A stretch of 64,000 bases of DNA from Xiphophorus maculatus (Eukaryota > Chordata > Actinopteri > Cyprinodontiformes > Poeciliidae), in NCBI RefSeq assembly GCF_002775205.1, contig NC_036461.1, positions 16,774,015 through 16,838,014 on the forward strand. The letters are read 5' to 3'. The notes under the pieces were generated by a model that did no database searches, was not told where the DNA came from, and worked only from the letters and a program-made list of their open reading frames with translations. The position numbers and the translations under genes are program-made. Each line of letters begins with the position of its first letter. Positions within the stretch are counted from its first letter, which is position 1. Shown here piece by piece: positions 1 through 64,000 of the stretch.

Positions 1-900
1 AGAGACGATTCAGACGAGGACCTTGTGACAGTGTTGACTTCTCATATATCGCCTGTTCGCTGCTCAATAAGTATAAAAGTATTTTAAGACTTAACCCAGA
101 CTTAAAAACAGGACTGGTCCACATTGATCTCCACGCCTTAAATATTGAAAGTATCACATTGATACAATTCCTTAATTGTGTCCTTCATCCACCTTTGTGT
201 CATGAGATCCTTTCTTTATGCTGTCCTTTTCATTCTATACTCTTTGTACAATGTTTCTTTCTTACGTTTTTCCTTCCACCTTTGTGTCCTTGTGTCATGC
301 CTTCATTTTGTTTTTACTTATTTCCTTTCTTTGTGTCCTTTGTTTCTTCCTTGTGTTCCAACTCTGTCCCTCCATCCATCCTTTTACTCTTCCTTTTTGA
401 GTATTAAGCAGTCTTCCTTCCTTTTTCCTTTAATTCATTATTCATTACACCCTTCTGTCCATGCTTCTTCCTTTTCGTGTCCTACCTCCTTTCTTTCCCC
501 GTCTTTCTTTTCTTATTTGTCTGTCTTTCCATCCTTGTGTCCAACATCTTTTTATGTTTTCCCTTCCGTAATAATTTTTTCCTCCTTTTTTCCTTTCTTT
601 CTTTATTCTTTTGTGTCCTGCCTTCCTTCCTTCCTTCCTCCTTGTTTTTAGTTTATCATTTTGCTTTGTCCTATCTGTCTTCCTTCATTGTGCTCCGTCT
701 TCTTTTGACCCTAGAGTCAGTGCTTGCTTCCTATCTCTCCATCCTTCTTCCCTTCCTGCTTTGGTGAAACTCCACCTCGCAGACCTCAAAATGAAACTTT
801 TAATCAGTACAAATCACAGACAGCCTTCAGGTCTTTTAGGTCTCTGCAACACCATGCTCAGCCGGCATACTGTATGTGACTTTCTTGCTTTCCCCTGCAG
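1..900 (+). other. fyn: fyn intron, 5' edge of window
   Basis: No coding exon is seen here. The first recognisable Fyn codons start at 901, after a clean pyrimidine-rich acceptor ending TCCCCTGCAG. The exon coding for the Met-Gly-Cys acylated N-terminus and the unique region must lie to the left of the window. About two thirds of the stretch is the pyrimidine-rich tract listed separately; the short open frames in it follow from that base bias and are not genes. Confidence 0.7.
170..770 (+). repeat. degenerate CCTT/TGTCC pyrimidine-rich array
   Basis: For about 600 bases the plus strand is nearly all C and T. It has runs of the tetramer CCTT (for example near 625-645) and recurring pieces of the form TTGTGTCCTT, with irregular spacing. 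It reads as a decayed minisatellite rather than a clean microsatellite. A similar tract lies in another fyn intron at 3045-3475. Confidence 0.75.
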
Positions 901-9003
<8,103 letters not shown>

Positions 9004-10250
9004 AGCGCCTCCACCCTCATCTCATGTCATTTCATGGCCTTTCCACCAGAGGGAGCCACGCAGCTCCTTTTCTGTCATCTTAGAAAAGCTTTTTTTCGGT
9101 GTTTTTTTTGACTGACTTCTTCCAGACGTCATGGAAACGGGGACAGACGGCGGTGAACTGCACATCAGCTCCGAGGATGTTGGTGGAGGCCAGAAGTAAT
9201 TAACTTTCATAAATGAGCAACATAAGTTGCGTACTTTGTATGTAATGTAAATATTAATTGCTTGTTTACTTAACTTTTTGTTGTTTACTTTATATTACTT
9301 TTGATAATTTGACAGCCTGTGGAATATATATGTTTTTCTTTTTAATTAAAGGTTAAAAATGTTCCAGATTACGTTTCTTGGAGCAGTGTGTGCTTAACTC
9401 GTTGAAATTAAAGTTTCACAAAAACCATAACTGCTAGTGTGGTTGCAGGCATCTTGGACCGAAGCATCTGACGTTTTTCTGAGACCTCAGTGCCATTTTT
9501 TTTACGAGGCTGATTTAACAATACTTCTCTTCTCAAGGAACTCAGATGTACTATAAAACCTGTTTTTGCCTTTTCATCTTTAGTAATCTTCTTATAACGC
9601 AAGGGAATGCCTTCACGCTTTATAAACACTAACCCGCATCATGGACTCGTCCGATCAAGCCCAAAGTGTAGGGCTAATTCGGCACTGATACTAAGTGCAT
9701 CCATAGCATTTCGGCTTAAGCCAACAAGTTTTAGCTCGGCTTAAAGTAATCTTTAGTTTAGCTTTATGTAGTTGAAACGGGGCGGACTTCCTCTCAAGCT
9801 GCAACCATTGTTTAGGTGACTGCTTAGTGTACTGATAATGTATGTTGCATTGACGTATGGAGGCAGGCTGTATAAGATCTCTCCTCTTTTTTGCTTTGAC
9901 ATGCTGAGAATGAAGGATGTGTACTTGTATTTGTCCCTGCATTGTGTGTACTTTTAAATAACATGTTCTTATGTTCAGCCAGTGTTATATGTTTCACTTT
10001 TTTTTTGTTTTTTACTACAAGGTGTCAAACCTGCCTCTGGAGGTGATCCAGGACAAATCGCCATTTCTGTGTGTATTTATGTTGCTTTCCATGGGTGGTA
10101 AAGTAAACTGTAAATTTTCATTTTCTATCGCTTCTTTTCCTAATTTATTAGGCATACAAAATGTTATTTTGTTTTTTGCTCTCATTATTATTTATTGTCT
10201 GTCTATTACCTGTACACAGCTGGTTTTCAAATAAACAATCTTTCAAGTAC
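9004..10250 (+). other. fyn: fyn 3' untranslated region with two poly(A) signals
   Basis: Follows the TGA at 9001-9003. An ATTAAA signal lies at 9345-9350 and a canonical AATAAA at 10230-10235, so short and long 3' ends are both possible. No coding frame is credible here. Confidence 0.6.
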
Positions 10251-10519
10251 TAGATTTGTGTTTCTGACTTCTGACATTCAAACAACTTTCTTTTTTTTTT
10301 AAGGGCTGCTGAGCAACCTGCTTTTTCAAAACATAAGCAAAATTTAAAAAATGCATCATATGTGGATGCATGATGTTTTTTGTTTTTTTTGTCACACTTA
10401 AATGTTTCAGATCATCAAACACCTTTTAATATAAAACAAATATAACCAGAGTAAGCATAGAATGAAGTTTTCAAATGATGAGTTTGGTTATTAAGTGGGA
10501 AAAAAACATTAATATCATC

Positions 10520-10625
10520 CTGACATGGTAAATGGCCTGTCCTTGAATAGTGCTTTATCAAATTCATAGGACCTCAAAGCACTTCACTCTTCATTCACAC
10601 ACTTGCTTTTTAACTTTATGTGAAA
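10520..10625 (+). repeat. common fish dispersed repeat (AAATGGCCTGT family)
   Basis: GTAAATGGCCTGTCCTTGAA, then TAGTGCTTTATCAAATTCAT, then CAAAGCACTTCACTCTTCAT and TTCACACACTTGC, follow the wording of a very abundant short fish repeat that begins TAAATGGCCTGTATTTGTATAGCGC. One diverged copy. Confidence 0.65.
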
Positions 10626-11524
10626 AGGTAATGGACCCTTTTGTTAATCGTGAATAGACTGTAGTTACCCACATTTTATGAGAAACTGAGTTTAACCTCA
10701 GACTATCAAAATGAAGAAAATTAACAACAGGTATAGTCAGGATGATTTGCTGCTCAAGGAAAGTGTCCAACTAACAATTTATGACCGTAACCCATGCATA
10801 TCTTATTTAAGCAGTTGGACGATAATCTGAAACACACAAGCATATGAACCTTTAAACAGCTCGACAAAAAGTAAGATAAAAGCTCTGGTGTCCTATTTAA
10901 AGCATCTCCATCCTGTTCACGTCCTGTGATGAGACATTATGCAGTTTGTTCATGCATGAAACTTGACTGGATTAAAAGAATTCAAAGAAATTAAAAAAAT
11001 TCAAAGAATTACGAATTGCTTCGTGGCAACTGGTGCCCTCCAGGTCGGCCCAAACAAGTTGTTACTTTTCCACATATTCTCAGGTTGTTTTAGATCATTT
11101 ATTTTCTCTTGATAAATTAAATTATGATTTGAAAATACATTTTACATTTACACAACTTGTATTTGGTCTGTATTAAAATTTGTTTGTTGATAAAGTGTAA
11201 CAAAAAAGCAAAAGCAATGAATTTGTTAGGGAGGCACATATCTTTCCCTCTCAACGTACTTTACAAGACAAACAGGTTCTACACGAAACCAATTTGGTTC
11301 AAGTTCAGTTCAAATCAATGCAGCACTTTCCATCACTTCATCAAATCAGTATTAATTATCAAACAATGCAATCAGATTAATAGAAAACTCTCTTAATACT
11401 AAGCCCACTGCAAAAAAACCCCAAATAACTGCAGCAATCTTTCATCTCGACTAAGCATTTGGCAACGATGGACATAATTTATGAGCTACACTTTTCTTTT
11501 TCAACTGCTTCTTAACATAAATAT

Positions 11525-11830
11525 GTCAGCCGATCACATGGCAGCAACTTAATACATTTAGGTATCTAGATGTATCAGAATAGGAAGATAAATTACGTTT
11601 GTTCCTCATGGGTTCATCTGAGTATTTTAGAAACTGCTGATTGTTATCCAGAACCGTTTCCATGGTTTACAGAGAATGGTCCAAAAAAGAAAAGATACAA
11701 TATCATGTGGTCAATAGGCCTCATTGATGTTAGAGGTCAAGGGAGAACGGACTGATGTGTTTGGGGTGATAAAAAGGCGACACTGGCTCAACGAACCACT
11801 TGTTACAGCTAACATATATTTTTACTGTTG
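11525..11830 (+). mobile_element. remnant of a second Tc1-like family
   Basis: Reads CACATGGCAGCAACTTAATA, GAGTATTTTAGAAACTGCTG, GTTTACAGAGAATGGTCCAA, GTTAGAGGTCAAGGGAGAAC, AAAAGGCGACACTGGCTCAA and CCACTTGTTACA in order. That is the 5' half of another abundant teleost Tc1-like transposase gene. Dead copy; the 3' half is absent. Confidence 0.75.
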
Positions 11831-12899
11831 TATTTGTTAATGTTATTGTTTACTTTTTCACTCTCAGACTGTATTTGAGCCTAGTTTTAGAGAAATGATA
11901 TAACTAAAGTTCAAATTTCACAAATTTAGACTGTGAATGTCATAATGCCAGATGCAAAATTTATTTGATCAAATAAATTATCATAAGTTCTTGATTTATT
12001 TCCGCCCACAAAAAAGGGACATTCCTCACACATTTAGGTAAAAATAATCTGCATTCTCCATACTGACGCATGTTCCAAGTTAGCTTCACACAAGTTTACT
12101 GCAGGTCACCGGAGACCGAGTGTTTGATACTGCATCTGCTGAGGGAGGAGAGATTCCTCCCTCCTCCTGTGCCAATGAGCTCAGCCTCCTCAGCTGACCT
12201 CTGCTTTAGCCACATAATATTTTCTGCGTATCTCCAGCCAGCGGTGTTTATGTTTCTTAAAACAGTTTTGGTTTTCTTAGTTTTATTTTTGCATAGCTGT
12301 ACTTATGTTGCTTTCAGTGGCGTGGAATTTGACCCATTAAGTCATGTGTGTCCCATATTTAGAAATGAAGAAATATTATGTACTAATATTAAAAGCATGT
12401 TTTTAATACCTTTACAATGTGGTATGACATTGGCTTTTTTTCATTTTCTGCTGATAAAATATCTTTGCACTTTATTGTCTACATGTTGTCATCTAAGAGG
12501 ATAAATATGTAACCATGGTTAGGAATTAAGATAATAATGGTATTCAATTAAAGAAATAAATATACATATGTGTATATATATAATTTATCACCTTCCAGCC
12601 ACCAGGTGTTTTGGTGGCGTTGGACATTTGACAGAAGACTTGGTACCTGGACAAAACAGGAAGTAAGGGAAGGACAATCCCTACACAAACAGATGCCTGA
12701 TATAAAATGTCTTGTGGTGGAAAACAACAGCAACAAGCTTAAAAATCATTGGTTATTGAATTAGGCCCTCACTAAGTGGTAATTTACACTCAAAAAGAAG
12801 TGTGCATGTCTCCTCAAATATTATATAAAACATGTCTGCTACAGAGTTGCAACGTTATATTAAGATAAATCCACCAAGTTGTTGTTGACTCCAGATTTG

Positions 12900-13520
12900 G
12901 AGAAGACAGTTTGCTGTTGATTTTAGCTGTAGCCAATCGGGGTTCCCCATCCAGCCAGCTGGTCTGACCTTGCGCCCCCCACAAGTGCCAAAAAAGGGTT
13001 TGACGGAGCAGCTGGTGAGCAGAGCTCCAGCTAAGAATAACCTGGACTTTCTGGGATGGAGGGAAAGGGATAAAGTTATCCTGAAGTTATCAGGTCCCTT
13101 TGCTGACCAATACCCATGTGAGGCACCAATAGCACTGGGTGGGATCCTCTGCTTGTTCCTCTCCGCCCCATCCAGACCCTTGCTTTGCTTCGCTCCTTCC
13201 TCCCTTGCTCTGCTGGTCCCCCAATACCCTTTTAGCTGCCACACAGGCAGCTCCAAATTTCCCTTTAAACTTTCTTTTTTTTTCCCCTATAAGTATTTAT
13301 TTGATTTTATTTACCACTTTCTTCTGTTTTTCCTCGTCACAACGGAAGACTGGAGGATGAAACATCAACACGTGGAAATGGAATAATTTACTATGAGGGA
13401 CATGGATTTTATTTTTTTTAAATTAATAAGTCATCTTGGATTGGATATACTGAAGTTATCCCCAGGCGGTTCTAAATGAGGAGGCTTGGTTTATATCTCT
13501 GAGATAGTCTCCACGTCACC
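12900..13520 (+). promoter_or_regulatory. trdn: likely trdn promoter and 5' leader
   Basis: The 600 bases before the first triadin ATG are more GC-rich than the flanks. An E-box CAGCTG lies near 13009, and a TATA-like CTATAAGTATTT near 13289 would place a start about 30 bases downstream. A CTATAAATAC piece resembling a MEF2 site lies in the first intron near 13650. Triadin is muscle-specific in other vertebrates, which fits, but the assignment is inference. Confidence 0.4.
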
Positions 13521-16500
13521 ATGGCTGAAGGTAGGATTGTTTCACCTGCTCTCACCAGCCTTAACGCACAAACAATATTTGCCATATTAATACATAAATA
13601 ATGTTTCGATGAGCAACTTGCTCAGTGGAGTAAGTGTTGAAAATGGTTGCTATAAATACTGGATATCATGTTGCAGGAGAATTAGCATTGCTCTCATGTG
13701 ACGGACATGACTTGTGCTGCTGACTTCAGGTTTTAAAAACTGTGGAGGAAAAAAACTTCACCTGTTCTGATTAAAATTGTTTGGCTTCATCTACAACACA
13801 TAATAAAACACTTAATATTATAGTTTTTCTGTAGATTCTTAGCTGAATTGACTGAATTCATATATATATATATGAATATATACACACACACAATATGTGT
13901 CAAATTACAGCTACAAACTGCAATCTATTGTATTGGGACAAACAGTGCAGTGTTAAGATTTAACAATATAAATTGTTAATAAATGTTTTTTTATAAGCAA
14001 GAATCTGGCAAGTGTGATCTGCACTTGTTTTCAACCCCTTTTAGACTGATACCCCTAAATACAATCTCCACAAAGCTGGCCTTTATGGAAGAGTGGCAGC
14101 AGAAAGTTCTGTTTGTAGTTTGGCAAAATCATGTAGGAGACACAGGGACGATGCAAGAGAAGGGGCTCAGGTCATATAAAACATGGTGGTGTTAGCTTTA
14201 TACTGTGGTGATGCTTTTCTTTAGTATGGGTGGAGATGCGGTCAAAGTTGCAGGTTGATGGAGCAAATCAGGTTCATTCTGGAAGAAAACCTTTTAGAGG
14301 TTTTCAGAAAACTTAAGACTGGTCCTTCCTGCAGCACAACAGTCATAAACATACAACCAGAGCTATAGGTTTAGATCTAAGCCTGTGTTGAAATGGACCA
14401 AAGTTTAGACACAAATGTAAGTAAGAACTTATGGCAAGCTCAACGACACTCTATGTCCAATCTGGCCAGTGTTGGGTTTACTTACATACATAGAAAAAAT
14501 TTGTAGAAAAATGTGCAGTTTCAGTTTATAGATGTGCAAAGCTAGCGGAGACACACTTCAAAAAACCTGCAGCTGTAATTACAACAAAAGGTGGCTCCAC
14601 AAACTATTAACACAGATGGGCTGAATGCAAATACCTGCAACAGCTCTCAAAAGTTTATTTGAGCAAGGTTTTGAAAACGATTTAATTTAATGTTCCAGTA
14701 ATATGCACATATAGAATTCAAAGAAATAGTATTGATGGCTGTGATTGTAATGTGACAAAGAGTCAAAAGAAATGAACATTTTAGCAAAGCACTGTCTCAG
14801 TATTACACCGACAACAGCATAGAGCAGCACAACATTGCAGCTCCTATGTTTGTGATGCAGAAGGGCTCCATTACCAACAACTGTTCTTCATTTCAGTGAA
14901 CCAGGACGACTAACTTAGTACCAAAACAGGTAGAACTGGTTAAGTGTATTTTTTATTTAATTGTATTAATTTATTTTTTACTTAATTTGTTTCTGTTGTT
15001 TTTGGCACTGTTGCATTTGACATAGAGTTTCAAAAATAGGATTGAGAGTATTAACACTGGTCAAAGTTCACAAACAGGTGAATAAGTTGCATATAAATGT
15101 TGAGGGAACCATGGCATCAGTCATTTGTGACCTCATCAAACATCCCAGATTAATCTGTTTTTTCAATTATCTAATATTATTTCAGTGCCACTTTCTGGTG
15201 TCTACTAGGTTTGTTGAGAAATGTGTGTTATATTTTATCTTAGTCAGATTAGGGGCATGTATTCTGAGACTAAATGATTTTTTAATTATTATTATTTTTA
15301 TGGTCAGATAAATTGCATCCAGATTTTCCAAAACATCTAGTATTTAATAACCAGAAGGTTTCAGTGCCCCCTGGTGGAAAGAACTATGTAATTAAACCTC
15401 ATCGCATTAGAATTTATAAAGCAACCGCTTGCTGCTCAATCATTCAAGCATCACTCTTGTGTATCCCACCCACAGGAGCCAAATCCCCCTCGGCGAGTGC
15501 AGCCGGGGGCTCCAGCAGAGCAGCACAGACAAGCTCTCTCAAATCAAAAGCTTTGGAGGTCGTCAGAAAGGTGAAAGTGTCTGTGGAGCTGCTGATCGCC
15601 CTGGCTGCTCTCCTGTCCTGGGTGGTAGTAGGTGTGGTGATGTTTGACTTTGTCGAATACAAAGCAGTACCAGGTGAGTCACAAACGCCTTGGAGTGTGT
15701 TTGCTTAAATTGTAAAGATTTCGGAATGTTTTTGTTTTCATTTCTATTTTCCCCAGATGTACGCCAAATCATTACGGACCCAGTTCAAGCTGTAAACGAT
15801 GCTGCAGACGAGGTGTCCAGTCTGCTAAATAAGTTCCAAGGTACGCCTTATTGTAAAGTGCAACATGACTGCATGTTAATATGTCAGTCAAGAACTGAAA
15901 TGGCTTTGCGTTTTTTTTTCCAGAATGTGCTCCTGATTTAAGTAGCCCCTCGTCTGCTGCGTCTTACGCTGCTGAAGAGGTTATAGAAGCAAAAGATGCA
16001 TTTGTTCGATACTTTTCAGATGAAGAAGGTATGCCAATGCACCTGTAGTCAACAAAACAAATTAAATGAAATGTAATTCTAACATAATGTGCCTGTACCT
16101 ACATCACAGGAACCTTTTATCCAAGCTACATCGATCCCGTGGTCATTGGAAGAAGAGCTTTCCACTCAACCAATGACTTTGTGTATGGAGTGGTTGGCTC
16201 CTTCAGGGATTCACTGTGTGCTACTGTGGATACTGTAACGGATGCAGTTTTGGATACAAGAAAAGGTGTGTGTTCTGGTGTCTGATTATACTGTAATTAA
16301 ATAAAACATAATCAGTCTTTCGAAATTCTTGCAACAACAGCCTACTTGAACTAATTGTGGAAATGTTTCTCCCAAATCCTTTGTCTTCTCCTCAGGAAAA
16401 CTTGATCTCAGCTACATTGACCCTGTGATAATTGGCAGAGGGTTCTTCAGTGTTATTAATAACTTTGTTTCCGAAGTGGGGGCCTTCATTCAGAATTTGC

Positions 16501-19500
16501 TCTGCCTCCTAGTGGACTCCACATTGGATGTAGTGAAAGGTACCATCTGAGAACAGCTGTGGTCATGTTGGAAAAATTAGGGCGCCCTATAACAAACCTG
16601 TTACTTATTAATAAAACATTATTTTAAGAAGTACAGTTTATGGTTAGGAATTTATTATGACACCCCAGGACACGATTAGAAAATTGTTACTCAGCATTTT
16701 GAAATATATATATATTTAAACGTTAGATGTTTAATCTCATGTGTCCTCCTGATTGCCAAAAGACAACAGACAAGTTTATCCTGAGAGCAAACTGCAAGAT
16801 GCTTAAAGAAGCCTATAAAATGCCATCACTTTTCCTACAGCAGGGCAAGGAGGAAATACTTTCTCTGTAAGAAACCATGTTTGGACACCAAAACAGACCA
16901 CATGTTTGACATTAACAAAATGCAGTTCACCATCATAGGATTCTCCCTTAGGCTGTATCTAAACTAAAACTGGAGCAGAACTGAAACCTGCAACATGACA
17001 ATGATCCATGGCATTAAATTAAATACAGGATTAAACATTAAGAAGTCAGACATTTCTTAATAATGAACTGAATATTTTACGCGCTTTCCTGATTCTTCAC
17101 ATGACTGTATCTCACATAGTTTGCATTGCCCACTACACTGTGAAATGGGATTTTCTTTTAATACTACGTTTGTGTCTTCAGGAACCACTGACATTAGCTT
17201 CATCGATCCTGTGGTATTTGGCAGGACATTTTTCAATGTTATAAATGACACTGTTGGTGGAATAACGGGCTACGTCCAGGACATACTGTGTGCCATCTTA
17301 GACACCATATTGGATGTATCTAAAGGTACTACATCTAATTTCCTTTTTGCCTATTGTGCAAGACTCAAATTAGCTCAAACGATGTGAAAAATCAAAATTA
17401 AAAAAATGTTAGTTCAATTTATTTCTATAGTGCACATAAAATGTAATCTCGAGGCTTTTTATTACCTTATCTATTTAAACCAGTTGTACTAAATTCTCTT
17501 TTACATGAGTAAATGGAGTACAGATCGCTGACTTTAAAATTAGATGTCTATTTCATTCAACTAAAACGTGATGAGCTGTTCTGCAAAGCATAGTTGTGCA
17601 TTTTAAGAAGCACAGTAAAAAAAAAACTGTCCTTTTTCCTGGTCTCTTGATTCCCTTCAGTACAACTTTTTCATCTACAAATATACAAATATATGTAAAA
17701 CTAAAAATCTTTTATGATGTCACTTGACTGAAGTTTGTCTTAACTTTGTCTTGTTCTTCTCAGGAACAATAGACATCAGCTACGCCGACCCCGTGGTCCT
17801 GGGCAGGAAATTCTTCAATACCATTAATGATGCTGTGAATGGAATAGTGGGCTGCATTCAGGACATACTTTGTGCTTTATTAGACATCATATTAGACATC
17901 TCTAAGGGTGAGGCCTTCCTATTTTCCTGTTTGTTTTGTGCCAATTGTAACTACAAAATAATAATTTATGTTTTATCAAAGTCGTTTTTTCTGTTTCCTT
18001 TTCTTTCAAAATGCAAATACATGATTACGTCACGTCTTAATGGTAGGATGTCAGTCTGAAATAAACTTAAACTTAGAAAATGTATTTTATTTCATTTTAT
18101 TTAACGCTTTTCACGCAGTTTAATAAAGCCAGTTTTTTCTGTAAATGCTGGTAAAAGCTAAAATACGTTGAATTTGAGATTATGCTTAAGGTATTATTTT
18201 TATCAGCTAACCTTGATGGCAGTAGCATTGTTCTAATTATTGCCTCCACAACGACATAAATGCATAATAATAAGTATTATACTTTTATTGCTCTTCACAG
18301 GAACCATTGACATCAGCTTTATTGACCCTGTGGTGATCGGCAGAAATATCTTCCCTATTCTTGATGAATTTGTGAATAACATCACAGGACACGTCCAGAA
18401 TGTGCTTTGTGTGATCTTGGATGTGGTACTGGACACAGTGAAAGGTACAATGCCACCTAGATTTATTACCTTATATCTAAATTTCACATTCCATTAAACG
18501 CTCTTGTTCCATTTTTATGTATTTATTTTCATCAGACCTCCAAGAGGCTGTGGGATTCAGGCCCTTATCAGCTCTTCAGACAACAGCAGAAATCATTAAA
18601 GAACATATCAACATTGTTATGAGCTACCTCTCTACAACGCTGATAGGTGAACAAGGTGAGTCATAATTTATATCCCATAACATAATGCGTTCAGAGAGCA
18701 TTTCTGCACATTTAGTGCATCCTTCACACAAAAACATGTTCCGGTTCTTCCAGCGATCATTCCGGAAGTTTCCGTTGACCCGATGAAAGTTGTTGAGGAT
18801 GCGGTACTGGAATTTACCGACAAGAAGGATTTGTTCTTGGGCTACATGTCAAGTATGCTTGGTGGTGATCAAGGTGGGGGTATTAGCAATTACAGTGAAT
18901 CACAAAATATTTTGCTACTCTGAAATCTGATCACTATTAATTTATCTGATTTTAGGTGAACCTGTCAGTCCTCCGGCTGTAAATGTTGTCACTGAAAAAG
19001 GTTTGGATTTTTGATCTCACAAGTTGTCAGAATATAGTTGTTACACATTTTGATATGATACGATACGATACGATACGATGAATTACAATGCAATACGATA
19101 CAATCAAAACTTTAGAGCCTATTACAATTATATGTGGTGTGGAAAGCTCAAAACCAAAAATCTCTGCTCCTCTTTGTTTAGATGAAGCTGTTGTTTCTCC
19201 ATCTGATATCACTCTGGTGAGAAAGAAAGGTGAGCAGCACAATAATTTCCCTGCATGTTGCTGCAAAAAGACCTTAATGCTTGACTCTAAAAACAGCCAT
19301 ATCCTCTTGTTGTAGGGGAGTTTCTACCTCCACCTGAAAAAGGTGAGAAAAAGTCTCCATGCTGTGAACAAATGATTGTATTATTTTTTTTAATATGAGC
19401 AGGTGTGTTGCAAACAAATAAACTGAATAGATTGGTAGAATGGTTTCTCTACAGATTTACTAAAGACCTCTCTTGCATGTTGATGTCGATCGTGTTTGTT

Positions 19501-22500
19501 TATTTTTTACCACTATTAACCGGGTTGATGATGTGGTCTTTGTTATTGACTGAGTTAATGTTTATTCCACATACCAGTCTTAAATCATTGCAAACGGTTT
19601 GTTGGTGTACGTCTTGTACCTGTCCTGGCATGACTGAATATGCATCATTATGTTTGTCATAATAAATATGTTAAACAACACTGACTTCGTTTTCTGTTAC
19701 CACAATTTGTTGTAACCTTTCACAAAACTACATGATTTTTGTTTTGGTTGTTATGACTACGATTATCTTGTGTTGATCCTTAAAGAACAATGTCTTTGTA
19801 TGAATACGTACGGGAACCTAAAAGAATTTATTAATATTGCATTTTTCTGTGTCCTGCATTTTCTGTGTGACTAAATGTAAACTTTATCTCAGCTATTTAT
19901 AGAAACATACTTGTACAATAGGAATGGAAATATTTGAAGACATACACAGTTTTCAACGCTCTTTTTCACCTAGTTGAAACAAATTTTACCATCAAACAGA
20001 GTTGGCTTGGGTCAACACTAAATGCAGTTTTTTAATGATGAGTATAGGGACTAAAGCTGCTTAAAGCAATCTGATCAGGTGTGGCAAATAAATCCACATT
20101 GAAATGTTATAGCTGGTTGGGCCAACATGGCTTTTATGTTATTGTGCAGAAATTTTGATCCAGTTTTCCAGAAAGTGTTTGTAATTCCCTTGAGCATGAA
20201 CGGCCTGTTTAAGATTATGCCACAGCATTTCGGTTGCATTTAAGTGCAGACTTGGGCCAGATCACTTAAAGTCTTCATTTTGTTTTAGTTTCCTAAAAGG
20301 CCTTTATGTTCTTTTTGGTCAGCAGTGGTTTTGGCCTTGAAATTTTCCCATAGAGAGGTCAGAGTTCCCCACATGAACTCTGACCTTAACTGAGGCAAGT
20401 ATGAACAGCGAAAAAATGTAAACAATTTCAGTAGTTTTTTTAAAGCTGCATTTTGTATTTACCCAGGTTATTTTAGATCAGAACAAAAAATTTTTGTAGA
20501 TTCAAGTTCAGTTGGGAGGTTGTCCATGTACAGAGGTTAAAAAGGTTAAATATTTTTTATCTAAAATAAATATGAACAGTGCCCAAATATTTCCATACTT
20601 AACTCTACTGTAAATATTTGAGTTATATTAACTGGATTTTTTTGTGGATGAGTGTTTGATTTGAGCTGTGCATCTATTAAAAAAAAGGTCTCTACTATCA
20701 TCTTGGGTATTTCTGCTATTTCCACACTTTTGATCTGCACCCTAAAGACTATTTTATCTTCATGTAAATTAACAAAGATGTGGACATGGGCTTAATAGTG
20801 ATTACAAAAGTCCCTGCTACAGTTGCAGAGATGATGCGTGCCGCCGAAGATGAAGCTGCCTCTGCTGCAGAGGAGGCTGAGGCTGAAGAGGCCGCTGGAG
20901 CTGCCGATGAAGCAGGAGTGACCAAAGCAGAGGAAGATGAGGGTATTCAGACGTTTATTTGGTCACTTATTCACCAAACTGAAGAACAATCACTAAATTT
21001 GATGCTATCACTCTATTAGTGAAACAAACCGAAGACATCCAACTTGAGACTTTGCTGAAAGAGCAAATCATAGATGTTGGAATTGAGGAGGAAACAACGG
21101 TAGAGGAAGAAAAGACGGCGGATGAGGTTAAACCAAAGGAAGATCCAGAACAACTGGCACATGAGGAAAAACCTGAGGTGGAAGACAAGACTTTAAAAAC
21201 AGGACCAGAACAAGAGGAGGGAGAAGTTAAAATAGAAGACATCTTGCTAGAAGAAGAAGAAGAGGAGACGCCAACAACAGAGGGAGAGTTAGAAGAACAG
21301 GAGGAGGAGGAAAAAACAAAAATTGAAGCAACAGTAGAAGATAAAGGCGAGGAAGGAGAGGAGGAACCTGAAACTTTTGAGGTTTTGGTAGAGAGAAAGG
21401 AAGAGACTGAGGAGAAGGAAGAATTAGGAGAAATAAAAACTGAAGGCAGGGAACAAGATCAGGAGGAAAAGGAGGACTCCACAGCTGAAGAGAAACTGAT
21501 TGACAGTGAGGGGGAAGACGACAAAGCACAGTATGAAGCTGGTGATGAAGATTTGGAAAAACAGTCATTAGCTCGACAACCAGAACTTCTGCTTTCCAAA
21601 ACTCCTGTTAATGACTCTGGTGTATCCGAGTCAGGCGAACAGGAAGAGGAAAAAGTAGGAACATCTCCTGATTACAAAAACGAAGATTATGCAGAACTAA
21701 AGCATGACCACGATGAAAATAATAACAGCGAGAGCAAAAAGGCAAAACCTGAAGAAAAGAGGAAGACTCATGTTCCCTTTGAGAGGATGAAGAAAGCTGA
21801 CTACAAAGTATCACCAAAAGAACCCGCTGGCCAATATGAGACAGGTATTATCATCACAAATACTTGGTTTTTCTTTCTACTTATATTATCAAAAATGTTT
21901 GACGTGATAAATGTCTGTGGTTTTGTTGATTGTTTCTATTTTGCCGCCATATTTCAATGGTTTATTGATTGTTCTTCAACAATACATCATAATGTGACCA
22001 AGGCCCAACAGTGACAAATGAGCCTCATTGCAATTTATGTTTTTGTGTATGTTTTGGCAAAGCAGTATGGATGTGAGGTCTTGTGGCTTGGCTAAAAATC
22101 TCAAAACATGTGTTATGATCTGTAAAAACCAAATTTAAAGTTTTGGGCCACAAGGCCAAAAGGTACATGACGTGACACAAAAAATAGAGTACTACCAAAC
22201 AGAACACCAGAGAAACTTGGTGGTGGCAGCATTATGATCTTTAATTCATATGGAACTAGGGATGAAAATCTCTAGTTAAATTTGATTTATGCATCCAAAG
22301 GTCTGTGCAATTAAGACACGATGTTATCCTGACCCATTTATGTCAGTTTTGTCAAAAATAATTGACAAAAAGTCCAGAAAATGATTGAGAGAGGTTTGGG
22401 GAAGAATAAAAAAACTTTTGATCCATGTCATGCAAGATCAAAAGCAAATTGTAAACAGAATATATGCAAATTTCTCAATTAGAAGAAAGGAAATGATAAC

Positions 22501-25500
22501 ATATACATGAAAAAAGTTATAATTTCAAAAAATCTTAACTGACCTAAAGCAGTAAAAGTATAGTTTGATTTAAAGGAAATACCAGAAAATTGGAAAAAGG
22601 AAAAAATAAAGTATCAGTATCAGGCATGCACTGTTTTTTATTTGATATTTAAATCATTTATGTAGAACCTTAAATACTAAAAGCTATAATTAAATAATAA
22701 ATGATCTGATTATTTTAGAACACAAGGAAAAAGAAAGGGAAACTACTACTACCGCAGAAGACAAGCAAATTCTGAAAGAACAAATACAAGTACAAATACA
22801 TACAGAAGAAAAGAAATCTCACACAGAAGAAATAAAGGTCAAGACAACGCCAAAAGAAGAAATAAAAGCAGAGAAGCCTCCCAAAGAGGAAACAAAAGTC
22901 GAAAAGCCTCCAAAGGAAAAGGTAAAGGCAGAGAAGCCTCCCAAAGAAGAAACAAAAGTCGAGAAACGTCCCAAAGAAAAAATTGAAATTGAAAAACCTC
23001 CAAAGGAAAAATCAGAAGTCGGGAAACCTCAAAAAGAAAAACTAAAAGTCGATAAGCCTCCAAAGGAAAAAGTAAAGGAGGAGAAGCCTCCCAAAGAAAA
23101 GATAAAAGTAGAGAAGCCACCAAAAGAAAAACCAAAAGTCAAGAAACCTCCAAAGGAAAAAGTAAAGGAGGAGAAACCTCCTAAAGAAAAGGTAAAAGTT
23201 GAGAAACCTCCTAAAGAAGAAAGAAAAGTCAGGAAACCTCCAAAAGAAAAACTAAAAGTGGAAAAGCCTCCAAAAGAAAAGTCAAAAGTCGAGAAACCTC
23301 CTAAAGAAGAAACAAAAGCTGAGAAACCTTTGAAAGAAAAAATAAAAGTCGAAAAGCCTCACAAAGAAAAGGCAAAAGTTGAGAAACCTCCAAAAGAGGA
23401 AACAAAAGTTGAGAAACTTCCCAAAGACAAAATTGAAGTCGAGAAACCTCCAAAGGAAAAATCAGAAGTCGGGAAACCTGAAAAAGAAAAACTAAAAGTT
23501 GATAAGCCTCCAAAGGAAAAAGTAAAGAAGGAGAAGCCTCCCAAACAGAAGGTAAAAGTCGAGAAACCTCCGAAAGAAGAAACAAAGGTTGAGAAACCTC
23601 CAGAGGAAAAAGTAAAAGTTGAGAAACCCCCAAAAGAAAAACTAAAAGTCGAGAAACCTCTAAGAGAAAGAGTAAAGGCGGAGAAGGCTCTCAAAGAAAA
23701 AGTAAAAGTTGAGAAACCTCCCAAAGAAAAAGTAAAAGTGGAGGAGCCTCCCAAAACAGAAACAAAAGTTGAGAAACCTCCAGAGGAAAAAGTAAAAGTT
23801 GAGAAACCTCCTAAAGAAGAAACAAAAGTTGAGAAACTTCCAGAGGAAAAAGTAAAAGTTGAGAAACCTCCAAAAGAAAAACTAAAAGTCGAGAAACCTC
23901 TCGTAGAAGAAACAAAAGTTGAGAAACTTCGGAAAGAGGGAATAAAAGTCGAGAAACCTCTAAGAGAAAGAGTAAAGGCAGAGAAGGCTCTCAAAGAAAA
24001 AGTAAAAGTGGAGGAGCCTCCCAAAAAACAAACAAAAGTCGAGAAACCTCTTGAGGAAAAAGTAAAAGTCGAGAAAGCTCCCAAAGAAGAAACAAAAGTT
24101 GAGAAAACTCCTAAAGAAATACTAAAAGTTGAGAAACCTCCAGAGGAAAAAGTAAAAGTCGAGAGAACTCCTAAAAAAGAAACAAAAGTCGAGAAAGCTC
24201 CAAAAGAAAAGGAAAAAGTCGAGAAACCTCCTAAGGAAAAAGTAAAAGTTGAGAAACCTCGAAAAGAAAAAGTAAAAGTTGAGAAACCTCCCAAAGAAGA
24301 AACAAAAGTTGAGAAAGCTCCCAAAGAAAAAACAAAAGTCGAAAAACCTCCAAAAGAAAAGGAAAAAGTCGAGAAACCTCCTAAAGAAGAAACAAAAGTC
24401 GAGAAACCTCCAAAAGAAAAACTAAAAGTCGAGAAACCTCCTAAAGTAGAAACAAAAGTCGAGAAACCTCCTAAAAAAGAAACAATAGTCGAGAAACCTC
24501 CAAAAGAAAAACTAAAGGTCGAGAAACCTCCAGAGGAAAAAGTAAAAGTCGAGAAACCTCCTAAAGAAGAAACAATAGTCGAGAAACCTCCAAAAGAAAA
24601 ACTAAAAGTCGAGAAACCTCCTAAAGAAGAAACAAAAGTCGAGAAACCTCCAAAAGAAAAACTAAAAGTCGAGAAACCTCCTAAAGAAGAAACAATAGTC
24701 GAGAAACCTCCAGACGAAAAAGGAAAAGTCGAGAAACCTCCTGAAGAAGAAACAAAAGTCGAGAAACCTCCAGAGGAAAAAGTGAAACTCGAGAAACCTC
24801 CAAAAGAAAAACTAAAGTTCGAGAAACCTCCAGAGGAAAAAGTAAAAGTTGAGAAACCCCGAAAAGAAAAAGTAAAAGTTGAGAAACCTCCAAAAGAAAT
24901 ACTAAAAGTCGAGAAACCTCCAAAAGAAAAACTAAAAGTCGAGAAACCTCCAGAGGAAAAAGTAAAAGTCGAGAAACCTCCAGAGGAAAAGGTAAAAGTT
25001 GAGAAACCTCCAAAAGAAAAACTAAAAGTCGAGAAACCTCCAGAGGAAAAAGTAAAAGTTGAGAAACCTCCAAAAGAAAAAGTAAAAGTTGAGAAACCTC
25101 CCAAAGAAAAACAAAAAGTCGAGAAACCTCCAGAGGAAAAAGTAAAAGTCGAGAAACCTCCTAAAGAAGAAACAATAGTCGAGAAACCTCCAAAAGAAAA
25201 ACTAAAAGTCGAGAAACCTCCTAAAGAAGAAACAATAGTCGAGAAACCTCCAGACGAAAAAGGAAAAGTCGAGAAACCTCCTGAAGAAGAAACAAAAGTC
25301 GAGAAACCTCCAGAGGAAAAAGTGAAACTCGAGAAACCTCCAAAAGAAAAACTAAAGTTCGAGAAACCTCCAGAGGAAAAAGTAAAAGTTGAGAAACCCC
25401 GAAAAGAAAAAGTAAAAGTTGAGAAACCTCCAAAAGAAAAACTAAAAGTCGAGAAACCTCCAGAGGAAAAAGTAAAAGTTGAGAGAACTCAAAAAGAAAA

Positions 25501-28500
25501 ACTAAAAGTCGAGAAACCTCCAAAAGAAGAAACAAAGGTCGAGAAACCTCCTAAGGAAAAAGTAAAAGTTGAGAAACCGCGAAAAGAAAAAGTAAAAGTT
25601 GAGAAACCTCCAAAAGAAAAACTAAAAGTCGAGAAACCTCCCAAAGAAGAAACAAAAGTCGAGAAACCTCCAGAGGAAAAACTAAAAGTCGAGAAACCTC
25701 CTAAAGAAGAAACAAAGGTCGAGAAACCTCCTAAGGAAAAAGTAAAAGTTCAGAAACCCCGAAAAGAAAAAGTTAAAGTTGAGAAACCTCCAAAAGAAAA
25801 ACTAAAAGTCGAGAAACCTCCAAAAGAAAAACTAAAAGTCGAGAAACCTCCCAAAGAAGAAACAAAAGTCGAGAAACCTCCAGAGGAAAAAGTAAAAGTC
25901 GAGAAACCTCCAAAAGAAAAACTAAAAGTCGAGAAACCTCCAGAGGAAAAAGTAAAAGTTGAGAAACCTCCAAAAGAAAAACTAAAAGTCGAGAAACCTC
26001 CCAAAGAAGAAACAAAAGTCGAGAAACCTCCAGAGGAAAAGGTAAAAGTTGAGAAACCTCCAAAAGAAAAACTAAAAGTCGAGAAACCTCCAGAGGAAAA
26101 AGTAAAAGTCGAGAAACCTCCCAAAGAAGAAACAAAAGTCGAGAAACCTCCAGAGGAAAAAGGAAAAGTCAAGAAACCTCCAAAAGAAAAACTAAAAGTC
26201 GAGAAACCTCCAGAGGAAAAAGTAAAAGTCGAGAAACCTCCAGAGGAAAAGGTAAAAGTTGAGAAACCTCCAAAAGAAAAACTAAAAGTCGAGAAACCTC
26301 CAGAGGAAAAAGTAAAAGTTGAGAAACCTCCAAAAGAAAAAGTAAAAGTTGAGAAACCTCCCAAAGAAAAACAAAAAGTCGAGAAACCTCCAGAGGAAAA
26401 GGTAAAAGTTGAGAAACCTCCAAAAGAAAAACTAAAAGTCGAGAAACCTCCAGAGGAAAAAGTAAAAGTCGAGAAACCTCCAGAGGAAAAACTAAAAGTC
26501 GAGAAACCTCCTAAAGAAGAAACAAAAGTCGAGAAAACTACAAAAGAAAAACTAAAAGTCGAGAAACCTCCAGAGGAAAAAGTAAAAGTTGAGAAGCCTC
26601 CAAAAGAAAAACTAAAAGCCGAGAAAACTCCGAAAGAGGAAACTAAACTCGAGAAACATCCCAAAGAAAAGGCAAAAGTTGAGAAACTACCAAAAGATGA
26701 AACAAAATTCGAGAAACCTCCCTCAGAAAAAATAGAAGTCGAGAAACCTCCAAAGGAAAAAGTAAAGGCAGAAAAGCCTCGCAAAGAAAAAACAGAAGTC
26801 AAGGAAGCTCCGAAAGAGGAAACAAAAGTTGAGAAACATCCAAAAGAAAAACTAAAAGTCAAGAAACCTCCAGAGGAAAAAGTAAAACTTGAGAAACCTC
26901 CAAAGGAAAAAGTAAAAGTCGAGAAACCTCCCAAAGAAGAAACAAAAGTCGAGAAACTTCCGAAAGAGGAAATAAAAGTCGAGAAACCTCCAAAAGAAGA
27001 ACCAAAAGTCGAGAAACCTCCAGAGGAAAAAGTAAAAGTCGAGAAACCTCTAAAAGAAGAAACAAAAGTCGAGAAACCTCCAGAGGAAAAAGTAAAAGTC
27101 GAGAAATCTCCAAAAGAAAAACAAAAAATCGAGAAACCTCCAAGAAAAATAGTAAAGGCGGAGAAGCCTCCAAAAGACGAAACAAAAGTAGAGAAACCTC
27201 CCAAAGAAACCATGAAAGTCGAGAAACCTCCCAAAGAAAAAGTAAAAGTTGAGAAACCTCCAAAAGAAAAACTAACAGTCGAGAAACTTCCGAAACAGGA
27301 AACAATAGTTGAGAAACCTCCAAAAGAAACAGTAAAAGCAGAGAAAACTCCGAAAGAGGAAACTAAACTCGAGAAACATCCCTCAGAAAAAATAGAAGTC
27401 GAGAAACCTCCAAAGGAAAAAGTAAAGGCAGAGAAGCCTCCCAAAGAAAAAACAGAAGTCAAGGAAGCTCCGAAAGAGGAAACAAAAGTTGAGAAACTTC
27501 CAAAGGCAAAAGTAAAGGCAGAGAAGCCTCCCAAAGAAAAGGCAAAAGTCGAGAAACCTCCAAAAGAAGAAACAAAAGTCGAAAAATTTCCAAAAGAAAA
27601 AGTAAAGGTGGAGAAGCCTCCCAAAGAAAAAACAGAAGTCAAGAAACCTCCAAAAGAAGAAACAAAGGTTGAAAAACTTCCGAAAGAGGAAACAAAAGTC
27701 AAGAAACCTCCCAAAGAAAAAATTGAAGTCGAGAAACCTCCCAAAGAAATAGTAAAGGCAGCAAAACCTCCCAAAGAAAAGGTCAAAGTCGGGAAACCTC
27801 CCAAAGAAGAAACAAAAGTTGAGAAACCTCCAAAGGAAAAACTAAAAGTCGAGAAACCTCCAAAGGCAAAAGTAAAGATGGAGAAACTTCCCAAAGAAAA
27901 ACTAAAGGTCGAGAAACCTCTAAAGGAGGAAACAAAAGTCAAGAAACTTCCGAAAGAGGAAACAAAAGTCGAAAAGCGTCCCAAAGAAACAATAAAAGTT
28001 GAGACGCCTCCAAAAGAAGAAACAAAACTTGAGAAGCCTCCAAAGGAAAAAGTAAAGGCGGAGAAGCCTCCCAAAGAAAAAACAGGAGTGAAGAAACCTC
28101 CGAAAGAGGAATCAAAAGTCGAGAAACCTCCCAAAGAAAAGGTAAAAGTCGAGAAACCTCCAATAGAAAAGAAAGAAAAGAAACTTGTCAGAGAAGAAAT
28201 GAAGGTTGAAAAAGCACCAAAAGAAGAAAAAAAGGCAGAGAAACCTCCAAAAGAAAAGGAAGAAAAGAAACCTGCCAAAGAAGAAATAAAAGTGGAGAAA
28301 CTGCCCAAAGAAAAGAAACATGTCAAAGAAAAACAGAAGGTTGAGAAACCACCAAAAGAAAAGGAAGAAAAGAAACCTGTCAAAGAAGAAACAAAGGTCA
28401 AGAAACCTCCCAAAGAAAAGCTAGGTGTTGAGAAACCTATCAAGGATAAGATAGAAGAAAAGAAACTTTCAGCAGAAGGAAAATCTGAACAGAAACGCCA

Positions 28501-31500
28501 AACAGCAAAAATAGGAGTAAAGAAACCTAAAGAAGGTAAGAACAAAAGGAAATTTCTAATAAACTAACCCTAACTAAGTTAGCTTTCAAGTGTTTCAGGA
28601 ACCCAGATTCATGGATTCCATCAAACCCTCTTCATAGTCATATGCACTCTGCTTGGATATGGTTTAGCATTTCAGTGATCATCATCAATGGTGTCAGTGT
28701 GATATATATGCACAAGATCAGATTTCTGAATGTCTCTATGGTCTACACAAGCTTCATAAGTTGGTGAGAAGGAAATTCTCATATATTAAAGAAGTACAAC
28801 AGGATTGAAAATTTCAGAAAGATTAAGAACTGAACTAAGAGACAAGAAGCCAAGAAACATAGGAAATAAGAAATATGGAAGTGAGGAATTAAGGCGAGGG
28901 CTGCATTTTTTTCCTTCCAAGCGATGATATGACTGGTCATTTACCTCTTTGTTCTAGATATTAAGCCCAAAAGAACAATCAAGCGGGAGTTTCCAACTGT
29001 CCTCAGGAAGCAACATCTTAATGTGACAAAACCCGGTGAGGCAATGTGCAACATTTCTGTATACATATTTAATGTGTGTTTTATAAAAGATACAATTCAC
29101 AAAAAGCTCTTAATATAAAAATGCAAGTAAAATACAGAGGTGCTGAAAATGCTCAATTTTAAGTAAGTCTTTTTTTATTATTATTCCAAAACACTGTTTT
29201 ATGTAATCCATGTATAGATTTTTAAGAAACTTGCGAAATAAATTTGAGTCCACTTTAATTTTCTCTTTACCTTTTCACCTGAGAAACTAAAGCAACCTTT
29301 GTGAAGGAAGGGAAAAATCACTGTATATATACAGAGGCCAATTTTACAACTCAGCTGAGTTTATTTTTAGAATTTTAATGTTACAATTTGTTTTGTTGAG
29401 TACAATAAAAATGTGTTTGTGGGGAATGGTGTTATTCCTCTAGTTGATATGCAACTAGAGGGATATCAAGTATTAATTTCAGTACCTGAAACTTGTACGT
29501 AGATTTGTATATGTTTGTTTGGGTTGCTGAAATCACAATGTTTTTACACAGAAACCACTCCAATCAAGACCAAAAAGGTGGCAGTTGTGAAAAGTAAGAG
29601 TCACATTCACATTTAGATGAGCTGATAAAGTAGTTTTCAGTTTTAATAACCTTTTGTTGTCTCTCAAAGAGCTCGAAATCCCAGACAAAAACGTCTCCTT
29701 AACAAAGACGAAAGTAGTAAAGGCAGCGCTGCTACGAAAAGGTACGTGTTTACAGTTATTCTTGTCATGTGGTAGCGTGTGTTGATGGGCCCAAAATGCG
29801 GGTAGATTTTGGTGATATAATGAAAGAAAATGAAGAACAAAAAACTTACAGCTATCACAGGAAACCAAGGGAGCCAAAGAAGAACAAAAAACATACATCC
29901 TAAAAGGATGGCAGGGAATTGACAGAAAAACAATGGCATGAAACAGGAGGAACCAGCAAGAAGTGAGAGGAGAAAGGGTTATAGGAACTGGGAGAGTGAA
30001 TGCTGGAACGATGGACCTGGGCTGACTAGCTTACCGACTGCAGGTATGAGGGGAGAGACAGAAAGTGGCACATGGGGCGAGGGAGCATACACAGGACTAG
30101 GAAGTGAATCCGACAGTAAACCAAAACTAAACATAGGGAACATTATTAAACTATAGTAACTAAGAATAATTCGACACAAGAAGTAAACACAATAAAGTAA
30201 AATCATTAAAGAAGGACTGAACTAAAGAAAATCAAAAATTGAGAAGCCTGTCAGGAGAGAACAGTTGCTGAAAGTTTCAATAAATCCAAACCAGGAAGTA
30301 AAATCCTTGTTTTTGTTGCAGTTCCTGAGGCTCCAAAAGAAACAGCCAAGCCTTCAAAAGTCAAAAAAGGTAATGTAGTGGCTGAAGCTGTAGTTAGTTG
30401 TTTTTTTTTTTTTCTTGCGTCAGAAACCTGGTCTGAAATATGTTTTATTTGCTTCAGTTGTTGAGGTTCTTAAGGAGAAGATTGAACCTATCACTCAGAA
30501 AAAAGGTTTGTTTTTCAAGTTATCCACAGTTTTCTCTTTTTGATTCATCTCGAGATATGTTGTTTGTGTTTGTGTTATACTAATATCTTGTTCATTTTAC
30601 GAAATATTTATTACATCAATATGAATGTTCTTTCCATTTTTAGATTTTTACAGTTTTGTATGTAATTGAGTTCTACATCTGACTTGTGATTTTTATTCCT
30701 GTGTATTAATTTATCCGTGTTTCAGCAGCTGTTATTAAGGCAAAACCAGCACCTGCTGAAAAGAAGAAAGGTAGGGAGATGCAGTGGTTTATTTGTTGCA
30801 TCATTATTATTTTATTTAGTAAAATTGTAGTGAAAGTAGTTGATTGATGACAGTATCATTTATTGCCACACATTACAATAGTGACTTTGCTACCTATATT
30901 TTAGTCAGGAAATAATTGATGCTGAAATAATAAACACTTTTAATGTGAAGGAAGGCAAATTAAAAAATGACAAATTAAATTAAATTAAATTGATTCCTCA
31001 GAATGAGATTTGAAGCTGTTGGCTACAAAGGTAAATATTGTTTACAATGCTTTTGGCCTGAGGGTTTTAATTATTGCCACTTTTATTTACTTGCTGTCAT
31101 AAATCTGTCTAAATCCGTCTAAATACCTATTTGGGAGGATTTGTGTTAACAGCAAGAAGCTACACTTCAAAGAAGAGCTTTTGGAGAAAGCTAGAAAAAC
31201 GAGTTATGGTTTATAATTTCGAGAATTTTGAGCTTTTATTATATAAAAAGCCTTCGATCTAACATATTGATGCAAACACTGTTTTTCAGAGAAAACTGTC
31301 CCGAAGCAGACGGTAAAGGATAAAGCTAAAGGTAAAGATTGAAAACATTTTTGTTGCCAACACTGTTTTACTACAGTATGCAAGATTCTTATTCAAAGAA
31401 AAAAAAATACCGAAATACTTTACATGAAATAATTATGCAATACTTGTAAACAATTATGAGTTGAATATGTTTTAATTTGCAGAAGACAGAGTTCTTAAAG

Positions 31501-31939
31501 AGAGACAGGAGCCGGCAAAGAAAGGTACAGATTTAAACCAATATTCTTCTGGAGTTCATATCAGTGTGGCTTCATTTATTTATGTAGAAAACTGTTGTTC
31601 TAGAAAAACCTGCTGAGAAGGCTGCCAGAGACGAGAAGGTTGAAGGTACTGAATAGTTTCTGTAACTTTTGGTATTGTGATTTGAGTTTGAGTTAACAAT
31701 ATGCCGTCTTGTTAACAGAACAACTTTTGGACAGCTTTCCCATGGATGGTAAGCACAAATTCCCTCTTAGTGAATAAAATATACACAACGGTTTAAACTG
31801 AAAAATAATTTTAAAAGAAAATAAAGAAAACTGGCTGGTATGTTTCTCTCCAGACGACCTGCCGTACTTCCAGTGTTTCTTCCTGGACGAGGACGAGGCT
31901 CAGTTTCCATTTTATGCCTTCTCACCTCTACACATTTAA
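13521..31939 (+). CDS. trdn: Triadin, complete, greatly enlarged
   Basis: Single-pass junctional sarcoplasmic reticulum protein linking calsequestrin to the ryanodine receptor. Coding exons: 13521-13530, 15476-15673, 15757-15840, 15924-16028, 16110-16265, 16396-16539, 17182-17325, 17764-17907, 18301-18444, 18536-18655, 18754-18873, 18956-19000, 19182-19229, 19316-19342, 20829-20942, 21020-21844, 22728-28535, 28958-29035, 29552-29593, 29670-29741, 30322-30369, 30458-30505, 30726-30770, 31290-31331, 31483-31524, 31604-31645, 31719-31748, 31854-31939. These sum to 8811 bases, 2936 residues. The order is a cytosolic N-terminus, a membrane segment ending WVVVGVVMFDFVEYK (human triadin WSAVAIVMFDLVDYK), duplicated luminal modules, Glu-rich and Lys-rich tails, and the conserved end with YFQCFFL (human FFQCVYL) followed by QFPFYAFSP. 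All introns are phase 1. The giant exon's acceptor is uncertain by eight bases (22720 or 22728); phase favours 22728. Human triadin is about 730 residues, so this is about four times larger. Junctin/aspartyl hydroxylase was considered, but the C-terminus is triadin's. Confidence 0.92.
13858..13895. repeat. TA/CA microsatellite
   Basis: (TA)n runs into GAATATATA and then (CA)n in trdn intron 1. Short and imperfect. Confidence 0.8.
14055..14660 (+). mobile_element. Tc1-like transposon remnant, 3' two thirds
   Basis: In trdn intron 1. Recognisable pieces in order: GGCCTTTATGGAAGAGTGGC, GTTTGGCAAAATCATGTAGG, AAAACATGGTGGTGTTAGC, GGTGATGCTTTTCTTTAG, GGAAGAAAACCTTTTAGAGG, AACTTAAGACTGGTCC, ATACAACCAGAGCTATAGG, AGATGTGCAAAGCTAGCGGA, GCAGCTGTAATTACAACAAA and ATGGGCTGAATGCAAAT. 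The transposase frame is broken throughout. This is the best-preserved copy of this family in the window. Confidence 0.85.
16110..18444 (+). repeat. trdn: five tandem duplicated luminal exons of trdn
   Basis: Exons 16110-16265, 16396-16539, 17182-17325, 17764-17907 and 18301-18444 encode related modules of 48-52 residues. They share a core such as DISFIDPVVIGR, then FF.(V/T)IND.V..I, then VQDILC..LD..LDV.K, and the last four are each exactly 144 bases. Each begins and ends in phase 1. The three right-hand copies are closest to one another. The Asp-Pro followed about eight residues later by a hydrophobic helix resembles the single human luminal block with SDPLKLVRDAM, so they look like duplications of that block. 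Exons at 18536 and 18754 are shorter and more diverged; the second keeps SVDPMKVVEDAV. Confidence 0.85.
17410..17465 (+). repeat. fragment of a common fish repeat (TTCAATTTATTTCTATAG)
   Basis: GTTCAATTTATTTCTATAGT followed by GCACATAAAATG and CTCGAGGC resembles the widespread fish repeat with TTCAATTTATTTATATAGCG and TCTCAAGGC. Very short. Confidence 0.5.
19050..19105. repeat. ATACG pentamer microsatellite
   Basis: GATACGATACGATACGATAC with flanking variants, in the trdn intron just before the exon at 19182. Confidence 0.85.
19661..19666 (+). terminator. trdn: possible intronic poly(A) signal in trdn
   Basis: AATAAA lies 319 bases into the 1.5-kb intron after the exon ending at 19342. A possible acceptor CTCTACAG just before 19455 would give a short terminal exon that stops after about ten codons. 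Mammalian triadin does make short isoforms by alternative 3' ends. Here the use of this site is only a guess. Confidence 0.25.
20090..20420 (-). mobile_element. Tc1-like remnant, antisense
   Basis: In the trdn intron 19343-20828. GCATTTCGGTTGCATTTAAG, CAGACTTGGGCCAGATCACT, GTCTTCATTTTGTTTTAG, CAGCAGTGGTTTTGGCCTTG, then AGAGGTCAGAGTTCCC and TCTGACCTTAACTGAGGCAA follow, in antisense, a third abundant fish Tc1-like family. Dead copy. Confidence 0.65.
21020..21844 (+). other. trdn: Glu-rich luminal exon of trdn
   Basis: A single 825-base exon coding for 275 residues dominated by Glu and Asp, with short runs such as LEEEEEETPTTEGELEEQEE. It continues the acidic bias of the preceding exon (20829-20942, Ala/Glu-rich). 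It turns basic near its end (ERMKKADYKVSPKEP), just before the Lys-rich giant exon. It may act as a low-affinity calcium-holding segment; that is inference from composition only. Confidence 0.75.
22020..22480 (+). mobile_element. probable decayed DNA transposon
   Basis: In the trdn intron before the giant exon. AACTTGGTGGTGGCAGCATT and phrases such as CCCATTTATGTCAG recall fish Tc1-like copies. The match is too worn to assign family or limits with confidence. Confidence 0.4.
22728..28535 (+). other. trdn: 5.8-kb giant exon of trdn
   Basis: One uninterrupted open exon of 5808 bases (1936 codons), apart from the unrelated 45 codons or so at its start and a looser Lys/Glu tail after 28160. The donor is AAAGAAG|GTAAGAAC at 28535/28536. 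The acceptor TTATTTTAG ends at 22719, but the phase left by the previous exon (one base) fits an AG ending at 22727, so the start is good to about eight bases. If the donor were ignored, the frame would stop at 28567. The encoded tail extends the KEKE-type calsequestrin-binding region known in mammalian triadin. Confidence 0.85.
22862..28160 (+). repeat. trdn: 30-bp coding minisatellite, ~176 units
   Basis: A strict 30-base period coding for decapeptides of the type KVEKPPKEKL, with KEET, EEKV and KEKV variants at the end. The register does not drift from 22862 to about 28160: the same phrase, AAAGTCGAGAAACCTCC, recurs at constant 30-base steps. Any length changes have therefore been whole units. 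Units average about four Lys to two or three Glu and carry a Pro-Pro pair. Units at both ends are more diverged than those in the middle (about 24400-26600), the usual sign of turnover in the core of an array. Confidence 0.95.
28536..31853 (+). other. trdn: trdn 3' introns with small Lys-rich exons
   Basis: Ten small exons of 30-78 bases, nearly all of 42-48 bases, are scattered through 2.8 kb (28958-31748), as in the tail of mammalian triadin. Each codes for a short Lys-rich segment in phase 1. The introns between them are AT-rich. The 30 exonic bases at 31719-31748 (EQLLDSFPMD) lead into the conserved terminal exon. I see no repeat family in these introns. Confidence 0.6.
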
Positions 31940-33490
31940 CTCCTAGTGTGCATCTAATCTGAGGTGGCCTTACTCATAATGACAAAGTCCTGTCACACTC
32001 CGGGCTGCAGAAACATGGCAGCACCCGTTCACTGTGTCCAACAAGCGACCAGAGCGGCTGAAATGTGAAGGACTGTTTTTATCGTTTTGTTCGCGGGTCT
32101 GGTTGAGCTCTCGTTTTGAATACACAAAGAGGGCGTCATTCCTTTTGATTCATTTCCAATTTCTGCACTCCAGTTATATTTTAACTTGAACAACCAAGAC
32201 TTTTGCAAATAGTCGCTGCATATATTTAGCTTGCTTTTCAAATATAACACATTTCTTATAATCTCACTGATTTAAAGAATTTTGTTCTTAAAGGAAAAAA
32301 AAAAATCTGAAACATAGCAGAATTTTTCTTTTCATTTTTGCATGTAAACTATGGGATGGAATGACCCTGCTCTGTATCCGAAAGCTCCCAGACTCACTGG
32401 CAGGATGATACCTGCGATTAAGTCTTATTTAATGGAACCATCTGCACCAAGTGCTTGTTTAAAAGTTGGTGCTACTTTTCTTGAACTCTGGTTTGAGTCC
32501 AAGTTTATTTTGAGATGGTTTTCACCATCTGGTCTCTGTAATTCCTTGACTGACCAAACACATGACGTCGTTACCAGCTGTACCTGGTATATTTGGGGTA
32601 AGTAGGTTCTTCTGCCCAGGTAACATCTAAACACCCTGGTGCTGAGATGTTCACCGAGGGCAAAACCCGACATCGATCATGCAACAGCAACTGATTTTCT
32701 TATTTGTTGCTCCCGACTAGCAATGTTACTGACTGTATGGTGGATTCCACGCAGCAACTTTTAAGAGTTTTCTGAGCCGTGGTCCAACTTAGGCCTGGCA
32801 ACACAGAAATCCTGAGATGCTCACGGATTGAGCTTCGCCAGCTGCATATGGTACATTGGCTTTTTTTGCACCATATGCTGCACAGAAGACATGAGGCGTG
32901 CTCTGATTTAAGGCACCAGTCCTGAGTCGAATGTAAAACTCCTTACAGATTCAGAGGAAATTCTAGGAACAAGCTCTATGACGGGGCAGATGCTGCAGCT
33001 CTCCAGTAACTTAAACTGTAAAGGCTGCATATTACAATGATGTTTATAAATACCCACCAGAAATGTGGTTGGTGTGTTCCTATGTAAGGGTGAGCTGTCC
33101 TGTCGTTGCATATTTGCAGGAGGAATGTGCAATACTTAGTGTAATGATCCCATTGATTTGATGGTATCTTTGGCTGTCTTTTAATAACCTGTGCATGTTG
33201 CGTGTGTGTTTTATGCTCCCATATGTTGAGCCTACATGACGACTTCCTTTGAATCACAACCTAAGTAGTAGCAGAAACACGTGAAATACTGACATAATTT
33301 TAAACCAGAAACTCGTGTTGCTCAGAGACAACAAGAATCTTGATGTAAATAGTTTAATACATGAAACAGGACTGTTTATTTTAACTGGAACTATTACCAC
33401 CTAAACTGCATTTTCCCTGCTGTAAACTTATATTATGTATAAATTTGTCAGGCCCTCAGTATTTTTGTCAATAAAAGCAATTTGTCAGCA
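31940..33490 (+). other. trdn: trdn 3' untranslated region
   Basis: Runs from the TAA at 31937-31939 to a canonical AATAAA at 33470-33475. No credible coding frame. Confidence 0.6.
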
Positions 33491-34617
33491 AAACATTGCT
33501 ATGTATGTGATTTTTTTTTTCTCTCTTAAAGCTACAATAATATGGCTTAGATCAAATGCAAGTCTCCAATTGGAGGCACTTCAATAGTGTCAGCATGTCA
33601 GAACCAGACCTCTTTAACAATTACCATCTCAATATCAACATAACTGGCTACTGCTTTTATCTTATCACTCTTACTGTTACTGCAAACTTTTAAAGATTGA
33701 GAGTTGAGATCCAACTATACAACTAACAAATGTTAGGGTTAAAGCAGGTCAGTTTACACCATTGAGACAGATTCCTCACAAAGAGGAAACGTTTGTCATT
33801 CTCCTGTAAAGAGTACTCTACGTACATCCAAATATTATCTCTGCTACAAAGAAGAAAATAAGTCCCCTTTTTTGCACTTTAATTAAAGACTGTAAACCTT
33901 GGGCTGCAAGGTTTCTTTTAACCATTAAGGATCCGAAATATTTGTGCAAAAGCTTTTTTATAGTTATCAAATTATACATTAATTACTGTAATGTCAAATC
34001 CCTTCGCCTGGGTTTACCTGAATCATTTTTGTGCGACTGATTAACTGAGAAGTGGCCGGGAGTTCAGACGTGAAGAATGGCGCACTGATAAGAGGAGCGG
34101 AGACTGCGGCTTAGCTTCAGAAATTCATCCGTCTTTATACTGAAAAGCTTTCCAGTATAAATCACTATAGCACTGAATCCCTTCACTGTTTGCATGAATC
34201 ACTTTGTGCGACCAATTAATTGAGAAGTGGCCAGGAGTTTCGATGTGAAGAGTGGCACGCTGATAACAGGAGTGGAAGCTGCAGCTTAGCTTCATTCAAA
34301 TGCAAAATGAACTTAAGGAGTGTGAAACGTTCTAGTATCTGCAGCTGGAAAAAAAAAGTTTCCTGCTGGGCTCTAGATGTGGATTTAAACGACTAAACAC
34401 TAAAAATTGGAATGCTTTGAACTGTCCACGTCCCTCAGCGCGTCCCGTCTCATCGGGGTTGGTCCACGCAACATCGAACGGTGCCTCTACGTAATGACAC
34501 CACAAATTGAACTGGATCATCCCGAGGCGGATGACAACAGCAAACATATCATAACGGCTGCATGCAGAGTTGCAAAAAAAAGGCCAACCCAGTGAAGGAA
34601 TGGAGATAAAAGGGAAC
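33491..34617. other. intergenic between trdn and the fabp7 duplication
   Basis: Contains the imperfect direct repeat listed next and a slightly CG-rich stretch near 34420-34560. The latter has frames on both strands, but none resembles a known protein. Nothing else is recognised. Confidence 0.45.
34003..34300 (+). repeat. imperfect direct repeat, ~115-bp units
   Basis: Unit 1 at about 34003-34125 and unit 2 at about 34178-34300 share CCCTTC..., TGAATCA.TTTTGTGCGAC, ATTAA.TGAGAAGTGGCC, GGAGTT, TGTGAAGA.TGGC and CAGCTTAGCTTCA-type wording, in the same order. About 80 percent identical by eye, offset about 175 bases. Confidence 0.75.
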
Positions 34618-34714
34618 GATGTTGCACTGAGAAGTTTTACGTAGCACATAGAGGGTCTGAAAGATTAGGAAAGTTTAATTTAGCTATGTATTTTACATTT
34701 TCACTTTTCATCAG

Positions 34715-35100
34715 TGACCCCTCACACCCCCACCATGGACTGTTCTCCCTGCTGCCCTCTGGAAAGAGGTTCCGCAGCATCCGGTGCAGGTCCACCTGGT
34801 TCCGAAACAGCTTTTTCCCACTTGCCATCAGACTGCTGAACTCTTAACTGGACTGCACTCAAAAACTGGTCTCCACTTCATACCTTGCACATGTACAGAG
34901 CTAAATAACTTCTATTTTACTGTCCTTCCTGCACTTTATATTTAGATTTATATTCATATTTTATACTGTATTTTATTTTATTCTGGAGTAACCTCACAAC
35001 ATTGGAATCTCAAAACACTGTCCTGAGCCCTATACAACGAAATTTCGTTCTGTATTCACCCTGTGCATGCAAAATGACAATAAAGTCAGTCTAAGTCTAA
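34715..35100 (+). mobile_element. 5'-truncated LINE, 3' end
   Basis: A plus-strand frame starting near 34738 reads FSLLPSGKRFRS, then RNSFFPLAIRLLNS and a stop. This is the typical C-terminal end of an L2/Rex1-type fish LINE reverse transcriptase (SLLPSGKR...RNSFFP.AI.LLN). A 3' untranslated part follows with CAACGAAATTTCGTTCTGTA and ACAATAAAGTCAGTCTAAGT, ending in a short TCTAAG repeat. It is absent from the right-hand duplicate at the matching place, so it inserted after the duplication or was lost there. Confidence 0.75.
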
Positions 35101-35522
35101 TACATGAGTCAGAAACAGTTTAGGCCCTTGATCATTATCCATGTACTTTACAGAGGATCTCACAAAATAATGGGAAAGGGAATGTCTCGAGGATCAGGAT
35201 ATAGAAAGTTATGTATCAGAAATTGTAATACTGTGACCAGTCTTTTGTTTTCCAGAGTGTGGAATTGTATCGCCCCACCTGTTGTTGTTCCAGTCTATTC
35301 TTTTGAATGCAGTGATACTGCACTGTTCTTACTCAAGGTTAACTTGCATCCCCATGACTACAAAATTATGTGTTTATGTAATGAAAAGAAGTCAAGTGCA
35401 AACCATTGTTTGAAGTATTAAAAAAAAAAAAAAACTACATATTTTTCATTTTAGGTAAAAAGCAGAAGCTCTTGTTGATGGTTTACTGTGCTGGGATAAA
35501 TGGTGTCCGCCTTCCTTAAACT

Positions 35523-36077
35523 TTAGGCCTTCTCATATGTGTGGATTGCTTTGACTCCCTGAAAGGTTAACGTCTAGAAAAAAAGATAAAGCAAGGCTAG
35601 TTAGATATACTGAGAATGTTTTGTAAAGGTAACATAAGTTTTGTTTAGTTTTACTTGCATCATGAAAACGACAAGCAGTTGACAACAAAATAAAAAGTTC
35701 TTTCTAATTTGTTGTTTTGTAATTATTTAATTCTTAAATATTTTAGTTTTTACAATACTAAGCTTTCCACATAACTTTTGTCTGTCTGACTTTATTTAAA
35801 AATATTAAATTACCTGTTCTGATCAGTTAGTACTTTTTGTCATTTTCAATAAAAGCTTTCTTTTTTTACTTTTGAGTCATTCCTTGGTGGACACTTTTTA
35901 TTTATGTACAATATATATTTAAGTAGAGCTATTCTTACCTGATCTTAAGCTGACATTTTCCTGTATTTTCTTTTCTTTTACACACTACTAAATATTATTG
36001 ATGCTCTGAACCAGTTACATTTTTCTAATGAAAGTTTAACTGAAAATTCCTCAAGTATAGTAGAATAAAATTTTGCT

Positions 36078-36111
<34 letters not shown>

Positions 36112-36957
36112 AGGCTGGGTTACCTGTTTGTTTGTTGTTTTATTTTTATCATTTTATCATATATCATTTTGACGCCAGGTGGATGTTGTCCGCAAACGTT
36201 CAGTGAAAGTCTAGTAAACGTTAGCTGAACGTTTAATGGAGTCCTGCGAACGTCGTCAAGGCAACGCTCAGGGGACGTCTTCTGAACGTTCAGTTCTAAG
36301 CTTGATATGTTTCTCGAAACCACTCGCTTCGGTGTTTGTTAAGCAGAATATTATTTATTTTTTGCTCCGGGGACAGAATCAGGAGAACATCTCAAGAACT
36401 GCCAAGGGCAGCGGAACAAACAGCGGAAATCTCACTAAAACTCACCATCACCATCTTTCCATTCCTGATTTCTCTAATCAATATGGTCTCTTTCCCATCC
36501 CACTTCTGTGTATGCACCAATTTGTCTCCCTCCATGGTAAAGGTAGACTACAAGGCAGAATGTGAAACGCATGGTTAGAACAGGAATGGGTTGCGACTCA
36601 CACTAAACATTTTGTAGTTTTTACCTTTACTTTTCGGTCGTCAGATGTAGTCTCGTCAAACTCCTCTCCAAGTTTGCCCGAGACTTCAGTGGCCCTGAAT
36701 CTGCTCTGGGTTTTAACCACCACTCTATCCCCGTCCATGCTGATTATTGTTGCTGGTTTGGTAACATTGCCCACTTGTCTTGTGGCAAAAGGAATTCCTG
36801 CCAAGAGAATATGCGGGTCTGATTCCACTAATATATTATTTACGGTGCAATTTTTTTTGAACTAATTCGTCATAAATATTCTACCTAGTGCCTTCATGTA
36901 GTCATCAAAGTTCCGACTCTCCACCAGTGTCCATGTTGCGCAGAAAGCCTCGACCAT
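35523..36957 (-). CDS. fabp7: Brain-type fatty-acid-binding protein, copy A
   Basis: Intracellular lipid-binding protein, a beta-barrel that carries long-chain fatty acids. Four exons in the family's standard sizes: 36885-36957 (73), 36625-36797 (173), 36446-36547 (102), 35523-35573 (51), giving 132 residues, the normal length. Start [21 protein letters not shown]; exon 2 begins [20 protein letters not shown] and ends [16 protein letters not shown]; exon 3 has [13 protein letters not shown] and IREI; exon 4 gives [16 protein letters not shown]. This wording is that of FABP7 ([23 protein letters not shown]), with FABP3 as the nearest alternative. One oddity: the C-terminal binding motif is H.Y, where the family has R.Y (Arg126/Tyr128), so one of the two carboxylate-holding arginines is replaced by His. 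The gene converges on trdn and stands next to a diverged copy B. Confidence 0.92.
36079..36109. repeat. poly(T) run of about 31 bases
   Basis: Long homopolymer in intron 3 of fabp7 copy A (poly(A) on the coding strand). No adjoining retrotransposon was recognised. Confidence 0.9.
36170..36305 (-). repeat. AACGTT-motif cluster in fabp7 copy A intron 3
   Basis: AACGTT or a one-base variant occurs about eight times in roughly 135 bases (AAACGTTCAG, AAACGTTAGC, GAACGTTTAA, GAACGTCGTC, GAACGTTCAG and others), mostly 15-25 bases apart. A matching cluster is in copy B at 40435-40560. It may be a small palindrome-based repeat or a leftover mobile element; I cannot name it. Confidence 0.6.
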
Positions 36958-37024
36958 TTTTGCAGATGTAATCCTTCTCTCTTCTCACCAAACTCCGCAT
37001 CCCGTGTTGCGCCTGTAGAGTCAA

Positions 37025-37105
37025 ATTAATACTGGGGGCGGAGTCTTCTGGTCACGGCCTGAACAGCTGATTGGTTGTAACAAAAGCGGTCTGACCTTTG
37101 ATTGG
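37025..37105 (-). promoter_or_regulatory. fabp7: fabp7 copy A promoter elements
   Basis: On the minus strand upstream of the ATG: two CCAAT boxes (37070-37074 and 37101-37105 as ATTGG on the plus strand, exactly 31 bases apart), a GC box around 37034-37043, and a TATA-position sequence TATTAAT (37025-37031). Copy B has the same arrangement with a canonical TATAAAT. The TATA box of copy A therefore looks weakened by one change. Confidence 0.6.
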
Positions 37106-37819
37106 TCAGCACAAGTTGTATATTAGAAAGTCAAATTATAAGGCGTTAGTGGGACAATCGCTCGGTATATTGTTACATGAACATGGAGAAATAAACACAA
37201 AAAAGTACGTTTTCCTAAAAAAATAAGTTTCTAATAAGTTTAAAATTCATTTAATGAAACAGTATTGAACACAGACTGATGTTTTCAAGTTTTTATTCCT
37301 GTTATATTCTCACTGTATATGACAAATAATATTAGAATATGACATCAGACAAAATAAATAAATAAATAAACGTTTAATACAAAAATGTGGTCTTATTAAT
37401 AAAAAAAAAAACAAATCAACATTCTCCTTCCAAGGTGGCATTGGTTAAAAGGAAATGTAAAAGGTATTGTACGAGCCAATAATTGTGATATTGGGAATTT
37501 TGATGAAAAAAATTTGTAATGCATTTTTTTATTTTCCCACAAAAAAAAAATACAAACTTAAAGGTGGATTTTTTTTATCATTATCATTGTGTGATAATGC
37601 TGTTGCTATAAAACGTACCGTAGATTCATTTCAATGTCAACCTTCCTCCTATAAGGGACGCTGCTATGTCATTATTCGGTGAAGCTTATCTGAGCCAAAA
37701 GTCACTGTAACTGTAACAATTTACTCTGAGCAAACAAATTCGCAAATAGCAGTTCAGAGAAAGCGTTTCTCGTTGCAAACACTCTGCTGAATCATTTTAC
37801 AATTTAATAACCTTTCCTA

Positions 37820-38087
37820 TGTTGCTCTGCACGTCCCCTGAGTCTCTTCTGGTCTTATGCTGTGATGAAGTCCCTGTTGTTGTCGATCAAAAGGTTCTTG
37901 GGAAAGAAAAAAAACATGAGGAACAGATATAGCATTTCTAATATAAAGACCAAAGAACCTGTCAAAAAGAGAGGGTTTTATTGATATATTAATGCAGATT
38001 GCATCCCATCTCTAAGGTGAAAAGATGGACTCAGGAGAGAGAATCTGCCTTTTTCTTTCTTTTGGAAACCTGCTGAGCCTGACAGCT
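37820..38087 (-). pseudogene. usp40: dead usp40 exon 30 and exon 29 fragment
   Basis: Aligns with the live usp40 exons 43789-43883 and 43987-44082 and keeps the intron between them, so it is part of the segmental duplication and not a processed copy. On the minus strand it reads FDRQQQ-like NNRDFITA followed by a stop codon (TAA in place of the GAG of ITAEDQQ). The exon 29 part has lost frame through small length changes in the Lys run and after it. No upstream usp40 exons and no terminal exon are present. Confidence 0.85.
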
Positions 38088-38090
38088 TGT

Positions 38091-38821
38091 GCTCACTTCT
38101 TAATAATCAGGAACTTTGTTCATTTTCATTTCTTCCATCCATCACAGACATCTCCATAGAAGTAATGACTGTCCGTCAGTGTTCTGGTTTTAGCCTTAAT
38201 GTTTCTGAAACTGCAACCGCTTTGCTTTAAAAAAATGTTGTTGTTTCTTTGTTTCAATTTTTTCTTAAATGAATATCTGATTTGGGTGACAGTGCAATAA
38301 GCACTGGTACTGGAAAACCCTGGTACTCCCAGTGTTAACTGATTTTTTTAAATGTTCCAAGATTGAGCAGGCTGCAGCTAGCTTCTTCCAAATGTTTCTG
38401 AGAAGTTGCCGTATCCTTGCGACTCCAATCAACCGTGTGCTGACACGGACAGAGCCTACTGTACATCCTTCCTTTCTTACCGCTAATTCTGTGAAATTAA
38501 GTACTGTGGACTAGCTGACCAGCTTTTAAAGGCGGTCGGCAAACAACTAGCATAACTGCCACCTGGTAAGGTGTGTGGACTACGTAGCGACTTGTGCCAC
38601 ACATCACTTGATACTCCAACATAAATTATTTTACTGGTGTCAAAAAATCCACTGGTATTACCGGGAGGAATAGGGATAGGGAGGGCAGGCGGGTGTGAGA
38701 ACCAGGAGGGGTGATGGGGAGAGATGCCGCCATGGATGGTTGCCCATATAAAAAAAAAAAAAAAAAACGCCACTGCCTCTTTGTGTCAGACCATCCGGAG
38801 GTCACTATGGGATATTCCCTT
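38091..38821. other. spacer between the duplicated blocks
   Basis: Sequence not shared with the other duplicate. It contains a purine-rich stretch (GGAATAGGGATAGGGAGGGC near 38668) and a 17-base A run near 38750. No gene seen. Confidence 0.5.
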
Positions 38822-38884
38822 CAATGTTGCACTGAGAAGTTGTACAGAGAATATAGAGGGTCTGAAATATTAGCAAGGTTTAGC

Positions 38885-39065
38885 AATTTAAATTAAAATT
38901 AGATTAGAATTCATTGTTTGTCATTGTACACATGTACAATGTAGAGCCTCCCTAGGGGCAGCAGGACAAACATGGGGAAGCCAGGGTGGGAACTGTCCTT
39001 GGTGATGGCTAGCAGCAGGAAGAGTAAATGTCCGTCAGAGAGGACATTTAAATTTTAATACAAAA
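38885..39065 (-). mobile_element. short LINE/SINE tail-like fragment
   Basis: On the minus strand TGTACAATGACAAACAATGA followed by ATTCTAATCTAAT resembles the tails of fish non-LTR elements (ACAATGACAATAAA plus a short TCTAA-type repeat). It lies where the left duplicate has its LINE fragment, but in the other orientation. The family is not identified. Confidence 0.4.
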
Positions 39066-39503
39066 GTCAGAAACAGTTTAGGACCTCGATCATTATCCAT
39101 GTATTTTACAGAGGACCTCACAAAATATTGGACATGGGAATGTTTCCAGGGTTTAGAAAGTCACAATTAAAACAAAAAGCAGAATTTTTTCTTCACAATG
39201 TAGCTTTTTTTTTTTAAGTTCTTTTAATGAAATATCAGAAAATGTAACACTGTAACCAGAATTGTTTCCAGCAGAGTGTGGCAGTGCCTCACCCCACCAA
39301 TTGCTGCACACTACCAGTTTCTCTTTGTGTTAATGTAATGATACTGTGGTGTTTTCACTTAAAATTATCATACATGCCCATGGCTTTAAAACCATATACT
39401 TATGTACTGAAAATAAGTCAAGTGCAAACCATTTTTTTTGAAATATAAAAAAAAACACATTTATTTTTCAGGTCAAGTAAAACATAAGGCTGCTTCTGGT
39501 GGT

Positions 39504-41261
39504 TTACAAGGCCACAAATGATGTCCTCCTCTCCACCTTCTCATATGTGCGGACCGCTGTGACTCCCTCAAAGGTTAACGTCTAGAAAAAGAAATAAAGC
39601 AATGCAAGTTGTGTATACTGAAAGTATTTTGTAAAGGTGAAATAAGTTTTGATTCTTCTTACTTTGGTCAAGAAAACCTCGACAGGCATAACTAGATCTG
39701 TATGGACCTTTTTTATATCTGAAAAGCTTTAGATTTATTGCTGCAAACGGAGGTACTTTTTTAATACGGGCTTACTCTGAGGTCAAGCTAGACTTATTTG
39801 TTGTCCGTCATTTTGGCTGACGGTTTCCAAACTATTCCGTCATATTCTATATTTACCCATCCATTTTTTTATTTTATTGACATAGGTTATTCAGTTGCAT
39901 TTAATTTTTATTCAGTTTTATATTAAGTTGATTAGAGAATCCTGCTCCCATGACATATCAAGCAGATATGCGTTTCTCTGCACTGCCAGAAAACGCTGAC
40001 TGTGGCCCAAATAACCATAAACAATGAAATTAAACAACTCTACTTAAATTATGAGGGCTTCTCCTGCTGTGGTCTAAACGCACAGCATCACAACTTCCTC
40101 TGTAACTGCATCTGGAAGAGAAATCTGCGCTATTTAGATCGGACCCGATCTGGACCCGATGTATTAATGAATACATTTTCTGATCAGGTACTAAGTACTT
40201 GAGTAGCATTTGACCAAATACTTGCATTATTCTTGAGTCATTCCTTGGATGGATACTTATTACTTACATGAAAAATATATTAAATTCCAAATTAGACTGC
40301 ATTGAAATACATGCCTTGCACCAGCTAATGAAAGTTTTACTAATAATGCCTCTGATGTTCACACAAGTACGGTAAAAAATAAGTGTTTTTAATCATTGTT
40401 TGTCTTGATAGACTTTAATGCCATTAATACAGCAAACGTTGACCTCCAGCGAACGTTGTCGGCAAACGCTCAGTCTAGCGAACGTTCACTGAACGTTTAA
40501 TGGAGTCCGGTGAACGTCGTCATGGCAACGCTCAGGAGATGCCGTTTGAACGATCGGTGCTAGCTTGATATATTTCTCGAAACCACTCGCTTTCAGTGTT
40601 GTTAAGTAGAATATTATTTGTTTTACATCGGGGACAGAATCAGATTAACGCCTCAATTACTGCCACCGGCAGTATAAACTAATGAATTTAGCCACACCTG
40701 TAAGTAAACACAGCGGAAATCTCACTAAAACTCACCATCACCATCTTTCCATTCTTGATTTCTCTAACCAATCTGGTCTCTTTCCCATCCCACTTCTGTG
40801 TATGCACAAATTTGTCTCCCTCCATGGTAAAGGTAGACTACAAGGCAGAATGTGAAACGCATGGTTAGAACAGCAATGGGTTGCGACTCACACGAAACAT
40901 TTTGTAGTTTTTACCTTTACTTGTCGGTCGTCAGGTGTAATCTCGTCAAACTCCTCTCCGAGTTTCGCCACACACTCGGTATTCCTGAATGTGCTCAGGG
41001 TTTTCAGCATCACGGTATCCTCATCCGCGCTGATCATTACTGTTGTTTTGGTAACATTGCCCACTTGTCTTGTGGCAAAAGGAATTCCTGCCAAGAGAAT
41101 ATATTTATTTCGTGTAATAAATCAGGCTTGAACTAAATCGTATTAAATATTCTGCCAAACAAAGGCGAACTTAATCCAAATTCCTTACCTATTGCCTCCA
41201 TGTATTCGTCGAAGTTCTTACTCTCCACCAGTTTCCATGTTGCGCAGAAAGCCTCGACCAT
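39504..41261 (-). CDS. fabp7: Brain-type fatty-acid-binding protein, copy B, extended C-terminus
   Basis: Second four-exon lipid-binding protein: 41189-41261 (73), 40915-41087 (173), 40736-40837 (102), 39504-39581 (78), 141 residues. Begins [20 protein letters not shown]; exon 2 [20 protein letters not shown] and ending [16 protein letters not shown]; exon 3 [20 protein letters not shown]; exon 4 [20 protein letters not shown] then SFVAL. Relative to copy A, a deletion of about a dozen bases removes the usual stop after the Lys-Ala end, and translation runs on for nine extra residues. The binding motif R.Y is kept here. Splice sites are intact. The middle of exon 2 is strongly diverged while its ends and the adjoining intron are nearly identical to copy A. 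It looks functional, but expression cannot be judged. Confidence 0.88.
40435..40565 (-). repeat. AACGTT-motif cluster in fabp7 copy B intron 3
   Basis: Counterpart of the cluster in copy A: GCGAACGTTGTC, AAACGCTCAG, GCGAACGTTCAC, GAACGTTTAA, GAACGTCGTC, GAACGATCGG. It predates the duplication. Confidence 0.6.
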
Positions 41262-41354
41262 TTTTGCAGATGTAATCGGTCCCGTTCGGCCTAAAACTGA
41301 TCACCTTCTCTCTTCTGAGTGAACTCCGCATCCCGTGTGGCGCTTCGCGCTCAA

Positions 41355-41443
41355 ATTTATACCTGGAGGGGGGGCGGAGTCTTTAAAATTGACGGCCCGA
41401 ACAGCTGATTGGTCGTATCAAAAGCGGCGTGAGCTTTGATTGG
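41355..41443 (-). promoter_or_regulatory. fabp7: fabp7 copy B promoter elements
   Basis: Canonical TATAAAT on the minus strand (41355-41361), a GC box just upstream, and two CCAAT boxes (41408-41412 and 41439-41443 read as ATTGG on the plus strand), again exactly 31 bases apart. The TATA box is about 95 bases before the ATG. Confidence 0.7.
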
Positions 41444-42204
41444 TCATCACAAAAACATGATTGTAAATGCGAGAGGTGAGAACGCGCTCCACTCAAATGA
41501 CCGTGGAGAACCAAACACAACAAGTGGTAGTTTACTGACAATTGAGTTATTAATTAGCTTAAACTTAACTTCATGACACCATTGAACGCAAACTGATGTT
41601 TTCAAGTCTTTATTCCTGTTAATAATCTTTCACCTACATCTAATGAAAGTACATTTAAGATTAGAATATAATAGGTTAAAAGCAATTATACATAAATGTA
41701 GGCTTATTAATAAAAATATTTTAAATCCCAGTTGAAATCTTCTTTTCAAATAGTCCTTTTAATGTGACAAACAAGCCTCACTGGCATCTTGGGGTCACCA
41801 AGTAAAAGATCTTCTTCTCTTGTGAAATTTTATAGGACACTAATTACTGTCCTATTGGTAAAAAAGAGATTGCAAAAAGTATTGAAAGAGGGGTGCCGAT
41901 AATTGTGGCACTGGGGAGTTTGTTAGAACAATTTTCTACAGTATTTTTTAAAATTTTTCTTGGTTTTTTTTTTATAATTGTGTGATAATGCTGCTGCAAT
42001 AAATCCTAGATTCAATTCGATTCAAGGTTAATCTTTCTTCCAAGGTCACACACCACGGGACACGCTGCTATGTCATCATTTTGGTGAAGTTCGAATATCT
42101 GTGGCAGATGTCTTTGCAACTCTGAAAGTTTACTCTGAGCAAACAAGTTCTTAAAGAGCAGCTAAAAAAAAACTTCTCCGATTGCAAAACACTCTGCTGA
42201 TCTG

Positions 42205-43478
42205 AACACAACTGTGTTATAACTTTATTAATCATCAACAGCTTTCTGCAAAAGCAGTTTTACATTGATATAAACAACACTGCAACAATACAGCAAAACG
42301 GTCCTTACCAGCAGAGATGTGACCACTGCTATTAATAATCAAACTGGAATACAAAAGAAAATTGATTTTAATGTTAGTACAATGCCAAGAAAACGAGATG
42401 TCTGAAAATTCTTGACAAATTAAAAAAAAAAAGTTGCAGTCACTTTTCCCCAAAAAACAGAAAAGAAAATCAGTTTTATTTCCCTCAAAGTCAAATATAG
42501 GCATGGAAATAAAAACCTGAAATTTTCCTCAATAAAATCTCAGAGCTCACATGGTTACATTTTACCGTTCTCAAGTCGGACTTACAGCTTGGCAATAAAT
42601 TCTCCATCAACCAAGTGTTAAACTGTGAGCATTTAAATGTAAAAACCATGATTAATTTTGAGAGAGCCGGCAACAGTTTTTAGCGTAAGGATAAATGGTA
42701 AAAAGCCGAGCATAAAAGAGGTAGAAGAAGAGAAGGAGAGGTGGAGAATGAGGTAGGGAAGACAGAGCAGCAGAGAAGCTTCTCTACATTAAGGCCCATC
42801 TCTCATCTGCGCTGAAAACAAAACGTATCAATAGTTCCTGATCATGAGTGGCAGTCTTTTGTTCATGCAGCACAGTGGCAGGTTTATGTTTAAAAAGTGG
42901 CCTTAATTTTACCTTATATAAAGATGCAGATTTCAGGAAGGAAATTCCTTCTTCATTTGCTTTACTCAAGAAAATGTAATCAGAAAGGGGACAACTTCAC
43001 TAACAACAACTTCTGATATTTCAGAATTAATTAAAAACTCCACTTTATTTAGGGATCAAGAGTTGAATCACTCTTTGTATATAAAAAAACAACTCAAAGT
43101 GAATCGGCTGCAAATTGATGAAGACAAAGAAAAAAAGTCCCCTGATTAAATTTTACTTAAACGATATATTGTTTAAACAAGTTTGTTTATAAACAAAATG
43201 TATATTACAGAAACAGTCCAAAGAATAAAATCAAAGTTTAAAGTTCTCTTTTTTTTTTTTTTTGATGGATCACCAGGATAGGAACCAGGAAGGTTTTAGG
43301 GTTCATTTAAATGCTTTGAGACAAATAACCGTTTGCAAACTGTGGTAGAAAAAGGAAGAAATGGCACCAGACTTTTTTAGTGGGATTGTCCAACAGCAAC
43401 ATGGCATTTTAGTTCATGTGTGGTGTGATGTCCATAGGAAGTCCTGATTTGTCTGTGCATCAACAGAAAAAAAGGCTG
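42205..43478 (-). other. usp40: usp40 3' untranslated region
   Basis: Between the usp40 stop (43479-43481 on the minus strand) and an AATAAA on the minus strand (42224-42229). No coding frame is credible. This stretch is what the left duplicate lacks. Confidence 0.55.
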
Positions 43479-46400
43479 CTATCTGAATACTCCGACGCTG
43501 ATAGACAACGACACCTCCAGCTTCCTGGATTTGGTTTTCCCAGCACCATTGGAGGTGGCAGCCTGCTCTCTGCAAAATAAGCAAGAACAAATTGTTTGCT
43601 TTTTCTACCCTGATTTGGTAGCTATTTTCACGCTCATGTCACGTCATGACTTCTGAAGATAGGTCTGTCGAAACCAACGGAAAAGTTTAAGTTTTGGGTT
43701 AAGAAAAATATGAAATTTTGATAGGAAAAATGAGATTAGGATTCCATACTCCCCAGTTGATGGACATATAAAAAACAGGAGGTCTCACCCTTTCCTGCGT
43801 TGCTCTGCCTGTTCCCTGAGCCTCTGCTGGCCCTGCTGGTCCTCCGCTGTGATGAAGTCCCTGTTGTTGTCAATCAAAAGGTTCTAGGGAGAAAAACACA
43901 AGGAACAGATATAATACTTCTAATAAAAAAAAAACCCAAACAGTCTTGTTTAAAAAAAAAAGAAAAAAAGAGGGTTTTATTGATACCTTAATGCCAATTA
44001 CATCCCCATCTCTGAGGTGAAAAGGTGGCCCCAGAAGAGATTCTGCCTTTTTCTTCTTCTTCTTTTTGGAAACCTGTTGAGTCTGAAAGTAAATGACAAA
44101 ATAAATATTATATTACTGGTAAGATGCCAAGCAACATTTCTGCCAAACTCTCTCTTTTGTAGAGATACCCAGTTGGAGATTTCTTCCCAGGCGTGTTTGT
44201 CAGGTTGGTGTTTGGCTAGCAGCAGAGAATCAGGAGAGAGGCCATAGTGTGCAGCCAGACTGGTGCGCAGAGATCGAGGAGTAGAATCATGAGAAGCGTC
44301 CCAAACCAGCTCTTCTGGAGGATAGTAGCTCCTCTCCCCTGGAACACCCATCTTTACCTTCAGCAGGACTTGTTTTGGCCTTGTAAATCAGCAAGAAATA
44401 AAGAAAACACAGGAAAATTCAGCATTTCAAAAGATTAAAAGAAAACAAAGAGAGTAAAAAAAATAAAAAAAGTTGCATTCACCCGAGATCTTCTTCTTTC
44501 AGAAGACACTGCACACAAAGATCCGCCCCACTGGTCAACTTCAGCTTCCTGAGCACAAAGAAAACAAACTATGTGGGGAAAGACCAGCTCAAACATTCTG
44601 CATCTGTCCACAAATAAAACCCATCTGTCTCCAACAATGTGTGAATGAAGTTTTCAGACCTGAGTGTGACATGTTGTCCTCTAAGGATACGTGTAAGCCG
44701 CCCTCCCTCCATCTGCCACACACGAAGGAAGCTAGAAACAGGCACACACATGTCCTGAAGCGTTGGCAACGTCAACACCTAAACGGGAAAAAAGAGCATC
44801 TTATAGAGAGCACTTCACAATTAAACGTGGATCCACATTACTACCACACTCAGCCTGAAAGCAAAAAGTATTCTGAACATGAATCCACAATGGTCACCCA
44901 CGCTAACCTGTTCAAAGTTGATGCAGTCTATGCCAGGGGTTGGGAGTTAAACAGAAGGTAAACTCTTAAGAGTGAACAGAAATGATCTTACAGACTCATC
45001 ATAAATTGATTAAAAAAATAATAAACAAGCATTTCCTTAAAGTCAACTTTTGATATAAAGAGGCACAAATAAATCATACATTGAGCTGAATCAGTCAATT
45101 TACAGCTTAACTGGTTTTTAGAAAATGTGGTCCTTTTCCAATCAATGAAGTTAAGAACTCCAAAGTCGCGTTAAAAGCAACACTCTTCAGTGTGGACACC
45201 GTTACTGAGCAATAAGCATGTTGTTTCAGATGGGATTTAACATTAATGTCTTAGAGTGACTCTGGCAGGGTTTTTAATTAAATCTGATCAATAATCTGAG
45301 GAGGGAACTGAAGATTAGGGTGGTAGCTGAGGTGAGACCTTCCAACCTCAAAAACATGGAGCTTATCACGAAAGATAAATCAACAACAAACCAGTGGAAA
45401 CACTTCACCTGAGTCTTCAAGTCCTCCAGCGTGGCGTCATCCGATATTTCCACCTTCCCAACGTTTTGTAGCTCCGCCATGTTTTTGCCACATAGAGAAA
45501 TCGACCGAGCACAAGACCCGTCTGTAGTCTCCGCTCCCTGCATCTGCTGCTCAGCAGGACTGTTTTCTGAGCGCTTACAGTCTGCTTCCATACCGCTCAA
45601 ATCCACATAAAGCCACACAGGAAGCTTGAGAAATCCCTGAGGAAATAAAGATAAAGAAATAAAAAATCTTTATTTTTATTCTTTATAAACAGAGAAGCTA
45701 TGAAGATTTGTCAATAATCCAGACGTCCAGGAATATTTTGATACCTTCGGAGGCAAAAGTCCTTCAGTAACAACTAACGTCTCCCCGCTGCTAATCTTCA
45801 GCTCTGACAGCGAGGCGTCCTGGGAACAAAAGGTATCAATATGTTGCTCCTGAGGATTATAATCATCTTATAAAGGAGAATCAATCTCTCCTATGTATGT
45901 TCTATATAAATATTTATATATTTTATAACAAAAACATGAAATAAAATTTATTATAATATGGAATACTTTGATGCCACCTGTCTCAACACTACCATACATT
46001 TTTAGCTACAATACTAACTTGCTCAAAGTACACAGCTTAAATTTACTTCAATATTGTGCAGCTTTACAACATTTGCTTTATGCAGTGATGTCCCAAATAC
46101 TGATTCAATAAAAAAAAAAAAAGTACAAAACAATCAACATTGGCCATACTGATCACAGGCAACCAAACCTTAACAGAACAATCAGACAGGTTCAGTGTAA
46201 AGTGAAATGGTTTGTTGCTTCATTACGAATGAAAGTAAAACTCCAAGTATGACACACTGTTTAAAACCCGCATTGATTCACCTCATCCATTAGCGGTTCT
46301 CCAACCTCCTCACACCAATCTAGCCTCCTCAGGTGCCAACTGGTACCTGAAAAGCAGAAGATCGACTACTGACCAGCTAATGAACATGAAACTGTAGTAA

Positions 46401-49400
46401 TAGAGCAAATATAGATGGCGATAGCAAACGCAAAAGAGAAAGAATAACGAAATCTTACCATCCAGCCCAACAGCATCCAGCATAGCTCTGAGACACTAAA
46501 AATACAGCAAACATAATCCTTTTAAAGTTTTGCAAATTACGATGAACAAGTGCATCTTCGTTTACTAGAATATCATTAAAAACAGAGGGAAAATTAACAT
46601 AAATTCAAATGCAGAATAGTACATTTTAATCATTTAAACTCCAAAGCAAGTTTCTCGGAAAATTTGTATTGTTAAGTAATGGCCTGCAAAATCAAGGGGA
46701 AGGCTGCTACCTTCACAATTGTCAAGAAGTTGTCACATATTGGTGTATCCAAGCATATTTATGGAAAGTTAAGTGGAAGAAAAAACTGTGGTTAAAAAAA
46801 AAGATGCTATGGAACAAGGGTGATATAATCTGTGAGGACTGGAAAGGAAAAACAAATTCAAGATTTTGGGACAGTAGCTGGACTGCCATAAACAAATATA
46901 TCAATGCCAAAAATGTAGCATTACTTGTGTTAAACATCAGAAATGGCTGACCTGGACTAAGGAGAAAAACAACTGAAATGTGAAACAAGAACCCTAACAA
47001 AGTACTGAGTATATATGGACGTACTTTTCAGTAAAATTAACTATTTTTAAGAGCCTCCAATTAGGGTTTTCCTGAAAAATATTATTAAATGTGCATGCAA
47101 TGATAATTATAATCCAGTTTATTATCAAAATCCTGTATTTAGCTGTAAGATTTAATAATTAGGGAAAACTTCTCTTCAATGTCCTTACTTCTTTAACAGT
47201 GAAAGTCTTCTCCACGATTATATCCATCTCCATGCCAGCAGAGGGGGCCGAGCCCACAGTAAAGTGCAAGAACAGCTGAAAAAGCACAGAAACAAATTCT
47301 CTCAACTTCAATCAGCCCTCACGCCGCCTTGATTTGTTTTATGATGTAGGAAACTATAAAAAAATTTGTCTTTTTCATCGTTGCAGCTTCAAGGAAATTA
47401 GATTTTACTGAAGAAGACAAGAAAAAAAAAAAAAAAAAAGCACACCTGTGATTCCTTGGGGGCATTTCCCGGACAGAGACTCAACGTGGTCATGAGTCGC
47501 ACGCCTGCATCCCGAACGCTTAACTCCTCACATACTGTCAGGAAAACCGCAGTGTGTCAGCATATATGCAATTATGATTGAAAAAAAAAATAACATTCAC
47601 AGACAGATTTATGGGGAGTAACTATCAAAGACTTTCAGAAGGTCAGAGTTGGAGAAAGTGTCCCTTGAGACGCTAAAATAAGGGGGATTTCCAACTAAAA
47701 TGGCCTCCAGCTAAGAAATGAAACAGTACCTGGAGGAAGGAGTTTCCCAGAGCAGTCCACCTGCCTCAGACAGTACTGCGCACCTGCTCAGCAACACACA
47801 CAGAGCAGGGAGGTTACATTACAGAAACTGGAAAAGTTACTAAACAGGTCCAAGAAATGATTATAGTTGACAAAAGCAAACTCTCTCAAAAAGTGCTTGT
47901 GCAAGTCTATGTTTAAGTTACATAATTGGATGAATTCATTTACCTTTTCTACCTATTTGCAAATTAATGTAGACAGTAAAAGTTACAGACTGAATTATTT
48001 GCTGTTATTATATGTCTTTTTTTTATCTAAGGTGTACTTCTGCTGCAGGACTGCAATTATACATTATTTTGAGCATCTTGCCTGAAGGTTGTTCCTGCAG
48101 CTGCAGCTCCCAAATGGCTCTTTGTTTCACTTCACATAGCAGCTGTAGCAAGACATTAAACAGAAAGGAAGCAGTTTTGGTGAGGGAACATGATGCAAAA
48201 AAAAATAAGAAGAAGATTAAAAAGCAAGTGCGATGACAAGAGAGACATTAATTACTGACCATATTTCCCGTGGCTGGAACCTTTGCTTTCTTCCTCTGTT
48301 CCTCTTGTTCTTCTTCACCTCCTTTTATCTGAGGTCGAAACTCCACCTGGAGCCAGCGGCAGTCAGACGGCGTGGTCACAGTGACCACGTCTCCATTCCG
48401 GGAGAACACACTGAGCACAGTAAAGAAGACTGCTGCTAGACACAAACAGGAAACTATCCAAACATTCAGCACCTTGCTCAAGTATTAATACCCCAATTCG
48501 CTTTTTTTTTTTTACATTTTAACAAGTTAGAAACAAAGGCTTCAATGTATTTCAATTGGAAATGATATTTGGAAATAAGAAATCTGAAGAGGAGCATGCA
48601 AATTTCCATCAAATTTTGCCCCGTCTTCACTGAAGAAACGCATCCCTCTGGCATAATGCTGCTTCTACCATACTACCATATCTGGTGTGCTTCACCAGAT
48701 ATGCTTACAGGTGAAGTATACCCTTGTAGGTACTGTGTGGATGGCATGTGCAAGTGTTGGTTGTCTACGTAGGCCAAAAAGTTCAATTTTGGTCCGATCA
48801 GGACACATACAGGAAAGATTTGTGGTGTAAAACTTTTAGCAACCTCCCACCTGAGTTGTGGCTCTTTGCATCTCTACCTGAGTTTGTATGAGTAACGTTC
48901 GTCTAGGGGGATCTGAGTAAAAGGGGCTGAATTCAAATCAAATTGTACATCGTACTTTTGGAAAGATGGGGGTTTAATTACTACAAGAAAAAAAGAAGAA
49001 GAAAAAACTTTGAAAACCACGTGGGATTTTTCAAATGCAAAACTTTGTGTTTGTCCATTGTATTAATTCCAAACAAAATCAACTCAAGTTTGTGACTTTT
49101 AGCATATCAAAATGTGGGAAACGTCGGGAGGTATAAATACATTTCGAATGCACTGTTACATACGCTGCGCAAGAGCTCACCTGCTGTCGAACGACTGCGG
49201 CTCCAACACCAACAAAGCATCTCCGTCTTTCAGCGACAGCTCCTTCAAAGTCCGCTGCATGTCGTCGGGCGGAAACACCCTCCACCCGCTGGCGCCCCCT
49301 CCTTCCCCCGCCCCCTGGCCCCCGACCTTTTCTGTTTTATGCTCCTGACACAGAAGACTCTCCCTGGGCTCCCCCAGCGCCTCCCTCACCTCCCCAAGAG

Positions 49401-52400
49401 TCGAGCCGCCCGCGAATCCTCTCGCTTCCCTCTTTAGTCCCGCAGCCCCGTTTTCAGAATTGGAGTTGTCAGTTGTTTTGCATTTGACCCCATTTTGCGC
49501 CTCGTGCTCCACGCCTTCGCTCAGGAAAGGGCGAACGACGGTGAGTAACACCGGCTCCCACTCGGCTCCACTTTGAACTGCGGCACCGCGAACCTGAAGA
49601 AGCAAAAAGCACGGGCGTATGAATTTTGTCCCCCTCGATAAAATTCTTAGAATTAGACCCATGTGATGACTTTTTCCTTACTTCTTTACCATTCCACACA
49701 AACAGGTCAGTATGTGTGTGGATTCCTGCACTGTAGAGGGAGACACTGTCATCTGTGAAAAGAAAAAACACAGTAACGGTTAAAAACATTCCTTAATATA
49801 GTTTTTTTTCTCCTTCAGGTGTTATTTTAAATGTTTTTGCCTGTGAAGTCTAACCTGTAAGAGTATTGTAGAGGTGTAAACCTGCAGGCAGACTCTTGGC
49901 CACAGTTAATGCCATGTCTCCTTCCCAGAGCTCCTGCATCTATATTTTTGTAACAACAAAAAATTTAAAACCTTCCTATAACAAAGAGTTTCAAAACACA
50001 ACAGTATCTGTTTATTGGAATCAAAATACGTGATAAATGGTGATCCGCAGATCGCCAATGGTTTTCCTCCTGTCGAAGTTCAGGTTGATGCTTGGCTCCT
50101 CGCTGACCGGCTGCAGGACTCCATTTACTGTTTTGTAGAAGGGGGCCAGGTGCAGATGCAGCTCTACTGTGTTATTAGTGGCATCAAACTCCTCACTGTA
50201 ATAATAATAATAAATTTTAAAAAAACACGTTAATTCCCCTCATCTGTGCAGAACTGTCCACGCTTAAAGCTGCAGTAAGCAACTTTTACAAACAATGTTT
50301 TACAGAAAACATATTTTTTGAAGTGAACAAGTTGTGCAGACTTATATGAGACAAATAATCTGTGAGAAGAGCTTCTCCAGAGCAACTGAACCGTAATGAC
50401 TGAGTCAGACCCGACTGTGCAGCTGTGCATATAATAACAGAGCAACGTGTTTCACTTGTGTGCTTGTTTTGATACCGCATCTGTTGCAGCCTCTGGTTTT
50501 CATCCTGGGCCATCTGGATGAAGTGGGAAGGAACTTTATACTGTGGATTGCTTAGAGCTGCAAAAGTAAAACAAAAATAATTTTAAAAAGCGTACAAATT
50601 AAATTACTACTCCTGCAGCAGTTGTACTCTATGTTTATTGTATAGTCAAGTTGTTTTAGAGATGAAATGTTTTTAAATCGCAAGATGCAGGCAAGTTACT
50701 TTGTACCTTCACTGGGCCTGTACAGCTGTGTTTTTCTGTAAAACAGCATGTAGGCGCTCTCTTTGCCCTGGAACTGCTTCGCAATGTCCGACTCCCTGAT
50801 GGAGGTCACAGTGGAGTCGTTGAGGTCAAACCAGTGGCTACCCTGCTGTCAGACAGGAGGACGTGGCGTGAGAAAACAGCCACAAAACGAGTCACAAGAC
50901 TTCATGTTTTCTGTGGGTAACATTTATATAGTTACATAGCAAATGTTATGGCATTTTAGAGACAGAAACTCTTAAATGCCACCAAGGAAGGATACAAATG
51001 TGTCCTTCTGTCCTGCCAATCGTTTTCAAAGAGACATCCAAAGATAAAATATACTTTTCTGACACAAACAAACCTTTGGAGCCAGGGGATCCTACATAAA
51101 AATTGCACATTATATGCTTATTTAAGCATGTAATCTGGAACTACGCATAGCCTGCCTTTTGTTGTAAGCAGTAAGCAGATTACTAAGTCTGTTCAAAAGT
51201 GAGACTTTCAGCTGCTTCCAAAACTCTGCCAATAGATTTTACATAAGAGTGCGAGCAAAATCTTAGAAGCACCAGAGTGCTGGTCAAAACCGAATCACAA
51301 ATTATAAGATCTACTTGAACGTCGGCTGAATTTTTGTCTTTTAAATCTACATTTTTGTTTTAAGCAGATCAGAGTTCTGGTTTATTAGGTCTCCAATCTT
51401 TTCACAAGACATTTCTCCTGGCTTCATTCTCCTCACTGGACAAGTCAAAATAAAAAAAAATAAAAAATCTATCAATTTTTGTTTCTATGTGTAAGTAAAA
51501 AAAATTAAATACAAACTGAAATGTGTAATCTGAGTGGCTCTGTTTCTGTAGTACCTCTGGTTTTGGTTTAGGCTTCTGATTTCCCTCTGGCTGCAGATCA
51601 GAAGCTGCTCCGTCTGAAGCCGCTGAGGGTTCAGAGTTTGTGGTTTGCTCTGATGGAGCCGAGGCATCAGTCGCTGGGCTTGGAGGGTTTGCTTTCAATG
51701 CCACTCGAGTCCCATTGGACACCAAAATGAAAACGTCACTGTGTGACTGCAGGAACTAAAATAAACAAATTAATGAAAAAGGCAAGGAAACCGGATTAGA
51801 TTTAAAATATTTTTGTAAAAATCAATATATCGGAGGAAAAACTAAGAATACCTTTCCAATGGGACCGTAGGGTTTCCTGAACCTTTTGCTCCAGGATGAT
51901 CCAGTTTTGTTCATGAGTTTTTGACCCAGCTGATCCAACAAAACGCTTTTTGATGACTCCTAGAGGACAGTAGAGGTACTGCAGTTTAAATCTTTACCAG
52001 TCACAGTCCGCCAGAGTTTCATCAGAAAATTTTGAAAAAAGAAATTTTTGAAATAGCACAATATCCTGAATCACAATCATCTTCACAATATCAACAAGAG
52101 TAGATTGAAATGTTTCATGGCGCTAGTAGTGGAAAGGTGGCTTAATTGCAGTTTATACTGTATCATGACATTCAGCCATGACCTTCCAGGAAAAGTTTTC
52201 CTCACCACTAGTTTGAGGGATAAAAAAAACCCCAAGGTGTACCTGAGCAATGATTGCAGTAATGATAGACAAAGGGTTGTCTTCCTGCAGTTTTTGCTCA
52301 GATGACTCCTTCACTTCCTCCTTTGTTTTCTTTTGAGCTTTGGGTTTGCAGTCCTCTTCCTGTCAACAAGAAACAGAGGTGATGTCTTTTTTTGATGTGT

Positions 52401-55400
52401 GCATGCATAAAACCAAATGAAAGAACTAGCCAAGCAGCAACGGTTTTTTAGTTTGAACGAAAGTCATCATTTTTCCCCCTCACCGGCGGCTCCCATTGTC
52501 CAAGCTCATCAATATCTCTGATGTAAACATGGTAATGGCCGCCATAGCAGCCTCCCTTATGGATAATCACCGAAAACAGTTCGTATGTGAAGTCAGAGTC
52601 CTCTGCGTCAGTCTGCAAGAGGCAAAACAAAGTATTTCAAAGACAGATCAAAGTAGAATGATGTATTTAGAGCATTTATTTCTGTTAATGTACTGAAAAA
52701 TGTGTTTAAGCACAGAGTCTGGCCTCAGCCAATACCGTATGCATCTCCTCCAAACCCTCAAACCAGCTACAAGTTTTCATTGCAGCTGTTGTATCTTCTT
52801 CTACCACAATTTTTTCCTTCCTCCAAACTTTCCAAACACATGCCTGGCTAGCAGTGTGAACTCCCAGCTTCTTTAGCAGTAACTTTTGTGATAAACACTC
52901 CTTATGTTCATACATAATATTCTATATTTCTCATTAACTGAATCTTGGGTTTTCATTAGCTATAAGCTATCATAATTTAAATTAAACTTTAGAAGCGTTG
53001 CACGTACAAAGAGGAAAGTTCAACTAAAATCTTTCCGGTACCTGTTCACAAAAAGGTCGCAGATTGATGGTGAGCGGAAAGGCATAGCGTCCGGTCTCCT
53101 TGTATCGTTCACATTTGGCAAAGTCGAAGCTGAATCTCAGCAAAGACATGGTCATAAATGGGGGCAGCTGCTTCAGCTTGGCAGACTGGGAAACAGCAAA
53201 GGAAAACATTTTTGATGGTAGAGAGAATTAAAAAGGCACTTTCTCGAATTATAACGTGCGTTACTGGTACCAACCTTGGCAGCGGTGACCAGCCGGGAAC
53301 ACTGAGCGCAGCGATAAAGGTTATTGCCTTCAAACCACTCTTCCTCCACGAACATGTTCCACAAAGCCTCCTCCAGGCTGGATACGCCACAAACACACAC
53401 CGTCAAATCCAGGAAGTCCTCCTGCCGATGACACAAAAACACATTTAAACCAAAAAGGAGTAGACGCGGATGTTTAGATTTTCTCTACACAAGGGTCTTC
53501 ATACTGTAACACACCTTCCTCTGGCTCACGTTTCCACACTCCTTACATACGATGCTGTTGACAATGATGCCGTGGTAGAGGCGTTGGATCAGCGTGCTGC
53601 CACTGGTGCCCACCAGGGAGTGCTCCAACGCACTGAACAAAATCCTGTTGAGCTCCTGCACGTCATGCTGATTCGTCCCCTTGAAAGAACAACAAAAAGA
53701 ACGGTTCAGACGAGGAGAGGCTTTGTTCCAGTTTGTTCCCACGTGACCCCATGATAAAAGAGATACAAATAGTCTGAAACTGGTTCAATTTTACATATAT
53801 TAAATTGAGTTACAAACTTTGCTCTGAACCAGTTGACTCTTTTGAAGTATGATCTACTGATGTCATATAACCACATTCCATTCTAGTAATGGAAAAACAG
53901 AAAATTAAGTAGGTAGAAAATATCTCCCAGTGGGCAAAAACATCCTGAGGAAGAAGTCTTGGTTTTGTGCACAAAAAGTAAAAAATACAAAAACAAAAGC
54001 AACGAATGTATGAAAAGGCAAAAAGAGTGAAAGGACTTCCACTGAAAGTCCTCCAGTGATTCTTGACCCACCCAAAAAAACAAACGTCAGTCCAATAGTC
54101 TGATGCATTTAGAAAGCAAAATTGTGCTGTGGTTTCACTGCAGAGGAGGCCAGATGAAGCCTTGATGCCTTCTGGCCACCTGGTTCACACAAGGGTTTAA
54201 GAAGGGTTTGTTACATAGTGCAACATCTTCTGCCAATAAAGGAAATTCATGTTGCATTCCAAAAACCAACTCATTAGAGAAAGTGTAATTACTTTATCAA
54301 GATAGCAACAAGCTTTCTGTGAGTTTCAGCAAGTTACATGTGGCAATTGTTAAGCCCTTTAAGACATATGAAATTAATTTTAATTATACAAAATAACGTT
54401 TGCTTCTTAACTGAATAACGTACATAATGGATCCAAGGAAATTAATTATAATTATCCACCAAGGTTGGTATCTTAGCTCTGGTATGTGACCCCAGTGTTC
54501 TTACGCTTTTGTAGGTTAGCTTGCTGCATTGCCTTCAAAACCAATGCAGGCAGCAAGATTTAAAACTTTATCTCATGTGTTATGGTCAACCACAGGTAAA
54601 ACGTTTTAAATATACACTTAATGACAAAGGAGCTAGTTTTGTCAACACATAATAATGTCTAAATCCTAAGCCAGAATTTCAGCATATGAAATTAATAAAT
54701 GCCAAAATTAAAGCTGAAATGATTAAATGTAAGACTTCTTTCAAAATGTTTAGACCCAGTGATCAAACCAGTTTTCAAACATGGAGGGAAACTTTCTTTT
54801 TCCTATGGACTCTAAATACACCTCTATGCCCGAAAAACTTGCAAACACCAACCCACTATGTGTGAGCGGTTGCACGGTAGTCTATTTATAAATCATGCCA
54901 AATGTCTCCTTGTGAACCAATGACGCTTCAGATGTTGGTGACATCATTCGACACTCGCTGTGCTACACACATCCTGGACTTCTCAACACACACTTCGAAG
55001 CCTCGATGTCCAGTTATGGACATTTGTTTGCTATTAAGACAATAAAGTAGAGCATTGCATATCAGAGCACATTGGAATCATCTCACTGAAACCAACAAAT
55101 AAAAACACTTTGGTTTGTTTTCATAGATAATACATGAGATTATCCATGTCATTAACATGTTACAGAACCAGCTGAAAGTTAAGCAAGATTTACATAAACG
55201 AATGTCAAACTAGAAATTACCCTCAGAAGATCCTTTTTTTTTGCCTCTTTATTTTTGCTTTCCACGGTTGACTAGTTTCCATTTCTCCTTGTGGTGTGTT
55301 GGGTTTTTGTGTCACATCATGTAACTTCGTTTTACAACTTGTCAAAATTTATGTCAATTACTATGTCCCTAGTTTCTTCTCACCGCCAACCAACAGAAGC

Positions 55401-56886
55401 TTAGCGGTTTTTAAGAGTACAGCTGCTTGTTTGATCACATCGCTGCATGTATTTTTCCACTGGAAAACTGGGTTTGCACGCCCTATGGCAACTCGTGTCT
55501 CTGTAACTTTTTGTTCTCCTTCCTCAGGTAATAATTTGGCAGCTGGACGGCCTCCAGAAAGAACTGGAATTCCAGTCAGGTTCCTTGGGCTGACTACAGT
55601 ACGCTAACGCAATCACGTTTTGTACTTTTAAGCATGCCGTGGCGGATGTTGCTGTGGCTTAAGATCAATCACTGAAAAAGAAAAACGAAAAAAAGGTGTA
55701 ACGTGAGCCTCTCCTTTCCACACCCCCGTCACTGACCTCGCTGCTGTTCCAGCCGAAGCTGTCGGTGAGGTCGGTGGTGGAGGCGCTCTGCTGGTCCACC
55801 AGCAGCAGGCGGGCAAACAGTCTCTGAAGCTCCAGAGGGATCACTCGGACCTGCAGGGAAAAGGAGCCAAACTAAGTTAGCCTTAAAGCTGAACCAGGCA
55901 CGGGTCCAGATGAGAGTTTATTGTTTCACTATATTAACAATTCAATTAAAAGGCAAGAGAGACTGTAAGTAAAAAGAGAAAAATGAAAACGCTCAGTCTT
56001 CTTTTCGAGGGTGCTCCATTGGGTCCTCTTCTCAATTTATATCAACAATATTACATCCTAATTTTACAGTTGTAAATCCAACCTGTATGCCGATGATATA
56101 GAGTTGCATTTTAGTGTTGGCTCTAATCAGTCCACAATTTAAAACCTGCAAATATTGCTCTCTAAAAATCGTTCTGATTTGAAACCATAAACCTTTTACT
56201 GGTATCGACACTGTTGACTATTCACTTGCCAGCTGTCATATTATAGTTTGGCTACCTGAAAGATACCAGTGTGTTACAACAGGAAACGTTCAGACCGTTT
56301 CTAAAGAAGTTCCCCACAGTTGAGTCCTAGGACCATTTCAGTTCTTCAGTTATGCTAATAAGACAAAATCTTAAATTTGATGGAGCAGAGAGGACCTGAC
56401 ATTTGTACAATGTTAAGTAAATATTAAATGGCCAAATGGGCCTATAAATTATCCTCCCACAAAATTATTCCATCACCACCATCAGCCTTCAAATATGACA
56501 GGATGGATCTGTGCTTTCATTTTGTTCACTTACTTTAGCCCCTGGTTTGTCTTTATCCTCAAGACACCCCAGCTCTTCTGGCCCCAAACTGAACAGCTCC
56601 TCTGCAAACACACCAACAAAGACGAATCACTCAGGTGAAAAGAGTCACCTGGTGACCTGTTGCATAGGTGGGAGAGTCATCTGACCGTACCTCTGAACTC
56701 TGGGGTGAACAGCAGAGTCTGGAGCAGAGAGTTGAGGTAGCACGTCCCTCCCTGATTTTTAATGCCGCACAGATTGCTTCTCCCACGGGGTGGAGGCGGC
56801 TCCTCGCCCCCCTTGGCAGTTCTTCCTGTGGCGGAGGTCGAGACGAAGCCCTCGTCCTCTTTCTCCTCAAAAAGGCTTCCGAACAT
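43479..56886 (-). CDS. usp40: Ubiquitin carboxyl-terminal hydrolase 40, complete
   Basis: Cysteine protease that removes ubiquitin. Exons in transcript order: 56691-56886, 56534-56601, 55737-55850, 53515-53679, 53275-53421, 53042-53185, 52484-52612, 52243-52359, 51852-51959, 51555-51755, 50707-50845, 50476-50557, 50030-50195, 49855-49939, 49682-49752, 49181-49593, 48260-48410, 48082-48142, 47730-47783, 47446-47534, 47189-47275, 46459-46495, 46282-46346, 45745-45819, 45409-45636, 44660-44778, 44483-44548, 44169-44379, 43987-44082, 43789-43883, 43479-43569. They total 3870 bases, 1289 residues (human USP40 about 1235). Start MFGSLFEEKEDE; Cys box NQGGTCYLNSLLQTL; His box GGCYGGHYHVYIRD; zinc-binding CKEC and CAQC pairs; the rest has ubiquitin-like folds and ends EVSLSISVGVFR. 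Exon 18 has a GC donor. The upstream MHSG... extension of the frame is ignored because MFG.LFEE is the family start. Confidence 0.95.
46665..46960 (+). mobile_element. decayed DNA transposon in usp40 intron
   Basis: Reads AAGGGGAAGGCTGCTACC-like wording, ATTGTCAAGAAGTTGTCACA, CATATTTATGGAAAGTTAAG, TGGAAGAAAAAACTGTGG and GACAGTAGCTGGACTGCC. This matches the wording of an abundant fish cut-and-paste element (CATTTATGGAAAGTTGAGTGGAAGGAA). Lies in the intron 46496-47188. Family not named. Confidence 0.6.
48480..49078 (-). mobile_element. Tc1-like remnant, antisense, in usp40 intron
   Basis: In the intron 48411-49180. Antisense order: AATGCTGCTTCTACCATACT, AGGCCAAAAAGTTCAATTTT, GGTCCGATCAGGACAC, GATTTGTGGTGTA, CTCCCACCTGAGTTGTGGCT, GGATCTGAGTAAAAGGGGCT, GAATTCAAATCAAATTG, and a terminal stretch with ACTTTTGGAAAG and TTTGAAAACCACGTGGGA. 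Same family as 14055-14660 but in the opposite direction; internally deleted. Confidence 0.85.
53680..55736 (-). other. usp40: usp40 intron 3, no feature recognised
   Basis: 2.06-kb intron between the exon for the DSFGWN block and the QHDVQELN block. Read on both strands; AT-rich, with no exon, RNA or clear repeat. Confidence 0.5.
55851..56533 (-). other. usp40: usp40 intron 2, no feature recognised
   Basis: About 680 bases. Some wording (GTGCTCCATTGGGTCCTCTT, TATATCAACAATATTACAT, TGTATGCCGATGATATAGAG) resembles worn LINE reverse-transcriptase text of the GVPQGSILGPLLF...YADD kind, but it is too degraded to call an element. Confidence 0.4.
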
Positions 56887-57356
56887 GTTGAATTGGGCTT
56901 TTATTTCCGCAGTTTTCTCCCAAGTTGTGCAGCGATTACGCTCCCAGTAAAAGCCCCGTGTTAGCGCTCCAGAGTGCACTCTTGCTATCTCATCTTAGTC
57001 TTCCCGAGCTCCCGGTTGATAATTGTCGGACTGACTCGAAAATAAGATGAATTCACGGGGCTAAACATCGCGACCAGGCCCTGGTGTGAACTCTGTGGGG
57101 TTTCTGGTTGACTAAATCAATCGCGGTTTTGATAAGCCCAGCGAAAAGCAATATCTCAGTCTGTGTCACAGCAACTATTCATAAAAAATACAAATAAAAA
57201 AAAAAAAATCACAGCACCGATTTAACCAAACAGAAAAATACACACTAAACTTAAATTTTACTCAAAATGACTTCGAAACCGAGCTCTTTCTTCCACTGTC
57301 AGTCTTAAAACAGAAAACAGGCGAAACGTAAATAGAAACACCATAGTCGAACTGTA

Positions 57357-57369
57357 GGCGGCCATGTTT
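57357..57369 (-). promoter_or_regulatory. usp40: YY1-like motif upstream of usp40
   Basis: Minus strand AAACATGGCCGCC, close to the YY1 consensus AAnATGGCGGC, about 470 bases upstream of the usp40 ATG and in the sense direction. YY1 motifs in this orientation often sit at or just after housekeeping start sites. Confidence 0.5.
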
Positions 57370-57393
57370 CATGTCGGTAGAAAATGGAATGAT

Positions 57394-57412
57394 GCATTGT
57401 GGTACTTGTAGT
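57394..57412. promoter_or_regulatory. usp40: ZNF143/THAP11-like motif 1
   Basis: GCATTGTGGTACTTGTAGT, one base away from the consensus GCATTnTGGGAnTTGTAGT. Confidence 0.55.
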
Positions 57413-57607
57413 ACATCGATCAACCGAACGCGAACTAGACAAGAAAATCGTTTAAAAATAATAATATTTAGTCACAACATTTTTTTATTTATTTGCGAAT
57501 TTAATACAAATTATTACCGGGAAACACTGTTTATTGTTTTAACTATTTAAATAGAAACACTTGCTTTAATTCTAACACTGCATTTCCTACAAGAGCATTT
57601 CGCACAG

Positions 57608-57626
57608 GCATTCTGGCTCTTGTAGT
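57608..57626. promoter_or_regulatory. usp40: ZNF143/THAP11-like motif 2
   Basis: GCATTCTGGCTCTTGTAGT, same orientation as the motif at 57394 and 214 bases away. It differs from the consensus at two central positions. Confidence 0.5.
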
Positions 57627-57629
57627 CTT

Positions 57630-59085
57630 TCATCGACTCAGCATGACAATGGATAATTTACATGAATCATGTGCTGGCAGTTAAAAGCTCAGTTTTGTAC
57701 AACAGTAAAAGACTTACCTAAAGACTGTTACCTAAAAAAGACTAAATGAAGAAAATGTAAGTACCGGTACATCAAAGACAGACAATTTACCATCTGACAC
57801 TGACATATCGAGCATTGTTAGGATATAATGTCTATGATTTAGTTTCATTTCTAATGAAAATGAAACAGCAGTCCAGTCTAAAACAGCATAATAAACCACA
57901 CGTGAGTGGCTTAACAAATACAAAAAAATCACACTAACAAGTGTGCCTTATTTATCTGCGTTTAGGGGATACTTTTTTTAGTACCAATTACATTTGTTGA
58001 TTTGTAATCTTTTTTCGCATTTGTATTTTCATATACATCAAACAACGTCCAAAACACAAACCTAAAAAAATTTGAGAAAAATTAGGTTAAAAATAAAAAA
58101 TATACAATTGAAACATTTAAGTTTATTATATTTAAATATATTACAAACGTTTTACATCTGTAAATGTCTCAACAGATTGTCTTACGCAGGCAATAACTAT
58201 GTGTAGAAATTTAAATTGTAAATATTTTTTATGCATGCCAAATTTATATGTATTCTTTGATATATGTTGCAACACATATAAATATAGGAAAATATATAGT
58301 TATTGAAGTTGTGGTTCGAAATGTTATTACAAGGTAGGACATTATAACATTCACCTCATGATCATGTTATGATATGTCTTTATTCTAAATGGGTTTGAAC
58401 TCTCACCAAATTAACCTCCTTGGGATACACACTCAAGGTTAGGTGTTGTTTACTGCAGCTGCTCCAGAGCCAGACTGTCTCTCCACTGTTTAAAATTTCA
58501 TGTCCTTGGTATAAAACTGCTTTGTTGTCTGCCTGTTGACAGGGCCAACTTTGACTCCTTTTGAACTTGTGGAAATAAACCTGACTGAGTGATTATCGCC
58601 TAACTGTGCTTGACATTTATCTTTTCCACGTCAAAGTTTAACATACTCTTATTTAAGTTTAATCCATTTTTCCTATGTTTTTCAACATATTTGTCTGCGA
58701 ACTCCACTGGGTAAGCAACCACACATTTTAAGTACAAATACGGCATGAAATAATGTCAAATATAAACTCTCTTACAAAAAAAACGGTTGTAATATTTTGG
58801 GGGGTTTAATTGTATTTGTCACATATAAAACATCCACATCCTGGCTGTGTTAAAATGAGAAAAAAAGCCACTGCAAGTATTTGTGAGGTATGAAGAGGTA
58901 TAGGATACTGGTTAAGGCCTCTGTGAAGTTCTTTCAAATATAATTTTATTAAAATATTTGACAGTTAAATTATGTCCTTATAAAACTTTAAGTTCTCTCA
59001 GTATACAAAGATATAAAACTATTCACAGGAGCACAATATGCCACACACAAACTGAAAACACAAAGCCATGTGCACACTTTGTCAT
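57630..59085. other. intergenic between usp40 promoter and tspear
   Basis: AT-rich. Apart from the possible LTR fossil listed separately, nothing is recognised on either strand. Confidence 0.5.
58365..58614 (+). mobile_element. possible solo LTR (fossil)
   Basis: About 250 bases that begin TG and end CA, with a TATAAA near 58510 and an AATAAA near 58573, spaced as in a long terminal repeat. No internal element is present, and flanking target duplications are not evident. The family cannot be named; if real, it is an old solitary LTR. Confidence 0.3.
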
Positions 59086-62000
59086 CTAGTAGGTTTTGAG
59101 CTTGAAAACTTTGGAGAGAGGCGCTTTGGCACTGGAGTAGATCAGAAAGGATTCTCCATTAGAGCTGAAAAACTCCCAGTCACTGCACCCAAAGGTTGGG
59201 AGCCAATGAACGGGAACAAATCCTTCATATCCCTGCCACCTGTAAGTGGATAAAAGAAATCAAATAATGGGCTATTTGCATATTAGTTGCTGTTTACTGT
59301 GTTCACACTTCTTTGACCTTTTTATGTTAATTCAAGGTACAACTACAAACTTTAGTGTGTTTTATTTGGATTATACCTACAAAAAAATAGTAGTGCATAG
59401 TTGTGAGTGGGAAGGAAAATGATTTTAAAAAATTTCAACAGATAAAATCTTGAAAGTGAGGAGTATTCAACCTCATTTATTTTGATGCTGCTAAATAAAG
59501 CCCAGCACCAACCATTTTCTTCAGGAATCTTGAAAAAAAAAGTTTTATCTGTAGCAAAACTTTTAAAGCTTGCATTATTTTCCTTTCGCTTCAATGCAAT
59601 GTGCTAGTTTACGTTGGTCTATCTCATAAAATCCCAATTAGAAAAACACCCTAAAGTTTGTGGTTGTAATGTGAAGAAATTTCATTTTTCACATTAAAGG
59701 AAGCACTGATACAAGAAATGGAATAGGTTTAAGTGTTAAAAATTCCTTTTCAGGGCATTATACATGTCAAAAATAGTAGTATTTTGCACAATGCATGGAC
59801 AAGTGTTTCTTTCTAAAATGATTTTATGACAGATACCCCATGGCAATAAGGGCTGACGAAAGACATCACACAGGGTGGGGACGTGTTGACAAGTTGAATA
59901 CCTGTAAAGAATGCTGTTGAGAGAGTAGGACTCCCCATTATAAGAGTTAGCAACAACCAAGAAATATTCTTCCCCGAGGCTGAAGAACTCCCAATCCACT
60001 GCACTGGAAAGGATAAAGATCATTAGGTATAGCGATGATAAATTTAAATGACTGCAAATATCTTCAACCACAAAAATGATTAAAAAGTCTGTGTTTGTAC
60101 ACGAATCTCATAGATAGAATCTGTGAAATTCACATGAATACCTGTAGGTAACAATATCCTGGAAGCGAACAAACATCCTCCCACTCATGTCCAGCTCATA
60201 GATAGTTGAGTTGATGGTGTACTGGCTGGGTCCGTTACCCTGGAATCTGTGTCCGTTGGCCACAACCAGAAATACTCTGCTGCCAATCTGGAACATTTCC
60301 CAGTCTGTGGCGCAGAATGTCTACAGTTGCAGAAAGTCAGACAATCAGTCAAATATTTCATATGGGATCCATTTAAACCCACAATCAAACTTTAATTCAG
60401 CAATAATGGCTCTAGTAAAGAATTAGACAAAACATGAGATAAACAACAGAAGCGTAAGGAAATATATTTGGTTTTACTTACATTTTAATTTAAAAGTGTC
60501 ATGTAGGAAAAAATGCATACCTTCTCAACAATCAGTGGGAAAATCTTTATTGTTATTTCAGAAATCACACCCTTCTTTTAATTGCTTTCCAGCTGAGCCA
60601 CTCATTAGGAAACATCATTAATTCCAGTCAGATGTTGGTTAAGTTAAATTTGGCAGAAATATAAATATTTTTCTGCGTTTAATTGTATGTGAATAAGTGT
60701 GAAAGTGCAAACAAAGATTTAAGTTGTAAACAACAAATTTCTGTTTGAAACTATTTGTTTCAGTTCATACCAGGAGTAGTCTAGGTTGATGTAGACAAAA
60801 GGGTTTCACAACCAAAATCAAAGAAAACAGGGTGTAATACACAGTCTTCAGAAAATAATATTGCATTGGGATTATGAGAGAAGATGGCAACGAGTACAGA
60901 ATATGAGTACCAAGTGGCAAGTTAGTCTGCAGATAACAGTAATAAAAGTGATAAATAAAAACTTTTTATTTCTTCTGAAGTTCAAAAGTGGACCTGGGCA
61001 TGAGACTGCACCCAACTAAATCCTGCTCCAGTTGCAAAGGGACATTGTACACGGTGCTTGTACAGCACTGATTTAATAGGATGCAAACCGTCAGAAATAC
61101 AAATAAATTTACCACTTGCAGCCATCTTGAATTTTGAGGATGGAGCTCTTGAGAAACCAAAGACTTTCTTATTTAGATTTATCACTGTGCAGTGTTTTGG
61201 TAATTTGACATATTCATCAGAAAACAGTTCAGTTTCATTTAGAAAATACAAAATATATTTAAAAAAAAAAAAAATTTCTGTTGTGTTTAGTAATGGACAA
61301 GTGTAAATTTCAAATTGGTTTAAATTTCTTTGCATGTTTGAAAAAATAAAATCAAAGAAATAACTTCCAAAGAGAAACGGGAAAAAAAAGAAGTTATTAA
61401 TTCAAATTCATTTCAATTAAAATTTAAAAATACTTCATTAATCCCAAAAGGAAATTAAATAATTAAATAATTCCCAGCATGTACCCAATTCTGAAACAAT
61501 TCATATACAATGACTAGAGGGGCGCTTTTTCTTCTGTACATTTGAAAACTTTTGGCCAAGTTAATTTTTCACAAATAACATATATAGAGGAACAAGGGCT
61601 TAAAAATCATATAAATGCTGATAACAACCCTTATTGCTATGCTTTACAGGCAGTGGCATCATCAGGAGTAGGATTGACTCTGCTATCAACATTGAGGTGC
61701 AGAGTTCGTCATGAACTATAGGTCAACCTTTGGCGTATCTGTTATGGAAATTAGATTTTTTATTTTTTCTTTCAATGTGAAAAGTTATTAAGCTAAATTT
61801 AAATCTGCTTATCTATTTGTACAACAAAAACAATCAAATACCCATTTGTTTTAGGATTTGTTTGTTTATTTAGTTGTTTTTTAAAAGGGTTTCTGATGAG
61901 AAAATTCCCATTTATTTTTGACTTGCAACCTAGAAATTTCAGCTTTTTCACAAAAGAACCTAAAGTATTTGAAGTTTGTTGCCAGTACGGTTGTTTTACT

Positions 62001-64000
62001 GTCTTTTGATGTGGGCAATTTGGCTCATCGTGTAGATTATTTTAAAGTTTTTCAAGCGTCCAGAACTAATTAGACCGAGTCAAGCATGAAAATAGTAATA
62101 CACAGAATAACAAAACCTCTATAAATTATTATACACTTATCAAAGTTTCTCTCAAACACAGTTTGGTTTTGGTGGCACTTTAACTGAGTGGAAATAAAAA
62201 AATAGGTGCATAGGAAGGCAAGAACCAACATCTCTTGTTCTTGAAAGTTGAAGAACCACTGTTAATTTAAAACCCATTACTTGGAGACACAAACCTTTTT
62301 CAGTTCTTAAATCTAAAATATTTTTTTGTCTCTCTATTTTATAAATCATAGTTAGCAGTTGAGCTCACAAGAAAACATTTCTCTGACTATGGAGGGATAC
62401 TGGTCAGCAAATAACTGGACTGAAGATAAGCAAAAACATCTAAACTCAAAAGAATTTTTTTCATGACCATTAAAAATCTTTCAGATTTACAAGCAAGCAG
62501 GTTTTGCACACTGTGAGTAAAGATGTACATAGCAGTAAATGGATGTGTGTAGCTCCACAGTAATGGAACTAAGTGACATTACAACAGTAAGTAATGCTTA
62601 TTTAAAATGTATCTACCGTCTTCTCATGTACGAGCCAACAGATTGCGTCATGAAGCTTCACTGTTTGTGCAACCAAGAGATATCGGAAATCCAGATTCTC
62701 ACGTTTCTCTGATGATTTCAGGTAATTTATTACTACCAGCCCCCAGGGGTTCTCACAAATCCCCCCCCCCCCCCCCCAACCTCTGGAGTTCCCCTTTAAT
62801 TACAAATCTCTCTGTGTTTTCTCGTGTGGCAATCAATGTGTCAACACAGTCACATCAGCTGCAGCCAGATTCAAATAAAATTGTTCATATCAGTTACAAA
62901 GCACTTCCATCAGTCAGGCAAATCATGCCAAACCACATCATCTGTTTTTGCCTCTATCTTGATCATTTTCCTTCCTTCCTTCCCAACTCTTCTCCTTTTA
63001 TCGTTTTATTGTTCCGTCCTGACAAGATCTTTATGTGATCATCTCAGAGATATGGGTCTTATCAGGTGAAATCCACCCCCTACTAAAATGCTGCCTTCAA
63101 GTGCCATCAACTTTTCACAGTGGTTAGATTGGCAGTGGTAGTGTAATCAGATATGAGCCGTTGTCGGCACCATTTTTGATGCAACTGTTCTTCTTATCAC
63201 ACACCTTGATTGTCTGGAACACTTGAAATTTTCCATCGATCCAAACGTAGATGACCGAGTCCAGAGAAGTGGTCATGCCATCGAAAGCATTTGCAACCAC
63301 CAGGAAGTGGTACGGTCCAACTTTGAAGAACTCCCAGTCGTAGGCCCCCGATGTGATCAGTGTCTGGTGAACCTCAAAAGACTTTGTCGATCTGCTCCAC
63401 TTGTAGATCACGCTGTTGATGGTGTGATTGTTGTTTCCTGAAAGGAGTAACGGTAAGAGTAAGATTTGGTTTTATTCACCATCGCCAAAAAGCTGCAAGG
63501 CACTGAAATACAGTACAGTCATACGGTGTTCACCTTCTGACAGAAATATTTTTATTCTTACACACTTACATGTTACAGATCATTAACCAGATAAATATAA
63601 CCCAAGTATTTACAAAAGTAGTTTTCAAATGTTAATTATGCTAATTAAGGGAAATAAGCTTTGTCTCTTTTTTTTTAGATTGAGACATGATGTTTTTCCT
63701 TCTTAATGTTGTCAGCATTTTTTTGTTTAAATTATTTATTGATCCTGCAAATCTGTCAGTAAAAAAGTGGTTAATCAATTACTCCACACTTTAACAATAG
63801 AGTACTGCTTTCTGTATTTACTTGGATTATCTATCTGATATTAAAGTCGGTTGAATGATCTGAAATATTTAAGAATGATTAAAAAAAAGAAGCAAAAACG
63901 TGATAAGTACTTTTGAATGGCAGTGTAATTGCTTACCCATTCTGTGATTGGCCACAGCAAGATATGTCTGTTCATTAATGTTGAAAGCCTCCCAGTCTCG
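59086..64000 (-). CDS. tspear: EAR-repeat protein, 3' end, probably Tspear (partial)
   Basis: Exons in transcript order: 63937-64000 (cut by the window edge), 63205-63437, 60142-60320, 59902-60003, 59086-59239, joined in frame. They encode successive EAR/EPTP repeats of about 45-50 residues with the core DWE.F..G...[84 protein letters not shown] and [18 protein letters not shown], ending FKLKTY and a stop. EAR repeats fold as a beta-propeller and act outside the cell. In LGI proteins the repeats lie in one last exon; here each is split by introns, as in TSPEAR, which also carries an N-terminal laminin-G-like domain (beyond the window). TSPEAR is linked in humans to ectodermal and tooth development. 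Confidence 0.82.
59325..59695. mobile_element. Tc1-derived MITE with inverted ends
   Basis: In the tspear intron 59240-59901. The left end (GGTACAACTACAAACTTTAG TGTG...) is an inverted copy of the right end (...CACCCTAAAGTTTGTGGTTG TAATGTG). Between the ends there is TTGGTCTATCTCATAAAATC and no transposase text. The ends match the Tc1-like family at 8262 and 48480. Confidence 0.75.
60321..63204 (-). other. tspear: tspear intron, largely featureless
   Basis: 2.9-kb intron, strongly AT-rich, with no exon or clear transposon on either strand. It contains the poly(C) run listed next. Confidence 0.5.
62761..62777. repeat. poly(C) run of 17
   Basis: Seventeen consecutive C on the plus strand, followed by AACC; the length is prone to sequencing and polymerase error. 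Confidence 0.9.

Follow-up and report, generated by a model that had tools for sequence, protein, structure and literature searches.

Mammalian triadin is about 730 aa long, and the luminal exons of the human gene are small and in phase 1; the PEVK springs of titin are dominated by P, E, V and K. According to PMC3388061, the calsequestrin anchors, which measure 4.3 nm in mouse, consist mainly of triadin, and without triadin the cisternae are smaller. PMC3427183 describes disordered triadin peptides that bind to RyR1 and activate it; one of these peptides lies just outside the definition of a KEKE motif, given there as more than 12 residues, more than 60% K and E/D, no W, Y, F or P, and no five like charges consecutively. 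The luminal tail by which triadin holds calsequestrin may, as I read the field, act as a tether, as a spring or as a scaffold of the multivalent kind, and among the literature matches listed, judged by titles and abstract openings, I found no repeat-expanded or duplicated fish triadin.

The window analysed here, a stretch of 64,000 nucleotides from Xiphophorus maculatus, contains what on sequence evidence appears to be a strongly diverged third triadin-type gene, extra to two others in this genome; all its features lie on the + strand. From the open reading frame (22694-28567, stop to stop) and the splice borders, with tgattattttag before AAC on the acceptor side and AAG before gtaagaac on the donor side, its giant exon is read as 22719-28535 (5,817 bp, 1,939 codons, symmetric phase 1-1). 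The first-pass annotation had placed a single coding exon here, starting at 22728 and built of about 176 decapeptide repeats in a strict 30-base period. The exon holds up as one splice-bounded, stop-free frame and its start was merely 9 bases late, while the array at 22865-28174 counts 177 in-register units of exactly 30 bp, encoding KVEKPPKEKx-like decapeptides, the final ~360 bp of the exon being irregular. Tandem Repeats Finder reports period 60 over 22825-28314 with 79% matches and 0% indels, and likewise 0% indels for periods 90 and 150; at period 30 it gives 23081-28174 with 71% matches and 10% indels, unlike the strict-register reading, which needs none. All 50 matches listed for a repeat probe against the 704-Mb assembly fall within the giant exon, these counts being lower bounds.

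The units have a mean identity of 0.864 to their consensus and comprise 120 distinct DNA units and 90 distinct peptides, with a homogenised centre (24665-26464): the nearest-unit mismatches are 0.07-0.20 for units 60-119 versus 0.67-2.58 in the remaining blocks, and exact repeats within the array reach 263 bp. As repeats commonly attract assembly errors, the array could be a false expansion. However, the window contains no N, 96.7% of the 201-mers in the giant exon occur once, the units at the edges are diverged and distinct, and the assembly places 704 Mb in only 101 contigs, suggesting long reads, so that I consider an artefact extremely improbable; the central exact repeats of 263 bp and 229 bp could nevertheless be miscounted by a few units.

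I compared the exons of the gene with a human triadin sequence, with z scores derived from shuffle tests. Exon 2 (15476-15673, LLIALAALLSWVVVGVVMFDFVEYK; acceptor score 5.1, donor 9.1), located by tblastn with that sequence, encodes the N-terminus and a hydrophobic putative transmembrane (TM) segment followed by MFD..[DE]YK, and its N-terminal side is short, as in triadins. It matches human triadin with z 10.2, and the two other triadin-type loci, paralogues B and A, with 10.3 and 11.7 (0 of 1000 shuffles). The ASPH locus on contig C6 comes close to the triadin level (z 9.2), with an alignment score of 59 against 68-71 for the triadins. The luminal DP(L/M/V)K.V.DA segment of the human protein is matched by four exons, 15757-15840 (z 6.1), 16110-16265 (7.5), 17764-17907 (5.0) and 18754-18873 (7.9); against DP exons of paralogue B the first and last match (8.7 and 8.0), while the middle two do not (just 1.8, and 1.6). 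The exon at 17764 is a duplicate of that at 16110 (z 22.7). The last coding exon (31854-31939, DDLPYFQCFFLDEDEAQFPFYAFSPLHI, stop codon included) carries the C-terminal [FY]FQC segment and matches paralogue B with z 8.8 and the human C-terminus with 5.5 (0 of 1000 shuffles), although plain tblastn to human is weak (E 6.7).

Searches without such direction give little family signal for this gene. The window TM exon reached paralogue B at E 4.4 only, and a canonical TM exon reached the window at E 1.8. The window has no match to PF05279 (Asp-B-Hydro_N), a profile common to the N-termini of junctin, ASPH and triadin that I do not take as triadin-defining, while four other loci of the genome exceed its curated cut-off; triadin B does so by a margin of 4 bits (27.3 vs 23). 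The N-terminal model of the window gene matched no Pfam family at E 1. The earlier assignment to triadin is supported as to the type of gene, on the TM, DP and C-terminal exons, but the gene appears to be a diverged extra copy, as the TM exons of the two loci on contig C15 are far closer to human triadin.

The gene model comprises 23 exons, predicted to encode 2,764 aa and 318 kDa. Each of the 21 internal exons has a length divisible by 3 and keeps the frame across phase 1 introns, and the luminal exons are, as in human triadin, small and symmetric; phase 1 was a criterion in the exon searches, so that this agreement is partly built in. Exon 1 (13521-13530), coding for MAE plus one base and ending in phase 1, is the one candidate listed by a scan of 11500-15476 for short, non-overlapping ATG..GT stretches with a donor score >3; the zebrafish trdn morpholinos, as printed in PMC8471218, imply by my reading a first coding exon of equally tiny size. 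Between the DP exons lie small luminal exons at 15924-16028 (splice sites, phase 1) and 18536-18655 (exon scan), followed after the last DP exon by a small exon at 19182-19229 (exon scan) and a 27-bp exon, GEFLPPPEK, at 19316-19342, which matches a 27-bp exon of paralogue B, GEFLPPRSK (C15:2886027-2886053). Two acidic exons precede the giant exon, one at 20829-20942 with a weak donor and provisional boundaries, the other of 825 bp at 21020-21844 with weak sites (acceptor -2.5, donor -0.8) and a net charge of -62 (274 residues scored). Downstream of the array, a first small basic exon (28958-29035) is followed by mini-exons at 29552-29593 (ETTPIKTKKVAVVK), 29670-29741, 30322-30369 (VPEAPKETAKPSKVKK), 30726-30770, 31290-31331 (EKTVPKQTVKDKAK), 31483-31524 and 31604-31645 (both with weak sites) and 31719-31748 (EQLLDSFPMD).

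Paralogue B (C15:2882261-~2899288) looks to be a mostly complete triadin gene, and no decapeptide array was found in the 80 kb examined around it. When open frames of the window were compared with those of these 80 kb (40 best rows), no clear shared synteny emerged, as the top rows are chance-like (best E 4e-5) and the TM, DP and C-terminal exons of the triadins rank under them with E 0.003-0.007. Downstream of the window gene lie a UCH-domain gene and an EPTP-domain gene. A FYN-type SH2 exon is present on C19, adjoining the window gene, and on C15, 19 Mb from B, but it matches 10 Src-type places in all, eight of them beyond this pair. Owing to these eight places and the chance-like top matches, an origin of the window gene and B in a whole-genome duplication is only plausible. 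The mini-exons of B resemble the repeat unit (EKLPKEKSK..., ERPTKEKTK...), but an origin of the unit from mini-exons is not supported, since the DNA match is no better than codon shuffles (14 mini-exons, being 6 of B's 12 and 8 of the window's; for the best, 20 of 500 shuffles were as good, uncorrected for 14 tests).

The giant exon has a net charge of +197 (670 K/R vs 473 D/E), in keeping with the positively charged tail that had been claimed, and with it the predicted net charge of the lumen rises from -83 to +114. The predicted lumen without this exon is therefore acidic, as opposed to +37 for the human triadin sequence, and the exon supplies the basic charge instead of extending an already basic tail. 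Not every unit carries, as the first-pass annotation had it, a Pro-Pro pair and more Lys than Glu: of the 177 units, 131 have the central PP, and Lys exceeds Glu in 96, equals it in 73 and falls below it in 8, with a mean net charge of +1.04 per unit and 80 of the 177 neutral or negative. Because of the prolines most of the array is outside the KEKE definition, as Pro-free runs, apart from those of 0 inside PP, are most often 8 (127) or 9 (32) residues long; counting one longest motif per Pro-free run, there are 13 KEKE motifs in the whole model, 8 of them in the giant exon and 4 of these well within the array. Stretched out, the exon product would have a contour of 698 nm, and only at this length would it exceed the junctional cisterna, as had been claimed in favour of a mesh; by polymer scaling laws, however, a random coil would have an Rg of about 13-18 nm, and the argument from length fails. 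The low kappa of the array (about 0.03 by approximate code of my own, i.e. charge-mixed) speaks against the array condensing with itself through charge alone. Together with calsequestrin it may still form a mesh or condensate.

The array shows signs of purifying selection on its predicted peptide. The sense frame of the giant exon contains no stop even though 1,158 of its 1,939 codons sit one change from one, whereas 721 substitutions scattered randomly over a consensus array produce on average 41 stops and never fewer than 25 (300 simulations). The ratio of nonsynonymous to synonymous change is 0.24 for the 102 outer units, whereas 200 neutral simulations average 0.85 and do not fall below 0.57; these simulations take the units as independent and so overstate the number of events, and from the 120 distinct units alone the ratio is 0.23. 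An antisense gene is rejected, as the best of the reverse frames is interrupted by 5 stops. Alternatively, the array may be neutral slack or a spacer of the entropic kind. As a replication-prone repeat within a tolerant disordered region it would then drift in length, constrained just to stay soluble, open and charged, without specific calsequestrin binding. The recent duplication that homogenised its centre would fit, as would the low kappa and a composition of 85% P, E, V and K, resembling titin PEVK. However, at unit codons 1-6 and 8 the ratio drops to 0.15, which suggests that the K, V, E, P pattern is maintained as such, beyond a generic need for charge, and I regard a mere spacer as somewhat unlikely.

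The acceptor of the giant exon (-4.2) is near the bottom of the model's acceptors, with only that at 31604 (-4.5) below it, and within the exon 8 AGs outscore it, so that the exon may often be skipped or its boundary may lie elsewhere. If it were mostly skipped, and rare or confined to one muscle type, a predicted 92-kDa isoform with the frame intact would be the working form, and its acidity has the same direction as that of paralogue B. Against this stand the coding constraint throughout the array, a donor of 6.1, short flanking introns (874 and 422 bp) and the lack of any internal acceptor >0 or internal donor >=4, and I think it improbable that the short form is the principal product.

I lean towards regarding the product of the giant exon, from its sequence, as a PEVK-like polyampholyte arm for multivalent, low-affinity docking of calsequestrin and the ryanodine receptor (RyR). 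One membrane anchor would carry a long, flexible and weakly binding polymer, whose net-positive decapeptides would bind calsequestrin at its acidic tail and surface, and possibly RyR at its acidic luminal loop, reaching and retaining calsequestrin over tens of nanometres as against the ~4 nm of the mouse anchors. As the exon is symmetric, splicing could toggle between the basic 318-kDa and the acidic 92-kDa form. Candidate partners are present in the genome: calsequestrin exons at four loci, with a long D/E-rich tail at C7 and a milder one at C24 among the two tails read, and RyR pore-loop sequence at six loci (83-98% identity over 44-48 residues to the query). A long shot is that, after duplication, the fish triadins diverged into giants of opposite charge, with the hyperacidic exon of B (-321) acting as a membrane-tethered, calsequestrin-like calcium buffer and the basic decapeptide polymer forming with it and calsequestrin a heterotypic, calcium-tuned polyelectrolyte complex or coacervate scaffold in one junctional cisterna, its strength set by repeat number and symmetric-exon splicing.

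The ~177 similar units, the frame-neutral exon and the oppositely charged paralogue offer a natural series of length and charge for the question of how triadin and calsequestrin interact. Since the centre is homogenised, repeat number may differ among individuals, and effects on calcium release would then be testable without any engineering. A fish 'triadin' is also not safely taken to be one gene or a protein of mammalian size.

Compared to known systems, the gene shares with mammalian triadin (Trisk 95 / cardiac) the short N-terminus, the MFD..[DE]YK TM segment, the luminal DP segment and the C-terminal FQC segment, but differs in its modelled length, its several DP modules and its single 5.8-kb repeat exon. 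Junctin/ASPH, with two loci (C6 and C21), has a related TM segment, whereas the DP modules and the YFQC exon belong to the window gene. Plant Extensin_1 and proline-rich proteins (PF02095) match the array at 509 bits (E 3.1e-154, over the cut-off), which in view of the triadin-like gene context I hold to be compositional convergence and not homology. Titin PEVK is likewise a disordered polyampholyte, but it is a cytosolic spring of an unrelated protein, while the array repeats a strict decapeptide and its protein is presumed to sit in the SR membrane; an identity with titin or neurofilament is rejected, as it lacks supporting context. Paralogue B keeps the same order of TM, DP, GEFLPP, acidic exon, lysine-rich mini-exons and YFQC exon, but its long exon, of 593 codons, is the hyperacidic one, and its basic segments are 12 separate mini-exons of 27-51 bp.

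The triadin-type gene in the window contains a giant exon (22719-28535, + strand; 5,817 bp) that is bounded by splice signals and runs for 1,939 codons without a stop, within a stop-to-stop frame detected at 22694..28567 by an ORF scan. The first-pass annotation described a single open exon of 5.8 kb in a strict 30-base period with about 176 decapeptide repeats, and this description holds: 177 units of 30 bp (22865-28174) follow each other in the same register throughout. These units have a mean identity of 86.4% to their consensus and comprise 120 distinct DNA versions and 90 distinct peptides, the most frequent being KVEKPPEEKV (23), KVEKPPKEET (20) and KVEKPPKEKL (18). When the whole genome (704,300,149 bases in 101 contigs, with the window at C19:16774015-16838014) was searched with a 46-residue repeat probe, 50 of the 50 matches listed lay inside the giant exon, counts that are lower bounds. 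Pfam labels the array Extensin_1 (E 3.1e-154), and an automatic pipeline could thus mislabel the protein as a plant cell-wall protein. Long open frames of 709 and 937 aa on the - strand (23359-28563) are apparently a side effect of the repeat staying in frame.

Even though 1,158 of the 1,939 codons are one substitution away from a stop, the sense frame is still stop-free, while the five other frames contain 131, 85, 46, 48 and 5 stops. The single-base codon variants of the consensus that are present include all 18 possible synonymous ones, 41 of 66 nonsynonymous ones and none of the 6 stops. As the units share their history, the stop and ratio tests give an indication and no exact values. Scattering the 721 observed differences at random yields a mean of 41 stops (minimum 25, 300 runs) against none observed. 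The nonsynonymous/synonymous use ratio is 0.25 over all units and 0.23 when only distinct units count; in the 102 outer units it is 0.24, against a mean of 0.85 and a minimum of 0.57 in 200 neutral runs.

Units 60-119 (24665-26464) have near-identical partner units (0.07-0.20 mismatches), against 0.67-2.58 mismatches to the nearest partner in the blocks outside. The longest exact repeats measure 263 bp and 229 bp, and the 10-unit block 24605-24904 is found again at 25145-25444 with 2 mismatches. The mismatch pattern is as expected if the middle of the array were subject to continuing unequal exchange or duplication and the edges were older; the repeat number is therefore likely to be polymorphic.

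According to approximate scoring matrices, the donor of the giant exon is good (6.1) and its acceptor weak (-4.2), as are the acceptors of the exons at 21020 (-2.5) and 31604 (-4.5). The introns on either side measure only 874 and 422 bp. Inside the exon, all acceptor scores in the splice-site scan stay at or below 0 and all donor scores below 4; 8 AGs there outscore the exon's own acceptor. The classic exon-enhancer-like word GAAGAA occurs 43 times in the exon.

A human triadin query picks up, in order, a TM exon at 15476-15673 (+), luminal exons of DP type, the acidic exons, the array and, on its own only weakly (E 6.7), the C-terminal YFQC exon. For each of the TM, DP and C-terminal exons, 0 of 1000 shuffles matched as well, which supports their being relatives of human triadin. 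The gene model has 23 coding exons, some small ones with weak splice sites, and phase 1 introns, a regularity partly built in, as most small exons were sought with phase as a criterion. Its tiny first coding exon (13521-13530, +) has an equal in zebrafish trdn, as I interpret the morpholinos printed in PMC8471218. Several DP-type exons lie at 15757-18873, against one such segment in the human query; 17764-17907 is clearly a duplicate of 16110-16265 (z 22.7), and the remaining ones resemble each other only distantly. FYN-like Src-family SH2 exons lie upstream at 2629-2733 (+; Pfam SH2) and, presumably, at 3617-3748 (+), beside strong pyrimidine skew at 1-1000 and 3001-4000 (GC about -0.3, AT about -0.35 to -0.40). 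Downstream on the - strand are ubiquitin carboxyl-terminal hydrolase (UCH) and EPTP-domain genes (53485-56991 and 59736-63468), the former of which I take to be USP40-like.

Two further triadin-type TM exons occur in the genome, at C15:2882344 (paralogue B) and C15:14460774 (paralogue A), and C6 and C21 each carry an ASPH-type locus. Genome searches tie the window copy weakly to other TM exons (E 4.4 and E 1.8), and its TM exon scores z 9.2 to ASPH, nearly level with z 10.2-11.7 to triadins. Against the human query, the TM exons of A and B reach z 28.7 and 32.2, the window copy z 10.2. The earlier identification as triadin thus stands as to type, by the shuffle tests, and is revised as to rank: judged by its much greater distance from human triadin, the gene is an extra, fast-diverging copy among several triadins, which may plausibly stem from the teleost genome duplication. 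Paralogue B, searched from the TM exon onwards, looks like a triadin gene that is largely complete (TM, DP, 27-bp GEFLPP, hyperacidic exon, 12 lysine-rich mini-exons, YFQC); its GEFLPP exon matches that of the window gene, and two of the four window DP exons have no match to its DP exon (z 1.8 and 1.6). The TM exon of paralogue A (C15:14460774-14460908), close to human triadin and preceded in frame by MSGQTRGGEAG..., is followed by no other triadin exon recognised in about 89 kb at the bit threshold applied, and A may be a triadin that is very short or has long introns. A 328-codon open frame at C15:14542468 resembles a Tc1/mariner-type transposase.

The giant exon encodes 670 K/R and 473 D/E (net +197), 318 Pro, 4 aromatics and no Cys, with P+E+V+K at 85.4%, and raises the mass of the protein model from 92 to 318 kDa. 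From a stretched length exceeding the cisterna, a calsequestrin mesh had been proposed. This is not compelling: the contour length is 698 nm (0.36 nm per residue), but generic disordered-chain scaling gives an Rg of 13-18 nm, and the charges are highly mixed (kappa about 0.03, approximate own code). A polyampholyte mixed this well is expected to form an open coil; any condensation would need calsequestrin or the acidic blocks as its source. By the KEKE definition in PMC3427183 (more than 12 residues without W, Y, F or P, over 60% of them K or E/D, and never five like charges in succession), the array proper mostly fails, because PP cuts it into runs of 8-9 residues. The giant exon retains 8 motifs, and the whole protein has 13. 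Failing this label does not exclude function, since the same paper reports RyR1 binding and activation by a peptide that narrowly misses the definition.

The array would multiply weak basic docking sites along one flexible chain, which could give longer reach and retain more calsequestrin. Candidate partners in the same genome are four calsequestrin loci, of which two tails were inspected (long and D/E-rich in C7:14020486, milder in the C24 copy), and six RyR loci with pore-loop sequence. In mouse, according to PMC3388061, the periodic 4.3-nm anchors that link the membrane to calsequestrin consist mainly of triadin, and cisternae without it are considerably smaller.

Richness in repeats by itself makes this triadin a variant of a known protein; its striking and testable features are the exon size, the strictly kept decapeptide and the paralogue of opposite charge. 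Among the literature matches listed there was no report of such a triadin; the search covered a minor part of the subscription literature and no annotated fish proteome, so predicted fish proteins of the same kind may already be in databases. Compared with the human query (net +37), the predicted lumen of the window protein carries +114 with the giant exon and -83 without it, and splicing of this symmetric exon would switch luminal charge. The hyperacidic single exon of paralogue B (C15:2886449-2888227; 593 codons, net -321) is the mirror image of the basic exon in the window gene.
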